NCBI GenBank assembly: GCA_003159675.1
Contig: PLQC01000181.1
Coordinates: 5,258-61,253, forward strand
Origin: Limisphaerales bacterium
GTDB taxonomy: Bacteria; Verrucomicrobiota; Verrucomicrobiia; Limisphaerales; BOG-1460
DNA length: 55,996 bases
Direction of reading: 5' to 3'
Position 1 is the stretch's first letter, and each line of letters begins with the position of its first letter. Under the pieces are notes generated by a model. The model had not been told where the DNA came from. It saw only the letters and a program-made list of their open reading frames with translations, and ran no database searches. Positions 1 through 55,996 of the stretch are shown piece after piece. The position numbers and the translations under genes are program-made.

Positions 1-13
1 CTGCGGGACGGGT

Positions 14-33
14 CCGCCAATTCGCATTGGCGG
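14..33. repeat. Perfect 8-bp hairpin beyond the end of the coiled-coil/TPR gene
   Basis: The arms CCGCCAAT and ATTGGCGG flank a four-base loop (TCGC). The hairpin lies 11 bases beyond the stop codon of the minus-strand gene that ends at 44. There is no T-tract on either side, so it may be a 3'-end stabilising hairpin or a dispersed palindrome and not a classical terminator. Confidence 0.4.
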
Positions 34-43
34 CTACAAGGTT

Positions 44-1996
44 TCATGGTCCCAGCATTTTTTCCAGGTCCGGGTTGGGGGGAAAGCCGCTGTCGATGGC
101 CTTTTTGTAATGCCATCGCGCGAGTTCAGGCCACGGGGGGGACTGGGTGATGTAGAAGACAGCGAGGTTGTAGTGGGCGCCGGCGTAGTGGGGATCCAGT
201 TCGATCGCCTTGCGAAACGCCGTTTCGGCGGAGGTGCGCAGGCCCTTCTGGCTCAAGGTCAGTCCCAGGTAATTTTGGATTTCAGCGTTCTGCGGGTCCA
301 CCTTTGCGGCACTGCTCAAGGCATCCAGCGCCGCGTCATATTGTTCGCGCCGGATCTTGATCTGGCCGAGGACTAAAAGGCTGTAGGAATCGTCCGGGCT
401 GACGGCGAGCGCCTGGTGAATGTGTTGTTCGGCGTCGTCGAGGTGATTGAGTTCGAGTTGGATGGCGGCGAGGTTGGAGAGGGTATAAACGTTCTTGGTG
501 TCGTGATGGAGGATCTGGATGTATTTCTCCTCGGCTTTGTCGAATCGCTTTGCGGCGAAGTCGTTCCGGGCCTCGGCCACGAGCGTGGCCGAGCCGGAAG
601 GCAGTTCATTGACTGATTTTTGACGGGCCCTCGGGTTGACGGCCTCGAGCGATACCTGGGTTCTCTTGAAGAGCGCGTGTTCTTCCTCCGTGTAGGGAAT
701 CTGTTGCGTTTCGAAAACGGCCAACCGCGCGCGCAGGATCGCCAACTGGCCCGTCAAATCCTCGATTTTCGTGGCGACGTTCCTGGCTTTTCTGCCGGCA
801 AGTTCCTTCTGCGCCGCACCCAGTTTCTTCCTCAGGTCCGCGCTCTCACGCTCCAGTTGCTTCACCCGGCTCGCGTCTTCGACCGTCGTCGCGGCAGGGG
901 CCGGCGCGGGCGCGGGAGCCGCCGTCGAGGAAGCCATCAAATGCCGGACTCGGTTTTCCAGGGCGATCTTTTCGAGCCGCCAGATCTCCTGGTCCGATTC
1001 CAGCGCGGCAATCCGGGCGCGGGCCTCGGCCAGTTGCCGGGTTACTTCGACCGCAGAGCCCGCGGGCGCCGGCCGTTTCAGATCGGCCAGTTGTTTCTTA
1101 AGGATTTCGTTCTCGGCGCGCAGGGCGACCAGTGTCCCCGAGTCGGCTTCCAACAACTTGACACGCGCCATCAGGTTCATTTTTTCCGCGTCGAGCCTGG
1201 ATGCCAGCTTGCTCTGCGCGCCGAGCTTTCGGTTTGCGTCCTCGAGGGCTTTTTTGGTTTCACGCAGGTTGGTGGCGTTCCAAGGGGCCGGGATGAGGCT
1301 GTCCAGCTTCGTCTGGAGTGCCCGCCTTTCGCCCGCCAGCGCGTCGGCTCTTTTCGTCTGGTCGGCCAGCCGTTGACTGGTCTCCGCGAGTTGTTGCTTC
1401 ATCTGTTCGACGGCGGCCGTGTCCACCGGCGGGGCCGCTTTGGTCTGTTGCTGCGCCACGCTGACCTGCAGAAGACTGTTCTCCTTTTCGAGCGATCTGA
1501 TTTTCTCCTCGGCTTTGGCGAGTTCCCGCGGGTCCACGGCGGCCGGCTGCGCGGCGAGGGACTCCTTGAGTTTCGATTCCAGCATCATTTTATCCACCTG
1601 CAACTGCTGCACCCGGCTCTGAAGCATGTCGCGTTGATGCTCGAAGTCCTCGCGCTCGCGCGGCTGGAGCGACAGGGCCGGAGGCGCGGTCGTTGGCGGT
1701 TTTGCGGCGACGGGTGTCCTGGCGGATATCTCCGCAATGCGGGAGGCGAGATAGTTCAGTCGATACTGGATGACCTGCCTGTTCCAGTCGGGATAGATTC
1801 TCTGGAATCGTTGGAGCGAGGTTTGGGCATCGATGTACTTGGCCAGGGCTTCGCCCGTCTGGCTGGAGTTGCCGAGGGCATCCGCATCCTGGATGACGCC
1901 GTAAATCTGGATGTATTCATCGTCCTGCGCCACGGCGTGCGCGCAGGAGAAAGCCAGGAAGCCGATCAAGCCGGCCAGCACGAAAAGGCCTTTCAT
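44..1996 (-). CDS. Secreted coiled-coil protein with C-terminal TPR repeats
   Basis: This 650-residue protein starts with a signal peptide (charged MKG, hydrophobic core FVLAGLIGFLAFSCA, cleavage near AHAVAQ) and so acts outside the cytoplasm. Residues about 110-420 form long heptad-rich coiled coils with Ala/Pro linkers. From about residue 470 there are at least four TPR units with the usual A-x-x-Y and L-x-x-A-x-x-x-L spacing. No enzymatic motif is visible. TPR plus coiled-coil exported proteins usually act as scaffolds in envelope complexes, which is an inference here. It is divergent from the HNH gene at 2120, and the shared intergenic region carries a palindrome and a good promoter. The long plus-strand frame that overlaps it is a GC-driven shadow. 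Confidence 0.85.
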   Translation of the reverse strand: MKGLFVLAGLIGFLAFSCAHAVAQDDEYIQIYGVIQDADALGNSSQTGEALAKYIDAQTSLQRFQRIYPDWNRQVIQYRLNYLASRIAEISARTPVAAKPPTTAPPALSLQPREREDFEHQRDMLQSRVQQLQVDKMMLESKLKESLAAQPAAVDPRELAKAEEKIRSLEKENSLLQVSVAQQQTKAAPPVDTAAVEQMKQQLAETSQRLADQTKRADALAGERRALQTKLDSLIPAPWNATNLRETKKALEDANRKLGAQSKLASRLDAEKMNLMARVKLLEADSGTLVALRAENEILKKQLADLKRPAPAGSAVEVTRQLAEARARIAALESDQEIWRLEKIALENRVRHLMASSTAAPAPAPAPAATTVEDASRVKQLERESADLRKKLGAAQKELAGRKARNVATKIEDLTGQLAILRARLAVFETQQIPYTEEEHALFKRTQVSLEAVNPRARQKSVNELPSGSATLVAEARNDFAAKRFDKAEEKYIQILHHDTKNVYTLSNLAAIQLELNHLDDAEQHIHQALAVSPDDSYSLLVLGQIKIRREQYDAALDALSSAAKVDPQNAEIQNYLGLTLSQKGLRTSAETAFRKAIELDPHYAGAHYNLAVFYITQSPPWPELARWHYKKAIDSGFPPNPDLEKMLGP

Positions 1997-2062
1997 TATT
2001 GTGCATCATATCGGGACGGGCAAACGATTGGCAAATCATTATGGTCACGCGTGTCAACGCGT

Positions 2063-2076
2063 GTCAACGCGTTGAC
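2063..2076. promoter_or_regulatory. 14-bp perfect palindrome, candidate operator
   Basis: GTCAACGCGTTGAC is perfectly self-complementary and lies between the divergent TPR and HNH genes. A direct repeat of CGTGTCAACG sits just upstream (from about 2050), giving three phased GTCAACG-type half sites. The right half contains the TTGACA of the predicted promoter at 2072-2077, so a bound repressor would block it. No cognate regulator is evident nearby. Confidence 0.4.
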
Positions 2077-2100
2077 ATGGCAGGGCGTCTTGTGTAGTGT
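2072..2100 (+). promoter_or_regulatory. Predicted sigma-70 promoter of the HNH gene
   Basis: A consensus -35 box TTGACA (2072-2077), a 17-base spacer and a weaker -10 box TAGTGT (2095-2100) place transcription start about 13 bases before the ATG at 2120. That leaves little room for a Shine-Dalgarno site, and none is seen. Confidence 0.45.
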
Positions 2101-2119
2101 GGCGCCGGTTGGATCGGAT

Positions 2120-2740
2120 ATGAATTCAGTGCTGAACCAACATGTGTTAGTGCTCAATCGCCTCTGGCAGGCTGTCAATGTCTGCACGGCACGACGCGCG
2201 CTGACGTTGCTGTTTCAGGGCCAGGCCCACGCCGTCCTCGGTTGCAACGACGGTTCCTTCCGGACCTATAACTTCGGCGAGTGGCACGATTTTTCGCAAC
2301 AGGAACCGCATCCCGAATCCGTCAGCACCATTTCGTTCCGCATCCGGATCCCCCGGGTTATCCTGCTGGTGATGTTCGACCGGTTGCCCAAGAAGGAAGT
2401 CAAGTTCACCCGGCACAACATTTTCGAACGGGACAAGAACACCTGCCAGTATTGTGGCAAGGTTTTCGATCGGAAAGATTTGAACCTGGACCACGTGATC
2501 CCGCGGGACCGCGGGGGCCCGACGATCTGGGAGAACATTGTGTGCTCGTGCATCGAGTGCAACACGCACAAGGCCAATCGCACGCCGCAGGAAGCCTGCA
2601 TGCACCTGATCCGCAAACCCAAGCGACCGAAGTGGCGGCCGTTTGTGCAGATCAACCTGAGCCTGAACCAACACGACAGTTGGAAGCACTTCATCGACCT
2701 GGCTTACTGGAACGTGGAATTGGGCGAAGACGTCCAGTGA
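2120..2740 (+). CDS. HNH endonuclease domain protein
   Basis: This 206-residue protein is probably a metal-dependent nuclease of the McrA-like HNH family that is widespread in bacteria near housekeeping genes; its substrate is unknown. An N-terminal region (about 1-95) that binds no recognised ligand is followed by the HNH core. The core has a zinc knuckle CQYCG, the LDHVIPRDRGG histidine motif, the ENIVCSCIECN segment with the second cysteine pair, and a closing HKANRTP. All metal and zinc residues appear intact. The ATG at 2120 was chosen because it begins the conserved NQHVLVLNRLWQAVNV segment and sits behind a good promoter; the frame stays open upstream only as antisense of the TPR gene. 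Confidence 0.9.
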   Translation: MNSVLNQHVLVLNRLWQAVNVCTARRALTLLFQGQAHAVLGCNDGSFRTYNFGEWHDFSQQEPHPESVSTISFRIRIPRVILLVMFDRLPKKEVKFTRHNIFERDKNTCQYCGKVFDRKDLNLDHVIPRDRGGPTIWENIVCSCIECNTHKANRTPQEACMHLIRKPKRPKWRPFVQINLSLNQHDSWKHFIDLAYWNVELGEDVQ

Positions 2741-2882
2741 CGCCGGCTTCCACGGTTTGGGCTGTACCCAGCCGCCGTTCCGTCGTTCGTCCTGGAGGGA
2801 ACATCCAACATTCAACAGCGAACTCCCAACATCGAATCACTACGGAGGAAAGCGTGTTCTGCGGGCATCTCCCCACCCTGGC

Positions 2883-3251
2883 TCACGCTTTCGCGGCCGT
2901 TTTGGCGGCTTCGATCATTTCCCAGAACTTGGGGTTCTGCTGCAAGGCTTCGTCCTCCTCCATCTTCAATCCCGAGCGGAACAGAAAATCCTTCAACGTA
3001 TGCCGGCTGAGGATGCGGTGGACGACCACGCCCAGGTCGTGCCGCTCGAAATAGACCCGGTAATCGCCGACGCGGAAGCGGTGCAGGATCCGGCCCGCGC
3101 GCTCGAGTTTGCCGAAGTCATCCAGCTCGGTATGCATGACCTGCTGGGGCAGTCCACGGAATTCGCCGAGGATTTGGAGTTGCAGTTCCTTGGGCATCTT
3201 CGCCAGCTCCGCGGCGCTGGTGGGATTAAAAATGATTTGGAAGGGGCGCAT
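2883..3251 (-). CDS. RelE/ParE-like protein without an adjacent antitoxin
   Basis: The 122-residue product has the compact fold signature of RelE/ParE toxins: an N-terminal strand (FQIIFNPTSAAELAKMP), a helical pair, a basic loop (LERAGRILHRFRVGDYRVYFERHD) and the terminal strand VVVHRILSRHTLKDFLF. It carries about 30 extra residues at the C-terminus. RelE-type toxins cleave mRNA on the ribosome and ParE-type toxins act on gyrase; which of these applies, if either, cannot be told. No antitoxin-sized gene lies next to it on the same strand, so it is either an orphan or a domesticated relative. The neighbouring 3250-3600 DNA is made of palindromic repeats, as often seen next to mobile toxin genes. 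Confidence 0.7.
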   Translation of the reverse strand: MRPFQIIFNPTSAAELAKMPKELQLQILGEFRGLPQQVMHTELDDFGKLERAGRILHRFRVGDYRVYFERHDLGVVVHRILSRHTLKDFLFRSGLKMEEDEALQQNPKFWEMIEAAKTAAKA

Positions 3252-3380
3252 TTTCGTTGATCGAATGTTGAGCGTTCTGGGTTTTCTATGAACTGCTTCG
3301 ACTCCACAGTTTGTAACCCCTCAACCCTCAATTCTCAACCCTCAAGTTTCTTTCCCTCAAGGGAGTGTCTTCATTTCACG

Positions 3381-3448
3381 GGTCGTCCGAGGCCGCGCAG
3401 CAGCGCGGCCCTACCGTTTGGATGGTAGGGACGACCTGCCGGTCGTCC
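3381..3448. repeat. Nested palindromic element (three-way-junction fold)
   Basis: Three perfect pairings nest in 68 bases. GGTCGTCC (3381-3388) pairs with GGACGACC (3429-3436). Inside lie a hairpin GGCCGCGC/GCGCGGCC with loop AGCA (3391-3410) and a hairpin CTACC/GGTAG (3411-3428). GGACGACC can pair instead with a second GGTCGTCC at 3441-3448. The result is a cloverleaf-like, switchable fold typical of REP/MITE-like dispersed elements. Confidence 0.65.
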
Positions 3449-3464
3449 GACCGCGCCGGCCCGA

Positions 3465-3531
3465 GGAACGCCGGATTCATCCGGCAGGCGGCCAGACCGC
3501 GCGTGTCGCTGCCGGATGAATCCGGCGTTCC
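3465..3531. repeat. 22-bp perfect inverted repeat
   Basis: The arm at 3465-3486 (begins GGAACGCCGGATTC) is the exact reverse complement of 3510-3531, separated by 23 bases. CCGCGC at 3451 and GCGCGG at 3532 extend the pairing after a bulge. It looks like the second unit of the same repeat family as 3381-3448. Confidence 0.7.
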
Positions 3532-3657
3532 GCGCGGCGGTGCCAGGACGCGCACCCGTCAACCGGCATCCGTCAACCGGCTGGACGCAATGCCAGGGTG
3601 TCCTTACACTTCCGGAAATTTATTGCGGTAAACGGCAGGCCACGGCCGGCTGTGATT

Positions 3658-5934
3658 ATGGCAGATGCCGATTCCATCAGCGACCGTCCCGAACCCGGCG
3701 GCCCTCTTCCCGCGCAACGCTGGCAAACGCCGGAGGACAGCGCCGAGGCGCCGGCTCAATGCCCGGCGTTCCGGTTCGCGGGCGGGCTCGGAACGATTCT
3801 CATTTCCCTGACGCTCTTTCTGCTGGTTGTCGGGACATTTTTTCCCGCGGTGTACAATGATTTTGTGGGGTTCGATGATCCGGATTACGTCACCGCCAAT
3901 GCTCATGTTCAGCGCGGATTGACATGGGAAACCGTGCCATGGGCTTTTCGGAGCACGGCGGCTTGCAACTGGCATCCGCTGACCTGGCTTTCGCACATGC
4001 TGGACGTCCAGCTTTTCGGATTGCAACCGTGGGGCCATCATCTCACCAGCATTTTGCTTCACGCAATGAACACGGTCCTGGTTTTTCTGGTGTTCAAGAG
4101 GATGACCGGGAGCGTCTGGCGAAGCTGTTTCGTGGCGGCAGTGTTCGGGTTGCATCCGCTTCACGTCGAATCTGTCGCCTGGATTTCCGAGCGCAAAGAC
4201 GTGTTGAGCACATTTTTTTGGATGCTGACGTTGTGGGCCTACGCCCAGTATGCGCGCGGGAGAACCGCACGAAACCCTGTCGGCGCGGCCGAGGTCGGCC
4301 CGACCAAGCTTGGCCCTACGGGTGCCATTCCGAAATGTTCGGGCACGGGCTCGTACGTGCTGGCGTTGGTGTTTTTTGCGCTGGGTTTGATGAGCAAACC
4401 CATGTTGGTAACACTCCCATTCGTGCTGTTGCTGTTGGATTACTGGCCACTGAGGGAGTTTAAGAGTCTTGAGTTAAAGAGTTCGGATCCGAAGGAACTC
4501 GCGATCAACTCCTCAACTCACAACTCAAAACTCTCAAACTTCCTCTGCCTGACGGCGGAAAAGATTCCGTTTTTCCTGCTCGCCGCGGTTGTCAGCGGCA
4601 TCACTTATGTCGTTCAAAAGCAATCCGGATCGGTAACGTCGGGATTGCCGTTCGTGGATCGCGTGGAAAACGCCGTGGTTTCGTATTGCCGCTACCTCGG
4701 AAAGCTGTTTTGCCCGGTCGATCTGGCGGTTTATTATCCCTATCCTGACCGATGGCCGGCCACAATCGTCTGTTCGGCGTGCCTCGTGCTGCTTGTCGTT
4801 TCCGTCTTTGCAATCGCACTGCGGCGAAACCATCCGTATCTGCTGGTGGGCTGGTTCTGGTTCATCGGGACACTGGCGCCCGTGATTGGCCTGGTGCAGG
4901 TGGGGTTGCAGGCGATGGCCGATCGTTACACCTATGTGCCGTCGCTGGGGATTTTCATGATGCTGGCGTGGGGGATTCACGATTTGTCGAGCCGATGGCG
5001 CGGGAAGCTCCTGAAACCGGCGCTGGCCGCCGCGCTCGTGGTTCCCCTGTGCATCGTATTGAGTCGCCATCAGATCGGTTATTGGAAGGATAGCGAGACG
5101 CTTTTCCGGCGGGCCATCGCGGTCACCAAAGACAATTACCTGGCGTACGACAATCTGGGAACGGCGCTGACAGCCAAGGGGAAACTGGACGAGGCGGTTG
5201 GTGAATATCAGGAAGCTCTGCGAATCAAGCCCGACTTTGCGGAGGCGCACAACAACCTGGGTTCCTGCCTGGCGAAGAAAGGCGAGTTGGCCGAAGCCAT
5301 CGATCAATTTGTCCAAGCTCTGAAGTTGAACCCCGGATTTGCGGAGGCGCATTTCAATCTGGCCGCCGCCCTGGGTGATGCGGGCCGGATCCAGGATGCC
5401 ATCGCCCAATATCAGGAGGCGATCAGGCTCAAGCCCGATTTTACCGACGCGCGCTATAACCTGGGGAACGTTTTGTCTGGGATGCCGGGAAGGCTCGATG
5501 ATGCAGTCGCGCAATATCTGGCGCTGTTGCAAATCGACCCGAGCTATGCCGAAGCGCGTTATAATCTGGCTCTGGTCTGCTACCGCCGGGGGAACCGGGA
5601 TGCGGCCAGAATTCAGCTCCAGGTAGTTGTGAAACAGCAACCCTGTTTCGTCGAAGGCCGCCGTCTTCTGGGCGCCATTCTGGACAAAGAAGGCCGTTTG
5701 GACGAGGCGATCCGCCAGTACTCGGAAATCCTCCGGCTCAAGCCTGACGACGCGACGAACCGCTTTAGTCTTGCGGTTGACTTGAGCAAACAGGGCCGGC
5801 TGGACGAAGGGATCACCGAATTCCAGGAAGCGCTGAGGCTCAAACCCGATTTTGCGGAGGCCCGAAAAGACCTGGATTGGGTGCTGGGCCAGAAAAAGGC
5901 ATCACTGCACCCGTCAATGCCGGCGAGGCCGTAA
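3658..5934 (+). CDS. TMTC-like polytopic membrane protein with C-terminal TPR repeats
   Basis: This protein of about 758 residues combines an N-terminal GT-C-type membrane half (about ten hydrophobic segments, first at ISLTLFLLVVGTFFPAVY) with about eight C-terminal TPR units from about residue 490 (repeated Y-x-x-A-L-R-x-K-P-D-x-A-E-A). The luminal FDDPDYVTAN loop, the WHPLTWLSHMLD segment and the SERKDVLST loop are typical of the bacterial TMTC/O-mannosyltransferase-like family, so lipid-linked sugar transfer to protein is likely but unproven. I chose ATG 3658; a GTG in frame at 3598 is possible but would translate repeat DNA. Two periplasmic or cytosolic loops carry insertions made of repeat DNA (near 4261-4350 and 4457-4540) that keep the frame. 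Confidence 0.8.
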   Translation: MADADSISDRPEPGGPLPAQRWQTPEDSAEAPAQCPAFRFAGGLGTILISLTLFLLVVGTFFPAVYNDFVGFDDPDYVTANAHVQRGLTWETVPWAFRSTAACNWHPLTWLSHMLDVQLFGLQPWGHHLTSILLHAMNTVLVFLVFKRMTGSVWRSCFVAAVFGLHPLHVESVAWISERKDVLSTFFWMLTLWAYAQYARGRTARNPVGAAEVGPTKLGPTGAIPKCSGTGSYVLALVFFALGLMSKPMLVTLPFVLLLLDYWPLREFKSLELKSSDPKELAINSSTHNSKLSNFLCLTAEKIPFFLLAAVVSGITYVVQKQSGSVTSGLPFVDRVENAVVSYCRYLGKLFCPVDLAVYYPYPDRWPATIVCSACLVLLVVSVFAIALRRNHPYLLVGWFWFIGTLAPVIGLVQVGLQAMADRYTYVPSLGIFMMLAWGIHDLSSRWRGKLLKPALAAALVVPLCIVLSRHQIGYWKDSETLFRRAIAVTKDNYLAYDNLGTALTAKGKLDEAVGEYQEALRIKPDFAEAHNNLGSCLAKKGELAEAIDQFVQALKLNPGFAEAHFNLAAALGDAGRIQDAIAQYQEAIRLKPDFTDARYNLGNVLSGMPGRLDDAVAQYLALLQIDPSYAEARYNLALVCYRRGNRDAARIQLQVVVKQQPCFVEGRRLLGAILDKEGRLDEAIRQYSEILRLKPDDATNRFSLAVDLSKQGRLDEGITEFQEALRLKPDFAEARKDLDWVLGQKKASLHPSMPARP
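4457..4540. repeat. Imperfect inverted repeat inside the TMTC-like gene
   Basis: The arm at 4457-4483 (built on GAGTCTTGAGTT) resembles the reverse complement of 4507-4540 (built on AACTCACAACTCAAAACTC). It encodes a low-complexity Ser/Lys/Asn loop after the DYWPLREF membrane segment. The composition differs from the flanking GC-rich code, which suggests an in-frame palindromic insertion. Confidence 0.5.
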
Positions 5935-6134
5935 TGCGATAGGCCCGCGACTTCACAAACTCCTCGCGGAGGATTTCGCCAGGATGCATCGGAATTTGCT
6001 CTGCTGTTTTCACGCCATCGCTTTTACCGAGATGCCAAGCAACGCCGCAATTTTGTACTGAAAGGAATCTATCGCAGGTTCAACCCCCCTGTACCTGGCA
6101 GGCCCGACTCCACCCGAAGGGAACCAGCACGGGC

Positions 6135-6377
6135 TCAAGCGGGGGCGCGAGGGTCGTCGCGGCGAGGCGCCTTCTCCGTCAGTAACGGGAGCACGATATC
6201 GTACCTCTGTTCTTCAAACTTGAGGACCATCTGAACGCCCGAAATCTTGTTCAGGACGCAGAAGTCGATGGCCGAACTGGAACTCAGGAAGTCCATGGCC
6301 TCGCCAGACTCCCGGGTCCATGCGCCGATATCTTTGAAATACAATCCGGTTTCTTTTTGCTGAAGCAGAATCCGCAT
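6135..6377 (-). CDS. Small protein of unknown function
   Basis: The 80-residue product begins MRILLQQKETGLYFKDIG and has a regular alternation of strand- and helix-like segments (AMDFLSSSSAIDFCVLNKIS, then QMVLKFEEQRYDIVLPLL). It ends in an Arg/Asp/Pro-rich tail. I recognise no family with a known role. The frame has coding-like composition, a good ATG and no competing gene on the other strand. The 200 bases upstream of the TMTC stop and the 190 bases before signal peptidase contain nothing else I can name. Confidence 0.6.
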   Translation of the reverse strand: MRILLQQKETGLYFKDIGAWTRESGEAMDFLSSSSAIDFCVLNKISGVQMVLKFEEQRYDIVLPLLTEKAPRRDDPRAPA

Positions 6378-6565
6378 AGTTCATTATCAGCTCATCCACC
6401 CGTCGAACTCCGAAGACTTCCCCTGCCAGCCCGGCCGGCAATGAATGCGACCGCTGGCGTTCCACGGGAAAACTCTACACACAACCCGCCGGGGGGGCAA
6501 TGGTAAACTGTGGACTTGCGACGGGACCTCCCGGCGAGGGCGGCTCAACCACGGGCTGAGCCGGT

Positions 6566-7147
6566 TCAGTGAACGAGAGCGCCAAGAATGTCGCGACGGG
6601 GGACAGGACCGTACATCCGGCTGTCGAAACTGTCGGTGCGATTGTCGCCCATCACGAAGTACTGGTCCCGCCCGCACAGAATAAGTTCCTCCGTCACCTT
6701 GGAGCAGGTGTAGGTCGGTGTGTGCGGGTAGAGATAGGGTTCACTCAGTCTGCAGCCGTTGAGGTAAACCTGCCCGTCCTTCAGGAAAAGGGCGTCGCCC
6801 GGAAAGGCCACGATCCTTTTCACCGCGAAAACGCCGTCGGAGGGGTCCCGGAGCACCACCACGTCGCCCCGTTGCGGCGGGTGCATGTGATAAACCCAGC
6901 GGTTGAGAAAGTACCGGTCCGAGTCGTGCAGGGTGGGCACCATGCTCTTGCCCTGAACCTGGACGGTTTGCAGGACGAAGCGGCAAAGGAACAGATACGT
7001 TGCCGTTGCGCACAGGATCAAAATGAGCCATTGACCAATCTGCTGGGGAAGGGCGGATTTGCGCAGCCGCGGTCTGTTCGCCCTCCTGAACCACGGAGCG
7101 ATGGCCGTGACCCGTTCTTGACCGAGGACCGATTCCTGGATGCTCAT
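6566..7147 (-). CDS. lepB: Signal peptidase I
   Basis: This membrane serine protease removes signal peptides from exported proteins. It has 193 residues, with one N-terminal membrane anchor (about residues 39-55). The catalytic serine is Ser68 in QGKSMVPTLHDSD and the general base is Lys110 in FAVKRIVAFPGD. A GDNRTDSFDSR box lies near residue 165. All three are canonical S26A features. It is shorter than the E. coli enzyme but of normal length for single-anchor forms. It stands alone on the minus strand with about 200 bases free on each side; verrucomicrobial genomes often carry several copies, so it may not be the only one. Confidence 0.93.
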   Translation of the reverse strand: MSIQESVLGQERVTAIAPWFRRANRPRLRKSALPQQIGQWLILILCATATYLFLCRFVLQTVQVQGKSMVPTLHDSDRYFLNRWVYHMHPPQRGDVVVLRDPSDGVFAVKRIVAFPGDALFLKDGQVYLNGCRLSEPYLYPHTPTYTCSKVTEELILCGRDQYFVMGDNRTDSFDSRMYGPVPRRDILGALVH

Positions 7148-7345
7148 TCGTTTGCCCGTTTGGTTTCAGGAGAAGTATGCCCTCCGGCAGGCATTCGGAC
7201 AATTGAGGAATACTACGCAAACCGCGGCGGGTGCAGTACGGACGGAACGCTCGTCGCCCGAGAACCTGGCAGCATCCGGAAATGGAAGCGGGTGACCGCC
7301 GACGGTTGAACCCTCCTCAACGACGCGTCAAGGTTCCGGGCGCGC

Positions 7346-7735
7346 TCAGGCAGGTTTCCCAGGCAGGACCTTGACGATGGCCTCGCGCAGGTTTTCGAGC
7401 AGAAAGGGTTTGCTGATCACGAAATCCACCCCCGAAAGCGCGTTGCCCGAGGCTTGCAGCATTTCCGCGTAAGCGGTGATCATGACGATCGGTTGATTGG
7501 GCGCGCGCGACTTGATCGCGGCGGCCAGTTGGTCTCCCTTCATTACGGGCATGGCATAATCCGTGATGACCAGGTCGAACTTCTCCTTTTCAAGAAGAGT
7601 CAAGGCCTCTTTGCCGCTGTTGGCCGTCTCCACCCGGTGCCCGTCGAACGTGAGCATCATCTTCACCGCGTCGCAGACAAACGGTTCGTCGTCCACCACC
7701 AGGATTCGTCTTGCTTCAGTTTTTGGGACAGCCAT
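7346..7735 (-). CDS. Single-domain CheY-like response regulator
   Basis: A 129-residue receiver domain with no output domain. The acidic pocket is Asp15-Asp16 (VVDDEPF), the phosphoacceptor is Asp59 (LVITDYAMP), the switch residue is Thr87 (VMITAYAE) and the conserved lysine is Lys109 (VISKPF). It probably works as a phosphate-relay or allosteric partner of an unlinked kinase; no histidine kinase is nearby. It is divergent from rpsT. Confidence 0.92.
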   Translation of the reverse strand: MAVPKTEARRILVVDDEPFVCDAVKMMLTFDGHRVETANSGKEALTLLEKEKFDLVITDYAMPVMKGDQLAAAIKSRAPNQPIVMITAYAEMLQASGNALSGVDFVISKPFLLENLREAIVKVLPGKPA

Positions 7736-7801
7736 CAGATCGCGCGAAATAATAGTCGCGCCCGGACCGAATGCGAGCCTTTATTCACACCCGCTTCGCG
7801 G

Positions 7802-7829
7802 TTGACAAAGCCGGGCGTTTGGTTACTGT
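7802..7829 (+). promoter_or_regulatory. Predicted sigma-70 promoter of rpsT
   Basis: TTGACA (7802-7807), a 16-base spacer and TACTGT (7824-7829). The predicted start is about 28 bases before the rpsT ATG. The layout is very similar to the promoter predicted at 2072-2100, which supports both. Confidence 0.45.
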
Positions 7830-7863
7830 TTCGGCCCGGTTTTAAAGAAACGGAAATCAATCT

Positions 7864-8127
7864 ATGCCGAATACGAAGTCAGCCGAACGCCGCATGCGGA
7901 GCAGCGCCCGCAAACGCACCCATAACCGCATCGTCAAATCGGGTTTGCACTCACTGGAAAGGAAATACCTTTCGCTGATCACCGCCGGCAAGAAGGACGA
8001 CGCGGCAAAGATGCTGGGCGCGGTCAGTTCCGCCTTTGACAAGGCCGCCAAGGCGGGTGTGCTCCATGCGGCCACCGCGTGTCGGAAGAAATCCCGGCTG
8101 AGCCTGCGTCTCAACACCCTCAAGTAA
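7864..8127 (+). CDS. rpsT: 30S ribosomal protein S20
   Basis: S20 is a primary 16S rRNA-binding protein of the small subunit. The 87-residue product has the full family pattern: MPNTKSAERRMRSSARKRTHN at the N-terminus, the KSGLHSLERKYLSLI helix, the AAKMLGAVSSAFDKAAKAGVLH segment and the terminal KKSRLSLRLNTLK. Length and basic composition are normal. It is monocistronic, with the opposite-strand glycosyltransferase ending 21 bases after it. Confidence 0.97.
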   Translation: MPNTKSAERRMRSSARKRTHNRIVKSGLHSLERKYLSLITAGKKDDAAKMLGAVSSAFDKAAKAGVLHAATACRKKSRLSLRLNTLK

Positions 8128-8148
8128 TCCTCCGCATCCTCCGGCCAA

Positions 8149-8895
8149 TCAGTCGGGGAAGATCTTCGATCTTGCGAGTTTCATCCTGGCCAGCCGGTAG
8201 GTGAGGGCCGTGCCCAGGCAACCCAGGCCGTACCGGATGCTCCGGGGAAGATTGATCGAGGAAGCTTCGCGAAAATACCGCGTGGGACAACTGACTTCGG
8301 CCACGGTGAATCCGTGCCAGAAGATCTGGGCCAGCATCTGGTTGTCGAACACGAAATCGTCCGAGTTCTGCTCCCAGGGAACTTTTTCGAGGAGCCGGCG
8401 CGAGAAGGCGCGATAGCCGCTGTGGTACTCGGAAAGTTTCTGGCCCAACAACAGATTCTCGATGAAAGTCAGGGATCGATTCGACACGTACTTCCACACC
8501 GGCATCCCGCCTTTGAGCGCGTATCCGCCCAGAATGCGGCTGCCGAGCACGCAGGGATGCAAGTCGTTGGCGATGATCGAGACCATGGCCGGCAGCAGTT
8601 TGGGAGTGTACTGATAATCCGGATGGATCATCACCACCACGTCCGCTCCCGCTTTCAGGGCCAGACGATAGCAGGTTTTCTGGTTCCCTCCGTAACCTTT
8701 GTTCACTTCATGCACATGAACTCGAACCCCTTCGAGGCTGCGCGCCACCGCCACCGTGTCGTCCCGGCTGCTGTCATCCACGAGAATCATCTCGTCCACC
8801 AGTTGTTGCTCCCGGATTTCGACATAGGTTTGCCGCAAGGTCCTGGCTGCGTTATAGGCGGGCATGACCACCACGATTTTCTTGTCGCGATACAT
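8149..8895 (-). CDS. Family 2 glycosyltransferase (dolichyl-phosphate-mannose-synthase type)
   Basis: This 248-residue GT-A protein has no membrane segments that would make it an integral synthase. The nucleotide-sugar binding strand is VVMPAYNAARTLRQTY, the first acidic motif is ILVDDSSRDDT, and the metal-binding position lies in VVMIHPDYQYTP. A GYRAFSRRLLEKVPW segment matches the acceptor-side GxRAFSR motif of DPM1/DPG-synthase-like enzymes. It probably transfers a sugar to a polyprenyl phosphate for envelope glycans. That fits the TMTC-like protein in this window, which would use such lipid-linked donors, though the two are not in one operon. Confidence 0.88.
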   Translation of the reverse strand: MYRDKKIVVVMPAYNAARTLRQTYVEIREQQLVDEMILVDDSSRDDTVAVARSLEGVRVHVHEVNKGYGGNQKTCYRLALKAGADVVVMIHPDYQYTPKLLPAMVSIIANDLHPCVLGSRILGGYALKGGMPVWKYVSNRSLTFIENLLLGQKLSEYHSGYRAFSRRLLEKVPWEQNSDDFVFDNQMLAQIFWHGFTVAEVSCPTRYFREASSINLPRSIRYGLGCLGTALTYRLARMKLARSKIFPD

Positions 8896-9035
8896 ACTGG
8901 GTATTCAGACCGGCCCGGGAAGAGTGCCCAATGGCCGGAGGCGTGAGAAGTTCAAAATGCCACCCCGATCCCGCTCGCGGGCTGCCGGCGCTGGACATCC
9001 GGCGAGGTTTGCCTCTACGATGATGGCGAAACATC

Positions 9036-10620
9036 ATGGGAAACGCCTCTCAGCGTCTTCTGGTGCTCGGAGCCTTTTCCGACGTGCGATGGCTGCCGGA
9101 GCATCTCTTCGAGGTGGAACAGGTGAACTCGCTGTCCGACGGGCTGAAATTGCTGGGTGAACGGCGGTTCGACCTCGCCTTGCTGAATGTCGCCATCTCC
9201 GACGGTTCAGCCCTGGATATTTTCGGCAAAGCCCGCGTCATCGCGCCCCGTGTGCCGCTGGTCGTGCTGACCCGGCCGGAGGACGAAGAACTGGCGCTCG
9301 GAACGCTGCAATTGGGGGCGCAGGACTATTTCCTCATCACCGAACCGAACAAGCTCCTTCTCGTCGGCGTGATCCGGAAGGCGATTGAGCGACACCGCGC
9401 GCAGGATGCGTCGCGCCGCGACCAGCACCTCCTTGAAATCCTGATGAGCAAGATGCCGGACGCCATCTATTTCAAGGATGCCGACAGCCGGTTTCTGCGG
9501 ATCAGCCGGGCCCACGCCCGGCGCTTCAGCCTGGACGATCCGGCGCTGGCCATCGGAAAAACGGACGCCGACTTCTTCATCGGCAAACACGCGCAAGGAG
9601 GCGCGGGCCAACGAACTGCAGGTGATGAAAACCGGCCTGCCGCTGGTCGGCATCGAAGAAATGGAGACGTGGCCCGATGGCACCGTTTCCTGGGTCTCCA
9701 CCACCAAGATGCCGCTGCGCGATCCCGCGGGCCGCGTCATCGGAACCTTCGGCATTTCCCGCGACATCACCTTGCGCAAGGAGGCGGAGCTGGCACTGGC
9801 GGACCGCACGCAACAACTCCGCCGCAAAAACCAACAGATCGAGGAGGAATTGAAAATGGCCCACGAACTGCAGTTGGCCATGTTGCCGCAGTATTTCCCC
9901 CGCGCCCCCGCTCCCAATACCCAACATGGCGCCCTGGAATTCTTCAGCTTCTATTTCCCCAGCGGATCGGTCAGCGGCGACTTTTTCGACGTAATCGAAC
10001 TGTCCGACACGGCCGTGGGTCTGTTCATCTGCGACGTCATGGGGCACGATGTGCGGGCCGCCCTGATCACGGCCATGGTGCGGTCGCTGGTCGAGGATTT
10101 GAGCCGGTCCGCAAAGGATCCCGGCCAGTTGCTGTCCCAGATCAACCGCGGGTTGGCGGATGTCTTCAAGCAGACAGGCGCCACCATGTTCGCAACCGCG
10201 TTTTATTTGATCATCGATATGGGCAACGGCGAAATCCGCTACTCCAACGCGGCGCATCCGGACGCGCTGCATCTGAACCGGGACCGGGGCACGGTGAAAG
10301 CGCTCGATTCGGGCGGGGGAAAAAAGGGGCCCGCTCTTGGCCTTTTTGAACAAGCCGTGTTTCCCAATTGCCGGCGTTCCCTGGCCGCCGGGGACCTGAT
10401 CATGCTGTTCACGGACGGCCTGATCGAAGCCGAAGGGGAGAACCAGAACTATTTCAGCCATGAACGATTGATGGCGGCGGTCGCCCGGCGCGTCCACCTC
10501 CCGGCGAATGCCATGCTGGAGGAGGTCATCGGCGAGATCCGCGAATTCTGCGGTTCCGGCGGGTTCAATGACGATGTTTCCCTGATCGGCATGGAAGTCA
10601 AACGACTGGAACCCTCCTGA
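9036..10620 (+). pseudogene. Receiver-PAS-SpoIIE phosphatase regulator with a frameshift
   Basis: Read across a single frameshift this is one protein of about 528 residues. It has an N-terminal receiver-like domain (LLVLGAFSDVRWLPEHLFEV onward), a PAS domain (MSKMPDAIYFKDADSRFLRI to IGTFGISRDITLRKEAE), a coiled linker and a C-terminal PP2C/SpoIIE serine phosphatase domain (FPSGSVSGDFFDVIELSD, GVGLF-like core, TDGLIEAEGENQNYFS, GFNDDVSLIGMEV). The frame changes near 9596-9602, where one extra G in CAAGGAGGCG separates DADFFIGKHAQ from EARANELQVMKTGLPLVG. The receiver lacks a clear phospho-Asp triad. Such proteins usually control anti-sigma/anti-anti-sigma switches. It may be a sequencing error, because both halves look free of other damage. 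Confidence 0.8.
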
Positions 10621-10690
10621 ACGCCCGCACCGGATCGGCCTGTTGCTAAAAAAATTCTCCTTTGCGCCGCAATCGTGCATCTTTAGATAC

Positions 10691-12862
10691 GTGCGAACCT
10701 CGTTGAATCTCTTCACTGCCGTTTGCTTCGCGCTTGCAGCAGCGTCCGCGGAAGCGGCGCACACGCGGGCAACCCTCGTCCTGTCCTCTGAAATCGCCAT
10801 GCCGGGTGATACTGTGATGGCCGGAATCCATCTGCAAATGGATCCGCAATGGCATACGTACTGGAGGAATTCCGGCGCCTCGGGCATCCCCACCCGCATC
10901 CAATGGGACCTGCCTTTCGGCGTCACCGCCGGCGACATCCAATGGCCGGTGCCGAGGAAGATGCCCCCGGACGATCTGACGACGTACGTTTACGAGGATG
11001 AGGTCGTCCTGCTCGTGCCGCTGAAAATCGCCAACGGCGTGGCACCCGGCAGTTTGACCGTGAAGGCCAGGGTGTCGTGGCTGGAATGCAAGGAACAGTG
11101 CATTCCCGCGAGCGCCGATGTCGAAGCCGTCCTGAGTTCCGGCAGGGAACGCTTGCCTTCGCAGGACGCGGCCCTGATTGATACCTGGGAAAGCAGGCTG
11201 CCGAAATCCGGAGCGGGTCTCTCCGCCCAGGCGTGGTGGGAGAAGGACGCCAGCGGTGACTTGCGCCCGCTGATTCTCGAGTGGCGAACGCCGGAGCCCG
11301 CCAGCGAAGCCGATTTCTTTCCCGACGCGAGCGATGCCTTCGAGGTCCAGGGCGCAACGGAGCGGCTCCCATCGGACGCCTCCAGAATCCGGTTGCGCAA
11401 GGCGGTGAAGAAATTTCAGAGCTCCTGGCCGCACCGGATTTCGGGCCTGCTGGTCCAGAAATCCGGGAACCAGCAGCTCGCCTACGAAGTCACCCTGCCG
11501 ATTTCGGCCGCCACCGAGCCGGAGCCCGCCGCCGAGACGACATCGGCCCCTGCGGCGACGCCGGGCGGTACGGTTCCGCCGTCGGCCGAAGCCGCGCCGT
11601 TTTCGCAACCGCTTTGGCGGATGCTGTGCTACGCGTTCCTGGGAGGGCTGATTTTGAATGTGATGCCCTGCGTGCTACCGGTGATCGCCCTGAAGATCCT
11701 CGGCTTTGTAGGCGAAGCCCGGAACGACCCGCGCCACGTGCGGATGCTCGGCATCGTCTATGCCCTCGGCGTGCTCGCCTCCTTCCTGGTGCTCGCGGGA
11801 ATGGTGATCGGCGTGAAAGCGGCCGGGCACCGCGCCGGCTGGGGCATGCAATTCAGCAACCCGCAGTTCGTGGTGGTGTTGATCGTGCTGGTGACCCTGG
11901 TCGCCTTGAACCTGTTCGGCGTGTTTGAAGTGAACCCCGGCGGACGCGCCCTGGACGCCGCCGGCTCGCTCGCGTCGAAGCCGGGGACCGCAGGAGCGTT
12001 CTTTAACGGCGTCCTGGCGACCGCCCTGGCGACGCCCTGCACGGCGCCTTTCCTGGGAACGGCACTCGGATTCGCTTTCACCCAGCGTGCGGCCCTGATC
12101 GTCGTGATGTTTTTAACCGTGGGCATCGGACTGGCATTCCCCTATGTGGTCCTGAGCTGGAAGCCCGCGTGGCTGAAATTCCTGCCGAAACCGGGTGCGT
12201 GGATGGAAAAATTCAAGATTGCGATGGGCTTTCCGATGCTGGCCACCTCCGTCTGGCTGCTCAGCCTCACGCCCGCCTACTTCGGCAGACGCGCCTGGTG
12301 GCTGGGGATTTTTCTCGTCATTGTCGCGCTGGCCGCCTGGATTTACGGCGAATTCGTGCAGCGCGGGCGCACCCGCCGGGGCCTGACGCTGGTGGTGACG
12401 CTGGCGTTGTTGGGGGGCGGCTATGCGTGGGCGATCGAGCAGCAGTTGAATTGGCGCGAGCCGATCCAGGCCGCCGCCGGCGAGGGCTCGCTCAAGGAAA
12501 GCGCGCAGGGAATCGATTGGCAACCCTGGAACCCGCGGGCCGTGGCACAAACGCAGGAGGAAGGCCACCCGGCCATGGTCGATTTCACGGCGGATTGGTG
12601 CCTCACCTGCCAGGCAAACAAACGCATCGCCATCGAGATCCCCTCCGTGCGCGCTAAGTTGAAGGAGATCGGTGCCGCGTGTTTCCTCGGCGATTACACG
12701 CGGTTCCCCGACGATATCACCGCCGAACTGAACCGCTATGGCCGCGCCGGCGTGCCGCTCGTACTGGTTTACCCGCCAAAAGCCGGAGCGCCCCCCATCG
12801 TTCTGCCGGAACTCCTCACACCGGGCATTGTCCTCGGCGCGCTGAACAAGGCTGCCAGATAA
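10691..12862 (+). CDS. dsbD: Thiol:disulfide interchange protein DsbD
   Basis: DsbD carries electrons from cytoplasmic thioredoxin across the inner membrane to periplasmic thiols, as in cytochrome c maturation and disulfide isomerisation. Order: signal peptide, DsbC/DsbD-alpha-like beta domain (WHTYWRNSGASGIPT; CKEQCIPA cysteines near residue 137), Pro/Ala linker, eight-segment membrane core with the redox cysteines in NVMPCVLPVIALKILGF and ATPCTAPFLG, and a C-terminal thioredoxin domain with WCLTC. All three cysteine pairs are present. I prefer the GTG at 10691, which gives a clean signal peptide (LNLFTAVCFALAAASAEA); a TTG in frame at 10643 adds 16 residues. It is followed by a redoxin, which is a sensible partner. 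Confidence 0.92.
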   Translation: MRTSLNLFTAVCFALAAASAEAAHTRATLVLSSEIAMPGDTVMAGIHLQMDPQWHTYWRNSGASGIPTRIQWDLPFGVTAGDIQWPVPRKMPPDDLTTYVYEDEVVLLVPLKIANGVAPGSLTVKARVSWLECKEQCIPASADVEAVLSSGRERLPSQDAALIDTWESRLPKSGAGLSAQAWWEKDASGDLRPLILEWRTPEPASEADFFPDASDAFEVQGATERLPSDASRIRLRKAVKKFQSSWPHRISGLLVQKSGNQQLAYEVTLPISAATEPEPAAETTSAPAATPGGTVPPSAEAAPFSQPLWRMLCYAFLGGLILNVMPCVLPVIALKILGFVGEARNDPRHVRMLGIVYALGVLASFLVLAGMVIGVKAAGHRAGWGMQFSNPQFVVVLIVLVTLVALNLFGVFEVNPGGRALDAAGSLASKPGTAGAFFNGVLATALATPCTAPFLGTALGFAFTQRAALIVVMFLTVGIGLAFPYVVLSWKPAWLKFLPKPGAWMEKFKIAMGFPMLATSVWLLSLTPAYFGRRAWWLGIFLVIVALAAWIYGEFVQRGRTRRGLTLVVTLALLGGGYAWAIEQQLNWREPIQAAAGEGSLKESAQGIDWQPWNPRAVAQTQEEGHPAMVDFTADWCLTCQANKRIAIEIPSVRAKLKEIGAACFLGDYTRFPDDITAELNRYGRAGVPLVLVYPPKAGAPPIVLPELLTPGIVLGALNKAAR

Positions 12863-12952
12863 ACAAGTTCTGCCCCTTTTTTGAACGAATTGCGCTTGCA
12901 CCCCTCTTATCGTATGATCCGATGATTCAGCAATTCCACGAGAGATAAGCTT

Positions 12953-13552
12953 ATGAAACGAGCCATTGCATTTCTTGCCTGCGCCGGGCTGGCGGCCGCC
13001 GCGTTTGCCGCGGCTCAAATCGGCCAACCCGCGCCGGACTTTACCGCCACCGACATCAACGGCAAAACGATCCATCTCAGCGATTACAAGGGCAAGATCG
13101 TCGTGCTCGAATCGTATAACCAGGATTGCCCGTTTTGTCACAACCAGTACCAGACCGGCGCCATGCAGGAACTGCAGCGCGATCTCGCGGCGAAAGGGGT
13201 TGTGTGGCTGCTGGTGGATTCGGTGAACCCGCACAATTCCAGCCACCGAACACCCGAACAGGCCCGGAAAGAACAGGCCGACCAAAAAATGACCCTCACC
13301 GCCTGGATCGACGACAGTTCCGGCCTGGTTGGCAAGGCCTACGGCATGCGGACCACACCGCACATGTTCGTCGTGGATAAGGATGGAACGCTCGTTTACA
13401 ACGGCGCGATCGACGACCATGCCACCCCCGATCATGACCCGCGCACGGCGAACAATTACGTCAAGGATGCCGTGAACCAGCTCCTGGCCGGTGCGAAAGT
13501 CAGCATTACGGAGACAAAACCGTATGGCTGCGGCGTGAAATACGGCGGCTAA
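12953..13552 (+). CDS. Exported thioredoxin-fold redoxin (AhpC/TSA type)
   Basis: This 199-residue protein has a signal peptide (MKRAIAFLACAGLAAAAFAA) and a thioredoxin-fold domain: IGQPAPDFTATDINGKTIHL, active-site CPFC in ESYNQDCPFCHNQY, the cis-proline region MRTTPHMFVVDKDG and a final CGVKYGG. It probably is a periplasmic peroxidase or thiol reductase that receives electrons from DsbD, whose gene ends 90 bases upstream. The conserved C-terminal CG is shared with other redoxins of this group and may be a resolving cysteine. Confidence 0.88.
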   Translation: MKRAIAFLACAGLAAAAFAAAQIGQPAPDFTATDINGKTIHLSDYKGKIVVLESYNQDCPFCHNQYQTGAMQELQRDLAAKGVVWLLVDSVNPHNSSHRTPEQARKEQADQKMTLTAWIDDSSGLVGKAYGMRTTPHMFVVDKDGTLVYNGAIDDHATPDHDPRTANNYVKDAVNQLLAGAKVSITETKPYGCGVKYGG

Positions 13553-13740
13553 CATCCCACACAAAATGGTGAGTGCTCCTGGTGGACTTCGTCGAACTGC
13601 GGAGTGACTTGCTTCCAAATCAGCTTGCCCCGAACCCGATAATAATAAACCCCTGATGCGGCGCTGCGAACGAGATTCACAATCGGCGTTTTTTGCCGTT
13701 GTGATTTTTTCTGTTTCGCTCGTTTTCCTGCGAGCAACAT
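13549..13740 (-). pseudogene. N-terminal fragment of a tyrosine recombinase (integrase)
   Basis: Only about 40 of the 63 residues look related to anything: a Lys/Arg-rich start and VNLVRSAASGVYYYRVRGKLIWKQ. The second stretch resembles the SAM-like N-terminus of verrucomicrobial phage-type integrases (pattern SGxYYxRxRxxGKLI). After that the frame runs into unrelated residues and stops, so the catalytic domain is missing. It sits 60 bases from a half tRNA gene, which fits a relic of an integrated element. A 15-base palindrome GTGTTTTCAAAACAC lies at 13756-13770 between the two. Confidence 0.5.
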
Positions 13741-13755
13741 GGATGAGTCAAACCC

Positions 13756-13770
13756 GTGTTTTCAAAACAC
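13756..13770. repeat. 15-base palindrome next to the integrase fragment
   Basis: GTGTTTT-C-AAAACAC, arms of seven bases around one central base. The position, just upstream of the integrase fragment and 31 bases from the half tRNA, suggests an operator or a recombinase/attachment sub-site, but nothing more can be said. Confidence 0.35.
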
Positions 13771-13801
13771 TCGATTTGAATCAATCACACATGGCTTTCC
13801 A

Positions 13802-13839
13802 GGGCCCATAGCTCAGTGGTCAGAGCAGGCGACTCATAA
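13802..13839 (+). pseudogene. 5' half of a tRNA(CAU) gene, cut after the anticodon loop
   Basis: The 38 bases match the 5' half of a tRNA-Ile2-type gene: acceptor arm GGGCCCA, D arm GCTCAGTGGTCAGAGC, and anticodon arm GGCGA then CTCATAA with anticodon CAT. The sequence then departs at once (CCCGAGAACAC), with no variable, T or acceptor 3' arm. A break exactly 3' of the anticodon loop is where tyrosine recombinases often cross over, so this may be an attachment-site remnant. Confidence 0.7.
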
Positions 13840-13905
13840 CCCGAGAACACTTTCCTCATATTTCCTCACATCTCTGATTGGCCGGTCATTATTAACGTTC
13901 CTCAA

Positions 13906-14103
13906 TCACGACCTCCTCACCACCAACAACTCGGACGGCGTCTTTGCGTTCACACGTTTCATCATCGCCAGCAGCATTCGTCCGGCGGCTTCGGCGTCGG
14001 CCTGGGCGTTGTGGTGGTGAAACTCGTGGCCGATGTGCGCCGCCGGAGTGTTGAACCTGTGGTCTGGCAGGTCGGCCAGATGCGTTCGGCTACGGCCAGA
14101 TAT
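13906..14103 (-). pseudogene. C-terminal fragment of a DnaQ-like 3'-5' exonuclease
   Basis: The last 57 codons of the frame read LADLPDHRFNTPAAHIG, then EFHHHNAQADAEAAGRMLLAMM, then a basic tail. The HHxAxADAxAAxxLL pattern is the ExoIII motif (catalytic His and Asp) of DnaQ/RNase T exonucleases such as the DNA polymerase III epsilon family. ExoI and ExoII are missing: upstream the frame runs into the intact tRNA gene on the same strand. It is a truncated remnant. I can place its 5' limit only roughly. Confidence 0.55.
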
Positions 14104-14117
14104 ATCGATGAACTGAT

Positions 14118-14193
14118 TGGTGGGCCTGCTCGGACTCGAACCGAGAACCAAAGCATTATGAGTGCTCTGCTCTAACCATTGAGCTACAGGCCC
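14118..14193 (-). tRNA. tRNA with CAU anticodon (Met or lysidine-Ile)
   Basis: A complete 76-base tRNA including an encoded CCA. Acceptor stem GGGCCTG/CAGGCCC with discriminator A, D arm GCTC/GAGC, anticodon stem GAGCA/TGCTT (one G-T pair) with loop CTCATAA, and T arm CTCGG/CCGAG with loop TTCGAGT. CAU is read either as elongator Met or, after lysidine modification, as Ile. The sequence alone does not settle which. It differs from the half tRNA at 13802, so it is not the regenerated copy of that gene. Confidence 0.92.
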
Positions 14194-14241
14194 GCCGGGC
14201 AGGGTTGCAGAAGCAGCAGCAACTTTCAATAGCAGAGCTGA

Positions 14242-14373
14242 AAAGTTGGCGAGTTCGAGGAAGTTCGCGCCGCCGTGGCGACATGGCCGGATAACGCGGA
14301 GCAGGCGCAACTGATGAGCGATTGGCGCAAGCAAATCCAGCGCAACCATCGGCTGGATCTTCCGCGGACGTGA
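14242..14373 (+). pseudogene. Unidentified C-terminal protein fragment
   Basis: The frame open from 14242 to the TGA at 14371-14373 reads, in its last 40 codons, like real protein: EFEEVRAAVATWPDNAEQ, then LMSDWRKQIQRNHRLDLPRT. It has no start codon and begins about 50 bases after the tRNA. It looks like the tail of a gene cut off by the event that left the other fragments here. I do not recognise the family. Confidence 0.35.
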
Positions 14374-14456
14374 CAAAAACGTGAGCCTCGTTGGTTTAAG
14401 ACAAAGAGAATCGAGCCTGCTTGCTTCCGGGCGATTCTCTGCCAATTTAGGCGGAT

Positions 14457-15665
14457 ATGGGAATGGGAAACGCAGCGATTGCTCGGTCGCTCACCGCCGG
14501 TTTGGCGGCGGCTGTGTTGTTTTCAGCGGGTTGCAAGAAGAAGCCGGCCCCGCCGCCGCCGCCGTTGAAAGTGGAGGTTATCACGGTCGTCCTGCAGGAT
14601 GTGCCAATTTACGGGGAATGGATCGGCACGATGGAAGGTTACGTCACGGCGCAAATCCGGGCGCAGGTTTCGGGCTATTTAATGGCGCAAAATTACGCGG
14701 AGGGCAGTGTTGTCAAACAAGGGGATTTGCTGTTTCAGATTGATCCTCGGCCGTTCCAGGCGGCTCTCGACCAGGCCAATGGCCGGCTCGGCCAGGACCA
14801 GGCCCAATACGGCAAGACGCAGTTGGACGTCAAACGCTTCACGCCGCTGGCGCGCGACGGCGCGATTAGTCAACAAGAGCTGGACGACGCCGTCCAGGCC
14901 AACCTCATGGCTGCCGCCGCCGCCCAAGCCGACCGGGCTGCGGTCGAAACCGCTGCCCTGAATCTCGGCTTCACCAAAATCATCTCGCCCATCAATGGCG
15001 TCGCGGGGTTGGCCCAGGCGCAAATCGGCGATCTTGTCACTCCGGGCGGTTCGGTCCTGACAGCGGTTTCGACGCTGGACCCGATGCGCGTTTATTTCAA
15101 TGTCAGCGAAAAGGTTTATCTGGAGCATCGCCGCCAGTTCCCCACGGCAGACGAGCGCGCCCGGGACCATGCCGGCCTGGAGTTTCAGTTGATTCTGGCG
15201 GACGGGACGGTTTACCCGCATCCGGGAAAGTTCTTCTTCGAAAATCGCCAGGTGGATATCAACACGGGGACGATTCAGATGGCAGCGCTGTTCCCGAACC
15301 CGCAATTGCTTTTGCGGCCGGGCGGGTACGCCCGAGTCCGGTCCAAGAGCGACACGGTCCAGGGCGCAATAGTCCTGCCTCAACGCGCCGTCGCCGAATT
15401 GCAGAGCTCGTATGAAGTGGCCGTGGTCGGTGTCAGCAATAAGGTTCACATCCAACCGGTGAAGGTGGGCGAACAGGTTGGCTCGCAGTGGATCATTGAG
15501 AGCGGTTTGCATCCCAATGACCGGGTGGTGGCGGAGGGGACTCAGAAGGCCAGAGAGGGAATAGTGATCGACCCGCAGCCGTATCATGAGGAGACCTCGG
15601 CAACGTCGGGAGGGCCGTGGCAGACCAATCAACCATCAGGCCAACCTCCGTCGAGCAGCCACTGA
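14457..15665 (+). CDS. RND efflux periplasmic adaptor lipoprotein
   Basis: This 402-residue membrane-fusion protein links the inner-membrane pump to the outer-membrane channel. It has a lipoprotein signal with lipobox LFSAGC, a Pro-rich linker, a biotinyl-lipoyl half (IRAQVSGYLMAQNYAEGSVV; GDLLFQIDPRPFQAALDQA), a helical hairpin and the matching half (NLGFTKIISPINGVAGLAQAQIG... split by the hairpin), then beta-barrel and membrane-proximal domains (VLPQRAVAELQ). This is the AcrA/MexA type. Its stop TGA overlaps the ATG of the pump gene (TGATG at 15663-15667), so the two are translationally coupled. A second ATG six bases in is an equally possible start. Confidence 0.95.
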   Translation: MGMGNAAIARSLTAGLAAAVLFSAGCKKKPAPPPPPLKVEVITVVLQDVPIYGEWIGTMEGYVTAQIRAQVSGYLMAQNYAEGSVVKQGDLLFQIDPRPFQAALDQANGRLGQDQAQYGKTQLDVKRFTPLARDGAISQQELDDAVQANLMAAAAAQADRAAVETAALNLGFTKIISPINGVAGLAQAQIGDLVTPGGSVLTAVSTLDPMRVYFNVSEKVYLEHRRQFPTADERARDHAGLEFQLILADGTVYPHPGKFFFENRQVDINTGTIQMAALFPNPQLLLRPGGYARVRSKSDTVQGAIVLPQRAVAELQSSYEVAVVGVSNKVHIQPVKVGEQVGSQWIIESGLHPNDRVVAEGTQKAREGIVIDPQPYHEETSATSGGPWQTNQPSGQPPSSSH

Positions 15666-18600
15666 TGTATCGCTTCTTCATCAACCGGCCGATCGTCGCC
15701 ATGGTCATCGCCATCCTGATGGTGTTGATCGGCGCGGTGTCAATGGTGTCGTTGCCGATCTCCCAATTTCCGGCCGTCGTGCCGCCGGAGATTCGCATTC
15801 AGACCACCTACGTGGGCGCTGACGCGCAAACGCTGGAGCAATCGGTCGCCACGCCCATCGAAGAGCAAATGAGCGGGGTGGACAACCTGAACTACATGTA
15901 TTCCATCAATGCCAATAACGGCGTCATGCGCATGGTGGTGAATTTCGACGTCAAAACGGACCCGAACATCGACCAGGTGCTGGCCCAACTGCGCGAGGCG
16001 CAGGCGGCTTCGCAATTGCCCGCGCCCGTGCAGCAATATGGCGTGACCATCCTTAAATCACCGACGACGCCGATGCTGCTGGTGTCCTTGTATTCGCCGC
16101 ATGGAACTTACGACCAGACGTTCCTGGCCAATTACGCCTACATCAATCTTGTTGACCAGGTCACGCGCCTGAATGGCATTTCGAATGTGAACGTTTTTGG
16201 CGCCGGCCAATATGCCATGCGCTTTTGGGTGAAGCCCGACCAATTGGCCAAGCTCAACATCACGGCGAGCGAAATCATTTCCGCGATCAACAGCCAGAAT
16301 ACGGTCAATCCGGCCGGCCAGATTGGCGCGCCGCCGGCTCCGCCCGGCCAGGAATACACCTACACCGCCATCGCCCAGGGGCGCCTGGTCACGGAAAAGC
16401 AATTTGGCGACATCATCATCCGCGAGAATCCGGATGGCTCGGTGGTGCGACTCAAGGACGTGGCGCGCGTGGAACTGGGGGCGCAGATTTACAACATCGC
16501 CGGCCGGCTCAACGGCAAACCGGCGGCCGTGATGGCCATTTATCAATTGCCCGGCTCGAACGCGCTTGACGCCGCCAAAGGCGTCAAGAACCTGATGCAG
16601 GAACTGAAGAAGCGCTTTCCGGCGGATTTGGATTACGCCGTTTCGCTTGACACGACGCTGGCCGTCAGCCGCGGCATCGTTGAAATCATGACGACGCTGT
16701 GGGAAGCCCTGCTGCTGGTGGTGCTTGTCGTCTATATTTTTCTGCAAGGATGGCGCGCGACCCTGATTCCGTTGCTGGCTGTGCCGGTGTCGCTGGTGGG
16801 CACCTTCGCCCTCTTTCCGATATTTGGCTTTTCCATCAATACGCTGTCGCTCTTCGGCCTGGTGTTGGCGATCGGGTTGGTGGTGGATGACGCCATCATC
16901 GTGGTCGAAGCGGTGGAGCGCCACATTGAAGAAGGCCTGTCGCCCAAGGACGCGGCCTTCAAGGCGATGGAGGAAGTGGCGGGACCCGTCGTGGCGATCG
17001 CGTTGATCCTGACGGCGGTGTTTGTGCCGACGGTTTTTATTCCGGGGATCACGGGCCGGCTTTACCAGCAATTCGCGTTGACCATCGCCATCTCGGTGAT
17101 TTTTTCGGCATTCAATGCCTTGTCGCTCAGCCCGGCCCTGGCGGCGCTGCTCCTCAAACCCAGGAAAGAGTCGCACAGTCCGTTGGCCAGGTTTTTTGGA
17201 TGGTTCAACCGCGTGTTTGGCAAGGCGACCAATGGCTACGTGCATTGGAGTTCGATCCTGATTCGGCGCAGCGTCATCAGCCTGGTTTTGCTGGCGGGCG
17301 TGGCGGCAGCCGCCGTGCTGGTGGGACGGCAGCTTCCGTCGTCATTCTTGCCGGAAGAAGACCAGGGCTACGCCTACATCAATGTGCAATTGCCCAACGC
17401 GGCGTCGTTCGAACGGACGGACGCCTTTTGCCGGCGGGTGGAAGAGATTCTCGCCCATGATTCGTCTATCAAGTACTACTCCACCGTGCTCGGCTTCAGC
17501 CTGCTTAGCCAGGCGCAAACGACCTACAACGCCTTGTTCTTTGTTACCTTGAAGCCGTGGGATGAGCGCAAGAAAAAATCCGAGCAATATGCCGCCATCC
17601 GCTCCCGGCTCAATCATGAGTTGGAGCAACTGCCCGAAGCGCGCGCGGTCGCGTTCCCGCCGCCGGCCATCCCCGGGGTCGGCACCTCCGGCGGCTTCAC
17701 GTTCATCCTCGAGGACCGAGCCGGGCACGATCCATCGTTTTTGACCGCCAATCTCAATGCCTTCATGGCAGCGGCGCGGAAACGGCCGGAACTCGCCGGT
17801 TTGACGACAACCTATCTTCCCGATGCGCCGCAGCTGTTCGTGGAGGTTGATCGCGACAAGGTCCTCAAGCAGGGCATGGATCTGTCCGAGGTTTACAAGA
17901 CGCTCCAGATGTTCATGGGCGGATACTTTGTCAATTATTTTAATCGATTCGGCCGGCAATGGCAGGTCTATGTGGAGGCGGAAAGCGAGTATCGCTCCAG
18001 GATCGAGAATATTGGATTGTTCTACGTCCGGAACAATCGGGGCCAAAGTGTGCCTCTGAGCGCCGTCACAAAAATCACGCATCGCACGGGGCCGGAATTC
18101 GTCATGCACTACAACGAATATCGCTGCGCGCAAATCAACGGCAGCGCGGCCTCGGGCTATAGTTCCGCGCAGGCCACGAAGGCGCTCGAGGAGGTCTTCG
18201 CGCAAACAATGCCGCAAAACGAGATGGGTTTTGATTACTTCGGAATGTCTTTCCAGGAACAACAAGCCGCCAAGGGCGTGTCACGCATCGCCATTTTTGG
18301 ATTGTCGCTTGCGTTTGTGTTTTTGATCCTGGCGGCGCTTTACGAAAGCTGGTCGCTGCCCGTCAGCGTCTTGATCAGCACGCCGGTCGCCGTCCTCGGC
18401 GCCTTCCTCGCGCTCTTCGCGCGCCAGTTCGAAAACAACGTCTATGTCCAGATCGGCCTCATCATGCTCATCGGCCTTTCCGCCAAAAACGCCATTCTCA
18501 TCGTCGAATTCGCCAAGGTTGAGGCGAAGAAAGGCAAATCATTCGCAGACGCTGCGTTGACCGGCGCCCGGATTCGTCTGCGTCCCATCCTGATGACCTC

Positions 18601-18790
18601 GTTCGCGTTTGTCTTTGGCTGCATACCCTTGTGGTTTGCCACGGGATCGGGCGGGGTGTCGCGCGAAACGCTGGGCACGGTGGTCATCGGCGGGATGCTC
18701 GGTTCGACGTTGCTGGGCATTTTCATCATCCCGGTGAATTTCTATGTTGTGGAGCGGTTGTCGCACCGCGAGAAAACCGACGCCAAATGA
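15665..18790 (+). CDS. RND multidrug efflux transporter (HAE1 type)
   Basis: The proton-driven inner-membrane pump of the tripartite system, about 1041 residues, the usual length. Twelve membrane segments flank two large periplasmic loops. TM1 is FFINRPIVAMVIAILMVLIG; TM4 carries the paired acids of the proton relay in GLVVDDAIIVVEAVERHIEE; TM10 has the matching lysine region in LIGLSAKNAILIVEFAKVEA. The AcrB-like motif GRLYQQFALTIAISVIFSA is present. The start is set by the overlap with the adaptor stop and by family alignment; the frame extends upstream but only as shadow. Substrates cannot be predicted. Confidence 0.97.
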   Translation: MYRFFINRPIVAMVIAILMVLIGAVSMVSLPISQFPAVVPPEIRIQTTYVGADAQTLEQSVATPIEEQMSGVDNLNYMYSINANNGVMRMVVNFDVKTDPNIDQVLAQLREAQAASQLPAPVQQYGVTILKSPTTPMLLVSLYSPHGTYDQTFLANYAYINLVDQVTRLNGISNVNVFGAGQYAMRFWVKPDQLAKLNITASEIISAINSQNTVNPAGQIGAPPAPPGQEYTYTAIAQGRLVTEKQFGDIIIRENPDGSVVRLKDVARVELGAQIYNIAGRLNGKPAAVMAIYQLPGSNALDAAKGVKNLMQELKKRFPADLDYAVSLDTTLAVSRGIVEIMTTLWEALLLVVLVVYIFLQGWRATLIPLLAVPVSLVGTFALFPIFGFSINTLSLFGLVLAIGLVVDDAIIVVEAVERHIEEGLSPKDAAFKAMEEVAGPVVAIALILTAVFVPTVFIPGITGRLYQQFALTIAISVIFSAFNALSLSPALAALLLKPRKESHSPLARFFGWFNRVFGKATNGYVHWSSILIRRSVISLVLLAGVAAAAVLVGRQLPSSFLPEEDQGYAYINVQLPNAASFERTDAFCRRVEEILAHDSSIKYYSTVLGFSLLSQAQTTYNALFFVTLKPWDERKKKSEQYAAIRSRLNHELEQLPEARAVAFPPPAIPGVGTSGGFTFILEDRAGHDPSFLTANLNAFMAAARKRPELAGLTTTYLPDAPQLFVEVDRDKVLKQGMDLSEVYKTLQMFMGGYFVNYFNRFGRQWQVYVEAESEYRSRIENIGLFYVRNNRGQSVPLSAVTKITHRTGPEFVMHYNEYRCAQINGSAASGYSSAQATKALEEVFAQTMPQNEMGFDYFGMSFQEQQAAKGVSRIAIFGLSLAFVFLILAALYESWSLPVSVLISTPVAVLGAFLALFARQFENNVYVQIGLIMLIGLSAKNAILIVEFAKVEAKKGKSFADAALTGARIRLRPILMTSFAFVFGCIPLWFATGSGGVSRETLGTVVIGGMLGSTLLGIFIIPVNFYVVERLSHREKTDAK

Positions 18791-20172
18791 GGCTGCTCTG
18801 TTGCGTAATATTAGCCTTGACGATTGCCGGTTGCGCCATGGGCCCAAATTATCGGCGTCCGCCCATCAACGCGCCGGTGTCTTTTCGCGGCGCCGGCACG
18901 GAGACCAACTCCCTGGGCAACTATGCCTGGTGGCAGTTATTCAACGATCCAGCGCTGCAACAATTGATCCGCATTGCGCTGACGAACAATTATGATGTTC
19001 GGATCGCAGCCGCGCGAGTGGAGCAGGCGCGCGCGATTTGGACCGGGAACCGTTCGCTTTTTCTGCCGCAGGTCAACTACCTGGCGGGAGTCGGCCGCGG
19101 CAAAAATGTGCAGAACAATCTGCCTTCCAATAATGGCGGCCAAACAGCCACGGGCATTTCAGCCGACGCCAATGTCTCCTGGGAAATCGATCTCTTCGGG
19201 CGCATCCGGCGCCTCAATGAATCGGCCCGAGCGCAATTCTTCGCCAGCGAAGAAGGGCGGCGCGACGTGACGGCCATGCTGATTTCCGACGTCGCTCAGG
19301 CCTATTTCCAACTTTTGGCGTTGGATCAGGAATGGCGCATCGCCGACGAAAGCACGAATTCATTTGGGCAAAGTCTGAAAATCTTCAGCGAACGCTATCG
19401 CGGCGGTGTGGCGTCCAAATTGGAAGTTTCGTCGGCCGAAGCGTTGATGGCTTCCGCCGCGACTTCCGCGCTCGATCTTCAGCGCCAGATTGTCACCCAG
19501 GAAAATCTGATCTGCGTGCTGCTGGGCGTGAATCCCGGTCCGGTTGCGCGCGACCGCGCGTTGCTCGCCGAGGTATTGCCGCCGGAGGTTCCGCCCGGGT
19601 TGCCGTCGGCGCTATTGGAGCGGCGGCCGGACATTCGTCAAGCGGAAGAAAATCTTCGTTCGGCCAACGCCATGGTGGGCGTGGCGAAGGCGGATTTCTT
19701 TCCGCGCCTGACCCTGACCGGGTTGCTCGGCCAGACCAGCTCGGAGCTTTCCACCTTTACCGCGGGCGCGAACAACGCCTGGAGCATTGCCGCCGGCCTG
19801 ACCGGTCCGATCTTTGAAGGCGGCCTGCTCAAGGCGCAATATCGCGCCGCCCGCGCCGCCTGGGACGAAGCCCGTCTGCAATATCAGTCAACCCTGTTGA
19901 CCGGCTTCCGCGAAGTGGCCGACGCCCTGGCCGCGCGTCAACAATTGGCCGCCGAGCGCGTTGAACAAACCCGCGCGGTCACCGCCTATCAGGAAGCCGT
20001 GAAATTGGCCACCGAACGTTACGCCCAGGGCCGGGCCAGCTATTACGAAGTCCTGCAAGAGCAGCAACTGCTTTTCCCCGCCGAAAACACGCTCACGCAA
20101 ATCCAGCTCGACCGATTGCTGGCAGTCGTCCAACTGTACCGCGCTCTGGGCGGGGGCTGGTCGGCGCCTTAA
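18787..20172 (+). CDS. RND efflux outer-membrane lipoprotein (NodT/OprM type)
   Basis: The outer-membrane channel of the pump, about 461 residues. It has a lipoprotein signal (LLCCVILALTIAGC) and two copies of the TolC-type helical repeat (NYDVRIAAARVEQARAIW; RRPDIRQAEENLRSANAMVG). The ATG overlaps the pump's TGA (ATGA at 18787-18790), so the three genes form one coupled operon. The frame continues upstream in the pump gene as shadow. The gene is followed by an inverted repeat that may end transcription. Confidence 0.95.
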   Translation: MRLLCCVILALTIAGCAMGPNYRRPPINAPVSFRGAGTETNSLGNYAWWQLFNDPALQQLIRIALTNNYDVRIAAARVEQARAIWTGNRSLFLPQVNYLAGVGRGKNVQNNLPSNNGGQTATGISADANVSWEIDLFGRIRRLNESARAQFFASEEGRRDVTAMLISDVAQAYFQLLALDQEWRIADESTNSFGQSLKIFSERYRGGVASKLEVSSAEALMASAATSALDLQRQIVTQENLICVLLGVNPGPVARDRALLAEVLPPEVPPGLPSALLERRPDIRQAEENLRSANAMVGVAKADFFPRLTLTGLLGQTSSELSTFTAGANNAWSIAAGLTGPIFEGGLLKAQYRAARAAWDEARLQYQSTLLTGFREVADALAARQQLAAERVEQTRAVTAYQEAVKLATERYAQGRASYYEVLQEQQLLFPAENTLTQIQLDRLLAVVQLYRALGGGWSAP

Positions 20173-20186
20173 TCATCTTGACTACC

Positions 20187-20233
20187 AGCCGGTGGATTTC
20201 TTGCTCATTGATTCGCGAGTGTGTCCACCGGCT
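20187..20233. terminator. Inverted repeat between convergent genes, possible two-way terminator
   Basis: AGCCGGTGGA (20187-20196) and TCCACCGGCT (20224-20233) are perfectly complementary with a 27-base loop. It lies between the end of the efflux operon and the end of the convergent kinase gene. There is no strong T-tract, so the function is a guess from position. Confidence 0.4.
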
Positions 20234-20356
20234 CCCGATTGGTCTCGTTATTCGGACTTCATGCCGGTGCCGAGCAGGGTGATGTTCTCCAACTTGAAAG
20301 GAACCTCGAAGGACCGGAGCTTGTTATACCCACTTTTCATATAATTGATCTGGACG

Positions 20357-23300
20357 TCATTTCTTTTCCCGCTCCATGGCAAGCCACTCCATGGGTTGGT
20401 TGGTGGGAACCAGTTCAAGACCATAGAACGCGAGGAACGCGTTGTTGACTTCCAAATCCTTCGTCCGATGTGGGATATAGGCGGCTGGAATCAGTTCCAT
20501 TTTCCTGTCATATCGGTTCGTCAATCCTGTTTCATCCAGGACCGGTTTACCAAAATAATTTTCCCAATCCCCGGCGAGTTCCGGCATGGACCGGCTTCCG
20601 GCAAAATCATGGGAGATTTTCGATTCTAGAAGCTGGGGATCTTTGACCTTGATTGAAAGCACCTCGGTGTCGCGAATTTCCCGATGCCATGAAAGCCCGA
20701 ACTGTTGTTTGAGCTGCTGTTTGATTTCCGCCTGCAATCTTTCCACGGGTCGGACCCGCAACGTGTCAATGACGTCAAACTGGTTTGTGAACTGCCCGAC
20801 ATACTCTTGAGGGAATTCCGTGCGAACCACCAAGTGCGGATCCCACGCGGCCTGCTGGCTGTAGGCGTAACTGACCAGCTCCGAAAAACTCACGCATAAA
20901 TTGGCCATTTTCCCATCAATCCAGCCATGATGAATTCCAATGCCTGTGTGGGACAACTCATTCAGGTTGTAGTGCGTGTGCCGGACCACCAGCACATGCG
21001 GGGCTTGCCGGAGCCCCTTGCGATAACGCTCGTAGTTTTTCCGATCGAGGTTTTGCCAGAAGACATCGTTGATGATCGGAGAACTTTTGCCTTGGCTGCT
21101 TTTGGAGGGCTTGCGGTCGCTCTCAGCGAGGCTCTCCGCCGCTCCATCCGATTCAGCGTGGCTGCTGCTCAACCAGTGAATGATTTCCGGATTGAACGGT
21201 GGTTGGCCGTCTTGCGAATTCCACCATTTGCCCCAGGTCTGCCAGTCCTTGCCGAAGTTCTGACCCGTCAGCCGCACGAGCGAAATTTGGGCCCACGAAC
21301 GAACGTTTGAGTTGTTATGATAAATCAGATGGATCAGTTCGGGCACGGCGGTCTTGTCACCAATGATGCCCAGCGCGCGGACGGCCATCCAGCGATCGCG
21401 ATTGTCCTTATTGCGGCGATCGAAGGCAATCTCGCGCAGCGCGGGCAGCGCGTTGGTGGAGTGCAATGCGGCCAGCGTGTTGATGGCCTGGTAGTACTCG
21501 CGGGTCTGCGGACCCTCCAGGGTGTCAACCAGGTGGGTTTCGAGATGCGCCCGTTCCTTGTCGGACCATCCTGTGAATGTGCGTGTGTCGAAAAAGTTGC
21601 GGAACTGGCGGTCGGTCCGTTGCGCCATATCACGCTGGTCTTCGTTTAACAAGTTCCAAAAAGCATTCGAACTGCCAAGGTCCGTTTCCGCAATCGCCGG
21701 CATTGATTGCCGGGCAGCGGCATATTCCGGGGTTTGGATCAAAGGGGGTGTGGCAACGGTGGCTGGGCGTATGAGCACCAGTACAATGCCAATTGTAATC
21801 ACAATCAGGGCCAGCACCACCACGATGAGCCATCCCCGGAATCGGTTCGGCTGCCGGGTTGACGGTGCGGTGGCTGCGACTGCCGGAACGGGCGACGGAA
21901 TGTCGGCCGGTTCCTTTCTCGCGCCAAAAATGTCTTCGTAAGCGTACATCAACGCGGCCAAAGCGATGGGAGCCGTGACCAGAGAACCCACAACAAAGAC
22001 CAGCATCCCTGCCAATTTAATCAGCGACAAAACGATGCTGAATCCGAAGAACTTCCACCAATGTTTGGAGATTGTCTTCCGGCTCAGCCCCATGGCCGTC
22101 CAAAAACCAAGTCGTTTGTCAATGACCAGAACCAGTGTGAAGGTCCATGCAACCGTGAGATAAATGCCGGGTAATAACAGGCAACAAAATCCGGCGATCG
22201 TGAGTACTGCTTTAACAAAACTGGCGAGGAAGAGCGGCAGGAATGCAATGCTGAAGCCGGAAAAGGCGGTTCCTGCACCTGCCTGTTCGCCGCGTATTTT
22301 CTTCAAGAAATACAGGCACAACCCACCCATGAGCGGACCACTGACGACAATCCCTATCAAAGTGGGAAGGGCGGCAATTCGCAATAGCAGGATCAGCGCA
22401 GTGACGCCCACGACCGGCCAAAAATCGCTTCGCACCAAAGCCCAGCCACGGCGCAGGCAACTGCCAATGTCCAAAGTGTAATCCCGCTCCAAAATCTCCC
22501 GGGTGAGCATTTCGGCATCCGCTGTCGCTGCGGTGGTGCTGGCAATTGTCTCCACCGCCGTCTTTACCTGACTGGCCTCTTGGTAGCGGCGTTCCGGCTC
22601 TTTTTCCAGGGCATGCAGTACCACCTCGTCGAAGCGCACGTCGATTTGAACCTTTTGCGATGGCGGCTGGAAATTTCCGAGCGGCAGTTCGCCGGTGAGC
22701 ATTTCATAAAACACGACGCCCAGCGAATAAATGTCCGCACGATGATCCACGGTCTGCGGTTTTTCGATCTGTTCCGGCGCCATGTAATGCGGCGTCCCCA
22801 CCACGTCCGCCGCGCCGGTCAGGGAAATACTCTGCGGCTCCTGATCCAGAAGCTTGGCGATGCCGAAGTCGGCGATTTTCACCTGGCCCTTTTTGTCGAG
22901 CAGGATGTTCTCAGGCTTGAGATCACGGTGGATGATGCCCTGGTCGTGGGCGTATTGCAGCGCCTCGCAGATCTGCGGCACGATGGCAAGCGCTTCGGCG
23001 GACGCAAGCCTCCGCGCCTGCAACAACCGTCGCAGCGTCATGCCGTCCACAAATTCCATCAGCAGATAATAATTTCCCTGCGTCTCGCCGAAGTCGTAAA
23101 CCGTGACAATGTTGGGATGGTTCAGCCACGCCAGCGCGCGGGCTTCACGTTCGAAGCGCTCGGCAAATTGCGGGTCGTTCTGTTTTTCCGGTGAGAGAAT
23201 TTTCAGCGCCACGAACCGGTTCAAGCGCGGTTGGCGGGCTTTATAGACCGCACCCATGCCGCCCTGGCCCAGCAATTCGATGATTTCGAGCTGCGGAAAA

Positions 23301-23473
23301 AGTGTGGCCATCTGCTCGACGGATGGGGGCACAAAGGCAGATTTGCCAGGCCCGGGTTCATTCCCCGCCTTGGTTCCAAAACCGGATTTCATCAGGCACT
23401 CCGGACAGAGGCCCTGGGGCGCCTCAGAAACCACCGGCTTTCCGCAAATCGGACAAACCTGGGGTGTATCCAT
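20357..23473 (-). CDS. Zinc-ribbon Ser/Thr protein kinase with membrane and HEAT domains
   Basis: This 1038-residue protein reads in order: zinc ribbon with Cys7, Cys10, Cys23 and Cys26 (CPICG, LCPEC); PknB-type kinase domain about 62-320 with glycine loop LGQGGMGAVYKARQ, Lys91 (VALKIL), HRDLKPEN at 182-189 and DFG at 202-204; several membrane segments about 350-530; a further single segment near 560; HEAT-like repeats (about 650-750, REIAFDRRNKDNRDRW region); and a C-terminal domain of unknown fold. All catalytic residues are present, so it should be active. This architecture is common in Pedosphaera-like Verrucomicrobia, usually next to an ECF sigma factor, as here (101 bases downstream of it). 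Confidence 0.92.
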   Translation of the reverse strand: MDTPQVCPICGKPVVSEAPQGLCPECLMKSGFGTKAGNEPGPGKSAFVPPSVEQMATLFPQLEIIELLGQGGMGAVYKARQPRLNRFVALKILSPEKQNDPQFAERFEREARALAWLNHPNIVTVYDFGETQGNYYLLMEFVDGMTLRRLLQARRLASAEALAIVPQICEALQYAHDQGIIHRDLKPENILLDKKGQVKIADFGIAKLLDQEPQSISLTGAADVVGTPHYMAPEQIEKPQTVDHRADIYSLGVVFYEMLTGELPLGNFQPPSQKVQIDVRFDEVVLHALEKEPERRYQEASQVKTAVETIASTTAATADAEMLTREILERDYTLDIGSCLRRGWALVRSDFWPVVGVTALILLLRIAALPTLIGIVVSGPLMGGLCLYFLKKIRGEQAGAGTAFSGFSIAFLPLFLASFVKAVLTIAGFCCLLLPGIYLTVAWTFTLVLVIDKRLGFWTAMGLSRKTISKHWWKFFGFSIVLSLIKLAGMLVFVVGSLVTAPIALAALMYAYEDIFGARKEPADIPSPVPAVAATAPSTRQPNRFRGWLIVVVLALIVITIGIVLVLIRPATVATPPLIQTPEYAAARQSMPAIAETDLGSSNAFWNLLNEDQRDMAQRTDRQFRNFFDTRTFTGWSDKERAHLETHLVDTLEGPQTREYYQAINTLAALHSTNALPALREIAFDRRNKDNRDRWMAVRALGIIGDKTAVPELIHLIYHNNSNVRSWAQISLVRLTGQNFGKDWQTWGKWWNSQDGQPPFNPEIIHWLSSSHAESDGAAESLAESDRKPSKSSQGKSSPIINDVFWQNLDRKNYERYRKGLRQAPHVLVVRHTHYNLNELSHTGIGIHHGWIDGKMANLCVSFSELVSYAYSQQAAWDPHLVVRTEFPQEYVGQFTNQFDVIDTLRVRPVERLQAEIKQQLKQQFGLSWHREIRDTEVLSIKVKDPQLLESKISHDFAGSRSMPELAGDWENYFGKPVLDETGLTNRYDRKMELIPAAYIPHRTKDLEVNNAFLAFYGLELVPTNQPMEWLAMEREKK

Positions 23474-23574
23474 AATAATTCTTCCGCCCTATTTATAAAG
23501 GAAAACTGATGGAAAGTTACAGAGGAAACGCAAATCCTCTTTCGAGCCAGACGCCGTGACGCTGCAAACCCGCA

Positions 23575-24351
23575 TCATCCTCTTGCCAGCACGGCAAACA
23601 AGTGGCGCATTTCCTCTTCGACCTCTTCCGGCTTCGTGACAGTGTTGGCGATTTCGTCCCGGAGCAATTGCCGATACCGTTGGCGCAGCCGATGCACCAC
23701 CACTTTCACCGAGCCTTCGGTCATCGCCAGTGTTGACGCCAGCGCCGCATAGGGATGCGCGGCGCGTTCACCCAGAAGGCATGGTTTCAACGCGTCGAAT
23801 AATTCCGCCTTGCCGTCCCGCGCAAATTCAGCGCTCAGCCGGTTCATGACCTGCTCCAACAAGGCCAGCGCCCAACGCCATTCGAAACTCTGTTCCGGAG
23901 TCAGATTGTCCATCGGTTCCCGCGTGCAACGGCCCTCCGCTTCATCGCGTTGCAGAGACACGACCCGTCCACCGCCGCGCTTTTGCGTTCTGGCCTTGTC
24001 CCATTCATTTGCCAAAAAATTGCTGATGCTGGTCAGGAGAAACGAGCGGAAACGGCCGCGTTGCTGGTCGGCCCGGCCCAGCCAGTCTCGCTCCAGCAAC
24101 CAGGCGAAGAATGCCTGAGTCAGGTCTTCGGCATCGGCGGGGGAATATCCCCGCCGTCGCACATAAGCATAGAGCGGATACCAATACGTCTGGCAGAGTT
24201 TTCCCAAGGCGTCTTGTGCGTGCAGGACATCGCTTCGCCCCGCCGCCAAGACCACCGACCAATGTGTGGTGGCAAAGACAGACCGTTGGCCGGCTTGATT
24301 GCTGCCTGGAATTATGTCATCCGAACTGACTTTAGTGGATGTGCTCAACAC
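23575..24351 (-). CDS. ECF-type RNA polymerase sigma factor
   Basis: Region 2 is seen in FATTHWSVVLAAG through AEDLTQAFFAWLLERDWLG and region 4 in HPYAALASTLAMTEGSVKVVVHRLRQRYRQLLRDEI, with a helix-turn-helix. This matches the ECF group linked to Ser/Thr kinases in Planctomycetes and Verrucomicrobia, where the partner kinase replaces an anti-sigma factor. The start is uncertain: GTG 24351 (VLSTSTKVSSDD) is the first plausible codon after the stop of the upstream HTH gene seven bases away. There is no Shine-Dalgarno site, and an upstream extension of 47 codons would overlap that gene in another frame. Confidence 0.85.
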   Translation of the reverse strand: MLSTSTKVSSDDIIPGSNQAGQRSVFATTHWSVVLAAGRSDVLHAQDALGKLCQTYWYPLYAYVRRRGYSPADAEDLTQAFFAWLLERDWLGRADQQRGRFRSFLLTSISNFLANEWDKARTQKRGGGRVVSLQRDEAEGRCTREPMDNLTPEQSFEWRWALALLEQVMNRLSAEFARDGKAELFDALKPCLLGERAAHPYAALASTLAMTEGSVKVVVHRLRQRYRQLLRDEIANTVTKPEEVEEEMRHLFAVLARG

Positions 24352-24358
24352 GAGGAGG

Positions 24359-24544
24359 CTAACGCGCCGCGCCAAATAAAGGCAAGCAAGGTCTCGGAAT
24401 GAGGATGCGGCGAAGTCCCGGGAGCTTCCGAAGCACCTTCCGACGCACGAGCCGTCGGAGCGTCTCCTCGCAAACGCCGAGCTCCATTGCACTGCTCTTT
24501 ATGTTGAGCGTCTGACATTCGCCGGTGATAGTGGTTGCGTTCAT
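24359..24544 (-). CDS. Small excisionase-like helix-turn-helix protein
   Basis: The 61-residue reading from ATG 24544 contains one helix-turn-helix: SAMELGVCEETLRRLVRRKV then LRKLPGLRRILIPR. The pattern (G-V-x-x-x-T-L-x-R-L-x-x-R, then R-x-x-x-I-P) is that of MerR/excisionase-type DNA-binding domains. It ends seven bases before the sigma-factor start on the same strand, so they may be co-transcribed. Alternative: a chance frame, but the motif and neighbourhood make a real gene more likely. Confidence 0.55.
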   Translation of the reverse strand: MNATTITGECQTLNIKSSAMELGVCEETLRRLVRRKVLRKLPGLRRILIPRPCLPLFGAAR

Positions 24545-24682
24545 AACAAATTTTTCCCGGGACAACAGCCTGCGACCCGTCGAAACTCCTTTGGTGTAGC
24601 AGTTGCACAATCGGCATCTGGCGACGAATGCCCGGCAATCCAGTCTTGCCAGTCCACATCGAATCACACATAGTGGCCGTCA

Positions 24683-24747
24683 GGCAATGGGGTTTGCCGT
24701 CCCGCAAGGGAAAACCGCCTGAGAGCTTCAGAGCCGATAACTCCTAC
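24683..24747 (+). promoter_or_regulatory. Fluoride riboswitch 1 (crcB motif)
   Basis: The aptamer has the conserved layout GGCAATGGGGTTTGCC, then AAAACCGCC, then GAGCCGATAACTCCTAC. The pseudoknot GGGGTT with AACTCC is possible (one G-U pair). It leads to the CrcB-DUF190 remnant and the Ehr-enolase operon. The final CTCCTACC of the aptamer also forms the 5' arm of the terminator at 24743-24777, the expected arrangement for a fluoride ON switch. Confidence 0.92.
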
Positions 24748-24777
24748 CGAGACAATTCGTGTCGGCAGGTTTTTTTA
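24743..24777 (+). terminator. Riboswitch-controlled intrinsic terminator
   Basis: CCTACCGA (24743-24750) pairs with TCGGCAGG (24762-24769), with one A-C mismatch, and is followed directly by seven T residues. Its 5' arm is part of the aptamer, so fluoride-stabilised aptamer and terminator are mutually exclusive. The T-tract runs into the ATG at 24777. Confidence 0.75.
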
Positions 24778-25007
24778 TGCTCAACTATATCTTGGTCGGT
24801 GTGGGCAGCGCAATCGGTGGAGTCTCGCGTTTTTGGGCTTCGGGCGTCATTGCCAATCGCTTTGGCCAATCATTCCTGCCTTTGCTCGACGAGATGATGG
24901 GGGGCGGCCTGGTCACGCTGGAAAAGGCGCGGGTGATTGATTATCGCTCCGGCGAGGATGGAAAAGGAGACGGGACAGCAGCGGCGGTGGAACCGGAAAG
25001 CCGCTGA
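24777..25007 (+). pseudogene. crcB: CrcB N-terminus fused to DUF190 C-terminus (deletion remnant)
   Basis: The first 35 residues (MLNYILVGVGSAIGGVSRFW, then ASGVIANRFGQSF) are the start of a Fluc/CrcB fluoride channel, with the first membrane helix and the GGVSRF motif. The reading then jumps to LPLLDEMMGGGLVTLEKARV, which is the C-terminus of a DUF190 protein, a family usually encoded next to crcB. The reading frame stays open across the join. At least three membrane helices of CrcB and most of DUF190 are absent, so no channel can form from it. The most likely origin is an in-frame deletion between two adjacent genes, or an assembly collapse. It lies directly after fluoride riboswitch 1. Confidence 0.85.
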
Positions 25008-25053
25008 ACACGCGGTTTATGCGCTGAACAACGAAACCAAACGGCAGATCCAC

Positions 25054-26004
25054 ATGTTCAACCGAATCCTGTTCAATCTGGTTCAAGTGTTCGTGGTCAT
25101 GGCCTTCGCGCCGCTGGCGTCCGGCGTTTTGAGCCGGCTCAAGGAAAGGGTGCAGTCCAAGCGCGGGCCGAGCATTTTCCAGCCGTATCGGGATTTGTGG
25201 AAGCTGTTTCACAAGGACGAAATCGTGTCGGAAGAAAGCTCGTGGATTTTCCGGTTCACGCCTTACATCGTTTTCGTCACGCCGATCTTTGTCGCGTTGC
25301 TGATCCCGGTGTTGACGAATTATCCGCTCTTTTTCGCGTTCATGGGCGATATGATCGGCGGTGGTTTCGTGCTGGCGCTGGGCGGGTTCTTCGCCACGCT
25401 CGCGGCGGTGGACACGGCCAATCCCTATGGACCCATGGGCGCGAGCCGCACCCGCATGGTGGGATTTCTGGCCGAACCGGTGTTCATGATCGTATTTTTC
25501 ACCGTTTCGTTCGTGGCCGGTTCGACGATTCCCTACATCGTCCAGGAAAAATGGGTGACCCCACTGGCAAATTTCTTCACGCCGGCGCACGTGCTGCTGA
25601 TGCTGGCGTTTCTCATGCTCATTCTGGCCGAAGGCGGGCGCATCCCGGTGGACAATCCGACGGGACATTTCGAACTGGCGATGATTGATGAATCCAAGTC
25701 GCTCGAATACTCCGGGCGCGGCTTCGCGCTGATGAAATGGGGCGGCCAGATGAAATTCTTTGTGCTCATGTGTATTTTCCTCAATGTGCTGGTGACACCG
25801 TGGGGACTTGCGGGCGGACAAACCATCGGCGCGGTGCTGCTGGCCATTCCGCTCGTGCTGTTCAAGATTTTCTGTTTTTTGCTGGTGCTGGTTGTCATCG
25901 AATCGTCGCTGTCCAAACTGCGGCTTTTCCGCATCACGGAGTTCTTGGGCGCGGCGTTCATTACGTCGGTGGCGGCGATGATCACGCGGGTCTTTTTGCC
26001 TTGA
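25054..26004 (+). CDS. Ehr complex subunit, NuoH/HyfC-like membrane protein
   Basis: The membrane subunit that links the hydrophilic arm to ion-pumping subunits in complex I and group 4 hydrogenases. It has 316 residues with about eight membrane segments. The conserved loop motifs are present: VQSKRGPSIFQPYRDLWKLF (first cytoplasmic loop) and AEGGRIPVDNPTGHFELAMI (second, with the acidic residue). The start ATG 25054 fits the family N-terminus FNRILFNLVQVFVVMAFAPL; in-frame upstream ATGs would overlap the remnant. It is the first intact gene of the fluoride operon. Confidence 0.9.
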   Translation: MFNRILFNLVQVFVVMAFAPLASGVLSRLKERVQSKRGPSIFQPYRDLWKLFHKDEIVSEESSWIFRFTPYIVFVTPIFVALLIPVLTNYPLFFAFMGDMIGGGFVLALGGFFATLAAVDTANPYGPMGASRTRMVGFLAEPVFMIVFFTVSFVAGSTIPYIVQEKWVTPLANFFTPAHVLLMLAFLMLILAEGGRIPVDNPTGHFELAMIDESKSLEYSGRGFALMKWGGQMKFFVLMCIFLNVLVTPWGLAGGQTIGAVLLAIPLVLFKIFCFLLVLVVIESSLSKLRLFRITEFLGAAFITSVAAMITRVFLP

Positions 26005-26016
26005 ACAAGGAATTCA

Positions 26017-26446
26017 GACACGAATTTCACGAATTTGCACGAATGAAAGAACTGCTTTTCAAAGAAGAAGCTTTTCAGCTTGTGGGCTTTTGCATGGAAA
26101 TCCACCGCGAACTTGGCAAGAAGCATGATGAAGTCATTTACAAAGATGCCTTCGTCCTCGAATTGAGTCGCGCGAAAATTCTTTTTTCGCGGGAAAAGCA
26201 TTACGAGGTGACTTACAAAGGCGTCATCTTGCCGCATCATTACCACGCCGATTTTGTGATTTGGGACAACATTCTCTTTGAGGCCAAGGCCGTTGAAAAA
26301 CTAGCCGATGCCCACGTCAAGCAGGTTTTGAATTATCTGGCCGCCTCAAAACTTCGTCTTGGACTGCTGGTCAATTTCGGCGGCGAATCTTTGGAATGGA
26401 AACGGGTGGTTTTATGAAATTCGTGTTAATTGGTGAAATTCGTGTC
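26017..26446. mobile_element. Gene cassette bounded by 28-bp inverted repeats
   Basis: The left end 26017-26044 (GACACGAATTTCACGAATTT...) and the right end 26419-26446 are inverted repeats that match at 25 of 28 positions by eye. They enclose only the GxxExxY gene. The left repeat runs into the start codon and the right one begins two bases after the stop. The cassette is inserted between two subunit genes of an otherwise tightly packed operon. Confidence 0.7.
26043..26417 (+). CDS. GxxExxY family protein (PD-(D/E)XK nuclease-like)
   Basis: This 124-residue protein matches the GxxExxY family: GFCMEIHRELGKKHDEVIY at the N-terminus (Lys in place of the motif Gly, Glu and Tyr kept), then HYHADFVIWDNILFEAKAVE, where Asp and the Glu-x-Lys pair form a PD-(D/E)XK-type site, and LAASKLRLGLLVNFG at the end. 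The cellular role is unknown. These genes are frequent in Verrucomicrobia and Bacteroidetes and are often bounded by short inverted repeats, as here. It interrupts the Ehr operon and is not expected to be part of the complex. Confidence 0.88.
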   Translation: MKELLFKEEAFQLVGFCMEIHRELGKKHDEVIYKDAFVLELSRAKILFSREKHYEVTYKGVILPHHYHADFVIWDNILFEAKAVEKLADAHVKQVLNYLAASKLRLGLLVNFGGESLEWKRVVL

Positions 26447-26481
26447 AAAAAAATTGTGTTCGTCCGTGCAGTTCGCGCCCT

Positions 26482-27192
26482 ATGAGTGAGACGACCAATC
26501 AATTATTGGAGAATCTGAACGCGCTGGCCGCTGGATTGTTTCTGCTCACCGCGTTCGGCATTGTGGCGATGCGGCAGGCGCGGGGCTGCCTGAATTTGTT
26601 CATCGTGCAATCGCTGCTGCTCGCGGCGTCCGCGGCGCTGTTGGGATTGCGCTACGGCTCCGGGCATCTTTACGGCGTGGCGATTGTGAACGTGATCAGC
26701 AAACCAATCATTGTTCCGTGGCTGTTGCGTCGGACGGCCCCTGCTGAAATTTACACGCGTCGCGAAATTGATCAGGTGCTGAACATTCCGACCGCGTTGC
26801 TCATCGCTTTGGCGCTGGCGATTCTGTCTTATTTCCTGGGACAACCATTATTGAACGCCGTCGCGCCGGAATTTCGCGGCCCGAACGTGCCGATTGGCAT
26901 CGCAGGACTATTGCTTGGCGCGTTCACGCTCACCGTGCGGCGCGAGGCGTTGCCGCTGCTCATCGGTTTGCTGGTGATGGAAAACGGCGCGTTTCTGGCC
27001 GGCATTTCCATCTCGCGTAATCTGCCATTGCTGGTGGAATTGGCCATCGCTACAGACGGTTTGATCATCGTGTTCATCAGCGGCGTGTTGATTCGCGCCG
27101 TTCAAAAACATGTCGGCACGACGGCGGTGGGTGAACTGGCGAGCTTGAAGGAAGCGGCTGCTGAACCGGCGGCAAAGGAGGCGGCCAAATGA
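26482..27192 (+). CDS. Ehr complex subunit, HyfE-like
   Basis: This 236-residue polytopic protein (about seven membrane helices) resembles HyfE, whose C-terminal half is related to NuoK. Markers are MRQARGCLNLFIVQSLLLA, VINVISKPIIVPWLLRR-like segment (ISKPIIVPWLL), and LPLLIGLLVMENGAFLAG with the NuoK-type glutamate in a helix. It probably forms part of the ion-translocating base. The stop overlaps the next start (ATGA at 27189-27192). Confidence 0.88.
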   Translation: MSETTNQLLENLNALAAGLFLLTAFGIVAMRQARGCLNLFIVQSLLLAASAALLGLRYGSGHLYGVAIVNVISKPIIVPWLLRRTAPAEIYTRREIDQVLNIPTALLIALALAILSYFLGQPLLNAVAPEFRGPNVPIGIAGLLLGAFTLTVRREALPLLIGLLVMENGAFLAGISISRNLPLLVELAIATDGLIIVFISGVLIRAVQKHVGTTAVGELASLKEAAAEPAAKEAAK

Positions 27193-28688
27193 GCGTCATA
27201 ATTATTTTGCTGCTTCCATTGGTTGCCGCCGCGCTGGTTTGCATTCCGTTCAAAAAGTATTGGGCAGCGGGCGTCACGGTCGTGTCTTCCGTGGCCGTTC
27301 TGGTGTTGGTCGCGCGCGTGGCCTGGCTGACTTCGGCAGGCGGTTCCATCACGTCGGCCTTGAAAATCGGGATGCTCAAATGGATTGCGGTGGACGGTTT
27401 GAGCGCCTTGATTCTGCTGTTGATTGCGTTTGTTGGAACCACGGCGGCAATTTTCTCCGTTGGTTACATGGCGCATGAAAACCTGAAGCCGTGGAAGCTG
27501 CGGCTCTATTATGCGAATTACAACCTGTTCGTTTTTTCCATGCTGGCCATTCCGGTTCTCGCCGAACCGACGCTGGTCTGGATTGTCGTCGAATTGACTA
27601 CGCTCTGTTCCGCGCTGCTGGTCTCATTTGACAACACACGCGAAGCGTTGGAAGCCGCGTGGAAATATGTGGTGCTCTCACTCATGGGCGCGGGAATGGC
27701 GCTGTTCGGCTTTCTGGTTTTATTCGCCGCGATGCAGGCGTCGGGCAGCGACGGCGCTTACACATGGGATGGACTGATCACCGCCGCGCCGATGATGCCA
27801 CCGGTTCTGTTGCAAACGGCGTTCCTGCTGATTTTGATTGGACTTGGAACGAAAGTCGGCCTCGTCCCGATGCATACTTGGTTGCCGGACGCCCACAGTC
27901 AAGCGCCCTCGCCAGTGTGCGCGTTGCTTTCCGGCATTGAAACCTCGGCGATACTTTATGTGATTCTGCGACTGTTTCCGGTGATGCAGGCTTCGCCCAA
28001 TTCTCATGCCGAAACGTGGGCGCTGGTTTTCGGCCTCATTTCGGTCGGCACCGCCGCGTTTTTGCTGCTGCAAGTGCGCGACTATAAACGGATGTTCGCC
28101 TTCTCCACCGTCGAACACATGGGCATTATTCTAACGGCGGTCGGACTCGGCGCATCGGCTGCCGGTTACAGCGCGATGCAACAAATTGTCAGCCATTCCG
28201 TGACAAAATCCTTTTGCTTCTTCGCTGCCGGAGCCGCGTTGGTGGCGGTGGGAACGCGCGAAATTGCAGCCGTGCGCGGGCTGATCCGCAAATCTCCCGC
28301 CACCGGCGTCGCGCTTGTTCTCGGCGGACTCGCCATCACCGGCGCGTCGCCCCTGGCGGTTTTCTTGAGTGAATTGTCCATTCTCAAAGCGGGTTTGACG
28401 CAAAAGGAATATGTGGCGACGGGTCTGCTCGCCATTTTCATCGTCATCGCGTTTTTCGGAATCATGCTGCACATCAACCGGATGGTTTTTGGCGCGCCCG
28501 AAAATAAAAATAACGGCCCGCCGGAGAAGAATCATTCCGAGCCGCAACCCGTTGAAACGTTTCACCTGCCCTTCAGTTGCCGGCTGGCGCTGATTCTGGC
28601 CGCTGTGCCGGTGCTGGTGCTCGGCGTTTACATTCCCAAACCGCTGCATGATTTGCTGACGCAAGCGGCAGCCGCCTTGACAAAATAA
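27189..28688 (+). CDS. Ehr complex subunit, HyfF/NuoN-like proton pump
   Basis: A 499-residue antiporter-like subunit with about 14 membrane helices. The family helix with the essential glutamate is seen in LVWIVVELTTLCSALLVSF. The charged lysine helix is in LIGLGTKVGLVPMHTWLPDA, followed by HSQAPSPVCALLSG. A further channel region is YKRMFAFSTVEHMGIILTAV. It probably moves protons or sodium ions. The coupled start with the preceding gene and the short gap (seven bases) to the next support one transcript. Confidence 0.93.
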   Translation: MSVIIILLLPLVAAALVCIPFKKYWAAGVTVVSSVAVLVLVARVAWLTSAGGSITSALKIGMLKWIAVDGLSALILLLIAFVGTTAAIFSVGYMAHENLKPWKLRLYYANYNLFVFSMLAIPVLAEPTLVWIVVELTTLCSALLVSFDNTREALEAAWKYVVLSLMGAGMALFGFLVLFAAMQASGSDGAYTWDGLITAAPMMPPVLLQTAFLLILIGLGTKVGLVPMHTWLPDAHSQAPSPVCALLSGIETSAILYVILRLFPVMQASPNSHAETWALVFGLISVGTAAFLLLQVRDYKRMFAFSTVEHMGIILTAVGLGASAAGYSAMQQIVSHSVTKSFCFFAAGAALVAVGTREIAAVRGLIRKSPATGVALVLGGLAITGASPLAVFLSELSILKAGLTQKEYVATGLLAIFIVIAFFGIMLHINRMVFGAPENKNNGPPEKNHSEPQPVETFHLPFSCRLALILAAVPVLVLGVYIPKPLHDLLTQAAAALTK

Positions 28689-28694
28689 ATCGCC

Positions 28695-30275
28695 ATGAAC
28701 CGCACCGAACTGAAGGAACAAATCGAAGGACGCTGGCCTGGGCGTGCGCAGTGCCGTTTCGATGCCGTGAATTCAATTTCCGAAATCATCTGCGCCCGCG
28801 CCGCGATGCCGGAACTTTGCGGACGGCTCTTTCTCGAGTGGAATTTCAGTTTTGCGGGCCTGGTCGTCGAGGAAGGCACGAGTGAATGGCAATTGCGCTA
28901 CTGCTTTTACGGCGAGAGCGAAGCCGGTTGGGTTCACGTCCTCGCAACCGCGCCGCTCGCCGAAAAAACCTTTCCGAGCATCGTCAAATTTGTTCACGCA
29001 GCGGACTGGCACGAGCGCGAGGCCGAGGATTTGTTCGGCCTGATTTTTGAAGGCCATCCGCGCCTCGGCGATTTTATTCTGCACGACGACGCCTGGCAGG
29101 AACACGTCGAGCCAATGTGCCGCCACTTCGACGCGCGCAAGGCGATGCAGCATCGCAAACCGGACGCCGACTGGCGGCCGCATCGCATTGTTCAGGAACC
29201 GGGCGCGTTCGTGATGCCCATCGGCCCGAAATTTTCCGGCGTCACAGAGTCGGTGCATTTCCTGCTCGAAACCGTCGGCGAAGACGTCATCCGCTCGACG
29301 CCGCGCCTGTTTTACAAATGGCGCGCGATTGAAAAGCTCGCGGAAGGCAAAACGGTGGATGAAGTGTTATTGCTCGCGGAAAGATTTGCCGCGACGACGG
29401 CTTTTGCTCACGGACTCGCTTTTTGCCAGGCCGTCGAAAAAATGTGCGACGCGAAAATTCCGGCGCGCGCGAACATTTTCCGCGTTTTTCTGGCGGAACT
29501 CGAACGGCTGCGGCAACACACCGGCGCGATTCAGGAAATTTGCGAGTCCACCGCGCTCGTCGTCGCCAACAGTCAGGCCGGGATTTTGGAGGAGGATTTA
29601 TTGCGAATTTCCGGCGAACTCACCGGCCATCGTTATTTGTTTGGCCTGCTCGCAATCGGCGGATTGCTGTGCGATTTGCCGGACGACGCCTGTGCAAAGG
29701 CGCTCGAACAATCGCAACAAACTCTGAAGCGACTGAACGAACTCGAAAAGCGATTGCGCATCTCCAGCAGTTTTCTGGATCGTCTCGAAGAAGTCGGCGT
29801 CGTCGCGCAGCGGAGCGCGCTGGTTTACGGCCTGCTCGGTCCGGTCGCGCGCGCATCGGGAATTGTCCGTGATTTGCGAAAGGCACAACCTTATTCCGGC
29901 TACGAACATTTTAATTTCGACGTGCCCAGCGAGCAGGAAGGCGACGGCTATGCGCGGTTGCGTATTTTGTTCGCCGAAGCGAGACAATCGGTTCGCATCA
30001 TGGAACAAGCCGTCGCCGCGTTGCAAAGTGGAAGCATCCGTGAACCGCTTCAACTTCACGCGGGTGCGGCGTTAGGCTGTGTCGAAGCTCCGCGCGGCGG
30101 CGCATTTCATTGGGTGCGTCTGGCCGACGGTGGACGGATCGCGCGTTATCGCATTGTTACCCCGTCGTTTGCCAACTGGCACGGCTTTCATCTCGCCGTC
30201 GAGAAATTCGCGTTTCAGGATTTTCCAATCATGCTCTCCACGTTCGATTTGTCCGTGGCCGAGAACGACCGATGA
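28695..30275 (+). CDS. Ehr complex large subunit, NuoCD/HyfG-like without NiFe ligands
   Basis: This 526-residue fusion has the 30-kDa (NuoC-like) domain at the N-terminus, with its signature HEREAEDLFGLIFEGHP (106-122), and the 49-kDa/hydrogenase large-subunit domain after it. In hydrogenases four cysteines hold the NiFe centre. Here the first pair is replaced: ERFAATTAFAH has Ala232 and Thr235 where ERxCGxCSFAH is expected. The second pair is replaced in the final DLSVAENDR, with Ser520 and Glu523 where DPCxxCxxR is expected. So it cannot bind the NiFe centre and is not a hydrogenase. It also lacks a reason to be called complex I, as no NADH module is present. This is the hallmark of Ehr complexes. 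Confidence 0.92.
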   Translation: MNRTELKEQIEGRWPGRAQCRFDAVNSISEIICARAAMPELCGRLFLEWNFSFAGLVVEEGTSEWQLRYCFYGESEAGWVHVLATAPLAEKTFPSIVKFVHAADWHEREAEDLFGLIFEGHPRLGDFILHDDAWQEHVEPMCRHFDARKAMQHRKPDADWRPHRIVQEPGAFVMPIGPKFSGVTESVHFLLETVGEDVIRSTPRLFYKWRAIEKLAEGKTVDEVLLLAERFAATTAFAHGLAFCQAVEKMCDAKIPARANIFRVFLAELERLRQHTGAIQEICESTALVVANSQAGILEEDLLRISGELTGHRYLFGLLAIGGLLCDLPDDACAKALEQSQQTLKRLNELEKRLRISSSFLDRLEEVGVVAQRSALVYGLLGPVARASGIVRDLRKAQPYSGYEHFNFDVPSEQEGDGYARLRILFAEARQSVRIMEQAVAALQSGSIREPLQLHAGAALGCVEAPRGGAFHWVRLADGGRIARYRIVTPSFANWHGFHLAVEKFAFQDFPIMLSTFDLSVAENDR

Positions 30276-30307
30276 AACAAGAGCAATCAAATTAAACTGA
30301 AAAATAC

Positions 30308-31072
30308 ATGAGCCAATGGGTCATCAACGGACTTCGCACGGGAATCAAAACGACCGTGTATCCGCGCGATGCGGAACGCGCCGCCGGCGTCACGCCCGGA
30401 CTGCCGTGTGGCTGCGACGCCCCATCGCCATCGGCGGCTGCGGCGCTGGTGGATTGCTGTCCCACGCAAGTTTTCAGCCGCATCAACGGCAAAGTCTTGG
30501 CGGATGTTCGCCGCTGCATTCATTGCTACCGCTGCGTTCACGGCATCGAGCATCCGGCGGCCTGGCAACAAACCTACGAGTGGGCGACGGTTCGTGATTG
30601 GCAAAACGAATTTGATCAATCCTTCAAACACTCCATCCACATTTGCGTCGTGGACGCGGGCGATTGCGGCGCGTGCCTGAACGAAGTCAAGCAACTCAAT
30701 AATCCCTACTACAACATGCACCGGCTGGGATTTTTCATCACGCCTTCGCCGCGCCACGCCGATGTACTGCTCGTCGTCGGGCCGGTGACGGATCACATGC
30801 GCGTCGCGTTGAAAAAAATATACGATGCGATGCCAACGCCCAAACGGGTTGTTGCCGTCGGTGCGTGCGCCCTGACCGGCGGTGTCTTCGCGAACAGTTT
30901 TGTTTGCGTGAAAGGATTGGCCGAAGTGCTGCCGGTGGACGTGGAAGTGCCGGGAAACCCACCGCCACCACTGGCAATTTTGCATGGCCTGCTGGTGGCG
31001 GCCGGACGCAAATCGCCAGCGTCGCTCATGGCCTCGCCATCGGCGATTGAGACCAATGCGGCGAAATTCTGA
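30308..31072 (+). CDS. Ehr complex small subunit, NuoB/HyfI-like with ferredoxin-like N-terminus
   Basis: This 254-residue protein fuses an N-terminal iron-sulfur segment (CCP at 50-52; RCIHCYRCV, Cys70, Cys73, Cys76) to a NuoB/hydrogenase small-subunit domain. The proximal-cluster ligands are Cys120 and Cys123 (GDCGACLNE) and Cys187 (VGACALTGG). The fourth expected ligand, the Cys of the PGCPP motif, is Asn217 in VPGNPPPP. A [4Fe-4S] cluster may therefore be incomplete or have an unusual ligand. The gene follows the large subunit by 32 bases and overlaps the next start (TGATG at 31070-31074). Confidence 0.9.
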   Translation: MSQWVINGLRTGIKTTVYPRDAERAAGVTPGLPCGCDAPSPSAAAALVDCCPTQVFSRINGKVLADVRRCIHCYRCVHGIEHPAAWQQTYEWATVRDWQNEFDQSFKHSIHICVVDAGDCGACLNEVKQLNNPYYNMHRLGFFITPSPRHADVLLVVGPVTDHMRVALKKIYDAMPTPKRVVAVGACALTGGVFANSFVCVKGLAEVLPVDVEVPGNPPPPLAILHGLLVAAGRKSPASLMASPSAIETNAAKF

Positions 31073-33228
31073 TGGAAACACCGACGCTCATTCTCGCTTT
31101 TTTTGTCCTATGCGGCATGGGTATTTTGCTGTCGCTGGCAGCTCCGGTTTCGCGACAGGGTAATGTGCTGGCGTGGTTCGGCTGCCTCGCGGCGATTGCT
31201 TTGGTGTTGGCCGGCGCAAACGCGTTGCTTGCGGGCGAAACATTCAACCAGCCGCTGTGGTCATTGCCGGGATTGGCGACGCTTACGGTGAGCCCGGACC
31301 GGCTTTCGGCGGTGTTTATTTGCGTCACGGGCTTGGTGCTTTTTCCCGCTTCGATTTTTGCTGGTGGCGAACTGAGGCGGGAATCACATCATCACTATGA
31401 TTGTGTGTTCACCGTGCTGCTGCTCGGCTTGTATGCGTCCATTGTTTTAATTTTTATCGCAGGTGATGCGCTGCTGTTCCTGCTGGCATGGGAAGTCATG
31501 TCCATCCTTTGCTGGCTGCTCATCTTGTTGGGGCGCGACCGGGAAAACGACCGCGTCGGCGCGGGGTATCTCTTGCTCGCAATGGGTGAAGCTGGAACGC
31601 TGGCGGCGGCGCTGGGTTTTCTCCTGCTCGCGGTCCATGCCGGTTCGCTGGATTTTGCAACGATCAAATCGTCCGCTTCGGGATTGAGCGCGGGCGCGCA
31701 CTGGACAATTTTCTTGCTTTCGTTTTTTGGTTTCGGCGTGAAGGCCGGACTCGTGCCGGTGAATTTCTGGCTGCCGCGCGCCTACACCGCCGCGCCACGC
31801 GCGTTTGTTCCCGTGCTGGCCGGCGCGACGTTGAATCTTGGGCTGTATGGAATTTTGCGCGTCAATGCCGATCTCATGCCGGCGACACACGCGGGGCCGG
31901 GACTGGTCGCACTCGTCTTCGGAACCATTTCCGCATTGCTCGGAATTCTCTACGCGACCACGGACAATGATCTCAAAATGATGCTGGCGCATAGTTCGAT
32001 TGAAAACGTCGGCATCATCGTCGCCGGTTTTGGCGCGGGAATGGTTTTCGTCGCAACGAATCATCCAGCGCTGGCGGCGATTGCGTTCGTTGCGGGGTTG
32101 TATCATTTGATCAACCACTCGCTTTACAAGACGCTGTTGTTTTTTGGCGTTGGCGCAGTGGAAACTCAAACCGGCACGCGTGACATGGACAAACTCGGCG
32201 GCTTGATTAAATGGATGCCGTTGACTGCCCTCGCTTTTCTTGCCGGCACGCTTTCCATCGCCGCGCTGCCGCCGTTCAACGGTTTCGTCAGCGAATGGCT
32301 CACGCTGCAAACGATGCTGCGCTCGGCGGAATTGTCTTCAAGCGGAGCAAAACTGGTTTTTGCCCTGTGTGGCGCCGGGCTCGCGCTCACGGCGGCGCTG
32401 GCGGTGACGTGCTTCGTTAAAGTTTTTGCGATGAGCTTTTTGGGAATGCGCCGGCTGGACGAGGAACACCGAGTAGCTGAGCCAAAGTCTGGCACGCTGG
32501 CGCCAATGGCCATTCTCGCCGCGCTATGCCTCGCGTTCGGTGTGTTGCCAACTTATGTCATTCCGGCCCTGGGCTCGGCGTTAAATCCATTGGCCGGAGC
32601 CAGCGCCGCCGACGCGCTGGTGCCGCCGTTCTTTGCGTCAAACCCGGCGCATCAGGAATTGCCGCCTGTCTTCGTCGAGGATTTCCACAACTTGGGCGCA
32701 CAGGTCGGACAAAACTTTTTGCCCGGACGCGGCCTGGTCGTGCTGCATCGCGGTGGCGTGGAAAATCCGGTCGTTTTCGCCATGTCCACCTCCTACATGC
32801 TCGTCGCGCTCATCGCGTTGTTGGCATTCACGTACATCATCATCCGTTTGTGGCTGACGCGCAGCAGGAAATTGGCGCGCCGCGCCTGTTGGGACGGCGG
32901 CGTGCGGCGTTTGCTGCCGGAGATGACTTACACGGCGACGGGTTTTTCCAATCCGGTGCGGGTGATTTTCGATGCCATTTTCCGGCCCACGACAGTTGAG
33001 GACACGCGCGAGACGGTGGCGGAACATTTCCGCACCGCCATCCGGCGCGAAAAAGAGCGCGTTCACCTCGTGGACAAACTGGTTTTTCATCCGGTCAAAA
33101 CGGTGACGCTGGGTTTTGCGCGCGGTCTGGCGGCGATGCACCACGGGCGGTTCAACGCTTATGCCGCCTACGCGCTTTTGACGCTGTTGGTCGTGTTGAT
33201 TGTGTTTCTCCTGTTTCAATCGTCGTGA
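31072..33228 (+). CDS. Ehr complex subunit, HyfB/NuoL-like proton pump, copy 1
   Basis: A 718-residue antiporter-like subunit with about 15 membrane helices and a long C-terminal extension. Family motifs: LFLLAWEVMSILCWLLILLG (glutamate helix), FGFGVKAGLVPVNFWLPRAY (lysine helix), HSSIENVGIIVAGFGAGMVF, and INHSLYKTLLFFGVGAVE. The extension (from about 520) contains an amphipathic stretch (PGRGLVVLHRGGVENP), another helix and a basic segment RRLLPEMTYTATGFSNPVRV. It is closely similar to the next gene over its whole length. Confidence 0.93.
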   Translation: METPTLILAFFVLCGMGILLSLAAPVSRQGNVLAWFGCLAAIALVLAGANALLAGETFNQPLWSLPGLATLTVSPDRLSAVFICVTGLVLFPASIFAGGELRRESHHHYDCVFTVLLLGLYASIVLIFIAGDALLFLLAWEVMSILCWLLILLGRDRENDRVGAGYLLLAMGEAGTLAAALGFLLLAVHAGSLDFATIKSSASGLSAGAHWTIFLLSFFGFGVKAGLVPVNFWLPRAYTAAPRAFVPVLAGATLNLGLYGILRVNADLMPATHAGPGLVALVFGTISALLGILYATTDNDLKMMLAHSSIENVGIIVAGFGAGMVFVATNHPALAAIAFVAGLYHLINHSLYKTLLFFGVGAVETQTGTRDMDKLGGLIKWMPLTALAFLAGTLSIAALPPFNGFVSEWLTLQTMLRSAELSSSGAKLVFALCGAGLALTAALAVTCFVKVFAMSFLGMRRLDEEHRVAEPKSGTLAPMAILAALCLAFGVLPTYVIPALGSALNPLAGASAADALVPPFFASNPAHQELPPVFVEDFHNLGAQVGQNFLPGRGLVVLHRGGVENPVVFAMSTSYMLVALIALLAFTYIIIRLWLTRSRKLARRACWDGGVRRLLPEMTYTATGFSNPVRVIFDAIFRPTTVEDTRETVAEHFRTAIRREKERVHLVDKLVFHPVKTVTLGFARGLAAMHHGRFNAYAAYALLTLLVVLIVFLLFQSS

Positions 33229-33272
33229 CGAAACATTGTTGCCGCCGGACGACGCGGCGGCGGTGAACGTTT

Positions 33273-35444
33273 ATGAACCCCGGCACAAATTCAATTGATT
33301 TGAATGTCGGCTGGCCGCTCGCTTTGGTCTTCGCCTTGTGCGGCGCGGGCGCGGTGCTGGGAATTTTTGTTTCCGAACGGCGGATTCCCGCGCTGCTGGC
33401 CTGGGTTGGCTCATTGGCTGCGTTGCTGGCGTTGTGGGTCGGCGGAAGCGTGCTGTGGTCGGGGCAAACTTTTCAAGGCGAACTCTGGACGATTCAGTCG
33501 GTGGGAACTCTCAGGGTCTCGCTTGACCGTTTGGCGGCGCTCTTTTTGTTCGTGGCGGCGGTGGTGGTGCTGGCCAGTTCCATTTTTTCGGCGAGTTATC
33601 TAAAACGATATTCAGGACAGTACAGCCTGAAAACCTTCAATGCCTGGTATCTGCTGCTGTTTGCCTCAATGGCGCTGATTTTGATCGCGAACGACGTGTT
33701 GCTGTTTCTGCTGGCTTGGGAGGCGATGTCCATTTTGAGTTATTTGCTCGTCAATTTCGAGCACGAGCGAGCCGAGAGCAGCCGCGCGGGCTATCTCATG
33801 CTGGCGATGGGCGAGGCGGGATTTATGGCGGTCGCTCTGGTATTTCTGTTCCTGGCAGTCAAAGCGGGAACGCTGGAATTTCCGGCGCTCAAAACAGCGG
33901 GCGCGAGCTTGGGCGCGGCCGCACGCTGGCTCGTGTTTCTGCTGACCTTTTTTGGATTCGGCGTCAAGGCGGGTCTTGTGCCCGTCAATACCTGGTTGCC
34001 GCGCGCGCATCCCGCCCCTCCGGCGAATGTGTCCGCGATTCTCTCCGGCGTGATCTTGAACCTGGGGCTTTACGGAATCATTCGCGTCAACCTCGACCTT
34101 GTGCCCTTGACCATGATCGGGGCGGGCGTCGTTGTGCTGGTGGTTGGGACGATTTCAGCGCTGGTGGGAATCCTTTACGCGACCACCGAAAATGACCTCA
34201 AGGCCATGCTTGCCCACAGTTCCATCGAAAACATCGGCATTGTGACCGCCGGTCTGGGCGCAGGGTTGATTTTCACGGCCTATGGACGGCCGGTGTTGGC
34301 AGGCATTGCGTTCATCGCGGCCTTTTATCACATGATCAACCATTCGATGTATAAAGCGCTGCTGTTTCTCGGCGCGGGAACGGTGGATGACCGCGCCGGA
34401 ACCCGCGATCTGGACAAGCTGGGCGGACTGATCCGCGCGATGCCGTGGACGGCGGGCGCTTTTCTGGTCGGCGCGCTGGCGATTTCCGCGCTGCCGCCGT
34501 TCAATGGATTTGTCAGCGAATGGCTCACACTGCAAACGATGCTGCGCTCGGCGGAACTGCCTTCAACGCTGGTAAAAATTGCGTTCGCGTTGTGCGGCGC
34601 AGGTCTGGCGCTCACGGCGGCATTAGCGGTGACGTGCTTCGTGAAAGCCTTTGCGATGGGATTCCTCGGCATGTCACGCTCCGAGCAGGCCGCGCAAGCC
34701 GTCGAGGCGAAAACTTCATCCATCGCGCCGATGCTGTTGCTGGCCGCGCTTTGTTTGCTGCTGGGCGTGCTGCCGACGTATGTGATCCCGGCGTTGAATT
34801 ACGAGTTGCAGCCGTTCGTGGATGCGAGCGCCGCCGATGCGCTGGTGCCGCCATTTTTTGCCGCCAATCCCACACACGACACTTTGCCGCCCGCGTTCGT
34901 CGCGGACTTTCACGATTTGGGAGCGCAGGTTGGACAACATGTTTTGCCCGGACGCGGGCTGGTCGTGCTGCATCGCGGTGGCGCGGAAAATCCGGTGGTC
35001 TTTGCCATGTCCACCTCTTACATGCTGGTAACGCTGATCGGCCTGCTGATTCTCACTTACGTCGTGATCCGGGTGTGGCTGACGCGCCGCCGGCGACTGG
35101 CGCGGCGGACTTGTTGGGACGGAGGCATTCGGCATTTGCTGCCGGAGATGACTTACACGGCGACCGGCTTCTCCAATCCTGTGCGGGTGGTTTTCCAGGC
35201 GATTTTCCGCCCGACCATTGTGGAGGACACGCGCGAAACAGTGGCGGAACATTTTCGCACCGCCATTCGCCGCCAATCCGAAGCTGTGCATATCGTGGAT
35301 CGGCTCGCGCTCCGGCCTGCGCGTGAACTATCGCTGGCCATCGCCCGTTCTTTGGCGCAAATGCACCACGGCCAACTCAACGCTTATGTGGCCTACGTGC
35401 TGCTCGCGCTGCTCGTGGCGCTGTTTTTGAACCTGCTATTTTGA
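33273..35444 (+). CDS. Ehr complex subunit, HyfB/NuoL-like proton pump, copy 2
   Basis: This 723-residue protein is a tandem paralogue of the preceding gene: the same segment order, the same C-terminal extension, and long shared strings such as EWLTLQTMLRSAEL and SNPVRV. The charged helices are kept (LFLLAWEAMSILSYLLVNFE; FGFGVKAGLVPVNTWLPRAH). The two copies may give the complex an extra ion channel, as in complexes with several antiporter-like subunits. The gap to enolase is only 34 bases. Confidence 0.93.
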   Translation: MNPGTNSIDLNVGWPLALVFALCGAGAVLGIFVSERRIPALLAWVGSLAALLALWVGGSVLWSGQTFQGELWTIQSVGTLRVSLDRLAALFLFVAAVVVLASSIFSASYLKRYSGQYSLKTFNAWYLLLFASMALILIANDVLLFLLAWEAMSILSYLLVNFEHERAESSRAGYLMLAMGEAGFMAVALVFLFLAVKAGTLEFPALKTAGASLGAAARWLVFLLTFFGFGVKAGLVPVNTWLPRAHPAPPANVSAILSGVILNLGLYGIIRVNLDLVPLTMIGAGVVVLVVGTISALVGILYATTENDLKAMLAHSSIENIGIVTAGLGAGLIFTAYGRPVLAGIAFIAAFYHMINHSMYKALLFLGAGTVDDRAGTRDLDKLGGLIRAMPWTAGAFLVGALAISALPPFNGFVSEWLTLQTMLRSAELPSTLVKIAFALCGAGLALTAALAVTCFVKAFAMGFLGMSRSEQAAQAVEAKTSSIAPMLLLAALCLLLGVLPTYVIPALNYELQPFVDASAADALVPPFFAANPTHDTLPPAFVADFHDLGAQVGQHVLPGRGLVVLHRGGAENPVVFAMSTSYMLVTLIGLLILTYVVIRVWLTRRRRLARRTCWDGGIRHLLPEMTYTATGFSNPVRVVFQAIFRPTIVEDTRETVAEHFRTAIRRQSEAVHIVDRLALRPARELSLAIARSLAQMHHGQLNAYVAYVLLALLVALFLNLLF

Positions 35445-35478
35445 CGCCCTGTTCCGAAACATTCCAAACTAACTGACT

Positions 35479-36783
35479 ATGAGTAAAATCCAAAAAATCA
35501 CTGCACTTGAAATTCTCGATTCACGCGGCAACCCCACTGTGATGGTCAACGCGGAACTTTCCAATGGCATTACCGCTTCGGCTTGCGTGCCGTCCGGCGC
35601 GTCCACCGGCATCCGTGAGGCGGTTGAATTGCGCGATGGCGACAAAAAACGTTTCGGCGGCAAAGGCGTGCTCAAGGCCGTCGCCAACGTCAACAAAATC
35701 ATCGCGCCGAAACTCAAAGGCAGATCGCCGCACACGCAAAAAGAAATTGACGGGTTGATGTGCGAACTGGACAGGACGGAAAACAAATCGAAGCTTGGTG
35801 CGAATGCGATTCTTGGCGTCTCAATGGCTGTCTGCCGCGCCGCGGCGCTCGACGCGGGCGTGCCGCTTTACGCTTACATTCGCAAGCTGCACGGCGTCAA
35901 AGCCGGCGCTCCCTACGTTCTGCCCGCGCCGCAAATGAACGTGCTGAACGGTGGCGCGCACGCGACGAACAACGTGGACTTTCAGGAGTTCATGCTCTTT
36001 CCCATCGGTGCGCCGACGTTCGCCGAGGCGCTGCGCTACGGCGTGGAAACGTTTCACACGTTGAAGAAGCTCCTGCAGAAGCGCGGCTTGGCAACTTCAG
36101 TCGGCGATGAAGGCGGCTTCGCGCCCAACCTCAAGACGAATGACGAAGCCGTGGATGTGATCGTGGAAGCCATCGAAGCCGCCGGTTACAAACCAGGCAA
36201 GGACATCGCCATCGCCATTGACCCGGCGGCGAGCGAGTTTTACGACAGCGGGAATTACGTTTTCAAAAAATCCGACGGCTCGCGCAAGACTCCGACGCAG
36301 ATGGTCGAACTGTATCGTGGCTGGCTGGATAAATATCCGATCCTTTCGCTCGAAGACGGCATGGGCGAGGAAGACCGCGACGGCTGGCTGGCCATTACGA
36401 AAGCACTCGGCAAAAAGCGGCAACTGGTCGGCGACGATAATTTTGTCACCAACTCGAACATTTTCGCCGAAGGCATCCGCGATGGCATCGCCAACGCGAT
36501 TCTTATCAAGCTCAATCAAATCGGCACAGTCAGCGAGACGTTGGTAACGGTGGCGATGGCGCAAAATGCCGGCTACGGCACGGTCATATCGCATCGCTCC
36601 GGCGAAACCGAGGACGCCTTCATTGCTGATTTTGCAGTCGGCACGGGCGCGGGCCAGATCAAGACCGGCTCGCTCTGTCGTTCTGAACGCATTGCCAAAT
36701 ACAATCGGCTGCTGGCCATCGAGCGCGAACTAGGCAAAAAGGCGCAATACGGCGGCGCGCTATTTCGCATTCGTTGGAAGTGA
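35479..36783 (+). CDS. eno: Enolase (phosphopyruvate hydratase)
   Basis: Enolase converts 2-phosphoglycerate to phosphoenolpyruvate in glycolysis. The 434-residue product has the normal length and all signature parts: the mobile loop [18 protein letters not shown], the metal ligands in [26 protein letters not shown] and [11 protein letters not shown], the catalytic lysine in [13 protein letters not shown], and [18 protein letters not shown]. It appears fully functional. It is the last gene of the Ehr operon. Enolase is a textbook target of fluoride, which traps the active site with magnesium and phosphate, so placing it under fluoride riboswitch 1 makes biological sense. Confidence 0.97.
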
Positions 36784-36954
36784 TCGTTGGAATCAGGAGC
36801 GCCGTTGCTTTGATTGCACCGCTCGGCAAACCCCATTGCACATGAGCGGCATGTGGTCGGCGAGAAAGCCTGCGGTTCCAATAACCCCACGCTACCCGGA
36901 GAAAGCGTACACTGCGCTTGGCTTGCTTGGAGCAGCATGGTAGGTTGTTTTCAA

Positions 36955-37034
36955 GGCAATGGAGTTTGCCTCCCTCCGGGGAAACCGCCCTCCGGCTGAT
37001 GACTCCTACCGGAAAGACCTTTGTGTCACGGTAG
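36955..37034 (+). promoter_or_regulatory. Fluoride riboswitch 2 with sequestering hairpin
   Basis: The aptamer (36955-37010) is near-consensus: GGCAATGGAGTTTGCC, GGAAACCGCC, then GGCTGATGACTCCTACC. The pseudoknot GGAGT with ACTCC is perfect. CTACCG (37006-37011), the aptamer end, can pair with CGGTAG (37029-37034), seven bases before the ATG at 37041. There is no T-tract, so control may be at translation or through another mechanism. It serves the NTPase, mini-ORF and dynamin unit. Confidence 0.95.
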
Positions 37035-37040
37035 CGAGTT

Positions 37041-37784
37041 ATGCAAGCGAGAGCTTCGACAAGCGATGTGAGACTCGCGATCCCTTTCGTGGGTCGTGAA
37101 AGGGAAATCGAACGGCTTCGCCAGTTGCACAAGCGGCGCAGCCATGTGCTGATTCTCGGCGCGGAAGGCGTGGGCAAATCGGCGCTCGTGGCGCGCTTGC
37201 ATCATTCGCTCAACCTGCGCGTTTGCGCGGCATCGGAACGCCTCAGTGAGATTTGCGAAGCGTTGGAGCGCGAATTTGATTTGGAAGCCGGTGACCTTCA
37301 TCTTGTCCGGCGCAAGAATCGCGTGCTGAAGTCGCTCAAAGGAACGAAGCGCGCCGTGGTCTTTGACGGGGCAAGCTGGACGACTCCGAAACTCAGCGGG
37401 TTCATCGAAGGCGTCAGCGAGCGTGTGCCGGTGTGGTTGTGCGCGCGGTCGGAGCATCCGTGAGACATCGGCCGCATCTGGCCGTTGCTGGTGCGATTCG
37501 AGCACGTCGAGTTGAAGCCCTTTCATCCCGGAGAAACCCAAATGCTGGTGGAAGCGGCCGTGCGTGGCGGCAGCGTGCCGGCGGACACGTCGAACATTGC
37601 GGCGTGGCTGCACCGTCGCGCGACGGGAAACCCGAAGATATTGTGCGAATTGCTGGAGGAGATTTCGCGCGGCCACTACGACTTGAGCAATGCCCATGCG
37701 CTGCGCCGCCTGGACCTTGACCGCCGTATCCACGAGATTTTCCCGATAGCGGCCGACAGCAAGAACGCAGGGAGGCTCAAATGA
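37041..37784 (+). pseudogene. P-loop NTPase interrupted by an in-frame TGA
   Basis: The frame encodes an AAA/STAND-like ATPase: GREREIERLRQLHKRRSHVL, Walker A GAEGVGKSALVARLHHSL, Walker B-like AVVFDGASWTT, then a helical part (NIAAWLHRRATGNPKILCEL). A TGA at 37461-37463 splits it after residue 140; the same frame then continues for 107 more codons with unbroken family-like sequence (IGRIWPLLVRFEHVELKPF). A CGA-to-TGA change would explain it. Possible readings are a recent nonsense mutation, a sequencing error or readthrough. Selenocysteine is unlikely, as no cysteine or selenoprotein context is seen. It lies directly after riboswitch 2. Confidence 0.75.
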
Positions 37785-37843
37785 ATGAGACGAGGGTCAT
37801 CCTTGTGGGTGGCGCGCTGGCACTCGCTTTCGGCTCACAATGA
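37781..37843 (+). CDS. 20-codon ORF coupled to both neighbours
   Basis: MNETRVILVGGALALAFGSQ starts within the NTPase stop codon (ATGA at 37781-37784) and ends within the dynamin start (ATGA at 37840-37843). The two overlaps are the same type of coupling used elsewhere in the operon. The product looks like the first membrane segment of a longer protein, so it may be a deletion remnant or a true mini-protein. It is below usual gene-finder limits. Confidence 0.45.
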   Translation: MNETRVILVGGALALAFGSQ

Positions 37844-39867
37844 ACGAGAACCATCAACGGCATCTGCTCTCCACGTTCCAACACGTGGACAATCTCCTTT
37901 CCGAAGCGGAGCAGATCATGGCTTCCGCCGGGTCGGCCTCGCCGTTTCAGGAATATTCGCAGGACACCACGCCCATTCAGCGCAAGGTGACGCACGATTA
38001 TGTCGTTCGCGTGCGCGAAGCCATGCATCGCATCCTCGATGAGTTAAACATTCCGCTGAGACGGCCGATTTCCGGCGCGCTGTGGGCCGCGCGCTGCCAT
38101 TTGAACTTTGCAGGAATTGGCATCGCCGAAATCGCACCGGAGCACATGCGCGGCTACGGGCAGCTTTCAGACGAGGACGCGCGGGCGATCGACCGGATCG
38201 TTGCGGAACTGAATGCGGAGTTGAATCGCGTCAGCGACTATCTCGCCCAGGGAACGACAGCGGATTTGCAGGCTCGCCTTCTGCGGCTCGAACAGACTCG
38301 CGACGAAGTGAAGCTCTTGCGCGAATTGGATCGCATCATCGCCGCGCACGGCCTCGTCGAATTTCGCACCGCGCTGGTGACATTGCTGGATCGGCTCGAA
38401 ACCACCTCCTTTGAAATCGGCGTTTTCGGTCGCGTCAGTTCGGGAAAATCGTCACTGCTCAATCACCTGCTCGAACAGGGTGTTCTTCCGGTCGGCGTGA
38501 CTCCGGTGACCGCCGTGCCGACGCGAATCAGCTTCGGCCGGCAGCCGCACGCAATCATCGAGTTTGTGGAAGGCAAGCCGCAGGAAGTCGAGATGTCGCG
38601 CCTGGTTGAGTTTTCCACGGAACAACAAAATCCTGCCAATGCCAAGCATGTCACGCGCATTCAAGTTCTGGTTCCGGCCAGGCGGCTGCGCGAGGGCGTG
38701 ACGTTTGTGGACACGCCGGGGCTGGGTTCGCTGGCGACCACAGGCGCGGAAGAAACCGTGGCGTACTTGCCGAAATGCGATCTCGGCATTGTGCTGCTCG
38801 ACGCCGGGTCGGCTTTGAACCACGAAGACCTTGTAGTCGTGCAATCGCTCTGCCGCGCCGGAGCAACGGCGATGGTGCTGATCAGCAAAGCGGATTTGCT
38901 CACGCCGCCGGACCGCCAGCGCATGGTGGATTATGTCCGCCAGCATTTACTTTCCGAAGCGAATCTGGATTTGCCCGTGCATCTCGTCAGCGTGGTCGGC
39001 GCGGACGCACAGCTTTGTGAACATTGGTTCGAGAGCGAACTTAACCCGATGCTGGAATCGCATCGCGAGGCGACCGCTGCTTCGCTTAAGCGCAAGATTG
39101 GCTTGTTGCGGGAAGCGGTGATGGATGCGCTTCGGGTCCGCCTCGACGCTCCGCGCGGGCCACAGACAGCTCCCAAGGCTGGTGATTTGAACCAAGGCGC
39201 CGAGGCATTGCGCGGCGCGAGCGCGATTCTGGAATCGGCTGAGAAGGAGGGTCGAACCCTTGGTTACAACACGCGAGCGCTTGCCCCATCCGCGCTGCAA
39301 GCGGTCGCAACCGACATCGCATCCGCCTGGCTCAATGGCGCAAATCCGGCCCCGGATGTGACCGGGATTTTCTCGGCGTCTTTGAAGCAATTTCTGGCGC
39401 AGGTGAGCGCGGCGTTCGTTCAATCCGTTGAAGAAGTCCGAGGGCGGCTCGCCAGCTCGCTGGAGCAAGCCCACGCCGTATCCGGCTCGAGGCGCGGGCC
39501 GCCGGAGGAATTGCCGAAGGCGGCAGGACTGCCAATCATGGATTCCTCGCCGCTGGCGGCGCGGCTGAAGCTGCAGAAACCTCCCCTCCTTGCGCTGCTG
39601 GGCCGGGGCGAGTTGCGGCGTTTTGCTGAATCCAAACTTTGCGGGCAGTTGGAGGATTCGCTTGCCGAGTTCTTCAACCTCGCCGGCAAGCGGCTGGAAC
39701 AATGGCACAACGATGCGCTTGCGGAATTGCGTGATGCCTTCGACGCCCGTGCGGGAGTTTATCGTGCCGTGCTCGCCCAAGGCCAGCGCGCAACGGCTGA
39801 AAACGTGAGTGAAGCCGACGTCACAAGAGACTTGTTCGCGCTGGAGAATTGGGGGTCTTCGCAGTAA
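37840..39867 (+). CDS. Dynamin-like GTPase 1
   Basis: This 675-residue protein has a helical N-terminal region (1-190), a GTPase domain with P-loop GRVSSGKSSLLN near residue 197, switch threonines in PVGVTPVTAVPTRI, G3 motif DTPGLGS near 290 and G4 variant SKADL near 349, then a long helical stalk and a paddle-like hydrophobic stretch (QKPPLLALLGRGELRRF). It lacks transmembrane helices. Bacterial dynamin-like proteins bind and remodel or repair membranes, often as hetero-pairs; a second one is encoded at 41258. Expression is expected to follow fluoride through riboswitch 2. Confidence 0.9.
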   Translation: MNENHQRHLLSTFQHVDNLLSEAEQIMASAGSASPFQEYSQDTTPIQRKVTHDYVVRVREAMHRILDELNIPLRRPISGALWAARCHLNFAGIGIAEIAPEHMRGYGQLSDEDARAIDRIVAELNAELNRVSDYLAQGTTADLQARLLRLEQTRDEVKLLRELDRIIAAHGLVEFRTALVTLLDRLETTSFEIGVFGRVSSGKSSLLNHLLEQGVLPVGVTPVTAVPTRISFGRQPHAIIEFVEGKPQEVEMSRLVEFSTEQQNPANAKHVTRIQVLVPARRLREGVTFVDTPGLGSLATTGAEETVAYLPKCDLGIVLLDAGSALNHEDLVVVQSLCRAGATAMVLISKADLLTPPDRQRMVDYVRQHLLSEANLDLPVHLVSVVGADAQLCEHWFESELNPMLESHREATAASLKRKIGLLREAVMDALRVRLDAPRGPQTAPKAGDLNQGAEALRGASAILESAEKEGRTLGYNTRALAPSALQAVATDIASAWLNGANPAPDVTGIFSASLKQFLAQVSAAFVQSVEEVRGRLASSLEQAHAVSGSRRGPPEELPKAAGLPIMDSSPLAARLKLQKPPLLALLGRGELRRFAESKLCGQLEDSLAEFFNLAGKRLEQWHNDALAELRDAFDARAGVYRAVLAQGQRATAENVSEADVTRDLFALENWGSSQ

Positions 39868-39932
39868 GCTCGCGCGCATCTGCGCCAATTAGACGCGCTT
39901 GCCAATCAGGTGCACAATGTTACTTTATGAGT

Positions 39933-40015
39933 GGCAATGGAATCTGCCTCCCGTCACGCGGGAAATCGCCTTGGGCTGATGACTCCTACCGAAAAGACGC
40001 ATTATGTCACGGTAG
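39933..40015 (+). promoter_or_regulatory. Fluoride riboswitch 3 with sequestering hairpin
   Basis: The aptamer (39933-39990) reads GGCAATGGAATCTGCC, GGGAAATCGCC, then GGGCTGATGACTCCTACC. The pseudoknot GGAATC with GACTCC has one A-C mismatch, and AACCGCC is AATCGCC, so affinity may be altered. CTACCG (39986-39991) pairs with CGGTAG (40010-40015) just before ATG 40022. The leader end (GTCACGGTAGCAAGT) is nearly the same as that of riboswitch 2, pointing to duplication. Confidence 0.92.
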
Positions 40016-40021
40016 CAAGTC

Positions 40022-41158
40022 ATGAAAATCCTGCTCATAGCTGACATCCACGGCAATTGGGCCGCACTTCAAGCGGTGCTGGCCGCCGAACCGGACGTTG
40101 ACCAAATTCTTTGCCTTGGCGACCTGGTCAATTACGGCCCGCGGCCCGCTGAATGCGTGGCATGGGCGATGAAGACGCTGACTTCGGATTGGTTGATACA
40201 GGGCAACCATGACCGCGCCGTCGGCATGGATGAAGACCCGCGTTCTTCCGTCCCCTACAAGGCGCTCGCCGCCGCGACTCAGGAATTGAGCAAGCGCGTA
40301 CTATCGACCGAAATGAAGCAATTCCTTGCGGGGTTGCAGCCGCTGCAACGGTTTCAGTTGGATAATGCCATCTGCATCGCCTGTCACGCGGTGCCCTCGG
40401 AACCACTTTACGAGTATTTTCCCCAGAACAGTCCGGTGACGCTCTGGGAATCCGAATTGAACGGCGTCAATTATCCGGATTTCCTGTTCGTCGGCCACAC
40501 GCACCTGCCAACGAAAACACAATTTCACAGGACGCTCATCGTGAATCCCGGCAGCGTGGGTCAGCCGAAAGACGGCGATCCGCGCGCAGCGTACGCAATC
40601 TGGAAGGACGGCGAAGTTTCCCTGCGCCGGGCCGAATACGACGTGGAGCAAACCATCCAGGCGTATCGGGGCACCCAGCTTGAGCCGCACATCGTGGAGG
40701 TGTTGGCTGAGGTCCTGCGCACGGGCGGGCATCTGCCGTTCGATCAAAATCCATACGAACAGTTCAACGCATATTTCCAAAAACATCCCGACAAGCTGGC
40801 GGCAATTTTCTTTCTCCAAAAGCTGCTCAACAATCGCATCGGAGTGGACACCGACCGCATGACCGATGCCGAGCGGCAGCAATGGATTCTCAACTACTCC
40901 CGCGGCATGACGCAGGAAGTGTCGGAACTCACAGATTGCGTGCCGTGGAAATGGTGGGCGAGCTACCAGAAATTCGACAAGCAGAACGCCCGTGTAGAAA
41001 TTGTGGATTTGCTGCACTTCATTATTTCCCTCGCTCAGGTGATGGAGATAACGCCGGACGAATTGTTTGAAGCCTACACGAAAAAACACCGGGTCAATCT
41101 TGCTCGACAGGAATCCGGCTACACGGTGAAAGACGAGAGCGACAATAAACACATCTGA
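40022..41158 (+). CDS. Metallophosphoesterase fused to an all-alpha dUTPase-like domain
   Basis: The 378-residue protein has two catalytic halves. Residues 1-about 205 form a YfcE/MJ0936-type metallophosphoesterase: Asp8-x-His10 (IADIHGN), GDLVNYG with Asp34, GNHD at 61-64, His122, and GHTH at 158-161. Residues about 238-378 form a MazG/dimeric dUTPase-like domain with the metal motif E299-x-x-E302 (QEVSELTD), the WKWW signature at 309-312 and E326-x-x-D329 (VEIVDLLHF), ending GYTVKDESDNKHI. Known relatives hydrolyse phosphate esters and nucleoside triphosphates respectively. The fusion suggests nucleotide clean-up and phosphate release in one polypeptide. It is the first gene after riboswitch 3. 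Confidence 0.9.
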   Translation: MKILLIADIHGNWAALQAVLAAEPDVDQILCLGDLVNYGPRPAECVAWAMKTLTSDWLIQGNHDRAVGMDEDPRSSVPYKALAAATQELSKRVLSTEMKQFLAGLQPLQRFQLDNAICIACHAVPSEPLYEYFPQNSPVTLWESELNGVNYPDFLFVGHTHLPTKTQFHRTLIVNPGSVGQPKDGDPRAAYAIWKDGEVSLRRAEYDVEQTIQAYRGTQLEPHIVEVLAEVLRTGGHLPFDQNPYEQFNAYFQKHPDKLAAIFFLQKLLNNRIGVDTDRMTDAERQQWILNYSRGMTQEVSELTDCVPWKWWASYQKFDKQNARVEIVDLLHFIISLAQVMEITPDELFEAYTKKHRVNLARQESGYTVKDESDNKHI

Positions 41159-41257
41159 AGTGTTTTTAACACGACGGTAGCTTTTGGTTATAGCGCGGTG
41201 CTATCCCCGGCCGGCGCATGGCTGGCTTCGCGGATTCGCACAGGAGCAGATTAAATT

Positions 41258-42967
41258 ATGTGTCAAACCGGCAACATTCTCGACCGTGTGTCCGGCGTGG
41301 CCGCCGAGTTGAAGCTGGTAAACCTCCAGCCGCAAATTGCCGCGTGCCGAAAACAATTCAATGGCAGCATCCGCGGTATTGACGTGGCCGTTTTCGGCCG
41401 TTTCAAGGCCGGCAAAAGTTCTTTTCTCAATCACCTCGCTGGCCGCACCGTGCTGCCCATCGGCGTTCTGCCACTAACGGCCATAGTCACACGACTGAGT
41501 TACGGTCCGGCGGAACGCGCCGAAGTGCAATTTCTGAACGGCGAAACAAAAGAGATCCGGCTGGACGAAATCTGCCTTTATGTCGCTGAAAACGAAAATC
41601 CCAACAACCAAAAAAAGGTCGCCTCCGTCGTTATCCAGTTGCCCGCGCTCAGGCCGCTGGCGCCGCTGGAATTTGTGGACACGCCCGGACTGGGCAGCGC
41701 GTTCGCGCACAATACCGAAACTACGTTTCAGTGGCTGCCCAACGTCGGCGCGGCGCTGGTCGCGGTCAGTTGCGACGCGCCACTGTCGGAGCGTGACCTG
41801 GGGCTGCTGGAGGAATTGCGCCGCCACACGCCGAAAATTGTTTTGCTGCTGACGAAAGCGGATTTGCTCACGGAGTCTCAGCGCGCCGAAGTGCTCGCGT
41901 TTGTTCGCAAACACCTCCGCGAGAAATGGGAAACGGACTGGCCGGTTTTCTTTTACTCGATCCGGCCGGAGCAGGCGGAATTAAAAGTCGAACTTGAACA
42001 AAAGTTGTTGTCGCCGCTGATTCGCAATCGCGGCGAAACCGCCGACGCCATTGCGCGGCACAAACTTCTTTCTTTGCTGAGTCAAACGCTCAACTATTTG
42101 CAAATGGCGCACGCTGCCGCCACGCTGGCCGAATCGTCGCGTCAGGCGTTGCGCGAGCATCTGGCCGAGGAGCGGGGGCAATTCGATTTGCTCCGCTCCG
42201 AGTTGAACGTGCTCTCGCGCGAGTGGTCGGCCAATGCCCTGGATTTCTATCTCGCCAAACTTGAGCCGGCGCAAACGGCGTTGCAGTCCAGGATCACGAC
42301 AGGCTTGCGTGAACAATTTCCGCGATGGAATCTGCGCCTGCCGCCGATGCTGGAAGCCTGGCGCGAATGGCTCGGCATTTTTCTCAAACGCGAATTGAGC
42401 GAAGTGTCACGCTCACAACGGACGGTGTTCTGCGAACCGCTGCACAAAGCGCGCGCGCACCTCACGCGCACGCTACGCGCTTTTCATGACCGGCTCGCCG
42501 AACACGTGAAATCCGCGCTGGGCGTTACGCTGACTCCACACGAGTTCGTTCTCGAAGTCCGCGAGCCAACCGCGCCGCCGGTGGACGTCGCCTTCGCCTT
42601 CGACGCGGCATTCACCACGATAGGCTGGCTGATTCCACTGACGCTGTTCCGAAATCCAATCGAGCGCGTGCTGCTACGAAAAGCCCGTTGGGAAGTGCAG
42701 AAAAACCTTTCGCGCGTCGCCGCCGACTGGCGCGATCGGGTGGCCAAAATCATCAACGAATTAACAGGGCAAGCCGAGAAGCAGGCCCTGGATGAGTTGG
42801 CCGCTCTCGAACAAACACTGGCGCAAACGGCGTCCAAAGCACCCGAACTGGCAAAGGCAATAGCTGAGTTGGAAGAATTCCAAAAGCGATTGCGCTCGCC
42901 AGAAAGCGGAACAGCGGTGAGCGTGAACAGTTCCGCGCCAATATCGGTTGCAGATGCAGCGCGATGA
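41258..42967 (+). CDS. Dynamin-like GTPase 2
   Basis: This 569-residue protein has P-loop GRFKAGKSSFLNHLAG near residue 47, switch region VLPLTAIVTRLSYG, G3 DTPGLGSAF near 142 and TKADLLTESQ (G4) near 203, then helical stalks. A hydrophobic stretch near residues 445-465 (FAFDAAFTTIGWLIPLTLF) may be a membrane-inserting paddle. The two GTPases share layout but not close sequence, as in bacterial hetero-dynamins. The 99-base gap from the preceding gene carries no aptamer, so it is probably read through from riboswitch 3. Confidence 0.9.
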   Translation: MCQTGNILDRVSGVAAELKLVNLQPQIAACRKQFNGSIRGIDVAVFGRFKAGKSSFLNHLAGRTVLPIGVLPLTAIVTRLSYGPAERAEVQFLNGETKEIRLDEICLYVAENENPNNQKKVASVVIQLPALRPLAPLEFVDTPGLGSAFAHNTETTFQWLPNVGAALVAVSCDAPLSERDLGLLEELRRHTPKIVLLLTKADLLTESQRAEVLAFVRKHLREKWETDWPVFFYSIRPEQAELKVELEQKLLSPLIRNRGETADAIARHKLLSLLSQTLNYLQMAHAAATLAESSRQALREHLAEERGQFDLLRSELNVLSREWSANALDFYLAKLEPAQTALQSRITTGLREQFPRWNLRLPPMLEAWREWLGIFLKRELSEVSRSQRTVFCEPLHKARAHLTRTLRAFHDRLAEHVKSALGVTLTPHEFVLEVREPTAPPVDVAFAFDAAFTTIGWLIPLTLFRNPIERVLLRKARWEVQKNLSRVAADWRDRVAKIINELTGQAEKQALDELAALEQTLAQTASKAPELAKAIAELEEFQKRLRSPESGTAVSVNSSAPISVADAAR

Positions 42968-43011
42968 ATCAGAGTTTTCCGCCCGATGACTGTGCGAGGC
43001 GACATCGGGGC

Positions 43012-43057
43012 GGCGCGATGGAGTTCGCTGAACGTCCTCGGGACTGATGACTCCTAC
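43012..43057 (+). promoter_or_regulatory. Fluoride riboswitch 4
   Basis: Compact aptamer with GCGATGGAGTTCGC, TGAACGTCC and GGACTGATGACTCCTAC. The pseudoknot GGAGTT with GACTCC is possible with one U-G pair. It lies 45 bases after the dynamin 2 stop and 54 bases before the FGE-like gene. The shortened middle region makes it the least canonical of the four. Confidence 0.85.
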
Positions 43058-43058
43058 T

Positions 43059-43092
43059 GAAGCCAAAAGCTCCGGTGGGAGTTTTTTGCTTC
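43059..43092 (+). terminator. Terminator of riboswitch 4
   Basis: GAAGCCAAAAGCTCC (43059-43073) pairs with GGAGTTTTTTGCTTC (43078-43092) at 13 of 15 positions with loop GGTG; a six-T run lies inside the 3' arm. Its closeness to the aptamer end (two bases) is typical of an expression platform, though no aptamer base is shared. Confidence 0.6.
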
Positions 43093-43110
43093 ATCGAGAA
43101 CAAGCTGCCA

Positions 43111-44145
43111 ATGAATACAGGAAGTCACATCGGGAGAGCGCATCGCCAAGGCAACGGCTACGGCGCCGCGCACACGCTGCCGGAGATGTGGGTGAATCCC
43201 AAAGACTGTTCGGTCATGCGGCTCATTCCTGCGGGCGAATTCATGATGGGATCAACCCTGGAACAGATTGAAGCCGCGCGACTCATGGACATCGGCGGAC
43301 ACGAGTTCACTTTGCTCGACGAAACACCACAATTTCGCGCTTCGGTGCCGGCGTTTTGCATCGGCGTTTATGCCGTCACCAACCAGCAGTTCGCGAAATT
43401 CCTTTCTGAGATGCGTCCGGCACCCGAACAACTCAAGCTTTGGTGTCCCGTAGTGGCACCGGAACGAATCATCGTTCCAGCGACAGAAGACGAGCATTAC
43501 CATGCCGTGCGTGGCTTTGAGCAGCATCCCGTGGTTCACGTTTCGTGGTTCGGTGCGGAAGCGTATTGCCGCTGGGCCGGCTTGCGGCTGCCGACCGATA
43601 TCGAATGGGAGAAAGCCGCGCGCGGCACGGACGGACGGATTTATCCGTGGGGCAACGACTGGGACGACGATTTTCTGCGCTGGCACAACACTGCTCGCGG
43701 CGGCGCAACCACTGCTCCCGTGGATGCTTATCCACAAGGCCGTTCGTCGTTCGGCATTTTCCAAATGGCGGGCAACGTGGCCGAATGGTGTGGAGATTGG
43801 TATCAATGGGATGTTTATCATCGTTACTCCATCGGCGATCTGCGGCCTCCCGTGAAAGGCGAGATGCGCGTGGTGCGCGGGAGCACGTGTTTGGGCTGGA
43901 AGAAAATCCTCTTCCGTTGCGCGCATCGTCGCGGCAATGACCCTGCTGTCGTCAACATTCTCTATACTGGCATTCGTTGCGCGGCCGACGTGCCGGTCCC
44001 GTCAGAAATAAAGCTGGCACAAGGCATTTCTGGAGGAACTGCGCTCAATGGTGCAGTTCATCATTCTGTCCGACACATTCGAGCAATTTGCCGCGCCGCT
44101 CATGCGTCAGCTCGGCTGGACGGCCGGTTTGTCCCGGAGTCTTGA
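43111..44145 (+). CDS. Formylglycine-generating-enzyme (SUMF1)-like protein
   Basis: The protein of about 344 residues has an FGE-sulfatase-modifying domain: LIPAGEFMMGSTLEQIE, CIGVYAVTNQQFAKFL, HPVVHVSWFGAEAYCRWAGL, RLPTDIEWEKAARGTDGRI, YPWGN, FQMAGNVAEWCGDWY and a closing TGIRCA. True FGEs oxidise a sulfatase cysteine, using a copper-binding Cys pair near the C-terminus; I cannot confirm that pair, and most bacterial SUMF1-like proteins have other or unknown roles. No sulfatase is nearby. The last 35 or so residues read into a thrH remnant in another frame, so the natural C-terminus is probably lost near residue 300. It lies after riboswitch 4. Confidence 0.85.
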   Translation: MNTGSHIGRAHRQGNGYGAAHTLPEMWVNPKDCSVMRLIPAGEFMMGSTLEQIEAARLMDIGGHEFTLLDETPQFRASVPAFCIGVYAVTNQQFAKFLSEMRPAPEQLKLWCPVVAPERIIVPATEDEHYHAVRGFEQHPVVHVSWFGAEAYCRWAGLRLPTDIEWEKAARGTDGRIYPWGNDWDDDFLRWHNTARGGATTAPVDAYPQGRSSFGIFQMAGNVAEWCGDWYQWDVYHRYSIGDLRPPVKGEMRVVRGSTCLGWKKILFRCAHRRGNDPAVVNILYTGIRCAADVPVPSEIKLAQGISGGTALNGAVHHSVRHIRAICRAAHASARLDGRFVPES

Positions 44146-44197
44146 TGATTTTAGGCGGCCTACATCAAAAGGTGAACACAATGCCATCCTGGACTGA
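44012..44197 (+). pseudogene. thrH: Fragment of thrH (phosphoserine phosphatase/homoserine kinase type)
   Basis: In a frame different from the FGE-like gene, 44012-44110 reads WHKAFLEELRSMVQFIILSD, then TFEQFAAPLMRQLGW. This is the HAD-phosphatase core of ThrH (expected ILSDTFxEFxxPLMRQLGW with the motif II Ser/Thr region). The N-terminal motif DLEGVL and the downstream parts are missing, and the frame ends at a TGA at 44195-44197. It overlaps the end of the FGE-like reading, which marks a deletion join. Confidence 0.65.
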
Positions 44198-44310
44198 AAC
44201 GCAATCCAAAGTCAGCCCCGGAAAAATAAATTTCAGCCCAACTTTTAATCTCTTTTCCCCTTTCATTGCCTTTGCCATGACCGCGCACCGGGCAGTATTG
44301 TCCACCTGAC

Positions 44311-44955
44311 ATGACGACCCGGATTGCCGCTGAGACCGCCGACGCTGAACTGGTGCAACGCGCGAAGGCAGGCGAGCTGGATGCCTTCGAGATGTTGACC
44401 ACCCGCCATGAACGGCGGGTTTATTCCCTGGCGATGCGGATGTTGCGCCAGGAGCAGGATGCGGAGGACATCACGCAACAGACCTTTCTGAGCGCGCTGG
44501 AAAACCTCGATGGTTTTCGCGGGGAAGCCAGTTTTTCCACCTGGCTGCTGCGAATCGCGAGCCACGCCGCACTCAAAGTGATCCGCAAACGCAAAGGACT
44601 CGAGACCGTTTCACTGGAGGAGGCGACCGAGGCATCGGAGCATTCCGATTCCGTTCCACACCCGGAGTTCATCGCTGACTGGCGCCAATCGCCGGAGCAA
44701 TTGGTCCGGAAGCATGAGATTAAACGCCTGCTGGACGAAGCCCTGGCCCAATTGGACGAGAAGCATCGGCTCGTGTTTTTGCTGCGGGATGTGGAAGGGC
44801 TTTCCATCCGCGAAACGGCCGAGGCGCTTGATCTGAGCGAGGCCAACGTGAAGGTGCGCCTGCTTCGCGCCCGCCTGCAATTGCGCGAGCAACTGACGCA
44901 AACGCTGGGCGACCCCGCGACGCAAGTGGTTCGCTCACACCCGCACGAGCATTGA
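44311..44955 (+). CDS. ECF sigma factor (RpoE/SigW-like)
   Basis: A 214-residue two-region sigma factor. Region 2 is AFEMLTTRHERRVYSLAMRM through QDAEDITQQTFLSALENLDG; region 4 is LDEKHRLVFLLRDVEGLSIR then ETAEALDLSEANVKVRLLRA. The two regions are joined by an acidic Glu/Ser linker. It is followed after 69 bases by a zinc-finger anti-sigma factor, the usual arrangement. The TTTGTAAC-type element between the two genes (44975) and again at 45348 is the likely target, implying that it drives its anti-sigma gene and the downstream sulfur cluster. Confidence 0.93.
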   Translation: MTTRIAAETADAELVQRAKAGELDAFEMLTTRHERRVYSLAMRMLRQEQDAEDITQQTFLSALENLDGFRGEASFSTWLLRIASHAALKVIRKRKGLETVSLEEATEASEHSDSVPHPEFIADWRQSPEQLVRKHEIKRLLDEALAQLDEKHRLVFLLRDVEGLSIRETAEALDLSEANVKVRLLRARLQLREQLTQTLGDPATQVVRSHPHEH

Positions 44956-44974
44956 GGAAACTCCGGAAAACAAA

Positions 44975-45002
44975 TTTGTAACCTTTTCTCCAGTGACGGC
45001 TC
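44975..45002 (+). promoter_or_regulatory. Predicted ECF promoter before the anti-sigma gene
   Basis: TTTGTAACCTTTT (44975-44987) and CGGCTC (44997-45002). Start-to-start distance is 22 bases. The same two blocks with the same 22-base distance recur at 45348-45375, which is unlikely by chance. It lies 22 bases before the anti-sigma ATG. Confidence 0.6.
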
Positions 45003-45024
45003 GATTTTAAAAGAACGACAGACC

Positions 45025-45270
45025 ATGAAGTGCGAAGAACTGCTGGCGATGCTGAACGAATACGTGGATGGCACGGTTGACCCGGCCATCTGCGAGGAGT
45101 TCGAGAAACACATGGCGGGCTGCAACCCGTGCCAGATGGTCGTGGACAACATTCGCAAAACCATCACGCTTTACAAAGCCGGCCAGCCGTATGCGATGCC
45201 GGCGCAATTCCGCGAGCGGATGCACGACGCCTTGCGCAAAAAGTGGAAAGAAAAATTTCCAGCGACGTGA
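45025..45270 (+). CDS. Zinc-binding anti-sigma factor
   Basis: This 81-residue protein carries the ZAS motif H-x3-C-x2-C in EFEKHMAGCNPCQMVVDN, preceded by CEELLAMLNEYVDGTV. It has no membrane segment, so it is a soluble anti-sigma factor like RsrA or ChrR; those respond to oxidants or to zinc loss. It most likely holds the sigma factor encoded just upstream. The basic C-terminus (RKKWKEKF) is short, with no extra sensor domain. Confidence 0.9.
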   Translation: MKCEELLAMLNEYVDGTVDPAICEEFEKHMAGCNPCQMVVDNIRKTITLYKAGQPYAMPAQFRERMHDALRKKWKEKFPAT

Positions 45271-45347
45271 TTTCGTTGCTGTTTTGCTGACGGCATTCAG
45301 TTCGTGTCCCGCCGGATAACGCTTCAAATTTCCCCGTCTGTAAAAGT

Positions 45348-45375
45348 TTTGTAACTTTTTTCCGATCTGCGGCTC
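45348..45375 (+). promoter_or_regulatory. Second predicted ECF promoter, before the sulfur-redox cluster
   Basis: TTTGTAACTTTTT and CGGCTC with the same 22-base spacing as the element at 44975. It lies about 25 bases before the DUF2892-like relic and 285 bases before the CoA-disulfide-reductase-like gene. It suggests control of the cluster by the local ECF sigma factor. Confidence 0.55.
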
Positions 45376-45399
45376 AATGCCAATATAGAAAGCTTAATT

Positions 45400-45588
45400 T
45401 GGATTCTGGCCGGCGCACTGATACTCGTCAGCGTCTGGCTGGCGCAAGTGGTCAGTCAGTGGTGGCAACCCCATTCGGTAGTCACAACACTGTTTTGCGC
45501 GTGCAGCCGCCTGCCTGAACAAAACCGATTCTCCGTCCAACACGTGTGTGCGTGTGCAACCTTTTTGCGGATCACGGCTTGGTTTTGA
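45400..45588 (+). pseudogene. N-terminal remnant of a DUF2892/YgaP-like membrane protein
   Basis: The frame reads WILAGALILVSVWLAQVVSQ then loses similarity, ending at TGA 45586-45588; the in-frame codons before it (NANIESLI) also fit. The pattern resembles the first membrane helix of DUF2892 (YgaP-type) proteins, which normally continue with a second helix and a CP motif. The start codon is missing and the second half is not recognisable. DUF2892 genes are often found beside rhodanese and CoA-disulfide-reductase genes, as here. The rest of the 390-base gap holds the two-block promoter at 45348 and an inverted repeat CGCATT/AATGCG at 45595-45609. Confidence 0.4.
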
Positions 45589-45594
45589 GTGATT

Positions 45595-45609
45595 CGCATT
45601 ACAAATGCG
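45595..45609. promoter_or_regulatory. Inverted repeat before the CoA-disulfide-reductase-like gene
   Basis: CGCATT, three bases, AATGCG. It sits 50 bases before the likely ATG at 45660. It could be an operator for an ArsR- or LysR-type sulfur regulator, but this is inferred from position only. Confidence 0.3.
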
Positions 45610-45659
45610 TGAAGACAACGGGACTGTGAATGCTGTCCATAGAATTAATAATGCAATTT

Positions 45660-47324
45660 ATGAGCAAAAAAAGATTGGTGATTGTCGGCGGCGTGGCCGC
45701 CGGCGCTTCCTGTGCCGCCCGCGCCCGCCGACTTGACGAATCCGCCCAGATCACCCTGATCGAGCGCGGCCTGGATGTTTCCTTTGCCAACTGCGGCCTG
45801 CCCTATTTCATCGGCGGCGAAATCAAGCAGCGCGACGCGCTCGCCGTGCAGACACCGCAAACGCTCAAGGCGCTGCTCGCGCTTGACGTGCGCACCAGCA
45901 CCGAGGCCATCGCCATTGACCGTCCGGGCAAACGCGTGCAGTTGCGCGACATTGCCGCCGGCACCACCGAGTGGTTGGCCTACGACAAGCTCCTGCTCGC
46001 GCCCGGCGCCGTGCCGCTGCGCCCGAACCTGCCGGGCATTGATGATCCGCGCCTTATCACTCTGCGCTCGTTGCAGGACATGGATCGCATCAAGGCCGCC
46101 GCCACCAGCGCCCGACGCGTAACCGTGATCGGCGCGGGTTTCATCGGCTTGGAAATGGCCGAGCAATTTGTCCGGCTGGGCAAACACGTCACGCTGGTTG
46201 AACTTCAGGATCAGGTGCTGCCGCCGCTCGACGGGCCGATGACGCGCCTGATGGAAGACGAACTGCGCCGCCACGGCATCGAACTCATCCTTGGCGACGG
46301 CATTGCGGGCTTTGCCGGCGAAACTGCGCTGACCTGCCGCCTCAATTCCGGTCGCACCGTGGAGGCCGATCTGGTGGTGTTGAGCATCGGCGTGCGCCCC
46401 GACACCGCGCTGGCTCGCGACGCTGGACTGGAACTTGGCCCGCGCGGCCACATCCGCGTCAACCCGTTCATGCAGACCAGCGATCCCGACATCTATGCTG
46501 CTGGCGATGCGATTGAAATTAAAGACTTCGTGAGCGGTGAACCCATGGCGGTTCCGTTGGGCGGTCCGGCCAATCGTCAAGGCCGGCTGGCGGCGGATCA
46601 CATTTTCCGTCCCGAACAAACCAAGCCTTACACGGGCGCGCTGGGCACCGCCATCGTGCGCGCTTTTGATGTCGCCGCCGGGCTGACCGGCTGGACGGAA
46701 AAGCGCCTTTGTGCGGCGGGCCGCGCGTTTCGCTCGGTCACCGTCAACGACAATCATCACGCCGGTTATTATCCCGGCGCGAAACCGCTTTTGCTCAAGC
46801 TGCTCTGGGAACCGGAAACCGGCCGCGTGCTCGGCGGGCAAGTCACCGGCTTTCTCGGTGTGGACAAGCGCCTCGACGTGCTCGCCACAGCCATCACGGG
46901 CGGCCTGACCATTGACGATCTGGCGCAACTGGAACTGGCCTACGCCCCGCCATTCGGCGCGGCCAAGGACATCGTCAATCTCGCTGGCTTCAGCGCCTGC
47001 AACGCCCGCGACGGTCTGGTGACGCCCATTGACTCCATTCCCGACGACCCGGGCGTGCAAGTGGTGGACACCCGTCCGGCTCCTCTCGTGCAGGCGCATC
47101 CTTTGACGCAAGTGCGTTCGGTCAACATCCCGCTCGCGGCCCTGCGCCAGCGTCTCGGGGAACTGGACCGCAACCGTCCGGTGGTGACGGTTTGTGCGCT
47201 CGGCAAGACGGCGTATTTCGCCGCGCGCATTCTGGCGCAAAGCGGCTTTCAAGTTTCGACGCTCACCGGCGGCATTCGCGCCCATTTCGATCCGCGCTCG
47301 CCGGCCAAACTGCCCACGCCGTAG
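45660..47324 (+). CDS. CoA-disulfide-reductase-like flavoprotein with C-terminal rhodanese domain
   Basis: The 554-residue protein has an FAD-binding Rossmann motif VIVGGVAAGASCAARAR, the single active-site cysteine in FANCGLPYFIGG, an NAD(P)H motif VTVIGAGFIGLEMAEQF, the flavin loop DIYAAGDAIEIKDF, and a C-terminal rhodanese domain (from about 455, ending at VVTVCALGKTAYFAARIL with its own cysteine). Such fused proteins reduce CoA persulfide or polysulfide using NAD(P)H. The neighbouring free rhodanese fits persulfide or sulfane-sulfur metabolism. ATG 45660 was chosen because it precedes the KKRLVIVGG start; ATGs at 45630 and 45651 are in frame. Confidence 0.92.
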   Translation: MSKKRLVIVGGVAAGASCAARARRLDESAQITLIERGLDVSFANCGLPYFIGGEIKQRDALAVQTPQTLKALLALDVRTSTEAIAIDRPGKRVQLRDIAAGTTEWLAYDKLLLAPGAVPLRPNLPGIDDPRLITLRSLQDMDRIKAAATSARRVTVIGAGFIGLEMAEQFVRLGKHVTLVELQDQVLPPLDGPMTRLMEDELRRHGIELILGDGIAGFAGETALTCRLNSGRTVEADLVVLSIGVRPDTALARDAGLELGPRGHIRVNPFMQTSDPDIYAAGDAIEIKDFVSGEPMAVPLGGPANRQGRLAADHIFRPEQTKPYTGALGTAIVRAFDVAAGLTGWTEKRLCAAGRAFRSVTVNDNHHAGYYPGAKPLLLKLLWEPETGRVLGGQVTGFLGVDKRLDVLATAITGGLTIDDLAQLELAYAPPFGAAKDIVNLAGFSACNARDGLVTPIDSIPDDPGVQVVDTRPAPLVQAHPLTQVRSVNIPLAALRQRLGELDRNRPVVTVCALGKTAYFAARILAQSGFQVSTLTGGIRAHFDPRSPAKLPTP

Positions 47325-47350
47325 CGGGGTTTTGCCTGGGAAATCAGAAT

Positions 47351-47725
47351 ATGAATTGGAACTGGATACTGATCATCGGCGGGGTGATGGCCGCCATGTT
47401 CCTGCTGAAACGAATGTCATTCATTTCCCCGGAAGCCGCGCGCCAGCATTTGCAGCAAGGCGCATTGGTGATTGACGTGCGCAGCCCCGGCGAATTCAAT
47501 TCCGGCCACTTGCCCAACGCGATCAACATCCCGCTGGACGGGATCGAAACCGTCCTGCCGCGCCGCGTGAAGGATAAGAACCAGATGCTGCTGCTGCATT
47601 GCTTGAGCGGTATGCGCAGCGGCATGGCAAAGCAGAAATTAAAAAGCCTGGGCTACGCGAACGTCTTCAACCTCGGCTCGCTCGCCCGCGCCCGGAAAAT
47701 TGTCGGCAAAGCGGCCGGCAATTGA
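47351..47725 (+). CDS. Membrane-anchored rhodanese (sulfurtransferase)
   Basis: This 124-residue protein has one N-terminal membrane helix (WILIIGGVMAAMFLL) followed by a rhodanese domain: GALVIDVRSPGEFNSGHLPN, AINIPLD, and the active-site cysteine loop in LLHCLSGMRSGMAKQKL. It moves sulfane sulfur as persulfide. It lies 26 bases after the CoA-disulfide-reductase-like gene and is probably co-transcribed. Longer upstream readings are shadow frames. Confidence 0.93.
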   Translation: MNWNWILIIGGVMAAMFLLKRMSFISPEAARQHLQQGALVIDVRSPGEFNSGHLPNAINIPLDGIETVLPRRVKDKNQMLLLHCLSGMRSGMAKQKLKSLGYANVFNLGSLARARKIVGKAAGN

Positions 47726-47766
47726 TTTCGTCGCCAGCGCCGGAGTTTTTCAATACCTTCAAGTCC

Positions 47767-48510
47767 ATGAGCATTTCTCTGAAAGGAAAGGTCGCGCTGG
47801 TCACCGGCGCGTCGCGCGGCATCGGACGCGCCATTGCCGAACGCCTCAGCCGGGACGGCGCCGACGTGGCGGTAAATTATGCCACCCAGGCCGACGCGGC
47901 GCGGAAGCTCGTGGGCGAAATTGAATCATCCGGCGGGAAGGCGTTTGCCATCCAGGCCGACGTCGGGCGCGTCTCCGAAGTCGTCCGGTTGTTTGACGAA
48001 ACCATCGTCCGCTTCGGGAAACTGGACATCCTGGTGAACAACGCCGGCCTTATGGTCACCAAACCGGTCAGCGCCATGACCGAGGCGGAGTTCGACCGCA
48101 TTTTTGCCGTGAACGTGAAGGGCACTTTTTTCGCCTGCCAGCAGGCGGCAACCCGGCTGGCCGACGGCGGGCGCATCATCAACGTGTCCAGTTCGACGAC
48201 GGCGCGGATGATGCCGAACTACGCGGCTTACGTTGCCACCAAGGGGGCGGTCGAACAATTGACGCGCTCGCTTGCCGGGGAACTGGGACCGCGCGGCATC
48301 ACGGTCAATGTCGTTTCACCCGGCCCGACGGAAACCGAGCTGTTCAAGGCCGGCAAAACGGCGGAACAGATCCAAAAATTCGCGCAGTTGGCCGCGTTTG
48401 GACGGCTGGGCCAGCCGGCGGAAATCGCCGAGGTGGTGGCTTTTCTGGCGAGCGACGCCGCCGGTTGGGTCACCGGCCAGAACCTACGCGTCAATGGCGG
48501 CGCCGCGTGA
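47767..48510 (+). CDS. SDR-family oxidoreductase
   Basis: A 247-residue short-chain dehydrogenase of the classical kind: cofactor motif VTGASRGIGRAIAERL, adenine-side ILVNNAGLM (NNAG), catalytic Ser in IINVSSSTTARMM, Tyr and Lys in YAAYVATKGAVEQL (the YxxxK pair as Y-V-A-T-K), and the PGPTETELF motif. Arg in the cofactor loop favours NADP(H). The substrate is unknown; it resembles FabG-like and sugar or keto reductases equally. It lies in the same unit as the rhodanese (42 bases). Confidence 0.93.
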   Translation: MSISLKGKVALVTGASRGIGRAIAERLSRDGADVAVNYATQADAARKLVGEIESSGGKAFAIQADVGRVSEVVRLFDETIVRFGKLDILVNNAGLMVTKPVSAMTEAEFDRIFAVNVKGTFFACQQAATRLADGGRIINVSSSTTARMMPNYAAYVATKGAVEQLTRSLAGELGPRGITVNVVSPGPTETELFKAGKTAEQIQKFAQLAAFGRLGQPAEIAEVVAFLASDAAGWVTGQNLRVNGGAA

Positions 48511-48524
48511 ACCGGAGTTGAAAT

Positions 48525-49124
48525 ATGGACGCTGCCTTCTGGAACGACCGCTACGCCGTCGCCGGCCATGTTTACGGCGAGGCACCCAACGCTTTCGTGG
48601 CGGAAGTAGCGCCGCAAATTCCCGCCGGGCCGGTGTTGTGCCTGGCCGAAGGTGAAGGACGCAATGCCGTTCATCTCGCCACGCTCGGCCACCGGGTTAC
48701 GGCGGTGGATCAATCGGAGGTTGGCTTGGCCAAGGCCCGGCGTCTGGCTGGCGCACGCGGCGTGGAAATCGAAACCGTGCTCGCCGATCTGGCAAATTAT
48801 TCCATCGCCACTGGCGCGTGGGCGGGAATAGTCGCGACGTTTGCGCATCTGCCACCGGCCTTGCGGCGACGGGTCCACCGCGATGTGATGGCGGGGCTTC
48901 AGTCCGGCGGCGTGTTCGTCCTTGAAGCCTACACGTCGGCGCAACTGGCGTTCGGCACCGGCGGACCGAAATCGCCCGAACGGCTCATGACGCTGGACGG
49001 CTTGCGCGAAGAATTGTCCGGCCTCGAATTTCTCATCGCCCGCGAATTGGAACGCGACGTGATCGAGGGCGACGGCCACACCGGCCGGGGCGCCGTCGTG
49101 CAAATTCTCGCCCGGCGAGTTTGA
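48525..49124 (+). CDS. Class I SAM-dependent methyltransferase (TehB-like)
   Basis: The 199-residue Rossmann-fold methyltransferase has motif I VLCLAEGEGRNAVHLATLG, the acidic post-I residue in VTAVDQSEVGLAKARRL, and a motif IV-like IVATFAHLPPALRRRV. N-terminal AFWNDRYAVAGHVYGEAPN is typical of the TehB/UbiE-like group that methylates small molecules, including thiols, tellurite or quinone precursors. The acceptor is not predictable. The gene starts 15 bases after the SDR. Confidence 0.9.
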   Translation: MDAAFWNDRYAVAGHVYGEAPNAFVAEVAPQIPAGPVLCLAEGEGRNAVHLATLGHRVTAVDQSEVGLAKARRLAGARGVEIETVLADLANYSIATGAWAGIVATFAHLPPALRRRVHRDVMAGLQSGGVFVLEAYTSAQLAFGTGGPKSPERLMTLDGLREELSGLEFLIARELERDVIEGDGHTGRGAVVQILARRV

Positions 49125-49186
49125 AGAGCGCCGTATCCGCCTTATCATATTGCCGTTTTGTCCGCCGCTGATGCGGAAACAGAAGT

Positions 49187-50101
49187 TTAATGACTGGTGC
49201 GCCCGGGTGGAACGCGGAGCGGTTTTCCCATTTCCAGAACTTCCAGAAATTTTGCCAGCGCGGGGCTCTGGCTCCGGCCCCGGATGCGTTGCAGGTGTAG
49301 CGGACGTAGGATCGTCAAATCCTTCAGCGGAATGATTCCCAGGGAACCGGCCTGCACTTCCAGGGCGACAATCAGGCGCGACACGATGGCCACGCCCATG
49401 CCGGCAGCAACCGCGTTCTTGATCGCCTCCGGGCTCGCCAGCGACAGGAGCGGTTTGATTTTCAGCCCTTTCCGGCGCAACGCCCGCTCCACGACGGCCC
49501 GCGTGCCGGAGCCTTCCTCGCGGAGGAGGAACGGCTCGCGGCAGATTTCCCGGACGCTCACACGGCCGCGTTTCAGCAGCGGATGGCCGGCGGGCGCGAT
49601 GGCCACCAGTTCGTCCTGGAAAAAAACGGTGGATTCCAGTTCCTCGGATTCGAGCGGCCCTTCGGTCAGGCCCAGTTCAATCGCGCCGTCGAGCAAGGCG
49701 TGCTGGATGTGCTGGGTGTTGGCGGTTTCCACCTGCAATTCAATGTCGGGAAAACGGCGGTGAAATTCCGCGAGCACTCCGGGCAGGAGATAGCCGCCAA
49801 TCGTCAGGCTCGCGCCCACGGCCAACCGCCCGCGCTTCAGGCCGCGATATTCCTCAATCGCCCGCGCTGCGTCATTTTCCAACGAACGCCAGCGATGGGC
49901 GTAATCCTCCAGAATTGTTCCCGCCTCGGTCAGCCGGCAGCCGCGCGGCAGACGGTCCAGCAGGCGGACACCCAGCGCGCTCTCCAGTTCGGCGATTTGT
50001 TTGGAGACCGCCGGCTGGCTGACGCGCACCGAGGCGGCACCGCGGCTAATGCTGCCGGCCTGAGCGACGGCGTGAAATAGGGCCAGGTGGTTCCGATTCA
50101 T
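49187..50101 (-). CDS. LysR-type transcriptional regulator
   Basis: About 304 residues. The N-terminal winged helix-turn-helix is LALFHAVAQAGSISRGAASV then RVSQPAVSKQIAELESALGV, and the effector domain follows, with AVGASLTIGGYLLPGVLAEF. It belongs with the CysB/CbbR-like group. ATG 50101 was chosen by alignment; a start 66 bases earlier would lie in the divergent promoter. It is divergent from the YeiH gene (79-base gap), so it most likely controls it, as YeiE does for yeiH in E. coli. Confidence 0.92.
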   Translation of the reverse strand: MNRNHLALFHAVAQAGSISRGAASVRVSQPAVSKQIAELESALGVRLLDRLPRGCRLTEAGTILEDYAHRWRSLENDAARAIEEYRGLKRGRLAVGASLTIGGYLLPGVLAEFHRRFPDIELQVETANTQHIQHALLDGAIELGLTEGPLESEELESTVFFQDELVAIAPAGHPLLKRGRVSVREICREPFLLREEGSGTRAVVERALRRKGLKIKPLLSLASPEAIKNAVAAGMGVAIVSRLIVALEVQAGSLGIIPLKDLTILRPLHLQRIRGRSQSPALAKFLEVLEMGKPLRVPPGRTSH

Positions 50102-50179
50102 GATATAACCATATGCTATGATTGATATAGAAACAATGTCTTTGTGGCATACACACGATGAAGGCATTGTTTCCCCAAC
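50102..50179. promoter_or_regulatory. Divergent LysR/YeiH control region
   Basis: The 78 bases between the two starts are AT-rich for this genome and carry a TN11A-like ATAACCATATGCTAT (from about 50105) and a wider inverted repeat AACAATG/CATTGTT. Either may be the LysR binding box. No exact box can be fixed by reading alone. Confidence 0.4.
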
Positions 50180-51217
50180 ATGAATGCCATTTCTTCAGAC
50201 AAACCGGAAAACGCGATTCACCGGCCTGAACCGGCGGTCGCGCCCGGTCATTTTGCCAAAGTTGCCGCTTTGGTGGTTATTGCCACTGTGCTGATTCTCT
50301 GGGCATCGCCGCCGACCGCCCTGGTGGCCGGCATCGTGTTCGCGCTTTTGATCGGGCATCCGTTCGCCCATTGGAATCACCATGTCACGAAATGGCTGCT
50401 GCAAATTTGCGTGGTGCTGCTCGGTTTTGGCATGAATCTGCCGGTGGTGCTGCGCCTGGGACTCAACGGTTCGCTGTTCGCCGCCGCGACCATCTGCGCC
50501 ACGCTGCTGCTCGGCTGGTGGGTGGGACGCCGGCTTGCGCTGGATCGGAAAACCACCACGCTGATTTCGGTCGGCACCGCCATCTGCGGCGGTTCGGCCA
50601 TTGCCGCCGTCAGTTCGGTCATCGGGGCTTCGGAGGCGGAAATCGCCGTCTCGATCGGGACGATTTTTCTGCTGAACGCCGTCGCGCTTTACGTTTTTCC
50701 GCTTGCCGGCCATCTGCTGCATTTGAGCCAGGCGCAGTTCGGCCTGTGGGCGGGTGTGGCCATCCACGACATTTCGTCGGTGGTCGGCGCGGGCTTGAGC
50801 TACGGGCCGGACGCCTTGCAGACCGCCACAGCGGTGAAACTGTCGCGCACGCTTTGGATCGTGCCGCTGACGTTGGCGATCGCCTTCGGTCTCGGCCGGC
50901 GGAAACCGGCGGGCGCGGGTGCGGAAGTTTCACAACGGGCCAAAAAATTCAAAATCGCCGTGCCGTGGTTCATCGGCTTTTTTCTGCTGGCCTCGCTGCT
51001 GCGCAGTTATGTTCCGGCCATTTCGGAATGGTCGCCGGAGCTTTCGGGAATCGCGCGCCGGGGCATGATCCTGGTGCTGTTCCTGATCGGCACCTCACTG
51101 TCCCTGCGCGCGGTGCGGGTGGTGGGCTGGCGGACGGTGGCGACCGGACTGGTGCTGTGGCTGTTCATCAGCATCACGTCGCTGCTGGCCATCTATGGCT
51201 TGCACCTGGCCTCGTGA
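50180..51217 (+). CDS. YeiH/UPF0324 family membrane protein (putative sulfate exporter)
   Basis: This 345-residue protein has about ten membrane helices. Family markers are LLQICVVLLGFGMNLPVVLR, ISVGTAICGGSAIAAVSSVIG and LWAGVAIHDISSVVGAGLSY. The family is often annotated as sulfate exporters on weak evidence and sits with LysR partners; anion or sulfur-compound transport is reasonable here given the neighbouring rhodanese and CoA-disulfide-reductase genes. Confidence 0.9.
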   Translation: MNAISSDKPENAIHRPEPAVAPGHFAKVAALVVIATVLILWASPPTALVAGIVFALLIGHPFAHWNHHVTKWLLQICVVLLGFGMNLPVVLRLGLNGSLFAAATICATLLLGWWVGRRLALDRKTTTLISVGTAICGGSAIAAVSSVIGASEAEIAVSIGTIFLLNAVALYVFPLAGHLLHLSQAQFGLWAGVAIHDISSVVGAGLSYGPDALQTATAVKLSRTLWIVPLTLAIAFGLGRRKPAGAGAEVSQRAKKFKIAVPWFIGFFLLASLLRSYVPAISEWSPELSGIARRGMILVLFLIGTSLSLRAVRVVGWRTVATGLVLWLFISITSLLAIYGLHLAS

Positions 51218-51223
51218 AGTCGT

Positions 51224-52066
51224 TTAACGCTCGAATGCAAACCGGCGGCCCACGCCGGGCGCGGCGCAGCGTCCGGGAAAACTTTCCCATAACCGCGCGA
51301 CGGCAGCCGCGCCGGTGCAGTGCGCCGGCACGAGCAGCGGAATCTCCCGTTGCCGCAGCGCCTCGACCGTTGCGGCCAGCCGTTCCGGAGACGCGTTGAG
51401 CAGGTGCAGGCCACCCAGCACGGCGCGAAATGGCCGGCCGGGATTGAGTCCCTGGATGTAATCAAGCGTGTTGACCACGCCGGCATGGGCGCAACCCAGC
51501 ACCACCACCACGCCGGCGGATGTGTCGAAAAACACCGCCTGATCGTCCCGCACCGGATCGGGCTGCGTGGCGCGTTCATTCAGAAAGAAGCGTCCGCCCG
51601 GATCCTCGTAAGGAGTGCGGCGGGGAATTTCTCCGGTGACAAACAAGCCTTTGACCACCTCCGTGCAGGTTCGCGTTTCAATGATCTTCCCTTGAGGGCG
51701 CGCGAGGACGGCGCGGCTGGCTTCGGGCAGGCCGATGAAACGCGGCGTGCCATCGGGCTGAAGGCTGAATTTCGGTTCCCGCGCCGCCGGGTGCAGGAAA
51801 ACCGGCGGACACGCTGAAGTTGCAGCCACCGCCGCCAGGCCGCCGGTGTGGTCGTAGTGGCCGTGGCTCAAGACGATGGCGTCGAGCCGGTCCAAGGAAA
51901 TGCCGAGCTGGTGGGCGTTCTCAACCAGCAAATCCGTCTGCCCGGTGTCGAACAGGACCTGGTGCGATCCGAATTGAATGTGCCAAGCCAGCCCGTGTTC
52001 GGCCTTGAGTCCGGGCTCGTGGACCGAATTTTCCACCAGAAAGGTGATGCTGATTTTTTGGCTCAT
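51224..52066 (-). CDS. MBL-fold metallohydrolase
   Basis: About 280 residues with the metal motif HGHYDHTGG (full H-x-H-x-D-H), an upstream VLFDTGQTDLLVENA, a downstream VVLGCAHAGVVNTLDYI (third metal histidine) and a C-terminal HLLNASPERLAATVEAL. This is the subgroup related to 7,8-dihydropterin synthase-like MBL proteins. The substrate is unknown. ATG 52066 was chosen; it overlaps the stop of the thioesterase on the same strand (ATGA at 52063-52066), so the two are translationally coupled. Confidence 0.9.
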   Translation of the reverse strand: MSQKISITFLVENSVHEPGLKAEHGLAWHIQFGSHQVLFDTGQTDLLVENAHQLGISLDRLDAIVLSHGHYDHTGGLAAVAATSACPPVFLHPAAREPKFSLQPDGTPRFIGLPEASRAVLARPQGKIIETRTCTEVVKGLFVTGEIPRRTPYEDPGGRFFLNERATQPDPVRDDQAVFFDTSAGVVVVLGCAHAGVVNTLDYIQGLNPGRPFRAVLGGLHLLNASPERLAATVEALRQREIPLLVPAHCTGAAAVARLWESFPGRCAAPGVGRRFAFER

Positions 52067-52503
52067 GCGGGTTTCATGAATTTGCCGGTGGCGCTCGCCT
52101 TGACCGTGCCACCTTGCCTGAGTTCGGCGCGCAGTTGAAACAGCCCGTGAGAGTCGTCCTCCAACCAAGCCCGCAGCAACGTCTCTTCGGCGGCGGCAAC
52201 TCCCGCGTGGTAACACGCCTTTAGTTCCACTGTCAGAGCACGATGTCCGAGTGCGAAGAGACAGTTGGTCATCGCGCCATCGAGCATCGCCGCGATCACG
52301 CCGCCATGCAGCAGACCCGGATAGCCCTCCAGCGCGCTGTGCCCGAGAAAATTCGCGCTTACGCTACCATCCGGCTGCGGCGTATAGCGTAGCGCCAGCC
52401 CCATTGGGTTCGAGCCACTGCACACAAAGCAGAAAGGATGCGCTTCCGCCTGGGTGCTGCGGAAATGGGTTTGGGCGCTGTCACGCGCAACGGGTGTCGT
52501 CAT
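52063..52503 (-). CDS. Hotdog-fold thioesterase (PaaI-like)
   Basis: This 146-residue hotdog protein shows HPFCFVCSGSNPMGLALRY at the N-terminus (two cysteines), the central LEGYPGLLHGGVIAAMLDGA motif with the HGG helix, and a terminal GTVKASATGKFM. It hydrolyses acyl-CoA-like thioesters; the substrate is unknown. It is translated just before, and coupled to, the MBL gene. The two face the sigma-54 activator across 196 bases. Confidence 0.9.
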   Translation of the reverse strand: MTTPVARDSAQTHFRSTQAEAHPFCFVCSGSNPMGLALRYTPQPDGSVSANFLGHSALEGYPGLLHGGVIAAMLDGAMTNCLFALGHRALTVELKACYHAGVAAAEETLLRAWLEDDSHGLFQLRAELRQGGTVKASATGKFMKPA

Positions 52504-52699
52504 GCGCTACCGCAAAGCAGCGACAATGCCAGCCGGACGAACTTGCTGTTGCACGTTGAAAACCGGCCATTTTGCACAAGCTGCGGCATGGTTGAGCGTG
52601 CAAGACACCACGATCCCTCCGCCGACCATGGCAAAATGCCATTGCGAACACCGCGTTGAAAGCTGATGATGGAATGGTGGATTCGCACTCCGCGCCCAA

Positions 52700-54022
52700 A
52701 TGCAGGAAACGCTTCATAACCAGTTGCTCGATTCGGTGCCCGACGGTGTGTTCACCGTGGATGCCGACTGGCGCATAACCTTTTTCAATCGCGCCGCCGA
52801 GCAAATCACCGGCATCCGACGGCAGGAGGCGCTGGACCGGCGCTGTTGCGATGTGTTCCGCGCCTCGATCTGCGAAACGGCCTGCGCGTTGAAGCAAACC
52901 CTGGCCACCCACCGGCCCGTGGCCAACAAGGTCGTTTATATCGTGAACGCGCGGGGTGAACGCATCCCGATCAGCGTTTCCACCGCCGCGCTCAAGGATG
53001 CACGCGGCAAAACCATCGGCGGCGTGGAGAGCTTCCGCGATCTGCGATTGGTGAACGAACTGCGCCGCGAAGCCGAGCAACAGGATTCATTTTCGGACAT
53101 CATCGGGCGCAGCGCGACGATGCGGCAATTGTTTGATCTTCTGCCGCCAGTGGCTGAGAGCGACAGCACGGTGCTCGTGGAAGGACCCAGCGGCACGGGC
53201 AAGGAACTGTTTGCGCGGGCCATCCACCAGCTTTCGCGACGGCACGCGAAGAAGTTCATCGCCCTCAACTGCGGCGCGCTGCCGGACACGTTGCTGGAAA
53301 GCGAATTATTCGGCTACAAAGCCGGCGCGTTCACCGACGCGCGCAAGGACAAACCCGGCCGTTTCGCGTTGGCCGAGGGTGGAACCATCTTTCTGGACGA
53401 AATCGGCGACATCTCGCCGGCCATGCAAACCCGGTTGTTGCGCGTGTTGCAGGAGCGCGTTTATGAACCGCTCGGCGGCGTGGAAACCCTGCGCTGCGAC
53501 GTACGGGTGATTGCCGCATCGAACAAGCCGCTCCGGGGACTGGTGAAGGAGGGAAAATTTCGCGAAGACCTGTTTTATCGCGTGCATGTGGTCCGGCTGG
53601 AATTGCCGCCGTTGCGCGAGCGCCGCGAGGATATTCCCCTCCTGGTTGACCATTTCGTGGCGCGATATAACCGCCTCAAGGGGCGGGACGTTGCCGGTGT
53701 GTCCGATGCCGCGCTCACGCGGCTGATGGAACATGATTTTCCCGGCAACATTCGCGAACTGGAGAACATCATCGAACACGCCTTCGTGCTTTGTCGCAGC
53801 GGACTGATTGAGTTGTCGCACCTGCCGCCGCATCTGCGCGGCGCGGAAGACGAAGCCCGCTCCGGGCTGCCGTCCGGCCTGACGCTGGCAACGATGGAAA
53901 AGTTGCTCATCCGTGACGCGCTGCGCCGGCACAAAGGCAACCGCGCCGCCGCCGCCCGCGAACTGGGCATTGATGTCAGCACGCTGTTTCGAAAAATCAA
54001 GGCGCTGAAATTAAAGGGCTGA
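52700..54022 (+). CDS. Sigma-54-dependent activator with PAS sensor (NtrC type)
   Basis: The 440-residue protein has a PAS domain (1-about 120), an AAA+ domain (about 145-370) and a Fis-type DNA-binding domain (about 400-440, ALRRHKGNRAAAARELGIDV). Walker A is EGPSGTGKELFARAI; the sigma-54 contact loop reads GAFTDA where GAFTGA is usual; Walker B is GGTIFLDEIGD. The PAS domain holds four cysteines (RRCCDVF; SICETAC), which could bind a metal or iron-sulfur cluster or form disulfides. There is no receiver domain, so the PAS senses directly. Targets are likely among the sulfur genes nearby. Confidence 0.93.
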   Translation: MQETLHNQLLDSVPDGVFTVDADWRITFFNRAAEQITGIRRQEALDRRCCDVFRASICETACALKQTLATHRPVANKVVYIVNARGERIPISVSTAALKDARGKTIGGVESFRDLRLVNELRREAEQQDSFSDIIGRSATMRQLFDLLPPVAESDSTVLVEGPSGTGKELFARAIHQLSRRHAKKFIALNCGALPDTLLESELFGYKAGAFTDARKDKPGRFALAEGGTIFLDEIGDISPAMQTRLLRVLQERVYEPLGGVETLRCDVRVIAASNKPLRGLVKEGKFREDLFYRVHVVRLELPPLRERREDIPLLVDHFVARYNRLKGRDVAGVSDAALTRLMEHDFPGNIRELENIIEHAFVLCRSGLIELSHLPPHLRGAEDEARSGLPSGLTLATMEKLLIRDALRRHKGNRAAAARELGIDVSTLFRKIKALKLKG

Positions 54023-54079
54023 CTTGTCGCGCCAAAATCTGATGAAGGCGGAAAGCCAGAAAGATGGTAACATGGAACC

Positions 54080-54361
54080 ATGCTAAACGAGCACGACCAA
54101 GATCTCCTTCTGCGTTGCTGCCGCCTCGGCCACGAGGTGACTTTCGGCTATTGCCGGCAAGAAACGGGCGGAAAGCCCTGTCGCCTGATTCTGGACTGCT
54201 GGTGGGAACAATTCGACGTGCGCTCCTTCCTGCAGGCGCATCTGCCGGAGGCGGACATGGCCCAAGTCGAGCGTGCCAGCGCCTCTCCTCCTCCCGCCAA
54301 AGTGCTGAGCCTGGTGGAGATGATCCAGCAGGCAAAGGATCGGCTGAAGCGCAATCCATGA
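54080..54361 (+). CDS. Small protein of unknown function
   Basis: A 93-residue protein reading HDQDLLLRCCRLGHEVTFGY then CRQETGGKPCRLILDCWWEQ. It has three Cys-rich points (CC; YC; PC...DC), suggesting metal binding. It follows the sigma-54 activator by 57 bases on the same strand and could be its partner. The arrangement is reminiscent of small proteins encoded after sigma-54 regulators, but I recognise no family. Confidence 0.6.
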   Translation: MLNEHDQDLLLRCCRLGHEVTFGYCRQETGGKPCRLILDCWWEQFDVRSFLQAHLPEADMAQVERASASPPPAKVLSLVEMIQQAKDRLKRNP

Positions 54362-54404
54362 CAGCCCCGGCTGTGAGAGTGGCTGCGCCGCATGAATGGC
54401 TGTT

Positions 54405-55079
54405 TCAGCGAAGGTTGATGGTGTAAGGCTCCTGGCGCAAGAACTGGCCGAAATCCGGAGTGATGCGCTGGATTACGGGATCAATGGGATAAATATGTCC
54501 GTCGGCAGCCTGGATGGCGTTGCGAGGAAAAAGGTCGAAAACCAATAAGCCGGCCCTTTCATCATAATAAGCACCTTCATCCAACTTTTCATAACCCTTT
54601 CCCAGCATTAATTCGTCCAGAGCGGCTTGCGTTGGCGCGTCCCCTTTGATGGCTGGTTGGGAAGTGATAATGATAGGCTGGCCATTGTTTGCCACGATGC
54701 GTTCAAGCCGGATGTCGTCATCGAAAATCTGGTTTTGGAGGGCGAGACGGTCAAGGTATTCGGATGGGGTTGCACCATGAGTTCGTGAGCCCAAGGCAAT
54801 GCCATAACCTTTTTGCCGATCCAGCCGTGTTGCCTTGAGATAGCGTCGGGTGTGTTTTTGAAAAAAAACCTCATGCTCGCCACCTCGGGTAAAGACCGGT
54901 GGCAGACGACCGCTTGAACCTAGTTTCCCGTTTTCTTCGGCCCACTGGATGAGCCGCCGTTGCTCTGCTTCAACACGGCCCGCGCGACAGGCGTGATCGG
55001 CATCGTGGTCTGGAGCTGGCGGACTGCCTCCACGCGTGAAGTGAGCGGATGATTCAAGCGCCCTTCGAGCGTCGGCCAC
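54405..55079 (-). CDS. Polyvalent-type protein, possibly kinase-like, of uncertain function
   Basis: The 224-residue reading is most orderly in its last 170 residues: GGEHEVFFQKHTRRYLKATR, EYLDRLALQNQIFDDDIRLE, NNGQPIIITSQPAIKG and a closing PIDPVIQRITPDFGQFLRQE. This recalls the pseudokinase-like domain of phage-associated polyvalent proteins, but I hold this loosely. The start is uncertain: the same frame is open upstream to about 55190 without ATG, and a short N-terminal part (SPDDIRKAAVADARRALE) looks real. GTG 55079 is the first legal start. A frameshift further upstream is possible. Confidence 0.55.
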   Translation of the reverse strand: MADARRALESSAHFTRGGSPPAPDHDADHACRAGRVEAEQRRLIQWAEENGKLGSSGRLPPVFTRGGEHEVFFQKHTRRYLKATRLDRQKGYGIALGSRTHGATPSEYLDRLALQNQIFDDDIRLERIVANNGQPIIITSQPAIKGDAPTQAALDELMLGKGYEKLDEGAYYDERAGLLVFDLFPRNAIQAADGHIYPIDPVIQRITPDFGQFLRQEPYTINLR

Positions 55080-55241
55080 GGCCGCTTTTCGGATGTCATC
55101 TGGCGATGCATTTATGTGCTTAAATATAACATAACTGACGTTGTCTTGCGAGCCTTTTTTGATGCTGATTCACGGGGCAAATGAACGAAGCGGATGCCGC
55201 CTTGGATTCACGTCCCGATGATTTTCAGAGCCCTGCCAGTC

Positions 55242-55996
55242 TCACTTCAACAACCCATTCAGCACCTTCTGCCACTCGTCGCCATAGACCAATTCAAACA
55301 CAATTTTACGTTCTGGAAATTCCAAACCAAGCTCCGTCCAGCTTTTTTGTTCCGCCAGCTTGTTGCAAAGTTTAAAAACCTGCTTCTTGTAATCGGTGTC
55401 GTCGTTTTTCAGATGGATGCCTTTGGATTCAACGACGAATACTTTGTCGAAGTCCGTTTTATCGGCGGGGCTGGTGCGCGAAACCATGAAATCTGGATAA
55501 ATCCCATTTTTGCGCCAGCCTTGCAGACGATAATCCTGCCGCGAAAGATTTCGATACCACCAAAGCAACTGCCCCTGCTTCTCGAAATACCACGCCACGC
55601 TTTGCTCCTCGCGGTTCAAGCCATCCTCGGCGACCTGCTCAAACAAACTCATCTGCAAGGGCGAGTTGTCTTCGCGCGTCAGCTTGCGCGTTCCTTTGCG
55701 CATGGAAATCTTGCTGGGCAACCGGTAGCCCGCGTCATCTTTTAGCAGCAGGAAACGCAGCTTCTTCGCGCTCACCAAATCAGTAAAAACTTCCTGCGCG
55801 AGCCGGTTGCGCTCGGCATCGGCGCGTTTTACCAACTCCTGAACGATGAACACAAAATTTTCCGCCACTTGGTTCAGTCCGTTCTTTCGCGTCAGCGTGG
55901 CGATGACATCTTTGACAATGTCGTGGGCAATCCACGGGTTCGGAATCATTTCAAGCATCTGCCGCGTGGCAAATACTATGGTGCTCCCGGAAAACT
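55242..55996 (-). CDS. C-terminal part of a type III restriction/helicase subunit (partial)
   Basis: The gene enters at the right edge and ends at 55242, about 251 codons. The first visible residues (FSGSTIVFATRQMLEMIPNP) continue from outside the window. The last part holds a PD-(D/E)XK nuclease: YPDFMVSR, then VFVVESKGIHLKNDDTDYKK, where Asp, Glu and Lys form the site. The layout matches the C-terminal nuclease part of Res-like subunits of type III restriction systems. The helicase part must lie beyond 55996, so the completeness of the system is unknown. Confidence 0.75.
   Translation of the reverse strand, partial: FSGSTIVFATRQMLEMIPNPWIAHDIVKDVIATLTRKNGLNQVAENFVFIVQELVKRADAERNRLAQEVFTDLVSAKKLRFLLLKDDAGYRLPSKISMRKGTRKLTREDNSPLQMSLFEQVAEDGLNREEQSVAWYFEKQGQLLWWYRNLSRQDYRLQGWRKNGIYPDFMVSRTSPADKTDFDKVFVVESKGIHLKNDDTDYKKQVFKLCNKLAEQKSWTELGLEFPERKIVFELVYGDEWQKVLNGLLK

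Follow-up and report, generated by a model that had tools for sequence, protein, structure and literature searches.

What is the work of a complex that resembles a formate hydrogenlyase, has none of the ligands of the NiFe site and is encoded behind a fluoride riboswitch? The question is raised by an operon in the window, by which is meant the whole stretch of 55,996 nucleotides from a Limisphaerales bacterium that was analysed here. Ehr complexes, among which a preliminary description had placed it, are widespread. Those lacking NiFe ligands are known from earlier work, with function unknown (PMC6349859, PMC10284858, PMC7304191).

Genes annotated as "formate hydrogen lyase" were described downstream of the crcB RNA motif in 2010 (PMC2864571). 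A 2024 review placed formate hydrogen lyase among the enzymes most commonly associated with fluoride riboswitches, and its presence there was taken to suggest a move towards anaerobic fermentation (PMC11139923). The genes described below have the same RNA (RF01734) and belong to the same annotation class (PMC2864571, PMC11139923), but none of those examined here can be a formate hydrogenlyase. A literature search of freely readable papers found none joining the fluoride riboswitch with an Ehr complex devoid of NiFe ligands.

Organization of the locus

The operon and the fluoride island in which it lies are mapped in Table 1. The putative terminator was absent from the output of the consensus scan because of its mismatches. 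The DUF190 tail of the remnant that follows it was identified through similarity to the intact DUF190 genes of three related loci (L009, L011 and L012). Relatives do not have the GxxExxY-like gene at the junction of hycD and hyfE, and it is probably not part of the complex. Antiporter-type membrane subunits are present, three subunits of the operon matching PF00361. Neither an NADH module (NuoE, F, G) nor a formate dehydrogenase was found in the window operon; formate dehydrogenase was likewise not found among the recurrent neighbours of the relatives' operons, and no gene for an electron donor or acceptor recurred across the operons examined.

Table 1. Features of the operon and the surrounding fluoride island, in positions of the window
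Feature	Position	Strand	Basis
Fluoride riboswitch aptamer 1 (RF01734)	24674..24753	+	38.0 bits; gathering score 34
Putative intrinsic terminator, CCTACCGAGAC-AATTC-GTGTCGGCAGG-TTTTTTT	24743..24776	+	Sequence reading; overlaps 3' end of aptamer 1
Remnant, CrcB N-terminus fused to DUF190 C-terminus	24777..25007	+	NCBIfam CrcB, first 32 positions only
HycD/NuoH-like membrane subunit	25054..26004	+	PF00146; start set from homologues
GxxExxY-like small gene between hycD and hyfE	26043..26417	+	Sequence reading
HyfE-like (NuoK-type) membrane subunit	26482..27192	+	NF008556; PF00420 weak
HyfF-like antiporter-type subunit	27189..28688	+	PF00361, NF005044, pump residues
HycE/NuoCD-like large subunit, no NiFe ligands	28695..30275	+	PF00346, PF00329, PF00374
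HycG/NuoB-like small subunit, N-terminal one-cluster Fe-S domain, Asn217 at proximal ligand 4	30308..31072	+	PF01058
HyfB-like antiporter-type subunit, copy 1	31072..33228	+	PF00361, NF005086
HyfB-like antiporter-type subunit, copy 2	33273..35444	+	PF00361, NF005086
Enolase, second copy of the genome	35479..36783	+	PF00113; other copy on contig C109
Fluoride riboswitch 2	36946..37015	+	53.9 bits
Dynamin-like GTPase, same fluoride island	37840..39867	+	PF00350
Fluoride riboswitch 3	39924..39995	+	44.9 bits
Fluoride riboswitch 4	43005..43063	+	29.4 bits, E 5.9e-6; under Rfam cut-off

The window also holds an ATPase-like gene 3' of riboswitch 2 (37041-37784) with an apparent frame break near 37460, a further dynamin-like GTPase (41258-42967), and a gene with an FGE-sulfatase (formylglycine-generating-like) domain preceded by the sub-threshold riboswitch (43005-44145). 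Both HyfB copies are adjacent here, unlike those of two relatives, in which a second copy lies away from the operon and behind its own fluoride riboswitch (L009, 18642-20964; L010, 18934 onward).

Relatives and phylogeny

Thirty-three relatives, all of them metagenome-assembled genomes, were obtained from a one-genome-per-species collection and form clade A with the window. Their titles name Verrucomicrobiota, Pseudomonadota, Planctomycetota, Actinomycetota, Nitrospirota, Acidobacteriota, Myxococcota, Spirochaetota, Campylobacterota, Chlamydiota and others, and the order of the six genes and their intact frames are conserved across more than ten phyla. Clade B, about one third identical to clade A, consists of four operons in mobile islands on plasmids of Burkholderia multivorans, B. 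cenocepacia, Caballeronia and Mycobacterium branderi. When plasmids were searched for proteins nearer to the M. branderi large subunit, nothing above 37% identity was obtained.

All riboswitch-linked complexes fall into one clade, A plus B, in the large-subunit tree (99/95) and in the HycD tree (100/100). The large-subunit tree, from a set with no curated Ehr reference sequences, groups this clade with other NiFe-less complexes (100/97). The analysis supports the earlier assignment to the Ehr complexes, for which no reaction is established (PMC6349859, PMC10284858). With these the window clade shares group 4-like subunits, an antiporter-type membrane arm and the absence of NiFe ligands (PMC6349859, PMC10284858). 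It is set apart by the fluoride riboswitch and by a small subunit with a fused one-cluster domain, and it shows neither the formate dehydrogenase nor the NuoEF partner of the FDH-Ehr complex proposed earlier (PMC6349859).

The empty NiFe site of the large subunit

The large subunit is encoded by an intact open reading frame of 526 amino acids and resembles NuoC plus NuoD, or HycE. Its closest solved relative by sequence is HycE of formate hydrogenlyase (7z0s_E), which is also the top PDB match of its AlphaFold2 model (TM 0.90). The complex shares this fold and its subunit types with E. coli formate hydrogenlyase and hydrogenase 4 (Hyc, Hyf). In a MAFFT alignment with HycE, HyfG and NuoCD, residues A232, T235, S520 and E523 fall at C241, C244, C531 and C534 of E. 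coli HycE, the NiFe-ligating cysteines. These are the four replacements that the preliminary description had named. None of the four sites is a cysteine in the window protein, nor is any in the 34 sequences that comprise the window and its 33 relatives: position 232 is A, S, N or T, position 235 is T, A or S, position 520 is Ser in 33 of 34 (Ala in the other), and position 523 is always Glu (34/34). The flanking residues had also been described as kept. This applies to R230 (34/34), H239 (33/34) and the final DR (D525, 34/34; R526, 32/34), but the first Asp, D518, is frequently G, N or A among relatives.

The window protein stops at ...ENDR, whereas HycE and HyfG run on past DPCYSCTDR; it lacks the C-terminal extension that a maturation protease cleaves off in group 4 hydrogenases. 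The window operon encodes no second NiFe subunit. The genome has five 49-kDa-type loci, two of which, group 4-like and elsewhere on contig C7 (L050), retain the CxxC motif and are possible true energy-converting hydrogenases.

The position of the quinone-binding His of complex I (Nqo4 His38, NuoCD H224) is T, A, S or Y in clade A, and that of the quinone Tyr, as read from the alignment, is a small residue. E185, kept in 33/33, corresponds to HycE Glu193 and Mbh Glu21L, a proton shuttle that sits where Nqo4 has His38 (PMC11228991); H239 corresponds to Mbh His75L. Since both the NiFe ligands and the quinone His and Tyr are absent, the complex, as far as its sequence tells, is not a hydrogenase, and it is not a quinone reductase of the canonical kind either, yet it is not a wreck. 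The catalytic metal site is gone, and the proton machinery is largely retained.

Iron-sulfur clusters of the small subunit

The fused N-terminal domain has a single [4Fe-4S] motif, of which Cys 51, 70, 73 and 76 are invariant (33/33 in clade A). The proximal cluster is more variable. Among 33 clade A small subunits, four proximal cysteines are present in 10 and three in 23, the window included, and never fewer. The missing residue is the last one in 21 (N, H, Q or G) and the second, replaced by Val, in two. The apparent three-Cys state of L011 was left out of these counts because its gene is frame-broken. Two proximal cysteines are invariant (34/34). On the large-subunit tree, at least three separate losses are needed to account for the three-Cys state. 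A structure model of the small subunit was of moderate confidence and was left out of the analysis.

A three-Cys proximal [4Fe-4S] cluster, which the motifs indicate for most members, recalls the sulfane sulfur reductase MBS of Pyrococcus furiosus, in which such a cluster is the catalyst (PMC7684303). The two differ in that clade A misses the last Cys or the second of the CxxC, while MBS misses the first; MBS also retains two NiFe cysteines.

M. branderi, a member of the fluoride clade whose operon is under a fluoride riboswitch, has lost all four proximal cysteines (NDDA) and kept the N-terminal four, a further difference from MBS. The redox path would therefore be dispensable in at least one member, and catalysis at the proximal cluster, considered as a universal mechanism, is weakened. 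Allomeiothermus, which is outside the fluoride clade and for which no riboswitch was found, has likewise lost all four proximal and kept the N-terminal cysteines. The two genes are at L061 9432-10223 (M. branderi) and L063 9263-10141 (Allomeiothermus).

The membrane arm

Homologues of NuoCD, NuoB, NuoH, NuoK and NuoL/M/N link the complex to respiratory complex I, and most pump residues are kept. HyfF has the TM7 Lys (K222) and the TM12 Glu (E395) in 34/34 and the TM5 Glu in 29/34; in HyfB the corresponding counts are 29/29 (K224), 29/29 (E408) and 27/29. HycD keeps E162, E228 and E239 in 31/31, the counterparts of NuoH E157, E220 and E228. Other residues have changed. E216 and E218 of the quinone-side loop of NuoH are replaced in HycD, and the position of NuoM K265 is Asn in 29/29 HyfB sequences, with an uncertain alignment of TM8; the TM8 Lys/His columns of the antiporter-type subunits read Asn or Thr/Ser, under the same uncertainty. 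In view of K265 and E216/E218, pumping competence is predicted to be incomplete. From complex I the window complex differs also in having no NADH module and no quinone His or Tyr, and in a CxxC that replaces the tandem Cys.

Conservation is highest in HycD, with a mean pairwise identity between loci of 0.76 compared with 0.56-0.58 for the other five subunits, the redox subunits being among these lower values. The order is opposite in E. coli Hyc and Hyf (large subunit 0.725, NuoH-like subunit 0.525), and Ehr complexes without a riboswitch show no difference between the two subunits (42% and 41%). The window clade is thus distinguished from Hyc and Hyf by an inverted order of conservation as well as by the absence of NiFe ligands, C-terminal extension and formate dehydrogenase. 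As a descriptive comparison of identities, this seems to indicate that constraint has shifted away from the catalytic subunits and onto the subunit that couples them to the membrane arm.

The link to fluoride

Aptamer 1 lies upstream of the window operon on the same strand and scores above the gathering threshold. It overlaps the putative terminator, and seven T stand directly 5' of the ATG of the decayed crcB, the layout of an ON switch; terminators frequently overlap the crcB RNA motif (PMC2864571, Weinberg et al.). All four fluoride aptamers of the 4.1-Mb genome, one of them below cut-off, are within 19 kb at this locus.

Every clade A operon with a visible start has a fluoride riboswitch upstream (31/31, window included). 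In the 30 loci from relatives the aptamer is on the same strand and in 28 it is above cut-off, those of L026 and L041 being sub-threshold at 32.6 and 31.2 bits against 34. The clade A operon of survey genome G231 has one upstream, as do all four clade B operons. A dynamin-like GTPase gene stands between aptamer and hycD in L018, L022 and L026, and in M. branderi a NUDIX gene comes first and the Ehr operon after. The 388 surveyed genomes of the phylum include two clade A loci, both with the aptamer; none was found near the 28 other NuoH-like loci (E < 0.1, within 1.5 kb, a short flank for operons that start with hyfB). Four full operons of other Ehr complexes have no fluoride riboswitch either.

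The preliminary description regarded the link to fluoride as a new clue. The link does hold throughout the clade; its first publication, however, dates from 2010 (PMC2864571). What is new here, as judged from the sequences, is that the genes are a clade of empty-site Ehr complexes whose NuoH-like subunit is unusually conserved and whose proximal iron-sulfur cluster has eroded repeatedly.

The company of the complex is also informative. Enolase is sensitive to fluoride (PMC11139923), which the second enolase copy in the operon fits. L011 and L012 retain the order riboswitch-crcB-DUF190-ehr, and crcB has decayed in the window, L009 and L010, in whose genomes, as draft assemblies, no match to CrcB was found. 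CrcB is present in the genomes of 20 of the 33 relatives; the complex therefore does not simply take its place, and a role as strict CrcB substitute is weakened. A search for a CLC-type fluoride exporter showed two CLC proteins in the window's genome.

Dynamin-like GTPases recur in the fluoride islands of the window and of many relatives' loci, several directly 3' of a fluoride riboswitch; no role for them in fluoride tolerance was found in the literature. Proteins with MutS domain V occur in the islands of L014 (9547-12695, a tandem pair behind a fluoride riboswitch) and L017 (3184-5307). On a conjugative plasmid of B. cenocepacia (L062, 1-17317), an island with six riboswitches holds the Ehr operon, a pyrophosphatase, a HAD hydrolase, a dynamin family protein and CrcB.

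Possible function of the complex

The reading we favour, with a probability of roughly 0.4, is that the locus encodes an ion pump induced by fluoride, a member of the complex I/group 4 hydrogenase superfamily that would have given up H2 chemistry and be driven by a ferredoxin-dependent redox step. Its firmer part, which we consider quite probable, is a homeostatic role as a proton or cation pump serving pH and membrane potential; the riboswitch and the kept pump residues point to it, as do the neighbouring genes, enolase and, in clade B, pyrophosphatase and CrcB. Na+/H+ antiporters are the commonest class under fluoride riboswitches after exporters (PMC11139923). The ferredoxin-driven step is the weaker part. 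Against the favoured reading stand the loss of the proximal cysteines in M. branderi, the lack of a recurrent donor or acceptor gene, the replaced membrane-arm residues and the peak of conservation in HycD. The preliminary description had also proposed an ion-moving device switched on by fluoride; the predicted ion-moving function is well supported by the conserved pump residues, and the clade-wide riboswitch agrees with the presumed mode of switching.

In this favoured scheme, fluoride would stabilize the aptamer, block the terminator and turn the operon on. Electrons of low potential, with ferredoxin as their most likely source, would enter at the N-terminal cluster and pass to the proximal cluster. 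From the open iron of that cluster they may go to a small acceptor lodged in the vacated NiFe cavity, as in the sulfane reductase MBS. Coupled protonation at E185 and H239 would then drive export of protons, or of a cation, through HycD, HyfE, HyfF and HyfB. Export may offset the acid load and the loss of membrane potential caused by entry of HF, and the spare enolase may offset inhibition of glycolysis. For clade A, the preferred fuel is electron transfer that is driven by ferredoxin and ends at the proximal cluster.

A close rival, in itself somewhat doubtful, is a redox-free Mrp-like transporter with HycD as its functional core. The peripheral arm would serve as a cap, either structural or Fe-S-gated, and the membrane arm would exchange H+ for Na+ or K+, or carry H+ and F- together, driven by existing gradients. 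This rival would better explain M. branderi, still under its riboswitch with no proximal cysteines, and the exceptional conservation of HycD, which is reversed in Hyc and Hyf and flat in Ehr complexes without a riboswitch; the decay of crcB in the window, L009 and L010, with no CrcB match in their genomes, also favours it. The invariant N-terminal cysteines (33/33) and two proximal ones (34/34), however, are hard to understand unless electrons are transferred or the clusters serve a structural purpose, and a proton-shuttle Glu has been retained in the former active site.

A ferredoxin (or other donor):quinone oxidoreductase, resembling photosynthetic NDH-1 with an altered quinone site, is unlikely. 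The complex I-like fold and membrane arm and the three or four proximal cysteines of clade A suit such an enzyme, but the His and Tyr positions and NuoH E216/E218 do not, and M. branderi has no cluster with which to reduce quinone. We think it improbable, too, that a descendant of complex I is abandoning or has abandoned electron transfer, fully so in M. branderi, and that its NuoH-like subunit has become the centre of a fluoride- or HF-linked proton or ion transporter able to replace a lost CrcB.

Loss of ligands and clusters and carriage on mobile plasmid islands could mark a decaying, functionless relic; gene order and intact frames shared by more than ten phyla, a large subunit with 98 invariant positions, a HycD that is 76% identical and a riboswitch in every visible case make this very improbable. 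A functional NiFe hydrogenase, formate hydrogenlyase included, suggested by annotation tradition and nearest fold and already rejected in the preliminary description, is ruled out by the loss of all four ligands (34/34) and of the C-terminal extension and by an operon with no formate dehydrogenase.

Implications

The formate hydrogenlyase label is corrected for the genes examined here, and for these the anaerobic-fermentation interpretation (PMC11139923) cannot hold. The genes so labelled in studies of fluoride probably include an ion pump instead. With an invariable riboswitch for a known ion, the Ehr complexes gain a physiological cue that can be tested. How a redox pump sheds its fuel line may be revealed by the clade's stepwise loss of cluster ligands.
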